A stretch of DNA of 64,000 nucleotides, taken from NCBI RefSeq assembly GCF_000003815.2, contig NC_049982.1, positions 20,924,737 through 20,988,736 of the forward strand. The letters run 5' to 3'. The position numbers and the translations under genes are program-made. The notes under the pieces were generated by a model. It worked only from the letters and a program-made list of their open reading frames with translations, was not told the origin of the DNA and did not search any database. Each line of letters opens with the position of its first letter. The stretch's first letter is position 1. Of this stretch, positions 1 through 64,000 are shown in pieces. Source of the stretch: Branchiostoma floridae. Its lineage: Eukaryota; Chordata; Leptocardii; Amphioxiformes; Branchiostomatidae.

Positions 1-58
1 TGCCCCCCTCCCCCGTACATTAATGTTGTTTGTTCCATCTGTTCTGTGTTCTGTGTAG

Positions 59-324
59 TTTCTGGAACCGCGTGCTTGTGCAGCGGCCGGGCAGAGCGGC
101 CTTATGGCGTTGTACGATTCCATGTTCTCTCAGTACGGCATTACCTGTGCCCAGGTGAGGTTACCTCAAACCATGTGATTGTTCGTTCATGACGTAACCA
201 AACGTTTTTCGTTCCGTAGAACGAGGACGAGATGGTTAAGGAAGCGTGCGCCGCGGCGGGACAGGGGGGCCTCATGGCCCTGTATGATTTACTGTTTGGC
301 TTACGTGGGATTAACACGGCGCAG
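59..324 (+). other. ALDH18A1: Tandemly duplicated P5CS exon (candidate mutually exclusive pair)
   Basis: Exon A (59-154, 96 nt) encodes [20 protein letters not shown] and continues to ITCAQ. Exon B (220-324, 105 nt) encodes [20 protein letters not shown] and continues to INTAQ. Both start and end in phase 0, have AG acceptors and GTGAG donors, and join in frame to the [11 protein letters not shown] exon at 830. They are separated by an intron of only 65 nt (155-219). The vertebrate enzyme has one such segment, so one copy per transcript is expected. Exon A is closer to the vertebrate form; B is divergent at its start and in the LLFGLRG stretch. Confidence 0.85.
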
Positions 325-3300
325 GTGAGAGTTGATGGGTTGATCAGGGTAACTTAAGCTGGGAGGTTTGTAACTTAATCTTTCTCAGCTATGTAACTCT
401 TCACCGTCGGAAATTCTACTTGACACATTGTAGTTTTACAGGTACGAGGCTTGCAAGCGAGTCTTTTATACCCGACATTATTTACAGTAATCAGTATCGC
501 TCCTTTTTTCAATGCTTCTGCATGCTGATTTTTACTTCTCTTTTTCTCTAATTTGATACATTGATATTTGTGATTCAGTATGTTTTCCATACTTAATATG
601 ATGGATATAAGTTTTTTAGGTTTTTGCTTCTTGATAGAAAATTAAAGTAGAATGATTTTTTACTATGATTTATGGAGTTCAGAAATTTAAGCTTTTTTGT
701 CCTTGTGCATGCATTTGCTTTTAAAGTAGTTGTTTGCATGTTAGGTTATTCAATTAAACCTACCAAAAGTGATGGTTATGTTCCTCTCCTACACCTTTTG
801 TACCAACACTGTTTCTGTTACCCACTAAGGTGCTGGTGACCAAGCCGGATTTCTACAACGATGACAACCGGCGCAATTTGCAGAGCACGATCAGCGAGCT
901 GCTGCGGATGAATATCGTGCCTATCCTGAACGCCAACGATGCCGTTGCCCCTCCTCCCGAACCTGACAAAGACTTACTTGGGGTATGGCATATCTTTCCT
1001 GTAGTATACATCCTTTAGAATACCAGGATGAAGGGCAAGATGGTTTGTGGTTTGAGACTGTTCCAATTTTGTGAGGGGGAGTTAAGAAAACTCTTGATGG
1101 ATAAACTACTCTCTCTGATGGATATCATTATGAAAACTGAAATCATGGGGAGAAGACCTCCAGTTTAAAGATGGAATTATCTTTACTTTATGTGGTTGTT
1201 TTTGATTTCCTCTTTGCGCTATAGGATCAGAAAGGTTACCAAGCAAGACTTTTAAGGGCCTCTTTCAAGATTTTAAAGTCCATATCAAGACCTTAAAACT
1301 GTCATTTGTTGGTACTTTAAGGACCATTATATTATCTTAAGGAAACCCCACTTTTAGTGGTTTAAGATGGACTTGTAGTTTGTTAATTGTGTTTACCTAA
1401 TCTAGAGTAATCTAGTTACCACTGCCATACTTAACTTTCCTTGAGCCAGACTTGCCATGCCTATAACATAAGTAATGCTGCCATAGCTGCCCTCCCCCCA
1501 TCCATCCATTGACACAGCGTCATCTCACTAATCAGCCTCAGTGATGTTTTGACGATCGATTCCTACGGGACCAGCACTTTTCCCAGAGTGCATTGCCCCG
1601 ATGAAGACAGTTTTGACTGAGGGCAGAAACATTTCACCCATTGTTTTGCCTCAGTTCCCTCGAATAGGATTAATAATGGCTGCTCTTAATGATTTATTTG
1701 CATGATTATTTGCTTATTGTTAGTCTTCATAAATTTTCCATTTTGTTATAATCTTTAGCTTCAGGTTACTTATGTATTAATGTGACGTTACATTGTGATA
1801 CCTACCCCACATAATGTAGAGCCAGTGAAACTGCCATATATTTTGGGTTCAATTTGATTTGCTGTGAAGTTGCTGTTTCTGCTCATGTCACCTCTTCAGT
1901 TTGTTCAATAGTGGTTTTCCTTGCTGCTTTTTTGGATTGTCAAGTCTAGTTCATCTGTGCTTAACTCATTTTGGCTAGTGTCCTCAAGCCATATTTCCCC
2001 TCCCTGCATGTGTAGTATTGATAATGATTTAGAAAATCATTCAGTTTTCCACAATTTCATATACATGTAAATATTACCTATCATGTGACCTAAAAGGCAG
2101 CGCTAACAATTCTGTTTGTCATATGTGATGTTGTTTTGGATGAAAAGACTGAGATTTAATATGGTAATAGTCTAGTCAGCTTCTGTTCAGTGTTTTATAG
2201 GAATCTATAGGGTCTAAAGCTGCAGTTTTTCTTCCCTGTGTGTCCAGGTGATCAGTGTGAAGGATAATGACTCCCTGGCGGCGCGGCTAGCTGCGGAGGT
2301 CCAAGCCGACCTGCTCTGTCTGTTGTCCGATGTAGACGGGATCTACACCGCTCCGCCCGGCGAGGATTCCTCCAAGCTGATCGACACGTACTATCCCGGG
2401 ATTCAGAGCACCATCAAGTTTGGGCAGAAGTCCAGGGTCGGCATGGGAGGTATGGAGTCCAAGGTAGGTCTGGGGTACCCGGGTACACATTCTGTGCTTG
2501 GTCAAATGTATGTATGGTATATGTTTTGTGATTAGTCTAATAGCTGTACATGGAATAGATGTTATGATAGGCCAAAAATACATAAGAAACTTGCTTTATG
2601 ATTGATCAAAAAGGACGATGTGATTTAGATCCACTGTACAACAAATGCATGTATGATTCATCAGTCATTAGTGTCTAATGCCAATGTAATGCATGATTGC
2701 ATGGTCGAAGGTTAGTAAACAGTATGATACCTGTTGGTAGTAAACATAGCACAGTGCTTAACTTTATTCCAACGTTAAAGGTGTATTCAGATCAAATTTT
2801 CAATGACCACTATTACCTTCTTCAGCATCAATAGTGACCAATCACTACAGAACGTAAACTGGTGAGAGTTACAGTGATTTTAACTGTTTGTGTCCCATGT
2901 GACATGTACAACCTATAGGTACGAGCTGCACAGTGGGCATTAGAGCGAGGCACTGCAGTAGTCATCGCTAACGGCTGTCGCCAGGGTTCCGGTCAGGCCA
3001 TTCTGGACATCGTCAGTGGTCGCAAGACGGGGACGTTCTTCACTGAGGCCAAGGTCTCCTCGGTTACCGTGGAAACTCAGGCAGAGAATGCGAGAAACGG
3101 AGGGAGAGTGTTGTCTTCGCTCACAGCGGATCAGGTACCTGCTTGTGTTCACATTATGGACAAAATGATCATGTTAATGCTAGGGTCACATTTCACTGTC
3201 AAGGCCCTTCCTGACTGTTTGTGGAACTGAATAATAAAGTTTCTATCAATAAATATGCTCAACTGATGCTCTGGAATGGTTTTAATACGTAGTTACTGGA

Positions 3301-6300
3301 AGTTACATGTTGTAGAATAGTCCACGTTCCATGACTTTGTGCTGCTGTGATGTAACCAACTTCTGTTACCTTGTTCTGCAGCGATCAGACATCATCTCAC
3401 ACCTGGCTAACCTGCTGGAGGAGCGCAAGTCGTCCATTCTCGCAGCCAATCAGAAGGACATGGATGTTGCTAGGCAACAAGGTAACCTGTCAGGGCCGAT
3501 GCTGTCCCGTCTGGCGCTGAGCGCCGGGAAGCTGACCAACCTGGCCGATGGCCTGCGTCAGATCGCCGCCAGCTCTCACCGGAACCTGGACCGCGTGCTG
3601 AAGCGTATCCAGGTGGCTGATGGGATGGAGCTGCGCCAGATCACCGTACCGATCGGGGTGCTGATGGTCATCTTCGAGTCCCGGCCCGACTGTCTGCCGC
3701 AGGTGGGCCGTTTGTTTGTTTGTTTTCTGATATCTTTTGATGAATGAATATCATTAAGTTTAATTTTACCCTTTGAGTCTTTGAAAATTACATGCACAAA
3801 GATGTTGCTCATTTATTCTGATACCTTATCTTCTGTGCACACCACCCTAACCTGATATACGTAGTTTATATGGACAACATTCATTTTCTGACATTCTCCA
3901 TTAATTTTGTCCGTTACTGTATATGGCCATGGTTTGTAATGTAGGTAAAATGGCTGAAGCATGTCTTACTTTAAATGAATAATTCAGAACAAGCTTCCCG
4001 TCACAGGTGGCAGCCCTGGCCATCGCCAGCGGTAACGGTTTACTTCTGAAGGGCGGCAAGGAGGCGACACACTCCAACGAGTACCTGCACAGTCTTGTGC
4101 AGGAGTCCCTGGATCTGTACAGCGCTAAGGACGCCATCTCGCTGGTAGGAACGGCAGATTGTCACTGTCTGTTGGACTCATGTTGTTGACAATTTTCAGT
4201 CCAGTTTCAGTGGATGTATTTATCAGAACAGGGAGGAGGGAAGGGGGTTAGACAGAATGAACAGGATTTTTTTTTTCACAAAACAAAACCAAAACTTTTT
4301 TTTCATTTATGTATTATTTCAGCTTCATTGCATGAATGACCAGACACAGGCACTTGTATTTCTTTTTGAAGGTTGAGAAGTTGGTTTTTGGGGTGGGAGG
4401 GACTTTGTCTAAGGTTCAAAGGATTTTGTTAGAGGGAAAGTCTGGACCTAAACATTTTTCACCAATGTCTCATGTTAGCTGACCTTTAAGTAACACCAAG
4501 CTGGGAAAGGAGGAAGCCATCAATTCTTTCTGTTATATAGATTACCTTTGCAACTTATGCCGTACATGGTATAAATTCTCTCTACATACCAGTGACTGAA
4601 GCTCAACTAACATTAAATGTCATCAAGAAAATTGGTAGATTACGGGCATATTCAGAAAATGATGATTTCTGTGGAACCTTACTACCTATGGAGAGGTTTC
4701 AATGTTGTAGTGCTGATTTGACTGTTGAAAAGAGTTGTGTACATGAGTCCAACATTGCCCCGTACAGGTCAGCTCAAGAGAAGCCATCTATGACCTCCTG
4801 AAGCTGGAGCACCTGATCGACCTGGTGATCCCGCGGGGATCCAGCGATCTGGTGCGCATGATCCAGCAGGCCAGTAAGGGGATCCCGGTGCTGGGTCACA
4901 GCGAGGGGATCTGCCACGTGTACGTGGACAAGGACTGTGATCCGGAGATGGCTGCCAAAATTGGTGAGCTACACTTAACAGTTTGAACTTACGTCAAACC
5001 TTGATTTGAAGATGAATGTCCTATGGATACCTTGTATAATAAGTATGATTCAAGACATTGAGGTTTTTAGTATAGATTTACAATATGTGCTAGGTTTCAT
5101 TTGTTTCCAACTCAATACAATTGCACAGTCCTGGACTCGAAGTGTGACTACCCAGCTGCCTGTAATGCCATGGAGACCCTTCTGGTGCACCGCAGTCTGC
5201 TGAAGACACCTGTGTTCGACCACATCGTCGACACGCTCAAGCAAGAAAAGGTCAGCACTGCCCCCTAGCAGGTCTTGGACAACCTACAGACTACTTAAAG
5301 GCAGTACCTACGGCCTTTTGCAAAAAATAAAGGAGGCTCTTTAACAAATACTAAACAAACAATAAGACAAAAAGTAGAGAAAGACAGGGCAGGTAGTTGT
5401 ACTGCATTTTGAAAAGAGGCTTTTTGAGCTGTTGACAAGTTGTAGTTGTTACTTGTGCAGGGCTCGAAATTCATTTTTGGCATTAGGTGCACTGGTGCAC
5501 CCAGCTTAAGAAATTGGGTGCACAAAAAGATTTTTGGGTGCACCACTTTAAATTGAAGTAATAACCTGGTAATAAAACTTAGTTACAAGCTATCAAAATT
5601 CAAACAAGTACCATCATGATGATAGACATTTTTATTATCTTTCTAACACTTAGATGTCAAGAATATGATATATACTAGTATACTGTGATATCTTTACATA
5701 CACAACCTAAGAAAATATTTGGGTGCACCCTGTGCACCCACAGAAAATAATTGGGTGCACAGCTCCAATTTTGGGTGCACCTGGGTGCACATGCACCCAG
5801 TATTTCGAGCCCTGCTTGTGTGTAACCCTATATGTTCTAGCATTGAAACATGATCGTCAAAGAAACCTTACACTATTATCATTGGCTGTAGCATGAGTTA
5901 GTTGAGACATGTATGATTACTGCCTGACAGGTATCAATCAATGCTGGTCCACTATTGGCCAAGGCACTTCGCTTTGGACCGCGGGAGGCCAAGTCGATGC
6001 GAGTGGAGTACGGCGGACTGGAGTGCTGTGTTGAAGCTGTGGACAGCGTGGAAGATGCCATTAACCACATCCACAGCTTTGGGAGTTCACACACTGACGT
6101 CATAGTCACCAACAATGGTAACTGCCAGGCAAAGATGCATGTAGTTTCTATACAGTTTGACTTACAATTTTGTGCTGATACATTTAAGTTTCCTTGGTCA
6201 ACTAATCAGTTAGGTGGCAATGTGAAGTGTGTGTGTGTGTGTGTGATTATAGTATATAAACTTGCCAAAAGTTACATGTCATTTTGTGTATGACTTACTG

Positions 6301-6821
6301 TGAATGCTGAAATGTTCACGGTGGTTTTGTTTTTGCAGTTTTTTTAGCGTTGAAAGTATCACTTCTGTTTCTAACGTATATGACTTCTGTACTAATGAAT
6401 CACCTCAAATGTGAACGTAAAACAAATGCATGCCTGCAAACCTGCAAACCTGCTAATTAATAATCAAATTCCCATGAAAAGCTATGAGTTAATAGCATGC
6501 TTGTATTTTTGGTATCTTTCAGAGCACACAGCAGAGAAGTTCCTCCAGAGCGTGGACAGTGCCTGTGTTTTCCATAACGCCAGCTCGCGGTTTGCGGACG
6601 GCTACCGCTTCGGGCTGGGCGCCGAGGTGGGGATCAGCACGGCGAGGATCCACTCCCGCGGGCCGGTGGGCGTGGAGGGTCTGCTAACCACCAAGTGGGT
6701 TCTTCGCGGGAACGGAAACTCGGTGGGCGACTTTGCGGAAGGAGGGCCAAACAGCTACATACATCAGTACTTACCTGTAGCGGCAGGTGCTGAGGAATCA
6801 GACTCAGAGAAGGAAAACTAG
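59..6821 (+). CDS. ALDH18A1: Delta-1-pyrroline-5-carboxylate synthase (P5CS), 5'-partial, 13 exons in window
   Basis: Bifunctional mitochondrial enzyme of proline and ornithine synthesis: an N-terminal glutamate 5-kinase makes gamma-glutamyl phosphate and a C-terminal gamma-glutamyl-phosphate reductase reduces it. Exons, with GT-AG borders and consistent phases: 59-154, 220-324, 830-982, 2248-2463, 2919-3134, 3382-3702, 4007-4144, 4768-4963, 5129-5250, 5931-6117, 6523-6821 (TAG). The first two are alternative copies of one exon (separate entry). Kinase-domain landmarks are [40 protein letters not shown] and [13 protein letters not shown]. Reductase landmarks are [48 protein letters not shown] and the active-site Cys in [12 protein letters not shown] (exon 4768-4963), then [10 protein letters not shown] and [14 protein letters not shown]. 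The N-terminus (targeting peptide, start of kinase) lies upstream of the window. Identification rests on near-continuous match to the vertebrate family; I count 11 listed segments here, and no exon appears to be missing downstream. Confidence 0.97.
5458..5814. mobile_element. hAT-like non-autonomous element (MITE), CAGGGCTCGAAAT family
   Basis: Lies in a P5CS intron. Ends are inverted: CAGGGCTCGAAAT on the left and ATTTCGAGCCCTG on the right. It is flanked by the 6-bp direct repeat CTTGTG (5452-5457 and 5815-5820). The inside carries repeated GGGTGCAC / GTGCACCC motifs that can fold. Related copies occur at 44130-44463 and, much shorter, at 62068-62145. hAT assignment is by terminal style only; a full 8-bp duplication is not present at this copy. 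Confidence 0.7.
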
Positions 6822-9800
6822 TTATGTACAATTATGAACGTCACAGAAAGCTAAATTGTATTTACAAAAAGTTCCCTTTATTGCAGTAAAATCTCTTTAA
6901 TATAGATCCAATATAACGTTCAAGAAAAATTAACTCTACATGCTTCATCCAATGATATCAATATTCTGATAAAATATAGTTTAGTTTTATATAATATTTT
7001 ATATGTCTTGTTGATTTTGTTTGTTTTTTGGTCAAAAATTAACATTAGTGAGATGTTATATTCCAATTACTCTATTTCATAACAAAACTATAAATAAGAT
7101 AATCAAGAGATGGTTGAAAGAAAAAATACCTTGATTTGATGTAAAGTCAACTTTTTGTTTTTCATATGGTATCTGTGAGTCATAGAAAAACAGCGGTTTC
7201 AAACACCAATAACATGCATTGGCATAATACCGGTAGTAAGACTTATACCGGTAGATTAAAAATACTGGAACTTAAAGAGATCTACACATGCAACAATAGT
7301 TATTTCTGAGCTGTGCACACTTCAGACATCTAGGTGTCCAATACACCATTTACAAAGCATCGATAACAATGCATTCGAAGACAACAAGGCCAAAAGTTTT
7401 CAGTATACTTTTTTTTAAATTTCGGGGTAGGCAGCTCGTCGTGGGACGAACACACTGTCACATTCATTGCCAAATTTATATAGATCATAATTACACATGC
7501 TCACGGCACAAGACGAACATGATTCAACAACAATCTTGAATTTCTGTGAGTGACCTACAACTCATGTAAAAGTGTGAAGAACCGTTGCATAATAGCCCGG
7601 ATCTATGACTGAATGGGCAAAATTGAACGTACGCAGCCATTTTCCCGCCATTTTTATATCTACGCTAGCAGTGAAGTGTTACGTCATAGCGGTTGTGACG
7701 GACAGAAGTTAAATGAAAATTCTTGACAGTATACGTCCGTTTTCTCATGACATTTTGTATGCTCATGCAGGTTTATGTTTTATGCATTTACTGACAGAAA
7801 AGGAAGGAACATCAGAGGATGTATAAATGTACATAGCGGCAGTTAATTGTGCCGTGTTTCTTCCTACCGGTATTTTGTACCCCCTCCCAACCACGCGCCC
7901 GTTCGCCGTGTAATTCCGCGGCGTGTTACAATTACAATATTACGCTTTTAGCAGGACAAGAGTGGCAGAAAAGTTACACAGAAGAAGTGGCAAGGGTAAC
8001 CTATAACAGCAACATGTAACTGGAGAAAATGATGCGTTGACAATTTGTCAAATCAGTATGGCTAGAGAAATCGTCGTAAACGTACCGGTATTATGATAAC
8101 AGATGTTACTTATTCAGAAGAAGTAATACTTTACGTTAAAAACTTTTTTTCACTGTATGATGTTTTGTGTTACTTTGGTATATTAGTAGAGATTCCAAGA
8201 TTTGGGATAGCAGATTGAACATTTTTCTGGTAACTTGTAACAGTTAAGTGTTAAGTAAGCTGTACATCTGTGGATTGTCAGACTTAGTCGTATTGTCTAT
8301 ACACTGTTGCTGCACCAGTGAAACATTGTGTATGTGCAAGTTGTATGTTATATGGTGAATGTAGCAAACTGAAACATCATTCATGATAGAGAAGTAGCAA
8401 TACAATGATGATGGTACTTAGAAAAGCTAATGTCTTACCCAATGACATCCAGGTCATTTAATGATAGGTAGGGGAACAAATTTTGTCTTAAATGTTAGAA
8501 CTGGACCATGTAAAGTAGACTGAAGTATTTGCCAGAGATTGTGATCCAGTTACCCAGTCTTTGCACAGTAGTGAGGAATATTCCCTATTGACTTGTATGG
8601 ATTATGTTTACTGTAGTGTGACTTCTATAGGCCAGAAGGTGGCCAGAAATGCCTGGCTGTTGACAGTGTATTGTAATGTTCTGGTATGTATAATGTAAGA
8701 TGCCAAACTATCCAACTGACCTAGTACTACTAACTTAACATTCTTTGTTGTCAATTGGAAGACTGAAAAAGTATGTGCAAACTAGTAACTAACAATAAGA
8801 TAACATCCGTCACAGTTGGTTAATGGTACAGTTTTCATTATCATTATCAGATCTTTTTTGTCATGAATTGATTATTTATGATTCACTAGGGTTGATAAAG
8901 CAAATCATTAGGAGATAGTGATTTATGTATGATTATGATGTTGTATTTTCTTTATGCAGAACAAGTGACAAGTTGTGGAGATTACAAAAGGTGGTGATTG
9001 CATCACATGTACACTAGATCTGGTGTGATGTTACCTGAAAATCATGCTTCTACATTGTTAGTAATACGCAATTCTCATGATTCTCAAGAGAAAAAATATA
9101 GTCAAATTGAAAGTATATCCCTGTGACAGTGCTACTGTAGTAGAATTCACATTTGTGGTTGGCAGATAATTGTATGTACAACACTGTACATGTAGTCAGG
9201 GCAACAGTAGTGGTAGGACTTGGTGATTGTGAGGTATTGTGCAAGTACTGGCACATGCTGTAACGTTAACTGCCTGTATAAGTGAGAAGTTAAATATGTG
9301 TTATCACAAGTGGACTTGCTGGGGGTGAAACAAAGGGCCACATGAGCTTGATGTTACGGATGACACCAAAATAATGCAAGAGGGCAGAAAGTATTTTCTC
9401 ACCCTGCACGAATTTGTCGTTTTCATGAAATTGAAATTTTCTGGTCTCCATAAACCTTTTTCACACAAAGTTCACCATCTTAATGCTGACTTGTAACAGA
9501 ATACTACGGATATTTTCTCAAATTGACAAATTGTACTCTACTGTACATCATTGGCTGTGCTAGCAAAACATTGCTATCCTCCCTACTTACATATCTTAAA
9601 ACTGTCTGGTCACTTTTGCCTGAATGGGATGTAGTTGGCTAATGTGAAAAAGTCAAAGCCTAAAAGCCTACAAGAAATTTTATCATTCTACATAAGGCAC
9701 ATGCTTGAAACATAGTCTTTAGAATTTGAACAATTTTGCCCAAATCAATCACCCACTCTAAAAACAAACACTTCAGGATAACATTCTCCCCTTCACAACT

Positions 9801-10804
9801 TCTGGCTTATATTACTATTAGTAAAACATCCTCATTTCACATAAACTTGACAAAGTGAATGACATCTTTTGGTAATACAATGCAAAAATACTGGGAAAAA
9901 TCCGGTAACATGAAGTTTGTCACTTGCTCATTTTTCCATAGTCTCATCACAAGATTATTTCTAAACTTGCACTTATTTAACAATAAGGGGCCTGCACTAG
10001 CCTCTCATTCAAACCATTTTTTTTGTTGCCAGGTTGCGATTTTTGGGGTCCAAAATCGAGAGATGTAGAAGTTCAATCTTTCTTTAGTAAACACACCCAA
10101 ATTTAGGCAAGCACTGACTTACAGGTATTCCATACAGTCAAGACAGTGGAGCTTAAGGAATGCTGAAGGAGAGGTACAGAACAGCAGCAACTTACATCAG
10201 TTACATCGGCCCTCCACATGCTCACAAATCTATCACCAATATTTTGCCCCCACAAAAGAAATTTGCTGCCGCCGCCTCTGCACATAGAAATGATAATCAA
10301 TTATACTATATATATTATATATATATAATGTTACTCTAATCCCTGCTCTAAATCTCAGGACTAACCCAAAGTACCACCAATTTTCTGTTAAGGTCCACAA
10401 ACCTCTGGTCTTACAGGCAATATCAATAAACAAAGTTTGTAATGTTTGTAATATTTGTTCTGTTGCCTTGCTACGGTGCAATTATCACATCACTAAAAAC
10501 ACTTGTCACTTATCACAATATGATCACAGATTCTACATCCTACTTCCAGAGGTGTGTTTGTTAGAGGTTTTCAGTCATTCCACAGTCTGAGTTATTGTAC
10601 AGGTGAAAATGGTTGTGCAAAATTGTCTATAGACCAGTAAATTAAAGAGGTAGCGATTAGGGGATATATCCATGACTATGTACATATCAACAAGGGGACG
10701 ATTCCTCCCAAGCCTCCTGAAGCAGCACAGCAGTCAACGTCACATTGTGGGCCATCCCAGGGTGCACTGGGGATATCCAGGGGGCTAGGGGGCTACTCTA
10801 GGAT
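6822..10804. other. Intergenic region between P5CS and the SOD-repeat gene; no gene seen
   Basis: The 3' UTRs of the converging P5CS (+) and SOD-repeat (-) genes must lie at the two edges, but no canonical AATAAA stands out next to the P5CS stop. Open frames here are short and unlike known proteins. It holds one dispersed repeat (7275-7650), an AT microsatellite near 10305-10330, and a locally GC-rich, CpG-bearing patch around 7640-7930 without an attached exon. Confidence 0.6.
7275..7650 (+). repeat. Dispersed repeat, copy 1 (partner at 55887-56245)
   Basis: From GAGATCTAC through a CACACTTCAGACATC segment, GAAGACAACAAGGCCAAAAG, GAACACACTGTCAC and CCCGGATCTA to TTGAACGTACGC, this stretch matches 55887-56245 in the same orientation with many substitutions and small indels. 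No coding frame is shared, so an interspersed element is the likely explanation. Terminal inverted repeats were not identified. Confidence 0.7.
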
Positions 10805-13800
10805 TCAGCTCAACAGCCATCCCATGGTACCGAGCAGCAGTGTTGTGAAGAGGACACTGGTTTTACTCCAGGTTGTCGCAGAGGAGTAAACAGCTTGTGG
10901 AGTACCAACTGAAAGGACATCACACACTGGTTAGAGACCAACTTATGATAAACTTGCCTGGCTCATAGGTTTAGATAGTATAGTCTAGAATTGTTTGAGA
11001 AGGAAACATTGGTAAAAGACCCAGCATAACAACCCAGTGGTAGGGCACATAAGCTACACAATAGAATATCTTAAGGTGTGCAGGCTTTTACAGCCTCTCT
11101 CATCTATCGAAGCAAAACAGTCTTAATTTTGGTAACCTTAGGGGTGCTTTTCCTAAAGTCTATTTATGGTTTTTGACAGGCACAATTCCAGACAGACTTT
11201 TTGTGTAGAACAGACTTACCGTAGCTCTTGCAGCTGTCTCCTGGTGCATACTTCCCCAATTCACTAGCCTGGCTCCCAGACACCAATGCTTCCACTTTAC
11301 TGCGCTCAATGTTGCCTAAACAGGATATTAGAACAACACAGATCTTTAATGACAGTGAAAAAGCATACACTAATGAAAACTGTACATCCTCTTCCAACAT
11401 GTCTTTTTACATGCACAATATGACTGATTTGAGATTTGGTAAGGGAATCCAGCAATTCAAGCCAAAACTATTATCTTGACAGAAAGCTGGCTGAAATGAT
11501 ATTCAAGACGTCATAACAAATTTACAAGGAATTTTTCTCACTCCAAGTCCGTATTTAAAGGCGTCACTTGCGCAGATTTTACTCAGCATGTACTAGTAGC
11601 CATCCCCTGGCCCCAGACATGACTGCAATTCACTGCGGCTCCATGTAATAAACTACTTGTAATATGATAATCATTTTCTCACCAAGGACATAGAATGTCA
11701 CCTCCTGGCACTCTCGTATGGTGTTGGTCTTGGGCACGTAAAAGATGGCAACTTTCCACACCGCGATCTCCAACAAGTTAGCTACCGTGGTTCGGAAGTC
11801 AGTCCTTTAAGGAGAAATAATGTATCCAAATGAATGTGGGCATCATTCGTGTTACAGATGCAACATAAAGCAATATGCAAGTACCTGGATTTACAACCCT
11901 GCCTAAATTCAAAATCATACATGTAACGTTATATGGAGACATATTCCAAAGACTTGCAAGGGTTTACATGAGCCGATTTTTCACACTTTTATGAAACATG
12001 CAGTAGCCACATATTTTGACTTACGAGTCAAAGTTGTCGATGGGTGGGAAAGCAATGGTGGCTGTCTGCGTCATGGGGCGGATAGTGCCACACCCCAGCC
12101 TGCCACCCCCGCCATTAGCCTCGTGTATCACAATGGAACGGCCCACAACTGTGTGGAGAAGAGGTAAGAAAATTTTGAATACAAGTGATGGACCAACATG
12201 AACCAACATCAGACCAGGCGCAGTTTTTGAACTACATATTCCAAACTTTGACACTGTGAAGGTTCAAATAATGCCAACTAGACTGCATACAGGCTTACCT
12301 GTGAGGACTTGTGAAAAGTGTGTAGTAATTGCTGCAATGCTGGCATTACATGCTAAGAGTTTGTCTGACAGAAAGACAGAATACCTTACCTGTGAGCTCG
12401 CCGTACAGTGGAATATCCACATCAGTGTAGACTCGCTGCCCCCCTCCTACAGCATACTTCCCCTGTTTCCCGCTCAAATCTCCCAGCTCACAGCGCAGTG
12501 GGTTTCCTGGCTTACACCGGGTGGCATAGTTCCCCTGTAATTCACAAAATAAAGATACATGTTGGAGGCACCTGAAACCTTCTACACGTGTTTCATCTTC
12601 ACTTTCAGTCAAATTCTTAAAGCAGGTAACTTACCTTTACCCTGAATGATGTAATATCCAAGCAGATATGATACCATGTTCTAGCTAATCTTTTTCATGT
12701 CCTTTACTAACACCTCACCACAATACCAAAAAAAAAATATACCACCTGAAAGACATGCAAAAAGGCAGCTTAAAAATACACAATTCTGCTTGCATTTCAT
12801 CACTGTTGTTATGGTAGTCAACAAAGTCTCACCCCCAGGTCAGCATTGTAAGGGTTGAAGTGTCCTCTGCAGCTGGAACATCGAGACGTGACAGCGTTCT
12901 CATCACCGGTCACGGGCTGTTCATGGATGTGCCAGCTGTGGTCAGACGTCTGCAAAGTAACAACACAGGAGAAATGAAGGATGTGTTGATGGCGGTCAGA
13001 CATCAAGGTAATCAGGTAATAAGAATTGTACAATACAAACAATACTCAATGCAACAGGATAGATTTTGTAAATGGTCCAGTCACCTTGTAAAGTTTGTAT
13101 TGCAAATTCTTATTAAAAAACATTCCTCATTTGTTTCCTTGAGTGCTTTGATTATCCGTACACTGTACTATCAATCAAGATGTTCTCATGTTAATCCTAC
13201 AGAGAATCAGCAACTATTACATGTATACTCATGTATTATCTGTGGAAGATGGGAATGTCCCAGAAGAAACAAGAGTCTGAAAACTCAAACCTGCATGAAA
13301 TATTTTGTTTTGTGATGGTGCGAATGGTGTGTTGTGGAGTTGATATGGTTTGACGTTTGGCAAAATTATTTCATCATTGTTCTTATATAATATCATCTAC
13401 CTGTGGTAAATGGTGAGATCCAAAACTACATCTTTCTAGTGACGTACCTCACCATTCCATTTTTATTTGCTATTGTTACACCTGCACCTGGCACATATCC
13501 TTAATGTGTATATAATTGTTCATTCCATACAGAGGTGACAGGGATGTTCACAGTTACTCTTTCTACTAGTTGTGGATCTGTGCAGCCATTGGCTATATAT
13601 CCCTAATGTGTATATATATAGTGATTCACCCAACACAGTGGTGACAGGGGTGAATAATTGCCCCAGCTGGCTTGCTCTAGTATTTACCAGATGAACTAGG
13701 ACCACTTTACTCCTGTCAAAAAGACTCCTGTCAAAAAAACTGCAGCAAATGCATGCTAAAGCACAATGTCTCACAATATCTACGCCCATAGCAAATGTGA

Positions 13801-16800
13801 TAATTGCAATCCATCCAGACGTTCTAAAGATATCGGTCCGGAAACACAAATTCCAAATCGTGATCCCTACCAAAAACAATACCTGCTTTTCTTCAAGCAG
13901 GTAATTAACATCCCTACTGGCATAGTACTGGCATACTGGCCAGATGTGGTAAACATCATCACTCATGAGGTTATGTATGGAATTCTTGATGCATGTATAA
14001 TGCCAGGTCACCTTTATCGGTGAAGTAACCTTAACCGTTGCTTTTTGCAAAGGAGTATTTAGGGATAATAGGTTGATGGCAGTGCCTTCAAATTGCAATA
14101 CTTTCAAACTACTACAGTTTGAAACCACCATCTGTTGACTTTATCATACCTAAATACCCCGCATCTATGCGGATAAAGGTGGATTAGTGTTACATGTACA
14201 TGTAATAGGTTTGACAGGCTATAGGTATAAATTATAAGGTCTTAAGGCCTATTGTAGAAATGACCACCTGCTGACTTTCTTGAGTACTTACACTACCTTA
14301 AGTGCAGTTGCTTGAAATCTTTTGTGGTGAACAAGATAATTTTTGAGTGGCTGATAAGTTTTGTGCTGAAGTAGGACTGTGCCTCGGGCAGTATAACCTG
14401 TCTCCAACATAACACAATGTAACATCGCAATTAGTGTCACCTGTCCTTCTGCTCCCTTTGTTTATCTACTGAAGGCAACATTCCAAGGGACAGAGTAGAT
14501 AATCCATCTACCTGCTAAACAAAAGCTCAGGCATCGCCTGACTTACACTGACAGTATCAGCTTACGGGCACTGACCTACATGTAGCTTTCCCCACAATCA
14601 AAGAAATCAAAATATCAGAAAAAAATTTCAGGATTTTACAGATATGATAAGGAAGTTTTGTGGTACATTTAATAACATAGACATTTACTGGGATTTGTCA
14701 GCACTAGTGATACTTTACACTAATTACAGACTCTGATTCTGAATACATCTGTGGGGAAAATGTGCACTAAAATCTGACCTGAAACTAAACTTGGTACCCA
14801 GATCCTTGCACACACCTGTAGTGTATGATCCCTCCTAGTCTCCTATTGTCACTGTCTGTCTTTTGTTGGTGGATCAAGTTACATGCTTGTCAGTTTTAAT
14901 AATAATGGTTAAATAGACGGAGAACCTTTAAGGTTATCAGGATGATCATTGGAATTAAGTATCAAGACTTCACTGAACCAGTACATTATCATATAGCAAT
15001 CTTCAAAATAAGTTGCATGCAATGTCTTCAAATATTGCATGTCATCTAACGAGCTGATGCCCTCCTTTCAGAAACGTACAATTATTATTCCTTTCATATC
15101 CCATGCAGTCAAGACAAAATTGAAAAAAATGGTTCAAAAAGAGCCAGGAAAAAAATTTTCAATTCCCTCTTCTCTATGTTTCCTTCTGAAATCGTATACT
15201 TGCTATTCCCCCTCAAACAACTTTCGGCAAAAGGAGCAGTAACGTCATGAAAAAGGATTTTAGACATTGTTTTTTGACATGCTTTGACTTCTTTTCAATT
15301 CTCACTCTCAACTCAGACTTTGTTGATGACACTTTAATAGTCAAGAAAGGGGAACTAAGAGCAATTTCTTGCTGTCAAAAACAACAACCAAGTAAAGATG
15401 AAATGTTGTTATGGCAATGCCATGGATGCGAGCTGCTTCAAATACCAGACACAGATTTGTTTTTGCTGGGCTGCACTGAAGCATCCTCAGCTGAGCAACA
15501 GTGTGAAGGATTAGAAAAGCGTCAGGCCGCCATAAACTTTGCTCTACTACGTATTTAGTTAGAATTTACTTTTATCTTTTGTTCCCATTAATCTCGTCAA
15601 TACGTTTACATGACATTCAAGTATAAATGGATGAGTTATGTATTTAGGGTTTGTAGTGTTGAAAAGAATAGTTTGAGGCAAAAGTAGATTAGAGGGGAGC
15701 TTGCTAAGAGTGCAGCAAACCATACATCAAACGCTACTAGAAAGATGTCTGGTCTACAGTCTGTTGTGAGGCTTCTTGTTTCTGTTTCATGTACCAGTAC
15801 TATTTATTTGCTTTTAGTAGCAGGTGTGTTGTACCGGTAAATACGTTTACATGACATTCAAGTATAAATGGATGAGTTATGTATTTAGGGTTTGTAGTGT
15901 TGAAAAGAATAGTTTGAGGCAAAAGTAGATTAGAGGGGAGCTTGCTAAGAGTGCAGCAAACCATACATCAAACGCTACTAGAAAGATGTCTGGTCTACAG
16001 TCTGTTGTGAGGCTTCTTGTTTCTGTTTCATGTACCAGTACTATTTATTTGCTTTTAGTAGCAGGTGTGTTGTACCGGTAATGCACCATTCCCCTTGAGT
16101 GCAATATTGAACAAATACAGAAACCCTTTCCTATTTCGAAAACCTCTGTCAAAAACAGTGGAACAGAAATGGCCAATGAAAAAGACTACACCCACAGAGT
16201 AGTTAATTTGGGAGGGATAGCCACTGCATTAGCATAATCACTTTGTTGGTGAGCAGATTGCGTGTGTAACACAGGGTAATGTGTATAATTATAAGAGATG
16301 GGACTCTGCACACTTTGTAGAAGGGGCCTATGGTTGGCATGTAGTGTAATAGAAGCGCTCCCTCTCCGCAACTGCTGGACCTACTTACTTCTCAATGTCA
16401 TTTTTGTCATAAGAATGCATGCAGCAGTTATGCATGAAACAAATACAATAGAAAATCTTTCAAAGAAATACATTCCCTGCTTTACACGTTTCCCCATTTA
16501 TAATAAGTGAAATTATAACACCCTTACCACAACTATATATATATAATTTGCAAAGAAGGCAGCACATTTTTTCAGCCAGAGAGGCTTTCAGGGCTAAAAA
16601 GCTAAACCAAAGTCAGTAGGTATTATCCACTAAATAGTTCTGTCCTGCTAGGCTAAGCGCTGTTCTTGACGGTGTTGTTCAAAATAGAAACATGATCAAA
16701 TAGAAGGCGGGACTTCGGGTTCGGTCCATTATCATTCTACACCTGTCCCATGCATTTCTTAGTACTTCAGCGGATAAGAAATTAAACCTGCCCATCTGTA

Positions 16801-19800
16801 GTACAAATCACATTTACTAAGAGTTCTTGTGGGTTGAAAATCAAATTAACTTTCCCTTTTAAGTCAGAAAACAGGGAGCTTAAGAAATTAAACATCACAG
16901 AAAATTTGGCAAGTGACTTGGCAACTTTTTGCACTTCTAGCCAGAATTCCTATAGAAATCCTGGCACCTCACAGGAAATGGAAGGAATTTTGCATCAATG
17001 GTATGAAAATTTTTTCAGCTCTTATTTCCTGCCTCTAAGCAATATGTTTATCATTGGTTTAGACCTAAGTAGATTAAACCATCATTGTTCTTGTTTGTCC
17101 ATGGAAACTTGGCTACATGGATGACAGATACTGTTTTCTTGTGTGGCTGCTGACAACATATGAGCACCATTTTCACCCCTCCCAGACTGGTCTTGACAAT
17201 GGAAATGATGACTAAAAGTAATGGTGTCGTACCTGTTTGCTGGCATCCTTGGCATACCTGATGTCCACCTGGAGGGTGGTGTCGCCCCCGCTGCCATCCG
17301 CATAAATTACCTGAGTCTGCAACAGGTAAAACATCTCCAGTCAAACATACAAGTGTTACACATAGATATTACAAGGGATTTTTAAAAAAAGACATTGATC
17401 CCATAACAAGTAGCATTGTTTGAATATCTGTTGTGACAACCCATTTGTGTGCTGTCAACTTGCACACCACTAGCAGAGATACCTGCTGAATTTAAGATGT
17501 TATCACACTTCTTGTAAAGAGGTTGGCCCCAGACTGTAATGGCCAAATTAGTCTGGACTTCTATAGCACTCACCAGAACAATTTTGCCTGTGATGGTATT
17601 GTCACCCGCCGGACTTATGGCTTCAAACTCAGCCATAGCAGACACCGTGGAGGCATCCACAGGCAGTACTCTGGTCAGGTTTGCACAGTGCCACCTGCCG
17701 CCGCTGTTGTCGTGGATTACGATCGACCTTCCAATGGAACTGTACGTCCCAAACAGGGGAAGGTTACCATCCTCATTAGTCTCTGAGAAACCCGTCTGTC
17801 CCTGCATGGAGCCATATTTGCCACTTAGGTCTCCGATTTCGTACTGGTCGCTCGTCCCACTTCCACTAGCAGGACTGTTGGCAATGACGACGTTGAAAGG
17901 GTTATAATGTCCGGCAACAGACGCTGCACTGCACGGGTTGTCTTCTCCAAATGGTACAGGGAGCTTGTGCACGTGGTACGTATCTGCATTATTACTCAAG
18001 CCAGTTACATCGATAACAGTGGTGGTGGAGTCAAACGGAGATGCCTGGGTTACGCTAAAGGTTCCTGAGATGCTGACGCCCCCCTGAGCATGCCATGTCT
18101 GAGTCGACACTTCCACAGCTGGCAGCTGAAAAATGTTTGCACAGGCCAGCCTCCCACCACCAGAGTTTGCCTGGTGAATCACCATAGAGCGACCAATCAC
18201 AGCCTCCGGACCGGACAGCGGGAGCTCGACGTCAGTGTAAAAGTTCCTGCTGATGCTGTCTTCCGAGCCCACGTCAACTTTCCCGTGTTTGCCAGACAAA
18301 TCGCCAAGTTCACAGCGGAGGGGATTGTTTCCATTGCATTGGGAGGCATAGTTCCCTGAAAGGTCAACTGCATACGGGTTGAAGTGTCCTGCCGTGCTTG
18401 AGCACCTGTTTTCCACAGCGGCGTAGTCCAAACCCAGGGAGTCCTCGTGCACATGCCAGCTGTGGTCTGAAGTCCCAGCCGTACCATCGATATACGACAC
18501 AGTAAGGAACACCGAGGTGTCCAAATATGGCTTGTCTTTAACCTGCCGTAGGACCATGTGACCGGCAATGGGAGTCTTGAACACTGCCATCGCTGTGATC
18601 ACTTCTCCAGGGTAACCGATGTTTGCACACACCCATCTACTACCAGTCGTATCGTGGATTATAACTGATCGACCAACAATACTGTACCGTCCATACAATG
18701 GAAGGTACCAGTCAGTATTCACAGTAGACACAGTGTCCATTCCATTGAAATTACCAAACTTTCCACTCAAGTCACCAAGTTCGTACTGATCACCAGTACC
18801 TGCAGCGGGATCAGGATAGCTGTCAGAACTCGGGACCTTGCCAAAAGGGTTGAGGTGCCCTGCAGTGTACGTTCCACTGCACATGCTCTCATCAGCTGCC
18901 TTAGCTGGGATTGGGTACTCGTGGACGTGGTAGTTGATTGCATTAGCTCCAATGTTGTTAATGTTTATGGTGACGGTGGTGTACTCATACGGTGAGTTCT
19001 GGGAGAAGACCATAGTACCTTTCACCCCACTCATGTCAAACCTTGCAGACACTGACACTGCTTCGAGATGGTAAATCTCTGCACATGCCAGGACAGTGTT
19101 TGAAGAGTCCTTCAGAATAAGAGATTTTCCAACAATGGTACTTCCACCAGACAAGGCCAAACCGCTCTTCGTGTCAAATTTCCTCCCACTTCCACTAGTG
19201 GCTCCAATCATGGTTTGCCCCAGGTCGGTAACGACGCTGCCTGTTGAGGCACAGCGTGTCGCCAGGTCTCCACTGCTGCTCGGAGCGCTGCTGCGTACCT
19301 CCCAGTTATTACTGGTGTCCGCGGCAGAACCGGTGTTCTGGCTATAGAAGAGGTTTGATATTATGATGGTTGTAGCAGATGGGTCGTCTGACTGCTGACG
19401 AAACATGACAACTCCACTGACAGGGCCACCAAACTTGGCTATGGCAGTCTTCATGGTGACAGCCTCTGGGAGGATGGTGGCACAGCGGACATTGGTGTTG
19501 TCACTGGTGTCAGTCAGAAGCACAGATCTGATGGAAACAAAACAGGACTTTTCAAAACCCTATTTTATTGTTAAACAAAGTATAAAACAATACCTGGCCA
19601 TAGACAAAATATTGGCTTACTGAAACTAAGCATAACCAATGATCATTGACACATGAAACGTTAATTGAGCTGTGTAACTATACCAAGCAAACCTTGCTTC
19701 ATTTAGCACATGGCAACTTAGCCAAAATGATGGCCTTGATTACATAGAACCATTCATATGACAAAATATATAAATGTTTTGTAGGCTAATATTGAGTCCA

Positions 19801-22800
19801 GTAACTAGTGAGTAGTCTACCCACCTGTGAGACAAGGTTTTCCCACTAAGGTCTGATGTAACAGTAGTAGTAGGATTGATGGCTGCACTGATATCATGGT
19901 AAGACTCTCCCAGATTTGAACATGGCGCTGCTGTGTCGTACGCCACGGGGAATGTACGAATCTGCATCCCCCACGTGCCACTGAGTCCAGTCAGAGCGAT
20001 GTTGACACTCGTAGAGGCAGTCGGCTCTTGGAACGTTATGTCCCCTGTCACTCCTCCCATGTCCAAGGTTGCCTTGTAGGTTAGGGCATGACCCCCTCCA
20101 CACACAGTCAGCCCTGCAGGGGTACAGAGAACAAAGGTATGAGAAGAGAGTCATTCATCCTGGACAATCCACTAATCAAAAATGTGGCTATCTATCAAAC
20201 TTGATACACAAACTAACCTGGAATCCAGTCTCTCGCTCGGCCTTATACCGTAGTTAGTGCAGGCTCTCTACGGGGCCAGGGAAGCTCCCAGCCGCCGGGG
20301 TAAATGGCCACACCCGGTAGTATTTTCACGGGGTTAGACTTTAGCCCAGGGGGTTAATTATCCGGCCTAGCGAGGCCGGCAATTAACCCCCCTGGGCAAA
20401 GTCCAACCGCGTGAAAATTCTACCGGGTCGGGCCAATTATCCCGGCGGCTCAGACCCACAGTGGCCCCGTAGAGCGCCTGCACTAAGTACGGTAGGCCGA
20501 GCCAGCGAGAGACTGGATTCCAGGTTATACACAAACAGGCCGTCTCAAGGAAGCCTCATCATGATGCCTTAGTCAGATTGCCCAGTGCAACCTCAGCCAA
20601 ACACAAGGTTGCCCATAAACATTTCACTAGTCAGGTTGCCACAGGTTCAAGGCCCTAATCATTATTTATACTTATAGTTTTGGGTGTGTCTGTCTTTGTA
20701 CTTATTCTGCTGTGATTAACAATGGATTTGATCCTTGGTGGACAGAGCAATAGGCCACTCTCATGACACTTGCTGTCCTCAAGCAAAAAGATAGCGCACT
20801 GCGCTACTTAGTGTTTGAAAGTAAATTGCTCAAACAAAATATGGTTGCACTGTGCAATTGGGCAACTGGCCAGGTATTTCAAACCCTGCTAGGGTAGGCA
20901 GGATTGCAGCAAGTTACTGGACTCTAATGCACAGAAGTTGATGCACTAGCACTACATCAGGATGTCCCCTTTCAACAACCTCAAATAAGTAACTATTGAT
21001 ATACTGGCCTTGACATTTATAAAACTTGATTCAGTGTATTGTGTGCATGCAGAGCCTTTGATCTTGACAGTCCTTTGAAAAGACACAAATATACAATAAC
21101 AGTTCTTTGGCCAAGGACATTTATAGTGCTCTTGCTTTGACACACCCAACTGTAGCATTGATTTTCAGTATTAGAGCTTGAAGTGCCTTGAACAGACTTT
21201 AAGTTATTGCAAAGTTCAAAGATGTTTTGACGTTGTTTGTCAAGGACAATGCTGCCCTATCTAGGGCTGGGTACCGGTACCGGTACAAAACCGGTCCAGA
21301 AAAACCTGACCTGAAAAAATTCCGTAGACCAGATGTTGGACCGATTGGAAAATGAACTGAGTCAGGCATTCGCATGTTTTCGGGGTTACCGGTCTAGGCA
21401 AATAACAAGAGCGCAGCAGAGTAGTCTAAGACTCTATAGTCATCTTAACCAACTTTTACAGTCAATCTTACAGAGGTAGTTAGCCTTGTAGGATTTTTAA
21501 AATGCCAGTGGGAGTCACACACTACACAAAACAGATTTCTTTGTACCAAAATGGAACATTGTTTTGAGTATCATCCATTCGCAAGTTTTCACATAATGAA
21601 TCAGGTCCAGGTTCAGGTAAGGGGGTTGGGGTTTTGTGCGCGTGAAGAATTTGCGCGTGAAAACTTGCGCGTGAAAAATCTGCGCGTGACAATATGCAAA
21701 TTAGCTGATTCCCAAGGGATTCAAAAAGTTTTTGCAGATTTATACTTAAAAGCTCAAACAAGATGGCACAAAATGGAATTAATCATCATATTGTTGCATT
21801 ATAGAGTACAAAATCTCGATCTGAATGATTTACAATTGATTTTTATATGTAAACTGTTCACGCGCAAAAAAGTTTGAAATTTGCGAGTGAAACAATCTGC
21901 TTAAAAAAATATGAAATGAAGCTTCTTGAATGGAGAAAAGCCTCAAATTGTTACATTTTACAATATAAAACCTCATATGAGTAATTTTTCCATTTATTTC
22001 TGTCAAATTTACGTGATTTTGAAATGTTCAAAATATGCAAATTAACCTATTCCCAAGGGATCTAAAAATCAGGGTTTTTTCAAACCAAAAATTCAGGTAA
22101 CAGATGGAAAATTATATCATAGGTTCAAATTTTTCTGCCATAGAATTCCTTGCTGCAGATTTTTTTACATATTTCAGGAACTTTATTTTTCACGCGCACA
22201 TTTTTCACGCGCACGCGCAAATTCTCCACGCGCAGAAAACCCGTTCCCAGGTAAGGACCTGGACCTGATCCTCTGGACCTGAACCTGAACCGGACCTGAA
22301 TGTTCTGTACCGGTACCCACCCCTAAGCCCTATCCACTCCAGACATACTCACAGTAGTACACAATAACTGGATGGCACTTGTCATGGTTTGTGGTGGTTT
22401 TCAGTTCTGTTTGCAACCTGATTCTGAACCAACATCAGACGGGGAATTTACCTGCAGAAGTTTTTAATTACCACTTCTTATCACATGTGGAATATTGGAT
22501 CTATAATATGCAGCAGACCAATAGTCAAAGAACGATAGTCAAACCACCTCAACGCCCATATTCTGGGCCAGATTGCCTCGGGTTCTAGAACTGGCTTAAA
22601 AGCAGGGCAGCAGAAACAATTAAGATCTTCCAAGAAGCTGGTTTCCCACAGAAACTGGTCTATCCTCTCCCAGCTAACCTGGTTACCAAACCCCAGCCCG
22701 ATCTCAAGAATCTATCGTGCAACACAAAAGATATTTTTGAGGTTGGGGTAAAGTATCGAGGCTAACTCCCAGCAAATGCGGTCTGCCTAAACACCTCAAA

Positions 22801-25800
22801 CGGCTGTAATAAACAGTGTACATGGGGCAATAACCATGTTTGCTGCTCTCGATACATTGTTTATGCATTTATGAATCAAAAATCACAGCAAATCCTAAGT
22901 ATTTACTAGTTATCTCGAGTTAAGTCCGCTGGTTTCATGACCAAAGAAATCTAAGGCCGAAATATTGGATCATCTGCATTTAATTTTAAAGAGTCATGCA
23001 TGGGGCAGTTCTAGCCTTCTTCAGTCCACATACGGCAGTACAATTAAACTGTTGATGCTGTTGGCTCATTGATTAAAGCATAGCACAATTCTATCATTGT
23101 CAACTTATAATAGCATATTACTAGTAAGTGTTTTTCAGCCTCAAATTGCTTCAATCTTAAAACCGACTAACCAACTGTTTGAGGCGTTTAGGCGCAGACC
23201 CCAGCAAATGTGCACAGTCTATTTCCTGGAACTGGATTTATTCTATTTACACAAACAAAAGAAATCCAGCTTACTTCTGTCCCATTGCACTCCACAAATG
23301 TTGGAACTGTGAATCATCTCCTGTATTGGCAGACAGGCCGTACCTGGTCCTACGCTTCCTTCCCTCAAGACGAGGAAAGACCACAGGTCAACCTGACTAC
23401 ATGGAGTCTACCGAATGTTCAAATGTTTAACATTTGCTCATGCTTTTTTTTTCTGGTGTGATTGTGTAAAGACCACATGTTAAACAAGGATTACTTTTTT
23501 TTCTTAAACTTTCTTCAATCGAAGGGTCAGGTTTTTTTTTTACACTCTGAGAATCTTCCACTGACTGACAACAAGATGAGAGAAAGTTATTTTTCATGTT
23601 TAACTTTAACCAAGGAGCTTGACCGTTTGGACAGAAGGCTGAATACACTCTGCCTCATATGTCACAATCCCTTAGATTTGATCTATCAGAAGTCTAGCAT
23701 ATACATATTACATATTACATGTACGTAATAAATACTATATTAACTTGGAGAACTTCAGAGATTGTCGACTGATGTGCAAAATAGAAAGATAGAAAAATTC
23801 ACAATTTTCCCTCTCAAAATCTGCTTGCAGCTTAGGAGGTCATGAATATCATCACATATGTGAGGATTGAGGAACGTCTGTCTAATTTCTACAATGAGGT
23901 GATAATGGGCACCAATCAGGCTGGATCAGGTGTGATCCGTGTTGTTTAACTTGGTGATATGGAGACAATCACCAAACAATACTGCAAAACAACAACTGGT
24001 GGTAAAGAGTGAATTCAGGTGAGAAACCTAACAGCAATACACACCTGAGACAGAATATTTAGCACTTGAAGCTAATCCTGTTGATAAAAATGCAATGACT
24101 GTAAATTGTGTTTTGTTACTTTAATTTAATACTAATAGGGTAAGGAGGTAAGGAAGGGAGAAATGTCCTGGATACCATCCTGTTTCTACCGAGGCTCCCT
24201 GCACTTGCTGCTCTAAAAAAAATTATAGAACCTATATATACTAGTAATAGGTTTGGAAACCATGCTACCTAAAGTCTATATTTGAGACTGCACAGTTAAA
24301 TGTGTTACACTACCTCTCACTTTTCTACACAGCTGAGCATATAGCATTTTGTTTTCTTTTTTTCCAAGCATCTAACGTTATCCAAAAAAAGTATTTTTTT
24401 TACCTTGTTGAATCAATCAATCAACATTTCAACAAATTCAACATCACAACAAATGTATAATAACATATAAACCCGCAAATTGATAAATAAAGACACAGCA
24501 CCATATGTAGAGGTGCTTATCAACAACAACAATTTACAACTTTTACAAGTTCATCGCTAAAATTTGAAGACTAGTAGGAGACTCTAGCCGGCAGGGTATC
24601 AATTTCTTTCATCCAACGCCTGGGGAGGTGTCGAGCAAGGAGATTTGTTTGCTGACTAGATCCCTGCATGACATCTCCCCAGAGTGCTATCTAAGGTTGG
24701 CGGGAAAAACATGTGAAGTCTTGTAACGAGCCTGGCAAGAGTCTGGCTCCGAGGGTTGATCAGAGAAGATTCAAGGATGTAGGAAAGGGCAGTGTTACAC
24801 GACCCTGGTTTAGTTTCTCATATTGCTGGGCTCTGAGACTCATTAATGAAACATTTGCTCAGTTACTTCATAATCTAGCGCCTATCAATATTCCAGGTTG
24901 TGCATGAACTTTTGGTGAACTTCTGGTGTGGAAGGGAGGGCGGAAACAACTGCAGAGTCACAGATAAAGCCTTACATAAGCATACGTCCACTACAAACAA
25001 GCAAAGGCTTTTAGGTAACGCTGCTATATCTGGGTCAAAGTACAACCTTCGGCAGACCCCACATCCACCCCTATCATAAATCAGGCCCGCAAATGCAAGC
25101 CTTCTGCGCTCGGGCCGGTCCCATGCCAGGCACCGCCGCCCCACCAGCCAGCTCCCGCGGCTACCCCAACCCCTCCATGCATTGCAGCGCTTTTACTCAC
25201 CGACAAGTATAGTCCATGGGCCAGGTCCCCAAAAATGGCCATTTGGTACCAAATAAAGGGACAAAGGGTGACTTAGTTTTTTGAAAAGGTTGATTCCTCT
25301 ACTTTATTATTTTGCATGATAACCGTGTCAGATGCCCAGCTTTATAGGAATTATCACGTGATTTTGTGACGTCACTCAAATCTATAGAACTACCAAAAAT
25401 CGTTTATTACAGGTCAGTAATTGTGGTTTTGATAATCCCCAACCACATTTGATGAGTATTTCTCTGCACTTAGATCATACAAATACCTGTTGAATATATT
25501 TGGAACCATTTTGAAATAAACTTAGACAAATTTCTACAATGGTTGCCATGGCAACGGTGAAAAATAACATTTTCTCACAGGAAAGTTGCTAAACAAGCCA
25601 TTGTTTGATGCTTTTGAAGTTTGGCCATTATCAAGGCATGACCAATGACACTGAACGATTCATAACTAATGTAAGGGCTTTAAGAAAACATTTTAGTTAG
25701 GTAAGAAATAAGTAGAACTATCTTATATTTCAATCCATACTACAGTATGGATTGAAATACATGTATATTGTTTTTTTGCCGTGTTTCACTTGCCAAATCT

Positions 25801-28800
25801 TTAAATGGATTCAACTTTTTCATCTTTGGGCCAAATGAGTTGAAATTTGGCATGGAGGTAGAGATAGCAAATACACCCAGCATTTTTTTCTAATTTTTTT
25901 GATAAAGACCTTAAAATTTGTTTCATTTAGGGTTTTTAGCCATTTTGGACGAAAAATATATATTTTGGGCCCCTGTACCCTGGTATTGCAACCTAATGAC
26001 CTGAAATGTGATACAGAGGTGCATTGGACATATGTCCACAGGACACAACCAACAAGTTTTGCATACATCACTTCAAAAATGAGTTATTTTGGGATTTGAG
26101 GCCATTTATGACTAAAAATATATATTTTTGGATCCTGTGCCCTTATATCAAACCCAAATGAACTGAAATTTGTTTTAAAGGTGTGTAGGATATGCGCCCA
26201 CATTATTTTATTTTTACTTTTGGAATACGTTACTTGCAATTCTTAAATTTAGGTATTTTAAGCTATTTTTATACTAAAAATATATAGTTTTGTATGCCTG
26301 ACTTAGCTAAATGGAAATAATATGGAGCATAATCCAGGTCATCTTCTTCCTGTATTGAGTCAGTAAACTAATTAATTCAAAACAACAAGACTTACATGCC
26401 TTCCGACATATTTACAATATATTCAACGGGGCCAATTACAACAACGAGTCGGCAAGAGGGATATTCATTCAATTTGGAATCAATGTAAGGGACATATCAA
26501 ATGCTGATTCTATGGTATATCTTACAGCTTAGCAATACTATTTGATTAGAATCTTAGTTTCAAAGCGGATATATATACATATAGGATTGTTATAATTTTC
26601 AGTTGATTTTGATCATAATTTAGATAGGCGTTTTGAAAAGGCAGCTCCTAATGAAAAAAAAAACATTTCATGCGGAAATTGAACCATCTTCAGTCCGCCA
26701 CGCCCACAGTTCCACGCTGGCACTATCCCGTGGTATAAATAATATCAAAATTATGGGATGACATCATATTAGCAATATATTTACAACAACGGGGCCAATT
26801 ACAACGAATCGGCAAGAGGGCTATTCATTCAATTTGAAATCAATGTAAGGTACATATCAAATGCTTATTCTATGGTATATATAACAATCTTACAGCTTAG
26901 CAATACTATTTGATAAGAGTCTTAGTTTCAAAGCGGATATATATACATATAGGATTGTTGTTGAGTGAGTAGAGTTCTGGATCCCTGCCGTGCTGTTGGC
27001 GGGTAGAGAGCGCAGAAGCATGGAGATGTCTGGAGAGCTGAGTCCTAGGTGAAAGTTCTCCATCTAACGCTGCACAAAGGGATAATAAGAAATTATTTAC
27101 AAACGTGACTTAAACGTTGACCCAAATGCAAAAAAGAGCGTAAAGCTAGGAGCTCACAAGCAGCCAAACGTGATATCATTTGTATGTTATTCTCACCTCA
27201 TTATGCAGCATATTCGTCTTCATCATGATCACCATCGCTATCCTCAGTGTCATCTTGGTTGTCCTCCTCGTCCGGTCTGTTGTCGCAGTCCATACATTTG
27301 CACATGTCTGTACACTTCAAGCCATTCTTCAAGCAGCTGCACTTAGTAATCTTGCATGCTTTTGAACATGAGCACGACAACAGCTCTAGTACAGCAGTTG
27401 GGGCCGGCTCGCCATCCATCCAATCAATTACCAGCTGATCTCCGTCCTTACACCAGCCCAAACCGATCGGGCTTGGAATTACAGGGTGGCTCTCCAGACT
27501 TTTCTTCCAGATTGCTGCAACGTAGTTTGCCCTCTTAGCGTGGTTATACAAACAATCAGCACACGGTGGGAGTTGGACAGAATCAATGCTGCCTCTCTTT
27601 GCACAGAACAACCTATATCTGAGCTCATTGACGTCGCTTGTGCCTGGTCGGGAAGAGTACATATGGCAAGTAAACTCCTCTAGTTTCTTGAAAAGCTCAT
27701 TTGAGAGCTCCCAATCCATTCCAACAAGTTTGAACATCTCCTGGAAGTCCCTGTTTTCCTTGACGAGCCGAAGTGCCCCCAGCTTCCCCCGGCCAGCAAA
27801 CGCACTCACACTATCGCATCCGGTAAACGCGTGCATTCCGAGTAGACTGCTGCAAATGTCCTGGCCCCAGACCTGTGCCGCATTCGTGATACTAACATAT
27901 TTTATTCTTGAGTGCGTCCCACACTTGACAAATATCGACGCTGGAATGGACTGCTTAAAAGCCAAACAGAGTAGGAAGACGTCTGTATCTTCTGATGACA
28001 CAATCACTGTGTTGTAGCCTGACCTGGCCGCATGTGCGACATGGAGTATGATTCTGGTGTCAGCTTCCTCCTGATTTGAGTTCAAGTCTCGAACGGGGAT
28101 GGCACTCTTTGCAGAAATCTTGTGACACTCTTCCTCACAGGCTATGTAAAGCACCTTGCTGTGTAGCTTTCTTCTGTATTTGTCTTTCTTCCATTCCTCG
28201 GTGACAAATCTTGTAAGTGACGTTTTATTCTTCGGGTTCAGTACAAATTTTCTCCACTGTAGTACTTTGTGTTCGGGCTGAATATTTCTGAATTCACTCC
28301 CACACTCAGATCCTCTACGTTCTCGTTCTGCAGACTTGATGGACTCCTGTCGATACACATCGAACACAACATCTATTCTGCTTGAGTGTGATCCTTCGTG
28401 CAAAATCATGTCGAGTAGGGAATCAGCGACTTCTGAAAACGTCTTTTGATCAGCTTTTAGCCTTTGTACAAGAGCCATGCCATCAATGATGCATGCAGAT
28501 GGGTGGGGAATATTATCCGCAGCCGGTACATTCTTCTGTACTTCCTTTGCTAGTGTAGACTTCGTAGTTTTTCGTAATGATCCATCTGCAGTAGCCAACG
28601 ACCACGGAAGAGGACCCAGAGGATGGCGAAGCACATCTCTCAGTTGGAGCTTTCTACTTTCCGCTATGATGATCATCTGACCGAACAGAGCCATGTCAGC
28701 TTTAAGAATGATCTCCTTGGTCGTTTTAGCTTTGAACTTGACCTTCTTGTTCAGCTCAGAGAATGTATGGAGCTTGGCTTTCTTCAGTGTGTCGTGGAAC

Positions 28801-31800
28801 TGGGCCTGTTGTGTGTCTTTGTTGATTTCGAGGCGCTGCATGCGGAACGATTTGTATGCCTCTTCACCAACGACTTTCGCATTAAGTAGGTCCTTTTCTA
28901 TCTTTGGGGTAGCAAACCTCCCGGTTGACAGACATACCAAGTCTTGATGTTCGCTGTTGAATGGATTTATCCAGAAACGTTCCAGCATAAGAACAAGTGC
29001 GATCACATCAGCTTCGTCTCTTGCAATTCTGCTACTCTGGAGGTCAGTATGCTCAGAATGAGCCTTATGTTCATCTAGCATATCCCTCAACTGCTTCAGA
29101 AACAGGCTTCGGTATTCAGCGACAAGATAGTACTTGCAGATCGCCCCAGGCTTGAGACTGAACCCTTTAGTACCTCCTGACGTTTGTGTGTCCTTGTTAA
29201 CTGTTTCTTCGCATGTCTGATCTACCGGTATACGGCCAAATGGATTGTGGTCACCGATCTGCACTGAGAACCCACCAGAATTCAGATAGTTGAAGGCTTC
29301 AGGATGGGTTTCGTTAAGGTGAGACATGTCAAATAGGTAGGCAGGCAGGTACCGCGCATAGTTAACCTTGTCGTAGGCAAAGCACCAAGGTATCATCTGT
29401 GCTATTGCAGATAGATGTAACTCCCAGTCTCCTTCTCTTGAAGCCCTCACCAAGTTAAGCATGATCTCCACAATCTCAATGTACGACATCCAGAAGCTTG
29501 CTAACTTCCCTTTACTGTGGCGAAGAAACTCGAGGTGTTCATCGTAGAGTTTGACAAACTTGGCGAACTTCTGGTTTGCCAAAACCTTCTCCTGTTCATC
29601 CTGGCAGACATCATTGTAGAGAGGTTTCAAGCTCGCGAAGACATCCTTCACCAATTTCTGTTTCGCAGGTGATTTCTCTATCCACTTCAAAAAGTGCTTC
29701 CAAACAAGTCGTTGGAGTGCTTCGTACATCAGTTTGTGGAACCGGATTGCCCTGTTGTATTTGCGCCCTTCAAGCACTCCCGTGACTGACCCTTCTGCTA
29801 TCACTCCTGACTCTATGCAGATGTCCCTCAGACCCGCGTCTTCAAATCGCTTCCCGATGATTGACAACAGGGTGAGTAGCGTGTGAAACATACCCATTCT
29901 TGGGACAATGTCCTTGAATGTTTGAGGGTGTTTCCACATGATCTCTGTGACCTTAGCATATAGAGCCTGGTCGAAAACCAGCACTATGCTCTTAAGGTGT
30001 AGTGCGTCTTTGATTTTTAGTGACCTCATCAGGATTTCATGGACAGTCGACATGTTAGTAGCTGGTGCATCTATTGTGGGGAGGTACCCTATGCTGTCTT
30101 TGATGACGTCAGTTTCATTACGGACTAAAATGTTGTATCCGGTCCATCCGCTTACTCTCTGGCTGATTTCTCCATGTAGACGCACCAAAATCCACAGTAG
30201 GTTTCTTCTTCTCGCACTCTCTATTGCATCCTGGCAAGTGACATCTACATACCCTCTTGTCTTGGGGCCTTGGCGCTCTCCTGAATTATAAATTGGTAGG
30301 CTGACGACATCTTGCGGCTCGACGCTTCTTCTCTTACTTTTGGGTATTACTGGTGATTGCTCGCTGTAGAAACGTGGTCCAAAATGCCTTGCCTGTACTG
30401 CTATTCCGTTTACACGATGCGAGGTACCTTCGCCTGAAAGGGTCTCTTCAAGTCTGTCAATATTGTCCCATGCCAATGTGGTACTAACATAAGGCTGGAT
30501 GTTGTCTGGCAATGGGGTTTCGCTGTTTTGTTCCATTTTCTGCAGACAGAGAGCAGTGTTTATTTCCTCGAGCTGAGAATATGAGATGCCATGACCACAG
30601 CGATTGAGCATGGACACAAGCTCGACGTTGTTTGTCAAAGTCTTCACTGCATATGGTAGAAGGACGTGCTTAGGTGGCTTAATCTGTCCCCTGCTTACTC
30701 CAAACATGAGATCTTGAGCATAGGACTTCATCAATCGCTTTACTCGTGCATTGCATTCATCCACTGACACCTCTTTGCTGCCAGTAAGCAAGGTACTCAA
30801 AAAGGCAATCAGCTCTTGAGGAATGTCCAGCGCATTGTCATCGAGCTCTGCAGGGCGTGGCGGCCAAGACATAGTGCGTTCTTTGCTCAAGATAGCATTG
30901 CGAATATCTATTGCAGCTTGCTCTATGTTGGATAATGTCTTCGATGTGCCGTCATCCTTCTCGGCCATCAAAACAGTTAGCAAATTCTTGGCCATGTTCA
31001 TGGGTGTCAAGTTAGCGGGGATGAGAAACACTCCGGGTGTATCGTCGAGCAAAGTTTCAAACTTGAGCATCGCACCAAACTCTGCCTCCAGATGTCTTCT
31101 GATGTGTTTTTTCGAGGAAGGCTTACACTCCTTGATGCCCAGAGAGGTTAGATACTCAACAAGTAAGGCCGTTATTTCCGACATGCGGACAACTCTCTCC
31201 TTTTCTATCACATCCGATCTGATGTAGTGATAAAGCATCTGGTAAGCGTCGGTCTCAAGACGGGCATATTCATCATCTGCAGATTCACTCTTTCTCTCAT
31301 AGTTCAGAGTGCAGCTTGCTTCTGGTCTAGTGTAACTCTTGTAACAACTCCTGTGATAATACGCTTCTGCTGCGACTAATTCCCGGGTCACGATTGCAAG
31401 AATCTTGCTGTCATTCTTTTCTGTGGCTATCTGCCTGATGGTGTTGTCTGCCCGCATATCGCAACACTGTACTAACGTCTCACGGCTGTTTGTGCCCTTC
31501 ACATATTTGCTTGTCTTGTCACAGAAAATACAAAGACGTTCGTACGTTTTATTCGGGCTACATTTTCCTCTACTGGGAAGCCGCTTAGCTGTCTCGTCGC
31601 CACAACTTTCTGTTTCCTGCATTTTGTCAAGTAACTTCTTCATTGTAAACACACTTCTGCATTTCCGATGATACTTGATGTCCGGAATTTCTCCTTCCTT
31701 TACAGATGAAGCGATGTCTAAGAGTACTTGATGTTTGCGTATCTCTGCAGCACGCAAAAGGGTTTTCCAAGACTCTGCATCTTTTAGATGGACTAGATTT

Positions 31801-33586
31801 TCAGCGGTTTCGTTTGTGCAATGGATAGCACAACCATTTGGTTCCGATTCTACTGTGTCTAATTCACCACAATGATTGGTGTATTCATCTTCCTTGCGTT
31901 GTATCTTCTTCCGATCTTCGCCATTGATCTCCACAGCCTTTCTTTTTGCCCCTTATGACGTAAAAAAGTAGGCACCGTCACTTTAAGGTTTGGTTAATCT
32001 TTTCTATAGTGAATAGCTCAGAAGTTGATTAAGTTGAAACAAGAATCGTTCACTTGATAATGCTGAAACTAAATGGCGAAATAAACATTTGAAACACTAC
32101 ATCAACATTGTATTTCTGCCTGAGTGTATACTTTCATGATCGTCCTAGCTTTACCTATATTTCAACACATACGTGTATCATCTTTTCTTTAAAGTGGATA
32201 AATAGACGATGACTTTCATGGAAAGTTCGACAAAGTTTCGCAGCCGTATTTTAGTCTGAATCCATACGAAGTAAAAAGTACTCACGTGGTTCTCCCGATG
32301 CACTGCGACTGCGTGAACGAGAGCACGGCATCTTGGCTTGCCTCAGATCAAATTCTCCAGGGCAGAGGTATCCATTTCAAGGCGCATAAAAAACGCACAT
32401 CCATTTCTAGCGATAAGCTGACTTTTTGTAAGACAAACTGTTATAGAATGCGTTCGCGAATGCACTCGAAAATTCGAAAAAATTGTGAAGAATCGAACAT
32501 GAGATCGAAAGGAAACTGCTACATTGAAAGCAACTGCTCATTACCCACCGAAAAGCCTCGCCAATCGGAATATCCATGTACGCCAAATGCCAGCTTTTTG
32601 TAAAAGTACTTGTTTTTATTAAAAGGGCAAATAAACATTTAAAAAAATGTCTTGTTTCGGCAAGCTTTGGATTTAGGATCGATTTTGCTTTGAACGCAAT
32701 TCGTAAAAAATGTAGAGAAAAAAGTCGGAGTTAACGGTACGTTACGTCAGATACCATTAACAACATGTGATGCCAAGGAACGATTGATTGACCATTAACA
32801 GGTGAAAATCGCAATGTGAAAAATGGCCGTTGCCATGGCAACCGGTGAACACCACTTTACCACAAACTTAACCATTTTTGTATGTATGGACCAATGCCCT
32901 ACTACCACCCCAAATGTTGAGAAAAAACAACATTTTGACTCGGCCACGTGGATTGTTTTATAGAGAGTCTCTTGAATTACCCATGATGCATTGCGATATT
33001 CGCAGCAATTTATTAAAAATGTCCGTTGGGTGTAATCATTGAAATACCCGTAACTCCTGATAGAATTGACGAATTTTGTTGCTTTAAAGCCCAAAATGCA
33101 GATTAAGACATGGCAAATCAAGAAAACGTATCAAACAAGGCCCCATAGGCAAGCCAAATAAATGACTGGTTTTGGAAAGTAAACAATGTCATTTTTACTC
33201 AAAAATTACCCCCAAAATTAGCCTTTGAAGACTCATAACTTCCTCAAGATACTAAATACTGACAAAAAACTTACTATTTTGTAATATTTGGGGTGTTTTT
33301 CACCTATCAACCAATTTTCAATGAAAATTATTGATCTTTTACATATTTCTCCCGTCCTTTTCAATAAATGACCAAACGGCCAGGTCAATTTGGATGACGT
33401 CACTTGGTCACGTGATTACAGTAAGAAAGCTGTGCATGACAACTGGTTATCATAGCTTGAAATAAACTTTGGACACTGCTAATACAAAAAATCCATGATA
33501 GCACTTGTCCCTTTCGGTGGTACCAAAAACCCCTCTGGCCCATGGACTAGTAGCCACGCCACAGCAGAAAAACAACACCGAGACAT
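10805..33586 (-). CDS. Copper-only SOD-repeat protein (six SOD-like domains, GPI-anchor signal); exon 1 interrupted by a transposon
   Basis: Predicted extracellular protein, about 1025 residues once exon 1 is rejoined. Exons (descending): 33586-33550 plus 25206-25201 (one exon split by the element), 20113-19825, 19527-17574, 17316-17233, 12949-12833, 12534-12390, 12148-12025, 11814-11693, 11315-11220, 10908-10805 (TGA). All junctions are GT-AG and in phase. Residues 1-22 form a signal peptide. SOD-like domains follow: A and B lack the metal histidines; C (H311, H313, H335, H402), D (H469, H471, H492, H562), E (H629, H631, H651, H716) and F (H797, H799, H820, H886) keep the HxH, GH and IH copper ligands. 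Zinc ligands are mostly lost: GDLSGK is kept, but the preceding His is replaced by Y or E. Residues 992-1025 end in a hydrophobic tail after SATTWSK, as in GPI signals. This matches the animal CSRP family; enzymatic activity is not implied. Confidence 0.9.
15599..16080 (+). repeat. Perfect tandem duplication, 2 x 241 bp
   Basis: 15599-15839 and 15840-16080 are identical base for base by eye, in an intron of the SOD-repeat gene. No ORF or inverted ends are evident. Identity this high means a very recent duplication or an assembly artefact from two haplotypes. Confidence 0.92.
20204..20536. mobile_element. Palindromic MITE (20214-20526) with 10-bp flanking direct repeats
   Basis: AACCTGGAATCCAGTCTCTC at the left edge is mirrored by GAGACTGGATTCCAGGTT at the right. 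The arms stay complementary, with mismatches, for most of the roughly 312 bp around a GGCCTAGCGAGGCC-like centre. The direct repeat ATACACAAAC occurs at 20204-20213 and 20527-20536. The element is GC-rich compared with its surroundings and lies in intron 1 of the SOD-repeat gene, about 100 bp upstream of the exon-2 acceptor. Confidence 0.85.
21262..22326. mobile_element. hAT-like non-autonomous transposon, about 1.07 kb, 8-bp TSD
   Basis: The left end TAGGGCTGGGTACCGGTAC is inverted at the right as GTACCGGTACCCACCCCTAA. The 8-bp direct repeat GCCCTATC flanks it at 21254-21261 and 22327-22334. Subterminal arrays of GCGCGTGAAAA (about 21638-21690) reappear inverted as TTTTTCACGCGC (about 22188-22235), and GGACCTG repeats lie inside the right end. 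No transposase frame is present, so it would need a transposase in trans. Confidence 0.88.
22335..25200. other. Intron 1 of the SOD-repeat gene, left of the big transposon
   Basis: No coding exon was found here. A weak inverted pair (GGTCTGCCTAAACACCTCAA near 22779 and its divergent complement near 23178) suggests an old MITE. A CCTGGATACCATCC-type fragment near 24168 belongs to the family seen at 63576-63653. Position 25200 is the G of the exon-1 donor, read GTGAGT on the minus strand. Confidence 0.6.
25201..25209 (-). other. 3' fragment of SOD-repeat exon 1 plus left TSD copy
   Basis: On the minus strand this reads TACTTGTCG followed by the donor GTGAGTAAAA. TAC is the transposon's target duplication (GTA on the plus strand, 25207-25209). 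Joined to 33586-33550 without the element and without one TSD copy, the frame reads MSRCCFSAVAWLLV plus one G. That G completes the first codon of exon 2 (GG at 20113-20112), giving ...LLVGLTVCGGG. Confidence 0.88.
25210..25224 (+). repeat. Left terminal inverted repeat of the 8.34-kb element
   Basis: TAGTCCATGGGCCAG; the first 15 bases are identical to the reverse complement of 33535-33549. The outer base sits next to GTA, the proposed target duplication. Confidence 0.9.
25775..26310 (+). repeat. Degenerate tandem array, roughly 170-bp units, inside the transposon
   Basis: Three to four units each contain AAATGAnnTGAAATTTG, then a GGTGnATnnGnATATG-like stretch, then TTTnAGCCATTTTnGACnAAAA followed by ATATATATTTT. 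Unit starts are near 25830, 26000 and 26150. They are diverged from one another. The array lies between the left end and the 3' end of the ORF. Confidence 0.65.
26411..26960 (+). repeat. Direct repeat pair (about 180 bp each) inside the transposon
   Basis: 26411-26590 and 26771-26960 share GGGGCCAATTACAAC, TCGGCAAGAGGG, ATTCATTCAATTTG, TCTATGGTATAT and AAGCGGATATATATACATAT in the same order. The copies are about 93-95% alike by eye, apart from a small insertion. The spacer holds a TATAAATAA box (about 26734) that could be a promoter reading away from the ORF, with no gene visible after it. Confidence 0.8.
27201..31934 (-). CDS. Transposon protein, 1577 aa: Cys/His modules, putative transposase core, XPG-type nuclease, CXC domain
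   Basis: Single intact exon. Residues 35-100 and 130-205 are two related modules ending YHRKCRSVFT and YHRSCYKSYT, the second starting CIFC, so probably metal-binding. A central region (about 575-950) has FDQ (D655), then VNYARYLPAYLFDMSHLNETHPEAF and NPFGRIPVDQTCEETVNKDTQ (D905, E909, E910). Such NY.RYLP...HPE...E blocks recur in multicopy, intronless invertebrate proteins and may hold a DDE-type catalytic site (inference). Residues about 1147-1400 look like an XPG/FEN nuclease: IDGMAL (D1151), VVFDVYRQESIKSAER (D1192), NQEEADT (E1289, E1290, D1292), SSEDTDVF (E1315, D1316, D1318) and TGCDS (D1374). Residues 1521-1552 form a tesmin/TSO1-like CXC block (CSCSKAC...CSC...LKCTDMCKCMDC), then an acidic tail. 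No nonsense codon or frameshift is seen. Confidence 0.85.
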   Translation of the reverse strand: MEINGEDRKKIQRKEDEYTNHCGELDTVESEPNGCAIHCTNETAENLVHLKDAESWKTLLRAAEIRKHQVLLDIASSVKEGEIPDIKYHRKCRSVFTMKKLLDKMQETESCGDETAKRLPSRGKCSPNKTYERLCIFCDKTSKYVKGTNSRETLVQCCDMRADNTIRQIATEKNDSKILAIVTRELVAAEAYYHRSCYKSYTRPEASCTLNYERKSESADDEYARLETDAYQMLYHYIRSDVIEKERVVRMSEITALLVEYLTSLGIKECKPSSKKHIRRHLEAEFGAMLKFETLLDDTPGVFLIPANLTPMNMAKNLLTVLMAEKDDGTSKTLSNIEQAAIDIRNAILSKERTMSWPPRPAELDDNALDIPQELIAFLSTLLTGSKEVSVDECNARVKRLMKSYAQDLMFGVSRGQIKPPKHVLLPYAVKTLTNNVELVSMLNRCGHGISYSQLEEINTALCLQKMEQNSETPLPDNIQPYVSTTLAWDNIDRLEETLSGEGTSHRVNGIAVQARHFGPRFYSEQSPVIPKSKRRSVEPQDVVSLPIYNSGERQGPKTRGYVDVTCQDAIESARRRNLLWILVRLHGEISQRVSGWTGYNILVRNETDVIKDSIGYLPTIDAPATNMSTVHEILMRSLKIKDALHLKSIVLVFDQALYAKVTEIMWKHPQTFKDIVPRMGMFHTLLTLLSIIGKRFEDAGLRDICIESGVIAEGSVTGVLEGRKYNRAIRFHKLMYEALQRLVWKHFLKWIEKSPAKQKLVKDVFASLKPLYNDVCQDEQEKVLANQKFAKFVKLYDEHLEFLRHSKGKLASFWMSYIEIVEIMLNLVRASREGDWELHLSAIAQMIPWCFAYDKVNYARYLPAYLFDMSHLNETHPEAFNYLNSGGFSVQIGDHNPFGRIPVDQTCEETVNKDTQTSGGTKGFSLKPGAICKYYLVAEYRSLFLKQLRDMLDEHKAHSEHTDLQSSRIARDEADVIALVLMLERFWINPFNSEHQDLVCLSTGRFATPKIEKDLLNAKVVGEEAYKSFRMQRLEINKDTQQAQFHDTLKKAKLHTFSELNKKVKFKAKTTKEIILKADMALFGQMIIIAESRKLQLRDVLRHPLGPLPWSLATADGSLRKTTKSTLAKEVQKNVPAADNIPHPSACIIDGMALVQRLKADQKTFSEVADSLLDMILHEGSHSSRIDVVFDVYRQESIKSAERERRGSECGSEFRNIQPEHKVLQWRKFVLNPKNKTSLTRFVTEEWKKDKYRRKLHSKVLYIACEEECHKISAKSAIPVRDLNSNQEEADTRIILHVAHAARSGYNTVIVSSEDTDVFLLCLAFKQSIPASIFVKCGTHSRIKYVSITNAAQVWGQDICSSLLGMHAFTGCDSVSAFAGRGKLGALRLVKENRDFQEMFKLVGMDWELSNELFKKLEEFTCHMYSSRPGTSDVNELRYRLFCAKRGSIDSVQLPPCADCLYNHAKRANYVAAIWKKSLESHPVIPSPIGLGWCKDGDQLVIDWMDGEPAPTAVLELLSCSCSKACKITKCSCLKNGLKCTDMCKCMDCDNRPDEEDNQDDTEDSDGDHDEDEYAA
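33535..33549 (-). repeat. Right terminal inverted repeat of the 8.34-kb element
   Basis: Reads CTGGCCCATGGACTA on the plus strand, the exact complement of the left end. It is followed by GTA (33550-33552), matching GTA before the left end. Confidence 0.9.
33550..33586 (-). other. 5' fragment of SOD-repeat exon 1 (start codon and signal peptide) plus right TSD copy
   Basis: The minus strand starts with ATG at 33586-33584 and encodes MSRCCFSAVAWL before the element interrupts it. A hydrophobic stretch after a short basic/cysteine start is as expected for a signal peptide. The downstream remainder of the exon is at 25201-25206, 8.3 kb away. Confidence 0.87.
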
Positions 33587-34160
33587 ATTTGCGTCTGGTT
33601 TTGAATATTCAGCTCCGGTGGAAACGCTGCTGCCGCTGACCTAAAGTTTGTTACTGTGGGAGCCCCGTCAGTACGTCAGTAAGTCATCTGACTTCGGAAC
33701 TTTCTGACTTCTTCAGTCTGTGTTTACTTAAAACAAATGGTATCGTCCGGGATCGGGAGTTTTTTACTAGGCAATTTATGGAACAAAATTCGGATTTCTA
33801 CCATAACCAATACAAGACATATAGATTGTCTTTTCAGTTTATTTTACGTTCTTGAAATTAGCAGTTTATTAAACCTTTTGTGATTAAAAAGGTTATGATA
33901 TAGCTACTTTTGTTTGCTAACCCCTCTTTCTTTTATATGGCACAGTCTGCCACCCTGAGTGGATCCGCCCCAAATTATACTGTACTGTAGCTGACAATCT
34001 TCAAGCAGATCCTACGGTGCCATAAGATAGTATCAAAGCTGGCCAGGAAGTATAGCCGGCTAAGGGAGTCAAACGGGCACCGGGAAATTTGATACTATAC
34101 ATTACGCACCGTGGATCTGGTTGGAGATTAGCCTTGACATGTATACTTTCAATCTTTCAA

Positions 34161-34310
34161 AGCAGAGGTTAGGCTCCGGCTGTTTTTGACGTTTTTAAAA
34201 TCATTTTAGTCGTTTTAAACTGGCTGACAGACTTCAAGAAACGTAAGTAAATAGAAAGCCCGATATAAACGACTAAAAACGTCAAAAACAGCCAGAGCCT
34301 AACCTCTGCT
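34161..34310. repeat. 150-bp inverted repeat (foldback MITE)
   Basis: AGCAGAGGTTAGGCTCCGGC continuing to TGTTTTTGACGTTTTTA (34161-34197) is mirrored by AAAAACGTCAAAAACAGCC and AGAGCCTAACCTCTGCT (34275-34310), with one mismatch in the arm. The spacer is about 70 bp. No clear target duplication was identified. Confidence 0.85.
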
Positions 34311-35020
34311 TGTACTAGTATACCAGGACTACAGGCCACACGTGTACAGGACAGGTTTTTGCTGTGAGAAAAGCCGGTATGTTTCCAGGCCTGGTTTCCA
34401 AGTTGCTCAATCTACAAGATACTATAGTGCATGGGTTATCGTAAGATTTTCTGACCGCCACATTTTTTGTCATGATACACTTGCCGAGGAGCAAATCTGG
34501 TCCGAAGACCAGCGTTACTGTTTGACGTTGTTTGGCGACTGACACGGTAGTAGTTTTACGCTTTACTCCAGGGTTCAACTTGACCGACAAAGTCATTACA
34601 TTTACAACCTGGTTAATACACATCTGGCAAGATTGATGAAGCGAAGTGAATGTATTAGCCGCCGCGCACAAGGTCAGTGACACTTTTTGACCGGTTCCAA
34701 TCAATAGGTTCATGTGCCTATTGTTACTGTTAGTGCAGGGTCCAATAATTGCCGTCTGCCGAGTAATTACCCTGACACCGGTTTATTGAGTATACTCTCG
34801 AGAGTACTGTTCCATGAAACTTCCATCATACCAAGGGCATACTATAGTATACTCGTGGGCCTTCGGGCGAGACAATTTGCAAGCAGAAGTTTGTAGAGAT
34901 TTTAGAAGAAGGGGTCGCGCTGTAGAAACTAATCCACGCAGCAGTACCCCATTTTACAATACATTTGGAGCGACAACGGCACGGTCGAGTTGTGCTGGTT
35001 GACGTAAAGCACACAACAAA

Positions 35021-35332
35021 AAGGTGGGGTCACACCTGCGTATATATTTAAGTGCGTATGAGGCGCGCATGGGAGTATTTTCCTCCACCAGGCCCCACAG
35101 GTCGTTGTAATAATAATAGAAATTGGACAAACGTAAACAGGTAACATGTCAGACGAGTTAGCTGGGTCGCTAACCATACTTCTCGGTCAGCGAACTCATC
35201 TGGCATGTTTTATGTATCTATATTTGTCCAATTTGTACTGTTTTTCCCGCGACCTGTGGAGCCTGGTAGAGACTAAGAGCGTCATACGCACCTCGATCAA
35301 ACGGACTTGAATATATACACATGTGTGACCTT
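35021..35332. repeat. Roughly 310-bp imperfect palindromic element
   Basis: Left-arm landmarks GTATATATTTAAGT, CCACAGGTCG, AAATTGGACAAA and GACGAGTTAGCTG recur in order in the reverse complement of the right half (GTATATATTCAAGT, CCACAGGTCG, AAATTGGACAAA, GATGAGTTCGCTG). The halves meet near 35175. The outer ends begin AAGGT. No convincing target duplication was seen. Confidence 0.8.
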
Positions 35333-36380
35333 ATAACGCGTCACCAGGTTTGCCTTGTAATAGTAATGATACCACCAACAATACACATCCATGTAAAATC
35401 ATTCCGCATGTCAACAACACCCCTATGGGCTCTTTCTATCAGACACAATCAGGTATCCTTGGTTTCTTTTGCAAAATCAGTCATGTGTATCTTTCTTCCA
35501 TTGTTCACTAACGATGTTTTCTTTGTGGATGCCTTAAGGTGTGACAAGGCGCCTGCAAAGCTGTTGTGTTAAACCGAGGTTATTATTCCCATTATTCCCA
35601 AGGAACCCCCTTGTGGGTGGTGCAACCCCTATTTTCACATAATCAAGCCACGTCTATCATCTATCTATTACTTAAAACCGATACCGATACATAGAACTTC
35701 TAATATAAACTGGATGAGACCCCTTATTATGTCTCTAGAGAAGCTTTCAAACTACTGTCCAAGCAGAGGTTGGTGGGGAAGATCGTGACCTTTCTACCAT
35801 ATGTCCCGTTTTCTGTCCACACTCCCCGAGTGACTAGCCATCACAAAAAAATTAAACTGCAAAGAAACTTAATGGAATCAATTTCAAAAACAAATGAAGA
35901 CAAGGTTGACCATTTCTCATTTGAATTATTCTAATTCTGCTTTTCGATCTCCAACTTCTCTTGGGTCGCAGAAGACTAGTATTTCAGCAGCGTCTTCTAG
36001 CGACGATCATAAATATTGTAAGGTTTCCGAATGAACTCATGATTACAAGTATACGAGCAAGGAGTCCTTTTATCCGAGTAATGTCATGACAAACTACCAT
36101 GAGTTTCCTGAAAGAAAACATATCATCACTACAGCAAAATTTACAAGGAAATCACAACGTCCACATTCTGAACTTTTTGTAGTGTTATCACTAGCAGCTG
36201 GGATACCCTTTTGCAGCCCACTTGAATATGGGACAGGTATATTGTTAGGTTTAGGGGCGCCTGGCGTGCCAAGAATGTTGGGTGGACGGATGGAGGTTTG
36301 AGTGCTACTTTCCACAGTTTATTTCTATCTCCTTTTTATATTCTCTATTCCGTATTCCGGTATAAACCGTACCTTCGTGA

Positions 36381-36514
36381 TCACATTTGGTGGATGTCCG
36401 CAGCACGCAGAGATGTAAGAAGACCGTCAGGGCAGACAGGCGCATGGTTCCCTCCCCCGGCAGCCCGGGCCACTGCACCGCTCAAGGCATGGGCCACGGC
36501 CACACACTTCACTC
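36381..36514 (-). CDS. Possible terminal exon of an unidentified minus-strand gene
   Basis: After TTTCAG (36515-36520, minus strand), 134 nt encode VKCVAVAHALSGAVARAAGG and onward to RAADIHQM followed by TGA. GC-rich and codon-like in an AT-rich neighbourhood, with a good pyrimidine tract before it. It needs one base from the preceding exon, which does not fit the phase-0 end of the 40206-40263 exon directly, so an exon is missing or this is a separate gene. The plus strand is also open here (36298-36612), so strand is uncertain. Function unknown. Confidence 0.35.
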
Positions 36515-37689
36515 CTGAAACGGACCAGTCATTATTACCTCCAGTACGGGAAGAAGATTCCTCTCCAAAGAGGGTATTGTTTTTGGTTGTGTATGTGTCT
36601 TTGCGCCTGTAACTCAAGATCCTTTTGATGGATTTGTATGAATTTACCAGAGGATACTGTACGTAGTTGCATGAATAATTGCATTCATCGTGTAAAGGAA
36701 ATGAAGATCTACTCGCTTACCAAGCTGTCATCCGGACCTATTACCTTTTTTTTTGATAACCCTTGTGAGATAGAACAAAATGCCGCATTGACAAAAGTTA
36801 AAGTTGGCGCTCTCCAGGTGCTAATTGCCTTGCTGTTGTTGTCGTTGTTACATACACCAATCGGGTTGTGTTTTCGGTTCCGTAATAATATGTGTGTGGA
36901 TATATGATTATGAACAGCATGTGGATGGATCGTCGTGATATTTGACATATGTGTTGGCAAAAAGTAGGACACGTTCAATTAAGAGAACTTTCGCGACACT
37001 GCACGAATGCCCGACTCCTGTATCCTACAATCTGCATACAGATGATCACAAATGTATAAAGTTTGACTTCCTGTCTTTGTATTCTACGGTAACCAATCAT
37101 GCTTGGGTCTCCATATCGGAGGATGCGCCCTACATGGGTGAATGTACCGACCAGGAGCATAACAGTACGCAATCGGTGAATGCAGGCCCAAGATATCTGG
37201 CAAATTTCCCTGCTCTTTTTTTTTATACGTACAAAGTGAAATTAGCCATGAGTTGCAAATTGTTGACGTGAACAACAGTCATTGTAAAGCACTAAGCTAC
37301 GTAGGCGGGCACGTGTAGGCACCAGCATGTGCGCCGTACGTGTGTTCTGCGGGGGGATGTACGAGGAAACGCAAACGTAGACGTCACTCCCGGTCACGTC
37401 ACTACAGTACAGGCCACGTGGATAAGTCCACTCGCGTGGGCTGCATGAAGATTCAAGATTCTTGAAACTCTATATGAAACTCAGGGCTATTGACATGAGA
37501 TGAGAAAGTTTTTTATTTCATTATTGACAGCTAGGATGCTCCTGTCAATTGACAGGATGCTCCTTGTGAATATTAACTGTAAAGTCTAACCTCAACCCTG
37601 GGGATAATCCTGTACGGTGGTGCAGATCTCGAAAAAATACAACTTATTTACATCTCTGAGCAATAGTAATTGACAAGACTAAAAGGATA

Positions 37690-37785
37690 GATGGGTGTTA
37701 AAAAGGACTGCACTGACCGGGGTCGAACCCACGCCCTTTTATCATGAGTGATGACACCGATTCATTGACTGGATGTTTGCCGATT
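37690..37785 (-). repeat. tRNA-like sequence (possible tRNA-derived SINE or pseudogene)
   Basis: The minus strand carries GTGGGTTCGACCCC, a strong RNA polymerase III B box, with a degenerate A-box-like stretch about 45 bp upstream. An acceptor stem does not form, so it is not a functional tRNA. Confidence 0.4.
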
Positions 37786-38287
37786 CAAAGGTACATGTAT
37801 TTCTGTGCTTCCGACTTTGTACTATTGACAGGAACCTCTCGCCATAGCCATGCACCAAAACTGATATGTTGCCATGCAAATGGCGGCCAATGCGAAGCAA
37901 ACACACGGCCTGAGCTACATGGAACAGATAAATCATGGCATTGCCAAGAAAAATAACCAAAAAATGAATTTACGACGAAGCTGTTGTGCTGTCCTGGCAG
38001 AGTTCATACCTAAATCTGAACCACCATCACATAGCCTATCATGAACCGTTACGCGAGTCTGCAGTAGCCGAGTTTGCGGTACAAACTGCGCTATTACGGT
38101 ACCGGCGGTGCTGTATACTGGCGCTGGCAGGTTAGGTAACAGTCGTATCCATCGGACATACATGTAGTGCTGCATACACCTACTCTTTCCGAGAAGTGTG
38201 GCGTTAGTTTTTTCTAATGCAATGAGGGCTTCTAAGAAACGTCATTGACGTCCACTCGCCTTGGCGTACATGATGTCAGGGTACGGA

Positions 38288-38362
38288 CCTCCGATGCCCA
38301 GGCCGGGATTCAACCCCGATCCGTCATCCAGAGAGGTGAAACTTGTGATAACCACTTAAAAA
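38288..38362 (-). repeat. Second tRNA-like sequence (minus strand)
   Basis: The minus strand has AGTGGTTATCAC, then a 40-bp spacer, then CGGGGTTGAATCCCGG, resembling the D-arm and T-arm of a tRNA. The anticodon arm and acceptor stem are poor. Probably a tRNA-derived repeat. Confidence 0.4.
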
Positions 38363-39229
38363 GGGAGGAGGCATATCTCTTGCATAATAAACAGTGGTAG
38401 TCTTATTAACATTCATCTCTTGCACAATAAACAGCGGTAGTCTTAACATTCAAGAAGTGACCACAACCCAGAAATAAATGAGCAAGAGGCAGAATTCTTC
38501 CAACCTATAACCTGACATTTCCATCCTTTACTGTTCGATTTCTTGGCGATCCTACTCTACCCAAGACCCAAACAGCGGATCACGAGGCTGATGTTAGCGA
38601 CTGTTCTGACATTTGCACTCATTGCGTCTGTACAAAAATGTGGGAAATGTAAAAATAAAAGATACTTGCCGTAAGGCGTGGCTGTTCTATCCTCTGTAGC
38701 TTTGCTACGACGTAATAATCAAAAGGTAAACACAGAGTCCTGAAATTTCACGCGAGTAGTAATAAAACAGCATTTCCTTTGAAGTTAGGTCCGGTCAAAC
38801 TGCGAAATTTCGTCGTAGAAGAGGATGCGATAGAAACTGCTTGGGTCAGACTAATAACGGAAAGGACATCAGCTCCATCTCGCCAGGAGTCTTCGGTAAG
38901 GCCCTTGTTGCAGAGGATGTTTGCAGCCGGTGTACTCAGAAAACAAGATCAGTGCGGAATGATGTATGCCAATAGCAGGGCGTCTCCCCGTGATGCAGGG
39001 ATCGGCATGGTTACCGGAGGATTTGCGTCCAGGCGACGGGTACGCTGACGTCCTCTTCGCGGTGATGTCACGGAGAGAGTTCGCGCGGCATAGCCGAACG
39101 GCAGAGAACTCCTCTGACATTTCTACCGCACGAACGCCTGCTACCGAACACCGGCGCCTGGCTGGCCGGGCCACCTGCGTCCCTCTCTCATGTAGCTTGG
39201 TCTCTTGGCGACCACAGGGACGGGCTTAA

Positions 39230-40205
39230 CCCGTTAACGTCTGACGCAAGGAACGCCGTCAGTTCTCCCTTCTTCCAGCACCTGAGATTACGTTTGGTTA
39301 CGTGTGCCTCTATTTCTTGGCTTAGAAGTACAACGGCTGCAAAAATGCATTCGTGATGAGATTTACAGGAAACTAAGATGTTAAGCCGCACAAGACACTT
39401 TCGGGTGTACAACTGCTGTTTGTAAGGAAAGTGGACGCTAACAAATCTGGTAGAAAACGGCCAAAGTTGAGCGCCACAGAGAGAAACTCCTTGAGGATTA
39501 AGATCACTGCAGACTGTTAGTAAATGACTGCGGCCACGATGCCAGCATGGACGAGTCGACAGCACTGACGGTCGTCTGAAGAATTTAACTGTCCTAAGCA
39601 GCTGTCGGACCCTTTTCAAAGATTGAAGCTTCAGGAGCAGTAAGAATGTTTGTGCCGACTGTTCGTAGAAGACTACGGCCGACCGCGTCAGCATGTCGTT
39701 CTTCTGTGGACGGCAACATAAATTGGTCTGAAAAACTGTCCTAACCAGCTGTCTGGACCTTTTCATGTCGCCTGAACACACGTCATAGAAGGCAGTATAG
39801 CGTTGTGTTGACATCTACGAGCAAAGTGCAGCCTTCAATTTTTCTGGATTATCTCCTTGATTTAACGTTACATGTTATATATATGAGTCTGACTTTGCCA
39901 GAGATTCTAAGCTCTCAATGACCATCGTTTGATATCACCGTTTGATATCATGTCGGCAGCTGCTAAAGCTGACCAAATGTGACCAAATGCAATGTATAAG
40001 ATTCTGTTGGACGGGTAAGAGTCGGAGGGAAAACGCAGCCAGAAATAGAATTCATCCAAATACAAAGCGCCACAGTCAGTCAATATTTACTATGTCATAA
40101 ATGAATATGCAAACCAATAACTAGGACAACCAGTCTACTATAGTTTACATGTTTACATGTTTAGACTGAAGGGACTACCCTATAAGATCAATCAATCAAT
40201 GTTAC
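39230..40205. other. Non-coding stretch with a diverged duplication
   Basis: AACTGTCCTAAGCAGCTGTC near 39588 recurs as AACTGTCCTAACCAGCTGTC near 39735 together with flanking TTTTCA and CGTCAGCA-like sequence, indicating a diverged tandem duplication of about 140 bp. A 208-codon minus-strand open frame spans it but resembles no protein, and its internal repeat simply reflects the DNA duplication. Confidence 0.5.
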
Positions 40206-41326
40206 CTGGTTGGTGATGAACTGAGAGATGGCCTCAGTGTCACCTGTCCCGTCCGCTACGGTTCTGAAACAGAGACGGTTGAAACACGACCCTTGACATT
40301 CAAATTAGATTTCGTCCACCCCAGCCAGGTCTATAAGACCCTATAATGCAGGATAAGGTTCACTCGGACATACTTCTAGTCTCCCATAGCATTTCCTGAT
40401 TCACGTGGGAAACCGCAGCACCACAAACCACTGCACCACTTGTGAGTAATCGACAACAACACAGTCATTGAACCCCGACAAGAACAAAAACACAGTGATG
40501 TGACAAACAGAATAGCGCATCTAACAACGATGGATAGTTATTTTTTGTTGTGTTATGGTTTTGATTGATCGATTGACCAATATCAGTACCCAGCACTGCT
40601 GACTATAGGGACGATGCTTCGTCTATGTATTTATGACTCCTTAATCCCACCATCATATATATATAGTTGAACGGGTTTTGGGTTGCCGACAGATGCACAA
40701 TGGGTTCTACTTTGTGCATAGAGTCAGGACAAGTCATTTCTGTAAATTCTCCCAGCTATGTAGCACTCTTACGCTATACTATCTGTTTATCTAACTTTCA
40801 GCAGAGCAGGTTGACCCGCACACTTCAGGTCGCGTTTTCCCCCTTCTCTCTCAGCTAAATGGGTATCTCACGAAACGGATGCGGTACGTTGGTGGTGTTG
40901 GTGCGAAACGAAATTCATTGTAATATAAAGAAGCTTCCTATGTTTTACTGGCTATTTTCGTGCGTTTCTCAAGAAAGTCAACTCAAATAGAACGCAATGA
41001 CACCGCCAACGTACCACAGTCTAGTGAGATACCACTTAATGCTGCGAGGTGCCACCAGCAAATGATCATAATAAACGGGATTTTGGTACAAAAAGGCCTC
41101 CTTATGATTATGCCCGGAATTTGAGTTGTCCACCTTATTTCTTGGTGAGGCCCAGAACTAATAGAAACTAATAATCACCCATCGTACTATTAACTGGTAA
41201 CAGAAGAAACTGAACGCAAAGAGAAATATCCGAAAGAACTGAAACAAAGTCTTACCTTAGGAAATTGTAGAAAACATGGCCACTACCACTAGAATTTCCA
41301 CAGCATGCACCTGGATGATTGTTCCT
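40206..41326 (-). CDS. Two linked internal exons of an unidentified minus-strand gene
   Basis: Exon 41326-41256 (71 nt) encodes RNNHPGACCGNSSGSGHVFY and NFLR. Exon 40263-40206 (58 nt) encodes TVADGTGDTEAISQFITNQ. Both have AG acceptors and GTAAG or GTAAC donors, and the junction phase (AG|A) is correct, giving one open frame through both. I do not recognise the protein. Upstream exons would lie between 41.3 kb and SNRNP27, or further. The downstream partner may be the 36381-36514 exon through an exon I could not find. Confidence 0.5.
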
Positions 41327-43184
41327 CTGAACATAACAAGACCACTTCTGCGTTACAAAGTACGTTTCTTTTGAACCCTCGTGTTATAAGAGGTCAGTTC
41401 TAGTCCCGGGCGGTGTTCTGACGCACACGAGCTTGGGCTGACGTCTGCTGAGACGCGTGTTTGGCCGGAAATGGTATTATCCGCTCCTCCGGTGGGCTGG
41501 TATGTGAACGAACCACACGTACAGACGACTACCTTAGTACCTGAGCCACTAAGCCATTATAGCGGGGAGATGTTGAAAACAGATGGGTTATTTACATCAT
41601 TAGGGACCGGTTATGTGGTAGTTAGGATTTATGTGTGACATAAAGGATGTGTTCAGGATCGAAAAGAGGTTAATGGAGACTATTTGAAGTTGCATCTGTT
41701 GGAAAGAAACTTAACAAAACGCACAACAATGTACAACAGTTACTAGTCACCTTGATCCATGGAAACACACTGGAAGTTAGCAGAATGCAAATTGATTTTT
41801 TTTCTCTCTAACCGTTTCATTCAATTCAAGTGTAAGCATACATTGCAACACTAAATAATAGCTCTTGAAAAATCTGTATAACAAATACTGCTCTCTGAGT
41901 TAAACCCTGACATTTTGTAACCCTTTCCCTTATGTTACCTGTGACTGAAATATGCACTCAGCTAAAGTGACCTTTGGCATTTCATTATTCATAAGGAAAC
42001 AGAAATTTTAAATCGGGACATCTCAAATTTCATCTCCGAACCCTGATATTTTAAGATGTCACTGGATATTCTGACAAAAGTATGTCACCAAATATTCTGG
42101 CTTTCCTCTCCATTATGTCAGAAATAATGCTTAATATTACATGTACATGTATATATATTATTTGAAAGAACAAACTTCCAATGTTCTTTTAAATCCATGG
42201 TTTTACTTTCTGCATCAACTCCGTCTGCTAAACACACCTGTTCTTTCCTTTGATAAAATCGACACTGCAGTGAGGCTATCTGCAGTACCCAAACTTGACA
42301 CACGGAGGCACTATTTAGCCCCTACTACTAGCATATGGTGAATGGGTAAATTCTGTACAATGTACCTACCTTGGTAGGGTAAAAGAGAACAAAGCACACA
42401 AGTCAATTAGAAAACAGAACACACTGCTGAGCAAGTTACTGAAGCTGAGAAGACAAACTCACATTGGACACTGACTTGTGCAAAACGTTTATTGGTGAAA
42501 ACAAGTACAAAGACAGGAAGGTCAACAACAAGTACTTTGGCTACTTCTAACTTGTTACATTCTTTCTACTTCCCTAGTCCTGGTTATTGATCATTCCATC
42601 TATATACTATAGTTCAAAATGGCAGTTAGAAAGATTCTCCCTACTAAGCCACTATGATATAAGAGCATATGTTATGATTAGAATGACAGAATAGGGGAGA
42701 GAATATTCCTGACTTCTGTACTTTTGTACTATTCAAATGAAAAAATCAAAGCTTATTGAGGAGGAGTAATTCATAACTTTCAATGCCCCAAGGGAAGTTG
42801 CTAAATATAAGTGATTAAACAGAACTGAATATCCAACATATCATTGAAAGATACATTGTTCAATTAAGGCAGGACATGTCTTTTTAACATAAAATTCAGT
42901 GTCCATAAATTTACCATACTGACTTACATCTTTGATAAGCACTGAGAAATGTTTAGAGAATTGACACTCCCAAGCACTTACAGAAGGAATATATATGTAT
43001 ATATATGGACTGTCCCTCTCATTGCTAACCCTGTTGCAACTTCTCTGAACTGTCCCCACATTTAACTTCTCTTCTATCTGGAGTATTCTATCCCTACTTC
43101 ATGGAAATCCTAAAAATGGTCACAAATGAATCATTGATATCTAAGCCTAATGGCTCCTCCCATGTCATATATTAACTGTCCCCT

Positions 43185-46100
43185 TCAAGCAATGGAATCC
43201 AGTGGTCGGTTGAAGCCACCCCTGCGGTTCATGTATTGCCTGCAGCATACAAACATAGACACCAGTTATTTCCACATAAATGTCATTCAGTCTTACTTTA
43301 CACACCTGAACAGTCCAACAAGACCTAATTCAATTGGTCAAGTGTTACCATAGATGTTGAAGTGCTGTTATCTCAACTGCTGAGTTGCTAGTAAGTGTGA
43401 GACTGTGCAACTGCAAAATATTTTGGTTTCTGACTGGCTGGCCATAAAGGTGGTGGATTTTTCCATCAGTTGATTATAGGGCTACTATTGTTTTAATAAA
43501 CATAAAAGAACAGCGAATACTTTATTTTGTTCCAACCACAAAATCAAATTACCGCGAGCTTGAGTTTCATCCCAACTGCAGTTATCAATAGTCAAAACAA
43601 AGTATTCTTTTGCGAAAGATACAGTCCACAAGACTTACCGATATCTCCTTTTTTGCAGGATGTTGGCGGCACCAGCTTTGGTTTGCGTGTCCTTCTTTTG
43701 CTTTCCCTACAAGGAAAAGTGAAGGAAACTTTCAATGTTACACAATGTCTCTATTGAGGCTGCTGCTAGGAGCGCAATTCTAGTCGGGCTAATGGAAATG
43801 TATTACTACAAGTATTAATATTAGGCTAGACATAATCTTGATATCATAGATGTCATCCTAGGTAACATATCATAGCATAGCACATGTATGACTATTATAA
43901 CACTTGAGTATTTTCTTACTTTTGAGACAGTTCTACAAACTTAAGGGCCCAAAGACATGATAATTTCAATCACTGACCTTTGTGGAGTCAAAGTCACAGA
44001 ATCCCATCATTTTCATCATCTCAATCTCATCTTCTGTCTTCCCCTCCAGTTTGGAGGCTGAAACAGACAACCAGGTCAAAAATTCTGTACAGTTCAACCA
44101 GTCTTCAGATGTTGACATAAACTAACAAATCAGGGCTCAAAATACTGGGCGCACGTAAAAAATTGGAGCTGAGCATTTAAGTCTTGTATGTGGTTGCATC
44201 GGTGCACCTTTTTATTTGTGTAGGGTTAGGTATGTATAGATAAGATAAGATAATATTAGTATACAGCATATCCTTCACATAAGTGTACATATTCAAAAAA
44301 ATATAACCCCTTTCTATCATTTGTTTAAAATTTTGAAGTCAGTTGTTGAATTTCAGATTCAAGCTCTAAAGAGGAGCAGAAAGAATTTTCTGACATTCTT
44401 TTTTCTGCCAACCCAAATTTGTTGGTTATTTCCAAAAATGAATTTCAAGCCCCACAAAACAAACTAACAAACCATTACAATCACTGCAAAGTATGGAAGA
44501 GAATTGGCTGACTCACGATCAATCTCCTTCCTAACAGGCGGACTGCTCCCGCGCTTGGACCTGCTACGACTGGTACTGGGAGATCTGAGCAGTGACAACA
44601 GGAAAGTGATGAAAGAACATGAGCACACATAAACTACTTCACCTGTCATACTCTACAAGTGTTGTATAGTGGTACTACCTTACTAGGTTTTTTTCTACAT
44701 GCAAAGAGCAAAAGTTTATATGTGTTTACTGCTTGGCTCCTCATTTTTGTGAACACTTCTCATTTTCATTCAACCAACAACTACAATAGGACATTGCCCC
44801 TGCCCCCCTTTCCAAGTGAATAACTCACCCTGAACTTCTCCGTCTGTGGGGTGACCCTGACCTTGATCGCCGCCGTGGAGACCGGGACCTACAAGAACAA
44901 AAGTTGAAGCTAGTCATGTGGATGTTCCAAAATGATGCAGAAAATTAGCACTGTACCTATCTCTTGGAATGATCAAGACTTCTTTTATCTGAGGTTGAAT
45001 AGTAGTGATTGCAATAGGGGAAAAATATTGACCTTGTATATGTTAAATATTAACTTCCGAACACATCAGCTGAAGCACAGCATACTTCCTACGCTCACCT
45101 TGATCTGCGTCGTCGGACTGGGGATCGTGATCTAGATCTGGTACGTCTGCGCCCCTCTGCACGCCGTCGTCTCTCCCTCTCCCTGGACGCTGATCTCGAC
45201 CTCCGGCGATCCCTCTCCCGGGAGCCAGAGCGCCGCCTGTCTGTTTGAGAGATGTAACATTATTGAAATGATTAACATTGAAAGAACCAAAGGTAAGGAA
45301 TGAACAAAATATGTAAAAAAACTGACACCACTGAAAACATCACTGTATGCACATCAGAGATAACCACTTAATTTTCCTCATCCTATCCACTTGAAACGTT
45401 ATATGTCAACCTATAGCCCTGCACCGTATCGACCTGCAATCGTTGCACAATAGCTAGCCATGTACACCTGCCAATCATGTTGCTGCCTATGGTCAAAAGG
45501 GTAACAAGACTGGCTGGTAATTTTCCCTCAAACAAGTCAAGGGGAGTACTGTAAATGCAGAAATGTTCGCGGTGGATTAATGTTCGCGGGGGTTTTCGTG
45601 GTGACCACTTCACTGCGAACTTAAAACCCCCGTGAACATTTTTCTATTATTGTATTTGACTGCAGTCTATGGTACATGGTGTTACCGCGAACTTAAATGC
45701 ATTTACAGTATCTGATTGGCTGACAGTTAACCAAGACGGATGCCAGGGCCGTTTCTTGACAAATATGATTAAAAAAGCAACTGAAGGCACCTCATTAGAA
45801 AACACGTTCATTACTAGATTTCAGTTCAGCACCAGATTTCATTGCTGGTAGTTGATACCAGTGATATCCTGGTATCAACCCCTGTACAGCTTTGGTCCAC
45901 AAAACAATAACAAGTTTGTATGGGGAGGGGGGTACCAGGAGACTACAGTGCAGTACACTATAACTTAGTATAAGTCTAGCCCCATTTTAAATTTTCCACT
46001 TTCCAACTTATGAACACACTTACAAATGACTAAGAAATCCGGGGTTCGTTCATAACTTAGTTACTAGTATGTGTAACGTTATATTTTCTCTCCTGGTGTG

Positions 46101-46322
46101 AAAAAAAAATGTTCTTCTCTCTCTTTTATCAGAAAAATACTTGCAGAAATCAAGGACCAGTCTAATGACTTTTGTGTCGTTCGTTTTTGATATTCATCGT
46201 GCAAAAAAATCACAGCGGCCGAAAATATTTTTGTAAAACTTGGTGCACCAAAAACATTTAATATAAACACGAAAAAGCCATATTTTACCTCTTCTGGGTG
46301 ACCTGCTTCGGCTTCTCACCAT
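43185..46322 (-). CDS. SNRNP27: U4/U6.U5 small nuclear ribonucleoprotein 27 kDa protein
   Basis: Component of the spliceosomal U4/U6.U5 tri-snRNP, nuclear. Seven exons: 46322-46289, 45240-45099, 44888-44829, 44584-44517, 44057-43978, 43706-43639, 43239-43185 (TGA). Every phase closes, giving 168 residues (human about 155). The N-terminal two thirds are an RS-rich region ([11 protein letters not shown], then [20 protein letters not shown]). The conserved C-terminal domain has [25 protein letters not shown], and the family-specific end [23 protein letters not shown]. The human motif ends DFIA where this has DSIA. The start was chosen because ATG at 46322 opens the RS region and splices in phase. 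Confidence 0.95.
44130..44463. mobile_element. hAT-like MITE, second CAGGGCTC family copy, 8-bp TSD
   Basis: CAGGGCTCAAAATACTGGGCGC at the left; the right end contains CCAAAAATGAATTTCAAGCCCC, whose complement matches the left part of the 5458 copy. The 8-bp direct repeat CTAACAAA lies at 44122-44129 and 44464-44471. It sits in an SNRNP27 intron. Confidence 0.75.
45547..45710. mobile_element. Short TA-flanked MITE, TACTGTAAATGCA...TTCGCGGTG family
   Basis: TACTGTAAATGCAGAAATGTTCGCGGTGG is mirrored by CCGCGAACTTAAATGCATTTACAGTA. The middle contains GGTGACCACTTCACTGCGAAC. Fragments of the same family occur near 6297-6340, 59207-59235, 60975-61080 and 63175-63240. TA at each end suggests a Tc1/mariner-type target. 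Confidence 0.75.
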
Positions 46323-46834
46323 CTTCTCTTCAATCAGCCTCGTTCTGGAGAATTCCCTGGATTACCCAATTTAAATAATTTATGTACATGTCACAGGCAA
46401 CGCAGACAAACTGCGTCCCAAAATAAATCACTATATGTATAAGATAACAAGGATGAAAGTCTAAAGCTCACAATAGACAGTCTTTTATTTATTTTGATAT
46501 CTTATAGCTAAACTTTAGACAACCATATCGGGTCTAAACTTCATATTTGGGTATGTAGTTTTACACTTTTTGTTGTGACCATGATGTCACCAGTTATTGT
46601 TTGGGCAGATCAGGCTACAGCTGCAGGCCGTATGTCTGATCTACAGCGGGTTTTACACTTGTACCGTCCAGCTAGTTTTGTAGAGTTTGACTGTTTTATA
46701 AGTTACTATCCGCGGAACATTTAAGTACACAATCACCAAGAAACAATTAAAATATCCAATCACTGGTCAAAAAAGCTGCCAGTGTTCTCTTTGATTGATT
46801 CATAGAGTTTAAATTTCGCCTGCACAGCATGTCC
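46323..46834. other. Short intergenic gap upstream of SNRNP27
   Basis: Should include the SNRNP27 promoter. A small inverted repeat (GATCAGGCTACAGCTGCAG / ACATACGG..GATC, about 46608-46645) is the only structure seen. No exon. Confidence 0.5.
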
Positions 46835-46907
46835 GCCCCAGTGGCCTAATGGATAAGGCGTCAGCCTCCTAAGTTGAAGATTGCGGGTTCGAGTCCCGTC
46901 TGGGGTA
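46835..46907 (+). tRNA. tRNA-Arg (anticodon CCT)
   Basis: Folds completely: acceptor GCCCCAG with CTGGGGT (a G-U at 1-72), D-arm GGCCTAATGGATAAGGC, anticodon stem TCAGC with GTTGA around loop CTCCTAA (anticodon CCT at 46868-46870), and T-arm GCGGGTTCGAGTCCCGT. The A and B boxes are canonical. A TTTTT tract at 46913-46917 is the polymerase III terminator. It closely matches vertebrate tRNA-Arg-CCT and has no intron. Confidence 0.96.
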
Positions 46908-46962
46908 AAATATTTTTGTCCATTTTCTTCGTCATTTGTCACTGCCAGCCATTTTTTACCTT

Positions 46963-47686
46963 TTACAAGTCACCCTCCATCCCTAACACACCTGCGTCAT
47001 TGCTGACCCAAGTCACGTCTGCTGTGACGTTGATGTGTGGCCCGTCTGGACGAACAAATGCCCAGAGCCAATCAGGGATAAAACCTAACTACCTGTCGGC
47101 CTTCCCATCATCACACAGCCACCTGTCTGGTGCCGCCCACCTCCTGCAGTACCAATTTCTGGAATAAGCCAAATCAGAAACCCCAAAATGCATAGAAAAT
47201 TTATGCATCTGATTGCAAAAAATAGCGTGAACATTAAAGTGTTAACGTTACCCTACGTTGGGCCTCTGCAAGATTTAACTAAGCTATCATCTCCATTTGA
47301 TGAAGGCAGACACCTTGCCATCCTGTGTTTACAATCTACTGACATATCAGACAGAAGTGTCTTTCTCCTCCATTGAGCTCTTATCTACAACACACTGTCT
47401 ACATCTTTTCACAACCGCCTCTGTCAATGGTCCAGAGAAGACCTACCTTATTCAGCCGCTCTTCCTCCACCCGTTTCGCCCAGCCTCCTTCAAACCTTGA
47501 TGCTCCACACCAGACGTCTTGCTCATTAGCATACAAGCTAGACGCACGCATCCTGATTCCACTGGTTGACGTATCCCTAAAAGGGACCGTTATTTTGTAG
47601 CATTTCGTACCAGTGTGTTGAGTAGAAGCTTCCAGCCCGCCCACTGTCGGTAGCGGTAACGTTACAGTGGGCGGCAACAGCGTCAT
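46963..47686 (-). CDS. Compact two-exon gene, unidentified, 121 aa
   Basis: Exon 1, 47686-47447, encodes a stretch beginning MTLLPPTV and running through CYKITVPFRDTSTSGIRMRA, YANEQDVWCGASRFEGGWAK and EEERLNK, ending in phase 0 at a GTAGGT donor. Exon 2 starts at 47088 after GGTAG and reads LGFIPDWLWAFVRPDGPHIN, then VTADVTWVSNDAGVLGMEGDL and TAA (46965-46963). Alternatively a donor at 46991 would splice on in phase 1 to exons not found. The amino-acid composition (W, D, P, ordered blocks) and two in-phase splice sites make it credible. I do not recognise the family. A start at the internal Met (47551) is also possible. It ends about 55 bp from the tRNA on the opposite strand. Confidence 0.6.
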
Positions 47687-49840
47687 TAGCTATGCACAAT
47701 AAATGTCCCCGCTAGTTTACCTACATCAAAAATTGATGACGAGCAGTGATAAGGGAGCACCCAAAGAGGCAGTGTGTTGCAGTTTCACTCATTCGTCTGG
47801 CAAGAGTTTGATGCGCAAACGTGGCCTCTGCGTGGCACCTAAGATGGTTTTTCCTTTTTGTGGAATGAAAAGACCTCAAATCATGATAAATACCACAAAT
47901 GAACCCTGAGCGCCACAAACCATGGTAAATCAAACCGGCACCAGGCCCTAAAATATATGCATAGATATGATAGTGCGCATCAAATGTAACGAAAACAGCC
48001 AGCCATGAATTGTATGAATGTGAATGACAACATGGATGTAACGTTACAGAATTTGATCAAGATGTAGAAGAATTTCTAAAAACTTAGATCTGTTTTATGA
48101 ATATGATACGTAAGATTTGTACATGTTCTACATCGTAAGCCATCCAAAGGGTTGTGGTAGGGGCTAGTCATGAACCAGAGTGATAGTAGTTAGGCAGACT
48201 TTCCTTCTTCAGTTTTTCTACCCAGGTGCTGGTCCCTTGCTCCTCTTTTTACAGCTTGCCATGCAGTAGCTAGGGTAACGATCGGAGGAGGAAAATCGTC
48301 ATTTATAGTAATTATTAACGCAAATAATCAATGACGTTTTTCCTCCTCCGATTGTTGCCCCAGCTAGTCATGCAGTAATCCTTTACTGTTTGTGACTTCT
48401 AGCACTAGCCAATTTCTGTAATTTTATTTACAGATAATAATAAGAAAGAGCAAAGAAGAGGTTGTGGAAATAAGTGATTCCATTGTAACCTACTAGTATT
48501 CCATATCACTTCTCATTGCGTTGAAGAGGTTCATCAGTCACGTATGTTTACAGTTACTATCAATTTTCTTCGAACACAGTGACTATTTATTAAAGGTACA
48601 GAACGTACCTCCAAATTTTCGATGTCTGTCAGTACATCTTGGACGCGGAGAATGGTCTAGTCTCGATCTCGTGAGAATAGGTTTTTCATATCCTATGATC
48701 TTCTTGTCAAGAGACGGTAATTATTAGTCAAGAAAACAAGCTAGCTACCAAATGATAATAAGGTACATTGTATAACGTTAACATATGTACCACAAAGCAT
48801 TCGAAATTAGAACAAGACACACACTTGTGAATAAAGCATGTATTTTTTTCCTGGGGTACCAAGTCTTTGTAACAAACCACACTCTGCCTGGCAATGCTCC
48901 ACACAAAATTTAATTACCTACTTTTCACACATTGATTCAGTCTTGAGTAGTTATCCATATCTAGGGTAAACAAGGATGAACAACTTCAAAGGCAATGATT
49001 TTCCCTGTAGTCATCTTACAGACATCTAAGGATCTGTCTAAAAATGTGAGGTTTATTCTCCACACAGTTGTTGTTTTGCTGGAAGAAAATATGAAAACCT
49101 ATTAAATATACAAAGACTACTTTTAGTACAAAAGGCACAAAAACGTAGCCTGAGTACCATCCTCCGTAGTGACCGCTGGCTCACTACTTTCGCTTGCTAA
49201 CCACGGAAGATCATGATGAGACTTTCCCTGTAAGTGTTGTAAATAATGCATTTAAAAAAAAATGTTACCTACATAGTCAGATGTACATTTATTTTACAAG
49301 GGATAGAGGCAAAGTCCAAGTTTACCAAAATACGGTATACAGTTAGCATAGTCATTGACATGGCAGTCCATCCTATACCCATTGATGAACCCTGAAGATA
49401 TCCTGCTGAAGGTGAGATGTGTCATGTAATAATCTTTGTTTTACTGACACTGAAATACAGATGATTGTGTAAAATATGAGATGCCCCAGTAGAAAAATAT
49501 ATGACAGAGTAGTAAGCACCTTGTCATGCTTAGGTTGATATAAATAAATAATAAAGAAAATGCGTATAACCATATCACATTGTTACATCTTGCATTTCTG
49601 GACTTGTAGAAAAAAATTGATACGTATGTACTTGTCAATTTAAAGATTCTATTTTCTTGCTCTACTTCCAGTTACATCTACTTAGTTCTTTTTCCGGTTG
49701 TTTGAATTTTCAAAAAATCTCAAAGGTAACATTTCTTGACTGCATACCAAAAATATGTGTATTTTCTTCACAAATGTAGGACCTATTTCCCTCTCATTCT
49801 CCTAACATCTACTACAATTGTAAGACTGTTCTGATGTTTG
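47687..49840. other. Intergenic region between the two-exon gene and RPIA
   Basis: No exon recognised. It includes the MITE at 48267-48366 and the RPIA 3' UTR at the right. A minus-strand AATAAA (plus TTTATT at 49288-49293) is a possible RPIA poly(A) signal. The stretch is AT-rich with short open frames only. Confidence 0.55.
48267..48366. mobile_element. 100-bp palindromic MITE with CATGCAG flanks
   Basis: TAGCTAGGGTAACGATCGG and AGGAGGAAAA at the left mirror TTTTCCTCCTCCGATTGTTG and CCCCAGCTA at the right (a few mismatches). CATGCAG is found just outside both ends (48260-48266 and 48369-48375, the right copy offset by 2 bp). Confidence 0.75.
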
Positions 49841-52800
49841 CTATTTTTCGCTCTCGTCACATTCAGGTGTTCCGTTTCTGGAAAGTTTTTCCCTAAAGGT
49901 GACGCTGCCATCCGGCATGCCGAAGTACGCCCGCTGTGCCATGTCGATAAACAAACCGGTCTCCACCACACCTACAGGGGATATAACCACAACACAAAAT
50001 AAGTAACCTGGAGATAACATTCAAATATCACAAAAGTCTCATATAGGTAAGATACAACACAATGTACTGTTCCCTCTGAGCTCTAAACTTATATTAAGAT
50101 ATCATATACAAATTATTAGCATTTGCTTGTTTCCCTTGTACTTAGGTGTAGTCACCTTAAGCGCTTATAAAGGGAATTAAAGTTGTTTAATCTACATGTG
50201 TACTGTATTTTGTGTATTCTGTAAGTTATTTTGGTAGACAGAGCCCCCTGCCCACTTATTCCTGTGGGAAAACATCCCATATCAACATGAGTTACAAACT
50301 CAGAAATGGTGGTAAAACAAAACTTAATCAGTAGAGTTATTGAAAAGAAATCAACCCTGAGTCTCCAACAAGTTCCCTACCAGGGATCATGCTGATTTCC
50401 ATGTTCACTTTCTTCCAGTCTTTTGTCTCGTCAAACTTCCAGTCCAGGATGAAGTTGCCATTGTCAGTAACAACAGGACCCTAGGTAAACAAAACCAAGG
50501 CCATCATTATCAGCTTTCGACCCAGGCATGGAATTGAACAGAAATCAAGCTTTTTAAAAGCATAAAAAGATTAAGCAGCAACAGAGATATGACTGACTAA
50601 GCCCAGGTTTGACAGGACAGTTCCCTGTACTCACAGCCTTGTTTGCTCCCATCCTGAGTTCAGCCTTCCCTCCCAGTTTCTTCTCGATGGCCCTGATGAC
50701 AGGAACATAACCCATGGGGATAACCTCAATGGGAACTCCCTTCTTCCACTGCTCACCAAGTAACTTGGAGTCTTTCCTGGAACATTTCAACTTCTGATCA
50801 AATTTCTGCTGAAGAGTTTGGAGCATTGTATCAAGTGTTTTATGATTTTCAATTTGTGCTGTTGCATTATTGCTGTAGAGCTTCTAGTTCTACATTAGTG
50901 AATACATCTGTAATTGTAGATAAACCATGGTTTCAAGTTAACCGACCCATATTATTAAAACTGCCTTTTTCTACTGAGTAAAATATTATGGCTATGTATT
51001 TCTTTCGCAAATTTGGAAAATACATACACATGTATATCTGTACATGCTTGTTCCTTTCAATTATCAGTATTCAATTATTCTATGTCAAATTTGATGAAGC
51101 CTAGACATCATTGAATGCTTTTCCTTAGAAAGAAGACGACCTGTACCTGTGATCTGCAATCACCACAAAGTACTTGGCACAGGAAGCAACAATCTTCTCC
51201 TGTGTACAGGCAGCACTGTGTGAGTAGAAAGAGGAAAGTTAAACTGGGGACTGGTTAATATAACTGACCATTCCTTTAATTCATGATGGCTCCTTTATAC
51301 ACTATTGTCTAAACTTTATGTGACATGCCGGCACTTATCCTATAGCTTAGGGTCTAGAAACAATGATACATATGTTCCCAAATTGTCTCATTCAGGTTTT
51401 GAACAATAACTTATTGATACTTCTTTAATACATTAATTGTAATCTGAAGTTTGCATGGTAATATTTGAATGGCAGCTGCAGTTTGATACAAGGATGCTAG
51501 GTTGGGTAAAATTGAAGTGTTTGTTCATCTCTACCAAGGGACTTCTTACAAAAAAATGCCATCTCTACATATCTTTTTGAGAAGAAATATCATGTTCACA
51601 AATCACACTGTCAGATGGTGTTGTTTACCTTAACATATTTTACGTACAGGTACCGGTTTTAGGTACTCAGCCGTTTTGTCAGCAGGGGTAAATGTCACTA
51701 AATTAAAATCAGACAAGAGCCTATTTGAATAATAAAACAGAATAAAAAAAATTGTTCCTCCTCACCCTCCCCCCTTGATGAGGTTGAGATCTTTGTCTAC
51801 TTCATCAGCTCCATCTATGGCCACATCAAGCTGTGAAGAACACAGGAAATATCAGGGATTGTGCTATATATGATATTTAGACACAATCTATCACATTAAG
51901 GTAGTCGACAGCATTTGACCAAAATGTTTTTGGTACATTTTCTATGAATGGTAAACCAAAACTGTTAACAACATCAAAAAACTAGGGACACAGGGCATAA
52001 CTTTGAACAAAGCTTGACATACATAGCGTGGTAGAAAATTAAAATCATAGAAACAGTTTGGCCGTACTTACCGATGGTGTGCGCTCCAGGTCAGACACTG
52101 CCAGGCCTTTCTCTGTCAGCAGCTGCTTGGACTGATAATGAGACGAGCAAACATCATTAAATAGCATATAGTGGTATACATGTAGTAGCATCAAAAACTG
52201 ATCACACTAAATTTGACAATGGTGTTTCAAACATCCTTTGTAATGTGGGGATAGAAACAAGATGTTGACCTTTGGAAAATGACTCAGAATCAAATAGCTC
52301 AGTAAGTGCCAGGGTTCTCACAAGCACAGTTGAGAACAGGGGGACCCTATGCTTTGATTTGTATTGATGTTGTGATTTGGGCCTCTATGTTGTGTTTCAA
52401 CCAGCATATAGGCTTTTCTATTGTTTTAAAACAATGGTCAAAAGTTTTGGCTTCATGATTCTGAGAGTTACATATTTTACCTGGGGAGGATTCCCCCAAA
52501 CCTCTACAAGACTCCTGCCTGTGCCAGTTCCCACTTGACTTAGCCTGGATACCAGTCCCCAGCCCGATCTAAAAAATATTAATCGATAGATATTTTTGAG
52601 AACGGGCTGGGGTCTGGTATCCAGGCTACACCGGGCTTTACTGATAAATTTTCCTCCTATGCTGTACAAAAATCCTGGTAAGAACCAAGTGGACAGAGAT
52701 TGGAGATATATCAATAAACATTATATCATCATGCTGTCCCCTGACCTTCCATCTTGATACATTGATTCAAAGTTATCGAGACTAAATAAAGTCTTGAATG

Positions 52801-54145
52801 ATTGTCTGATCATTGTCATGTTTCATGTTCCTGTTAGAACTCCCTTATCAACTGTCATTCTGTGAGACTATTCCAGTCTGTTGCATACATCAAAAGCTTG
52901 TGTGTTACCTGGAATGATGTTGGCACACAGACAACATTCAGGTTTTCCTCTTGTACCCTTTCCGCTGAGAAATAAAAACAAATAAATAAAGATATGGTTT
53001 CCTTACATTCTAGTTGTATGCAGTAACCTCCTGGTTTTGGTAAGTCTATCATCTGTGAGCCTGGCTACTTTGTACTATGTTCCTGTTGATGTTACCAAAA
53101 AAATCTTATTGACAGGAAGCACAGGAATTGCTTTGAATCAGTGAACAACCATGCAAAGAATTTATGCAATGGCTCAGTCAATAGTGTGATTGCCTGGCAT
53201 GCAACAGGTCAGACCGTCTGGGTTCAATACAGGCATGCTAGGCAACGTCCTTCATTTTTTTTTCTTATAATTTATATCATATTTCACCAATAAACAGGAC
53301 AATCATCTGGGTTTAGATTGATAGGTCTTATACGCAACATTAACATTCTGTCAATGGTGCTAAAAATCTTTGCAAATTATGGAACCTGTCAATAGCGCAA
53401 ATTATATATAAGAAATTATCGTGACAATAATCCTGACTCTACTCTAAATTTTTTATAGTAGTATTATACTGCCGGTATAATTTCGTCTTTCAACTAAAAA
53501 TCTCCAGTATCATGTCAAAGTACGTGTACAACATTTTCAATGAGTCTGTTCATAGGTTAATAAAAATCGATTCATGGTGTGGATCGTTAATGTCAGATCA
53601 GTAACAAAGTTATTATTTACATGTGACATCTATGACGCACCAGGGCCACCAATCTAGCCCTGGCGGGTTTGTGATGACCTCAGTATGACTGATATAGAAC
53701 CAGTTACAACTGGTTGCGGAAAAAAACATGTTATTCTTGTCAATGCCACGGACAGTGGAAAGACTGGAGAATGACAGAAAGGTACCTACCTAGTCTGTTG
53801 ATAGCAAACACGATTGTAGAACCCGACCCTATCCCCAAAGCTTGGCCGTTCTGCAAAACATGAGGGAAAACGTGAGAAAAACAAAGCGAGCTTCAAATTC
53901 CGAAAAATGGCGCCAAAATCGAGCATGGCATGCCATATTTTGAAAAGTCGATATCAAAGGTCGTTTCCTACCTTTACGTGGTTGTCTATGGCCTGGTACG
54001 CCGCCGACTGTTTAGCCTGTGTTATCAAATCCATCTCTGAAGAACAGTACCTCCTGGAGACGCAGAAAAGGCTCGGTTTGTAGCTGTTCTCCTTGAGAAC
54101 GCACGAGGAAATGCGTGCAAGTCTGGTGAACCCGCGCAACTTCAT
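49841..54145 (-). CDS. RPIA: Ribose-5-phosphate isomerase A, complete, 9 exons
   Basis: Interconverts ribose 5-phosphate and ribulose 5-phosphate in the non-oxidative pentose phosphate pathway. Exons: 54145-53972, 53850-53790, 52964-52909, 52131-52072, 51830-51766, 51215-51147, 50776-50635, 50480-50381, 49971-49841 (TAG). All GT-AG, all phases agree, total 285 residues (human 311). Motifs: GIGSGST (64-70) phosphate loop, [19 protein letters not shown] (123-129) with the catalytic Asp, KGGGA (136-140), CTQEK with the general-base Glu (E145), [31 protein letters not shown] and [12 protein letters not shown]. The N-terminal 36 residues are Arg-rich and lack acids until E20, ending RRYCSS, so they resemble a mitochondrial presequence. 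Human RPIA also carries an N-terminal extension. Head-to-head with PERK. Confidence 0.97.
52541..52628. repeat. 88-bp palindrome in an RPIA intron
   Basis: TAGCCTGGATACCAGTCCCC, AGCCCG mirrored by CGGGCTGGGGTCTGGTATCC, AGGCTA, with a short AT-rich loop. A diverged relative (CTAACCTGGTTACC...CCCCAGCCCGATCT) is at about 22674. Typical tiny MITE. Confidence 0.8.
53171..53275 (+). repeat. tRNA-derived SINE-like sequence
   Basis: GGCTCAGTCAATAGTGTGAT resembles a tRNA D-arm / A box. GGGTTCAATAC at 53220-53230 is a B box. GCATGCAACAGGTC lies between, as in Ala-type tRNA heads. An oligo-T/AT-rich tail follows. It does not fold as a working tRNA. Lies in an RPIA intron. Confidence 0.55.
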
Positions 54146-54982
54146 TCAGCTGGAGGGTCGTTAGCATGCTGGGAAAGTTGGAACAGTCCACACAAGGAAA
54201 GGTAGGAATGATCATTAATTAAAATTATGAAAATATCTTATGACAAACATAAAGAATATAATGTTGAAAATTGATACAGTAACTGTATCTATAATCAATA
54301 ACACATGTCTTTTATATCTTTATATTCATTTTTATTTGCAAAATTAATATAATATTTTGTGACCAAATAATTACCACTCCCCATAAATGGTATCTCTCAG
54401 TTATCTTGATCAACTCGTAAACACCAGGTTGTTTTTGGATGTCCACTATGCATAAGTCACACTTTACATCACATGAGAATCACATTGACATTTCTTTGTC
54501 CCCGTTACAACTAATTTAAAAGGAGAAAGTCGTGGCTGAAGCCACGTAAACGTCGTGTGCAACGCTTGGAAGGCTGAGTCATCACAAAGGACCAATCACG
54601 ACTTGGCGGAAACCAGGGGTCAACATTCGGTCATGTTTATGGACGATTCCAAATTGCAGGGAATTATTCTACCAAAAAGAAGATAGAAATATATTCTATA
54701 ACATTTTAGAACTATCAAATCAAATGAAGTCATCGCATTACTATACTATTATGTTAGATTTGTTTAGAGCTTGTTAGGTCTTAAAGAGTAGAAAGATTTA
54801 GTTGGCTACTGGTTGCGATTTTCCTGTTACTAATGGAATAGCTCGCAATATTTCCGGTACTGTGGCAAAGTCAAAACTTGTGCAGAGTTTTATTGATTGC
54901 CTCCGTGTTTGTGTGTATGTGGCCGCTGGAGTAAAATTTTCCACTCATGTAGCTCGCTACCCTTACTGTGCGTGCGTCCGTG
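54146..54982. promoter_or_regulatory. Shared upstream region of RPIA (-) and PERK (+)
   Basis: The start codons are 837 bp apart and point away from each other, so the two promoters, or one bidirectional promoter, must lie here. An ACCAATCACG CCAAT-type box is at about 54591. GCCACGTAAACGTCGTG at about 54550 has ACGT cores. No TATA box is evident near either start. No ORF in this interval is gene-like. Confidence 0.5.
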
Positions 54983-57900
54983 ATGGGGCCCAGCCTCGTG
55001 CGTCTGTCTTTACTCGCCGCTTCAGCATGTTTAGCTCTACTCTGCGCCAGAAGTTTTGCTGAGGTCCCAGATGGCCCAGACGCCAAGACGTCCCTCCCAC
55101 CTCATGAAGACGAGCTTTTTGTTGATGACGTTACAGATGAGGCGGGAGACGACCTGGTGCGCGAGACACCTGCGTGTGGCTCCAGCCACCACCGTTCTCA
55201 TACTCCGTACGTCTGTCATACCTTTTATCTCTCCACGTAACGTTAGTTCGTTTTTCATAAGATGAGTAAGGTGCCTTAGAATAGAAAGTTCGGGAAGTTT
55301 TGAAGTCTTTGAGTTTGAGTGGGGAGTTCCCGATGACGTGATGTAAACAAACATGACTTACAGCAACAATGAAGCAAACCCCAGGCTCCAGAGATGAAAT
55401 AAATTGTGTGTACTGTATGCAGTGCTGGTAAACAATTTTGAATTGAGGACGATTGAATTTAATAGAAAAATGAGGATCCTAATCTCCTGTATATAATCAG
55501 TACCTGTACTATAACTCAGAATGACTTGTAGAGTAGAGTAGAGTAGAAGACAGCTAAGTTTGTTTTCATCCACAGTAATGAACCGAAATTGGCATGTGGA
55601 TGAAACATAGATTTGTTTGTTTGAATCTTTATTTATTCACGAGAAGTTAAAATCGGCCTGCAGGCAACTTTTCATTTAGGTCATGAGGGAAGAGGTAAGA
55701 GTCAGATGAAATCAAGGAGCTTTTATCAGGTATGATAGATAAAAGCTCCTTGATGAAATATAACAGAGATACAGATTTTGTTATTTAGGTTCTAATCAAT
55801 TCATCAACATATATCATTACATATAACATCCATTATCATTATACCGCCACTAATCATAACACCGCCAAATAAATTGGGAATGAATGTAAGGAGATCTACT
55901 TGTGCAGCAACAGTAATTTTCGAGGTATGCACACTTCAGACATCCACGTGCTCAACACATTTAAAAAAAAAGCTTTGATAACGGTGCTTTCGAAGACAAC
56001 AAGGCCAAAAGTTTTCAGTTCCTTTTCGGGGCAGACGAAAATGTCATGGGATGAACACACTGTCACGTTCATCGCCAGATTTATAGATAAAAATCACACG
56101 TGCTCACGGTACAAGACGATTATGATTCAACAGCAATCTTGAATTTTTGTTGGTGACCTGCAACTTGTGTAAAAGTGTGCAGAACTGTTGCATTATCGCC
56201 CGGATCTACGGCTGAATTGGTCAAATTGAACGTACGCCACCATTGTGCTTAGTTTGGTTGTCCGTGTGCTTTAGTCCCTGCAGTACACAAAAATCTTATG
56301 CATAGATTTGTGTAGATTAATTGTATTTACTTGTGTGTATCTGTGATATAATAGTTGCAGAAGGCCTTACAGAATTGCCCATACATTTTTGTGTCAAAAA
56401 AATTTACATGCAAGATGTCTTTTACCCAGCGTTGGAAGACTAATGTTCTGTGATTGACATATGTCATTTCCATCCAGACCCCTCGTGTTGGTGAGCACCC
56501 TGGATGGAAAGATTTCGGCCCTGGACATGTACAATGGTGGTCAGCTGAAGTGGACACTGGATACAGAGGGTACAGAGCCACTCCTGTCAGCCAGCATCAG
56601 CAGACTGGAGGTAAGGGCTTGGACATTGACAGGGTAAATCACAAGATCAGTGTGTGGAAATTGTTATGTAACTTGATACATACATGTACATGTTATGTAA
56701 TCTGCTTAAATAGTTGCGTTCTCTGGTACTTTTTCTAGCCAACATTCTTATTTGTGGTGTTTGCATTGTTTTGTGTCATTGACCATCTGCAGAAGGCACT
56801 ACATTTACGTCTTCTTTCCTTCTTGAAAAAACAGTCTTAAAAATCAATACACAGGCTGCTGTATTCTCATGTATGAATAGGGTGGGTTGACTAACCTTGG
56901 CAGTGTTTATCATAGGAGGACTGTCACAAGACTGGCAGCCTGAGGCAATGCACAACACAGAAGAGTAACAAAGTTATGTAAGAATCTCCACTGTACTGGA
57001 ATGATGTTTGATTTCTGGTTTTGATGGATTTGTACTTTTCCCTCAGTTGATGAGAAATGGCCGCCCCATGCAACTGATTCCCTCCCTTGATGGAGGACTG
57101 TTCCAGTGGGATGGGGAGAGCCTGGAGGCTGTTCCGTTTACTGCTGATACCCTTGTCAGCTCCACGTACAAGATGAACGATGACACAATGTTGGTGGGAG
57201 GGAAGGAGACCAAGATGTTTGGAGTCCATGCCAAAACTGGCAAGGTTGGTAGTCTGTCTTTAAATATTCAAACAGCAACATTACCATATCCTTCTTAATG
57301 GAACATTTAGATATAGGGTTAGGCCATACCAATTTAATTTGTTGGTTCTCGGATTTTTTCCTAAAAAAATTGAAGCGACAGGGCGGAAAAAAAAAAAAAA
57401 AAAAAAAAACTTTCAACAAGTCTGGGTTCAGGTCCAGGCTGGTTAGTCCAGACCTGAACTCATGGTATACGTGTGATAGAAATAGTTAATCAGTTAAAAT
57501 TACATGCAAAATTGCATGTTGGCATAAATTTGTACAATATACATTAAATTATGTACAGTTGCTACAGTAAACAGAAATGTTCACAAAACATCTCAAATAG
57601 ACCAATATAACGTTAATAGTATTTTTACAGAGATGCAACGACAACAACAATCATTATTTAAGTTTGCCTCTAGAAATAAAATACCATCGCTGGAAGACTT
57701 ATTTGCTCTCTGAGTTGATAAGAATCTGTCTATCCAAGGCTCTAATTACATTTCATGGTCAACTGGTGCAAATTGGAAAAAAAATTACAAATACTTCCAC
57801 TCCCCCCAAAATACATGAACAAGCCAAAGTACTGAACTACATGTTGCATAAAACCATAGGTTTATTCTCTCTTTTTGTTACATGTACAATTATTTGTTGA

Positions 57901-60900
57901 CAAAAAATTAAGATGCAGTTTGATTAAACTTCCTTAGAAAAACCTAATGTTACATGCAAATCACTGAAATCAGCACTGAAATGGTACACCATGTACTATC
58001 TAGCCAAATCTGCAGTTCCATTAGAAACAGCGTGGGGGCGCTTTTTTGACTTACAGAAGAAGAAAGATGGCCGCCCGAGATTTTCCGACTTCATTTTCAT
58101 CTCCAAATGGAAGACTTTGAGCATTTCAGGCATATCAAAACATGTTGGCTATGGAGGTACAAGAGTGAAAAAGTATTGGTGATTTATTGAGTTGTTTGTT
58201 TGGGTGCCGATTTCTGTGTTTCAATTGAAAATTTGCATGTGAAAGTGTGTGTGAGAGAGAGCACATGCTCAGCCGAACTTCTGGTTCTGCTACGTTATGT
58301 TATGCCCATGTGTATCTCATTTACGATGATTTATTTGTTCCTAAATATACTTTGCAACAAAAAAGATATGAATCAATTGGTAGCAAAGGACTTGGGGGTG
58401 AGAAAAAGTAAATGCACTGGTACTTTCCAGACGTTCTGTTTCTCTAACGGAACCAAAGTTTTGCAGCACGATTACTGAATGGAATTTTTTTTTTTTTTGA
58501 AATTGGGAAAATTAGAAGCGGCGATTCCGAGAACCAACGAATTAAATTGGTGTGGCCTTAGTAACCTTTCCTGAGGTGTGTGCAGTGTCGCATGGTTTAA
58601 CATTGTTTCCTGTAACCATGGAATAAACCACCGAGTGAGTGAAGTGACCATACCTATTGACATTGTAAACAATGAAGGAAAGCTGTGTCTTATTACATTA
58701 TTATTATATAGCCTTTACCATATTTCACACTGACAAATGGGTGAGACAAGTCATATATAACATATAGATCCTATACATCTTGAAGTATTTGTCAAGTACA
58801 TTTATAGTAGGTAAAGTTAAATGTAACAGACCCACATCCACATGTAAAACAATTGATCAACATGTTCAATTTTGTGGAAAGCTAACAAGAGTGTTAATGA
58901 CAGTAGTTATGGTAAATTTGAGCCTTCTCTGTTCTCATAATGTGTTTAAAATGATCAGACTAAGAAACCAAAGCAATATTTTACTGAAAACCGTATATCC
59001 AATAATGTACCTCTATGTGCAGATGCAATATATCTGCACGTCCGACGGCTGCACGAACTTTGGAAATAATGAAACAGAGGCTGCACATGGTGACTCACTG
59101 AGTGAGGATGATGTCATCGTGGTAAAGCGCCTGCAGCAGACAGTTCGGTCTGTGGAACACAGGAAGGGGATGGAACAGTGGGTTCATCTTATGTCTTATT
59201 ATACTCTAAATGCATTTAGGTTCGCGGGGATTTACTCTTCACCCCCGTTAAACTCCAGCTCCGGCCCGCACGGTCCAGCTCTTGCCCGCACGGTCCAGCT
59301 CCTGCCCGCACTGATTCCAGCTCTGGCCCGCACGTTCCAGCTCCGGCCCACACGTCCCAGCTCCGGCCCGCACGGTCCAGCTCCGGCCCGCACAGTCCCT
59401 TTTTCAGTAAAGAATTGGCCAAAAAAGTTTAAAAGTTGCCCATTTTAAGAAAATTCCGGGACGACATGCAAAACTTTTTAGGGCATTCGTTGATTAACAT
59501 GTTCGCCCATCCTCTGACCGAATATGACGGCCCAAGACCCGTTGGTTTTTGAGATTACCCCATACCTCCCATCGCGCTACCATAAGTCAGGCGCACCTAG
59601 GCGTAGAACGCCATGGCCAAGGAAAGTTTCCGCTTTACGCACAGAAGGAACGCACGATCTTTCATAAATACAGATAAGATGGATAACGTAACCGTCCATT
59701 TTCACAACTTCGATCGGTGGTCCATGACCCGGTTCATGTCCGCACATTCGACTGTGTCATGTGGAATGTGGGTGGAATACACAGACCAATACCGGTACAG
59801 AAAACATTTGAAACCCAGACATTGATTACCTCATTTCCTTTTCAATGCATTCTGAGTAATATTCGTCACCCTCTTTCTTCTGTAAAATTACATGCTGTTT
59901 TCCTGTAATTTTCTATTTGAACCATTGCAACACATCATGTTCTGATTCAAAATGTCCAAACGTTAATGATTTTGTTTACAACTGCAGTAGCAATGTGCAT
60001 CGAAAATACATGTACATCATTTTGTCCCTGCTAACACTTTGCTGTATATACATGATAAGCTTGATTACATGATAAGCATTTATCTAGTCCCATATTATTT
60101 CAATATGTTTAACAGCAATCTGTTGAACAGCAATTAGCATAACCAAAACTAAAAACCTTCTGTTACACAGCTTTCTTCAGGATACTCAAACTTTTGGGCA
60201 TGGCCAATACATCTCATTTGTTGCTCATGTGCTCACCATAAAAGTATAACAACTGTTTCCATTGTATACATGTATATCAGACATGTTAATTTGTAAGCAT
60301 CTATAGATATGAGGTGATATGCATCATCCTGATAGTTATGTATTGTTGTTAGCATGGGCATTTTGTTAACTACATACAAGTAAAAAGTCTTTATCATGGG
60401 CAATTTGTTAACCATGTATAAGTAAGTAGTCTCTATCATAGGCATTTTTGTTAGCCATATAGAAGTCAGTCAGGGGCATGATGGGTGTCGCAAAAGGAAC
60501 CGGGTCATGGACCATCTTATCTGTATTCATGAAAGATCGTGCGTTCCTTCTGTGCGTAAAGCGGAAACTTTCCTTGACCATGGCGTTCTACGCCTAGGTG
60601 CGCCTGACTTATGGTAGCGCGATGGGAGGTATGGGGTAATCTCAAAAACCAGCGGGTCTTGGGCCGTCATATTCGGTCAGAGGATGGGCGAACATGTTAA
60701 CCAACGAATGCGCTAAAAAGTTTTGCATGTCGTCCCGGAATTTTCTTAAAATGGGCAACTTTTGAACTTTTTTGGCCAATTCTTTAGTGAAAAAGGGACT
60801 GTGCGGGCTGGAGCTGGACCGTGCGGGCCGGAGCTGGGACGTGTGGGCCGGAGCTGGGACGTGCGGGCCGGAGCTGGAATCAGTGCGGGCCGGAGCTGGA

Positions 60901-63900
60901 CCGTGCGGGCAAGAGCTGGACCGTGCGGGCCGGAGCTGGAGTTTAACGGGGGTGCTCTTGTGGTAGCAGGAAATGGACTTTTCGCGGTGGTTTTAAGTTG
61001 ATGGTAGCCCCATAGACTGCAGTCTCATACTTTAATAGAAAAATGTTCACTGTGGTTTTAATTTCGTGGTGAAGTGGTCACAGGAAGGGCATGAAACAGT
61101 GGGTCCTTCTTATGACTTATAACTTTCATTTGTACTGATTATTTTATCAGAGGTATTGATATTTGCAAGTGCAAGCAAATATGAAATGTGAGATTATTTC
61201 CTCTTAGGTGNNNNNNNNNNNNNNNNNNNNNNNNNNNNNNNNNNNNNNNNNNNNNNNNNNNNNNNNNNNNNNNNNNNNNNNNNNNNNNNNNNNNNNNNNN
61301 NNNNNNNNNNTTCGTGTTGGTCAGCACGAGCTAGTCTTCCTGGAGGGTAACCATGACAACAGTATGAATGACAGCAGTGATGATGTCCCAGATGATGTCA
61401 TTGAGGATGTGTCGTGCAAGTCCTCCAACATGTACAGCTGGGATTACTACGAGGAGGACAGCCTGACCAGCATCAAAGTGTCTGTACCTGACGGGGTGGT
61501 GTCTGCTGTCAGACATGACAGACCAGACAAGGTCATCTGGAAATACAAGGTCAGGGCTAGGCATATGAAGAGTAATCGTCTTGCTAAGTGTGGTGGAAAT
61601 GCTTATTTACTAGTTGTACAAGGTTGTTTAGGTCATGCTTGAAAAAGGTTAGGGGTCAGGCTGACAGAATGTTTTGAGTCAGTTGAGGAATGGTCTAGCT
61701 CAAGCTGATGGAAAGTAAGGTTACAGGAGTTGACCTTGTGGCAGGAGGAAGGCAGGATATTTATATGTCTGTTTCACCACCCCTCTACAGTTTGCCAGCC
61801 CTGTGGCAGCAGCATGGACCCTGGAGGATGGTGAGCTGCTGTCTGTCAGTCTGTTTGACCACACCCATGTTCCTGCCCTAACCTCTGAGGATCAGACCCT
61901 CCCTCCTTGAGATGTCACACAGCCTGCTATGTACCTGGGTAGGTCAAGTTAGCTTGTACATGGTGGCTCAGCAACTGGTAATGTTTTACATTGTATTCAA
62001 GGATTAGAGAATATGTCATACTCAATGAGGGTTTCATGAGTGAGTTAGTAAGTGGGCGGTGACATGTCAGGGCTCGAGATATCACATGCACATGCAAGTT
62101 TGTGCATGTCGAATTGGTGTGGTGCAAATTGAATTTCGGTCCCTGCATGTCCATCAAAATCCTGACATTGAGTATTGTGTAGAGTAGAAAACTATAAACT
62201 AACATTACCCTCCTCTCACCAGGTGTGCACAATGGCCAAATGTATGTCCAGCTGTCATCCAAGATGGCTGCTGAGGTAGACATGGTGGCTAAAGCTAAAC
62301 TCCTCATGGACAAGAAACTGCCCATGGCCATTCCTAGGTAGGTGCTTTTAATTTGTGTACATTGGTACTGTACATAAAGTATAATCAATGAAAAAGGGAT
62401 CTGAAGACTAGTCGGAAATACTGTCAAAACTGTGCAAAAAGACAACTCATGGGACTGATAGAAATTGGTCAATGTAGACAGATGGTCACTTCAGACAGGA
62501 TACAGGATTTGTTATGATTGTGTCTATGGGAAAATTATAGAAGGAACCATCAAAAAGTTGTCACATTAGCCAGATGATCTTTATGTAGAGGTGACTTGTA
62601 CAGGTTTCAGTGTATCTTACTTTGCTTCTAGGGTGTCATGGAGACCATACCTGGCAACCTCTGACACCAGGACACCCATCCTGCTGACCGGTGGACAGTC
62701 CCCCCCTCTCCTGACCTATGAACCCGACTTGGACAGGCCACCCATTGACCATCCCACAGGCAACGTGGACTATCCCTATGGTTAGTAATTTTGTGTCGTT
62801 GCTATTTTCACTGTACGTAAAGGCGGAATTTTGGTGAGCTCTTTGACAATATTGCTGTAACTTGCCATATTAGATATATATGCAACAGATCAAAGTATAA
62901 TTACAATGTCTGTGTATGTCTGCCTGTACAGACAATGGGTATTACCTGTTTTCGGATGACCCAAACTGCTGTCCACTAGAGGAGGCAAAGGAAAGACATA
63001 GGAGGAGCGTGGAGCAGAACTCTTCATCTAACAAAAAACTTGTGGTGGAGGATGACATTGTTGTACAGGTGCTCAGCTGGTGGTAAGAGCAGTCCAGTTT
63101 TTAAAGTTCACAGGGATCTAGTTTTTCAGAAGAATGGAAATGGTGTGGGGTAGGTGGGCAGAAAAGACAGAATAATCATTTTTGCGGTGGTTTGAACATT
63201 GTGGTACAGAGTGGTCACATAAAAAGTGCAAACACGAAACCTCTGCAAATAATTGAAGTGACAGGTTAGGTGGGTCTCCCTATTGGAATGTCACAGAAAA
63301 TTCGTTCCCTTATCTCCCTTTACCTTCCATTATATAGTCATAATGAATATGTTGGACATGCATGTACCTGGTATGTGATCCGGCTACTTTACTAGTGCAC
63401 TATATAGATTAGATTCCATGGATTGTAAGGGGGTTTAAAGCCCAGGGTCAGCAACAGCTTGGACATGTTGTAAGGAATTGTATTCATCATTTCAGATAGT
63501 GACGTAAAGTTGGTGGCCTGTGGCTTTGGAGCATAACTTAGCCAATTGAAACCTTCAGGTGGTAATGAAACTTTTGCCTGGGTACCATCCTTTTTCTACC
63601 GGGCTTGTAGCAAGTGCAAGGAGCCTGAGTAGAAATAGGGTGGAATCCCAGGCTAACCAAACCTCTGTACATAAAATGAAGAGCACACTTATTGCAAAGA
63701 TTAGGGTGTGCCTGACTGAAAACATGAGCTGTAGGAAGACCTCATTGCACTACTAGCTATTTAAAAAAGCATCACATTTCACCTCAATTGAGGGTGACAA
63801 AAGAAGAAGGGCTGAGTTGAAATGTAGATGATGTTTGTCTGTTGTCCTCCAGGCAGGAGATAGTGGCCATCAGCGTCGTCACATCTGGCATCATACTGCT

Positions 63901-64000
63901 CTTCCAGAACTTCAGGAAAAAAGACATGAAGGTGAGGGAGGCTGATAATGCATGCAAAGCGACTTTAATGTCATGGACTTGTAGGTATGAAGCTTTTCAT
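54983..64000 (+). CDS. EIF2AK3: PERK (eIF2-alpha kinase 3), 5' part: signal peptide, luminal sensor, transmembrane segment
   Basis: ER transmembrane stress sensor whose cytosolic kinase phosphorylates eIF2-alpha. Exons: 54983-55206, 56478-56610, 57047-57244, 59023-59181, 61208-61549 (with N gap), 61791-61938 (or to 61830), 62223-62337, 62632-62780, 62932-63082, 63853-63931, then onward. The start is ATG 54983: MGPSLVRLSLLAASACLALL opens a signal peptide to about residue 30, then an acidic linker. Luminal beta-propeller landmarks: VLVSTLDGKISALD, PSLDGGLFQWDGESLEAVPF, DDTMLVGGKETKMFGV, YICTSDGCTNF, IKVSVPDGVVSAV, SPVAAAWTLEDGE, SLFD, YLGVHNGQMYVQ, VSWRPYLATSDTRTPILLTG and YPYDNGYYL. VLSWWQEIVA then ISVVTSGIILLF is the membrane segment, followed by RKK. 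The kinase domain is beyond the window. The long form of exon 61791 contains an in-frame TGA (61908-61910). Confidence 0.95.
55887..56245 (+). repeat. Dispersed repeat, copy 2 (partner at 7275-7650)
   Basis: Same order of blocks as the first copy (GAAGACAACAAGGCCAAAAG, GAACACACTGTCAC, CCCGGATCTA, TTGAACGTACGC), same strand, inside PERK intron 1. Diverged by substitutions and small indels. Confidence 0.7.
57316..58560. mobile_element. TIR element with TTA target duplication (57322-58557), PIF/Harbinger-like
   Basis: Left end GGCCATACCAATTTAATTTG, TTGGTTCTCGGA; right end TCCGAGAACCAACGAATTAA, ATTGGTGTGGCC. About 32 bp of inverted terminus with two or three mismatches. TTA lies directly outside each end (57319-57321 and 58558-58560). 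A poly(A) run (57388-57410) follows the left end and a poly(T) run (58486-58498) precedes the right end. No transposase. The TWA-type 3-bp target suggests PIF/Harbinger. It lies in a PERK intron. Confidence 0.8.
59241..60953. mobile_element. Large foldback element with GC-rich 20-bp repeat arrays at both ends
   Basis: Arms 59241-59737 and 60496-60953 are inverted copies; the right arm lacks about 50 bp near its inner end. The loop (59738-60495) is AT-rich, non-coding sequence. Each arm begins ACCCCCGTTAAACTCCAGCT and carries about seven CGGGCCGGAGCTGGACCGTG-type units (left 59253-59396, right 60806-60943). Flanks are CTCTTC at the left and GCTCTTG at the right, so CTCTT may be part of a target duplication. 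Frames translated through the arrays are repeat artefacts. It lies in the PERK intron after exon 59023-59181. Confidence 0.85.
61079..61123 (+). repeat. Partial duplicate of the PERK exon 4 end and its donor site
   Basis: CACAGGAAGGGCATGAAACA, GTGGGTCCTTCTTATG matches CACAGGAAGGGGATGGAACA, GTGGGTTCATCTTATG at 59158-59196, which is the 3' end of PERK exon 4 plus donor. The two copies bracket the foldback element and MITE fragments. There is no acceptor before the copy, so it is probably not an exon. Confidence 0.7.
61211..61310. other. EIF2AK3: Assembly gap (100 N) inside PERK exon 5
   Basis: Exactly 100 N. TTTCCTCTTAG at 61197-61207 looks like the exon acceptor, and the frame resumes after the gap with RVGQHELVFLEG. 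By comparison with vertebrate PERK only a few residues should lie between exon 4 (ending MEQW) and VGQHEL, so 100 is likely a placeholder length. Confidence 0.9.
61908..61910 (+). other. EIF2AK3: In-frame TGA in PERK luminal exon
   Basis: In the exon starting 61791 the frame reads ...SLFDHTHVPALTSEDQTLPP, TGA, DVTQPAMYLG and joins in phase to VHNGQ at 62223. Coding resemblance to PERK continues on both sides (SLFD before, YLG after). A strong donor at 61831 (GATG|GTGAGC) is also phase 1 and would remove the stop together with 36 codons. Confidence 0.85.
62068..62145. repeat. 78-bp fragment of the CAGGGCTCGA MITE family
   Basis: CAGGGCTCGAGAT at the left, ATTTCGGTCCCTG at the right, with CATGT directly outside each end (62063-62067 and 62146-62150). 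An internally deleted relative of the copies at 5458 and 44130, in a PERK intron. Confidence 0.55.
63576..63653. repeat. 78-bp palindrome, GCCTGGGTACCATCC family
   Basis: GCCTGGGTACCATCCTTTTT, CTACC at the left; the complement of the right end reads GCCTGGGATTCCACCCTATT, TCTAC. Fragments with the same core appear near 24168 and 49148. Lies in the PERK intron before the transmembrane exon. Confidence 0.65.

Follow-up and report, generated by a model that had tools for sequence, protein, structure and literature searches.

In the 64,000-nucleotide stretch of the lancelet genome analysed here (the window, C4:20924737-20988736), exon 1 of what reads as a complete Cu-only SOD repeat protein (CSRP) gene is split by a long DNA transposon, and we consider it very probable that this is an AcademX-like element, inserted in recent times with a 3-bp target-site duplication (TSD). 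A complete, probably autonomous cut-and-paste transposon would have entered the sequence GTA (TAC on the gene strand) through staggered cuts 3 bp apart, the subsequent fill-in of which would have left GTA on both sides; the occupied allele would be a null or a severe hypomorph, and the insertion would be young and probably still polymorphic. This is an unusually clean case of an ordinary process, the insertion of a DNA transposon in a coding exon, and not a new type of system. Its value lies in a well-delimited, intact, and apparently young element of what is, in our judgement, a little-studied superfamily, with TSD length and target preference obtained from 29 end pairs, as well as in what may be a natural loss-of-function allele of CSRP, of which no second gene was found in this genome. 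Among the papers listed by a literature search, none has a title that treats this insertion locus. The features of the element and of the interrupted gene are listed in the table.

Features of the inserted element and of the split CSRP gene (positions are those of the window)
Feature	Position	Strand	Basis or remark
DNA transposon, 8,340 bp, coding strand minus	25210..33549	-	15-bp inverted ends without mismatch, flanked by GTA; ends common to many copies
Terminal inverted repeat, left, TAGTCCATGGGCCAG	25210..25224	+	242 exact genome copies
Terminal inverted repeat, right, reverse complement of TAGTCCATGGGCCAG	33535..33549	-	inverted-repeat pair
TSD copy 1, GTA	25207..25209	.	flanking repeat
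TSD copy 2, GTA	33550..33552	.	flanking repeat
Element gene exon 1, 46 nt, MPCSRSRSRSASGEP, phase 1, GTGAGT donor	32286..32331	-	predicted
Element gene exon 2, XPG/Exo1-like motifs, C-terminal cysteine-rich CXC-like segment	27201..31951	-	predicted
CSRP exon 1, 5' fragment, start codon to insertion, 37 nt	33550..33586	-	phase and join analysis
CSRP exon 1, 3' fragment, 6 nt, then GTGAGT donor	25201..25206	-	second TSD copy not counted
CSRP exon 2	19825..20113	-	phase, splice boundaries
CSRP exon 3, Sod_Cu matches	17574..19527	-	Pfam match, phase
CSRP exon 4, 28 aa, weakest exon of the model	17233..17316	-	phase and similarity to other repeats
CSRP exon 5	12833..12949	-	gene model
CSRP exon 6	12390..12534	-	gene model
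CSRP exon 7 with stop codon	12021..12148	-	gene model

The two ends of the element are identical as inverted repeats at 15 of 15 bp. An initial annotation of this DNA had described such 15-bp ends with GTA on either side, and they are found at 25210-25224 and 33535-33549; the span that it gave, 25201-33586, does cover the element plus the exon, but the element proper is confined to 25210-33549. Across the whole genome (513,431,437 bp in 431 contigs), the exact 15-mer has 112 forward and 130 reverse copies compared to 0 and 1 for a reversed control, so these ends are not a product of chance. The TSD survey was based on the first 100 of the 242 places, with forward and reverse ends paired if they lay no more than 11.1 kb apart, and yielded 29 pairs including that of the window (58 of the 100 ends; the other 42 were unused). 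Several subfamilies are represented among these pairs, which have the 15-mer in common and diverge further inward. Of the 29 pairs, 27 have a flanking repeat of exactly 3 bp, two have none, and no pair has a longer one, whereas shuffling of the partners gave a mean of only 2.6 three-base matches. Nine pairs have the inner end sequence of the window element too, and a 3-bp duplication is present in all nine. The target triplets are AT-rich and of 12 kinds among the 27 pairs (e.g., AAA, AAG, GAT, and ACT), with A or T as the middle base in 56 of 58 flanks (two flanks per pair), a preference that GTA matches.

The same duplication length follows from the interrupted gene. When the element and one GTA are taken out, exon 1 is 43 nt long, ends in phase 1, and reads MSRCCFSAVAWLLV plus G, followed by GTGAGT; exon 2 (from 20113, after CTGCAG) provides the two missing bases, giving ...WLLVGLTVCGGGHALTYK. 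The join of the two exons reads MSRCCFSAVAWLLV-GLTVCGGGHALTYK, i.e., a signal peptide split across an intron, and the inferred empty-site gene has the uninterrupted signal peptide MSRCCFSAVAWLLVGLTVCGGGHA. The site before insertion would read GGCTACTTGTCGGTGAGT. This agrees with the initial annotation, according to which removal of the element plus one GTA restores the phase that exon 2 requires and the rest of the SOD gene is intact (the downstream exons are open, with only the final stop); its 3-bp duplication, deduced from reading phase alone, now has independent confirmation in 27 of the 29 family pairs.

The ends may also be parsed as GTA-TA-GTCC...GGAC-TA-GTA, that is, as a Tc1/mariner-like insertion at a 2-bp TA in which the extra shared base would be a coincidence. 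Such an origin is scarcely credible, as the 3 bp outside TAGTCC...GGACTA match in 27 of 29 pairs and comprise 12 different triplets, the frame of the host gene would be broken, and the element protein has no Tc1/mariner Pfam match. The 2-bp duplication itself is ruled out by the 27 exact 3-bp pairs, and it leaves phase 0 plus a stop in the gene, in line with the earlier statement that a TA duplication would break the join. The window element thus differs from Tc1/mariner in having a 3-bp rather than a 2-bp TA target duplication. It is also very unlikely that the insertion is an assembly artefact in which the CSRP gene was fused with a transposon copy located elsewhere. Lancelet genomes are highly heterozygous, as described in excerpts of PMC12862219, and hence hard to assemble, but the 3-bp duplication is perfect and the ends are complete at both junctions, and the matches listed (30 of 116 candidates) include no other near-identical copy of the coding region of the element, the next-best protein having 57% identity.

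At the DNA level, the ends of the element (approximately 1,090 bp on the left and 810-1,300 bp on the right) are common to many copies with approximately 85-93% identity, and other matches to element DNA are partial and mostly at the ends (both among the matches listed, 40 of 1567 candidates). The nearest DNA copy among the matches listed, C2:10378484-10379614, has identities of 96.7% (490 bp) and 94.6% (650 bp); it consists of two element ends joined in 1,131 bp, has its own 3-bp ATA duplication, and, judged from its sequence, is a clean internal-deletion derivative of the element.

Several further repeats were observed within the element. A perfect 17-nt subterminal inverted repeat, GGTTGCCATGGCAACGG, is located near both ends (25541-25557 and 32827-32843), is distinct from the terminal repeats, and is possibly a transposase-binding or hairpin motif. 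The left end contains three degenerate tandem units of approximately 162 bp each (25831-26295), and a diverged direct duplication of approximately 160 bp lies at 26441-26959, with copies 360-368 bp apart and 92-97% identical.

Since the reading frame of the element is not kept by host selection after insertion, its integrity sets a bound on the age of the insertion. Nonsense changes alone give a 95% bound of 1.8% substitutions per site; with indels included, the bound falls to 0.55% at 0.1 indels per substitution and 0.32% at 0.2, where the indel ratios and the fraction of frame-breaking indels are assumptions. A mutation rate of 5.89e-9 per base per generation is given in the consulted part of PMC12862219, the introduction of which prints the exponent differently. 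At this rate, the bounds of 1.8% and 0.55% correspond to approximately 3.1 million and 0.9 million generations, respectively. Two alleles are expected to coalesce 2Ne generations back, which amounts to approximately 3.4 million generations at an Ne of approximately 1.7 million. The latter value is the lancelet Ne stated in the same part of PMC12862219. The age bound lies at or below the expected allelic age, and the intact-frame range of approximately 0.9-3.1 million generations thus supports the recent insertion proposed in the initial annotation; it had also credited the gene model with dating the event, which holds for defining the duplication, whereas the age bound comes from the intact reading frames. 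The age of the insertion is probably below that of typical allelic divergence, so that polymorphism is likely.

On these grounds, the insertion is probably polymorphic and may be present on only one haplotype. A search for the empty site had been proposed earlier; run on this assembly, it gave no match to a 32-base joined-site pattern with up to three mismatches, and no second place for the flank 33550-33995 appeared among the matches listed (40 of 2664 candidates). According to the consulted part of PMC4284660, large indels cover 6.51% of a lancelet genome, 65-77% of them are ascribed to transposable element activity, and large indels of this origin are common between lancelet haplotypes. Compared to such polymorphic insertions, the window element sits in a coding exon and is probably, but not demonstrably, polymorphic. 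Two other repeats adjoin the locus, namely an abundant dispersed repeat of approximately 135 bp at 33996-34131, which has at least 39 other places with 92-96% identity (40 of 2664 candidates), and, at 34160-34311, a near-perfect inverted repeat of 38 bp whose arms are separated by 76 bp; the latter adjoins the CSRP 5' end and resembles a small non-autonomous element.

If an empty allele exists, a comparison of carriers and non-carriers would be a direct test of CSRP function, and the locus could serve as a reporter of excision. Given a 3-bp duplication, the CSRP frame would be kept after precise excision and likewise if the entire 3-bp duplicate stayed behind; by reading, a retained duplicate would add one leucine to the hydrophobic core. 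That the element is a currently mobile AcademX transposon, with the split signal-peptide exon acting as a natural excision reporter, is a tentative proposal that we regard as somewhat doubtful.

In the occupied allele, translation from the native start continues into element sequence and ends after 35 codons. On the upstream side of the 6-nt exon remnant, the closest AG is 65 nt away, at 62 nt within the element, so that exact intron-like removal of the element is impossible; the gene-strand donors before the first stop are also weak, with no more than 3 of 7 positions matched. The only phase-1 donor in this stretch past the insertion, CAA/GTGCTA, agrees with 3 of 7 consensus positions, whereas the native donor agrees with 5; it is in-frame and could in principle give a CSRP with an altered signal peptide. 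A new start within the final 600 bp of the element was considered as well and rejected, as the two ATGs there with a frame open up to the native donor give phases 0 and 2, not 1. Because translation stops after 35 codons and the element is not exactly spliceable, the occupied allele would be a null or a severe hypomorph.

The effect of the element would be small, however, if the split exon were not the working first exon and CSRP used another promoter and signal-peptide exon. When 20200-44000 was scanned for other first exons, the gene strand yielded 19 phase-1 candidates and the opposite strand 12. The highest-ranking gene-strand candidates, upstream hydrophobic segments with a GT donor at 36445-36373 and 35177/35147-35036, have hydropathy values of 2.44 and 2.23, respectively, close to the 2.39 of the native join and above the best control (1.5), which makes an alternative first exon a real rival; the in-element candidate pair, 26064/26031-26001, is weaker (1.09). 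Even so, this alternative appears rather unlikely. The split exon and exon 2 form one hydrophobic core, at the end of which there is a plausible cleavage site. With the upstream candidates, a further hydrophobic stretch would follow the one that they encode, and the two ATGs near the element end with a frame open up to the native donor have the wrong phases mentioned above. In addition, the rest of the CSRP gene is open, as expected if another first exon serves it, but a young insertion accounts for this equally well. The segment at 36373-36445 (minus strand, upstream of the SOD gene), with the candidate signal-peptide exon MRLSALTVFLHLCVLRTSTKCDHE and a phase-1 donor, may serve as an alternative first exon or may have arisen by chance.

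The single predicted gene of the element comprises two exons in matching phase and encodes 1,598 aa with no internal stop. In a Pfam scan of this protein, nothing reached the cut-off, the best match being the C-terminal CXC-like segment (E 0.013); neither XPG nor any transposase domain, including DDE_Tnp_4, was matched, and no helicase match was obtained at E up to 1. Solved structures searched with phmmer likewise contained no match with an E value of 1 or below. An alignment was then built from the window protein and eight homologues of the same genome (58, 50, 31, 31, 30, 30, 23, and 24% identity to the window protein), which were chosen from the matches listed after fragments and stop-containing sequences had been set aside. 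When the nine-member profile was compared with solved structures, four sequences of Exonuclease 1, a nuclease of the XPG family, came first with marginal values (E 0.013-0.041) and a fifth followed at 0.33, while two kynurenine formamidase rows were found in the same search (E 0.056 and 0.058). The stretches of the element protein aligned to Exonuclease 1 contain VFD..K..ER.R and GCD..S...G.GK, which we take to be XPG-family motifs. None of the nine members has a Pfam XPG match; DUF6589 is matched in two of them, the most distant ones (E 1.5e-9 and 1.1e-8), and not in the window protein.

Based in part on this weak homology, the element most likely belongs to the AcademX lineage of the Academ superfamily, and its protein would be a transposase/nuclease. 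The AcademX nuclease is of the XPG type. TSDs of 3 or 4 bp in AcademX and of 9 or 10 bp in AcademH, tied to the encoded nuclease and helicase, are described in excerpts of PMC10045372. The window element is like AcademX in its 3-bp TSDs (3-4 bp reported in PMC10045372), in being long, and in a protein with putative XPG/Exo1-like nuclease motifs (a weak match) and no helicase match, and it is unlike AcademH (9-10 bp duplications and a helicase; PMC10045372), given its 3-bp TSD and the lack of a helicase match. It is 8.34 kb long compared to a mean of 5,565 bp for the curated Academ elements of a bivalve study (PMC10294476, in part).

Another superfamily with 3-bp TSDs (PIF/Harbinger, EnSpm/CACTA, or Zator), or an undescribed one, appears improbable as the source of the element, even though its protein has no transposase Pfam match and the XPG match is weak. 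TWA is the 3-bp target trait of PIF/Harbinger, whose transposase is of the DDE_Tnp_4 type, and ends starting with CAC are likewise a trait of a rival superfamily. The window element differs from PIF/Harbinger in that 12 different triplets, extending beyond TWA, occur among the 27 pairs and no DDE_Tnp_4-type Pfam match is found, and its ends lack an initial CAC. For Zator, 3-bp TSDs are reported as well (PMC10045372, in part), but a 1,598-aa protein with XPG/Exo1-like motifs better suits a nuclease-encoding Academ element.

The CSRP gene model has seven exons with AG/GT boundaries, hand-picked for phase and similarity, and comprises 2,760 nt encoding 919 aa with the final stop only. Four Sod_Cu stretches were detected in the protein and six SOD-like repeats by reading. 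The copper-ligand motifs HVH/HIH occur only at residues 311, 469, 629, and 797, i.e., in the last four repeats, and the first two lack them. By hydropathy, a secretion signal is present only in the inferred empty-site protein. As described in excerpts of PMC13017621, members of the CSRP family have six repeats in most animals, the first one or two of which lack a copper site, and a secretion signal. The window gene is like these animal CSRPs in its six SOD-like repeats, four HVH/HIH motifs, first two repeats without them, and secreted start, and unlike them in that the window allele is interrupted in exon 1. The main text of this review has 0 mentions of amphioxus, lancelet, or Branchiostoma. 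A genome protein search with the exon 3 open frame found no second CSRP copy, its three matches all being exons of the gene itself; the same search also gave no ordinary Cu/Zn SOD and thus reaches only fairly close relatives, so that single copy here means no close second copy. In addition, a CSRP intron contains two pairs of open reading frames at 15562-16044 with near-identical translations 241 bp apart, which suggest a recent tandem duplication.
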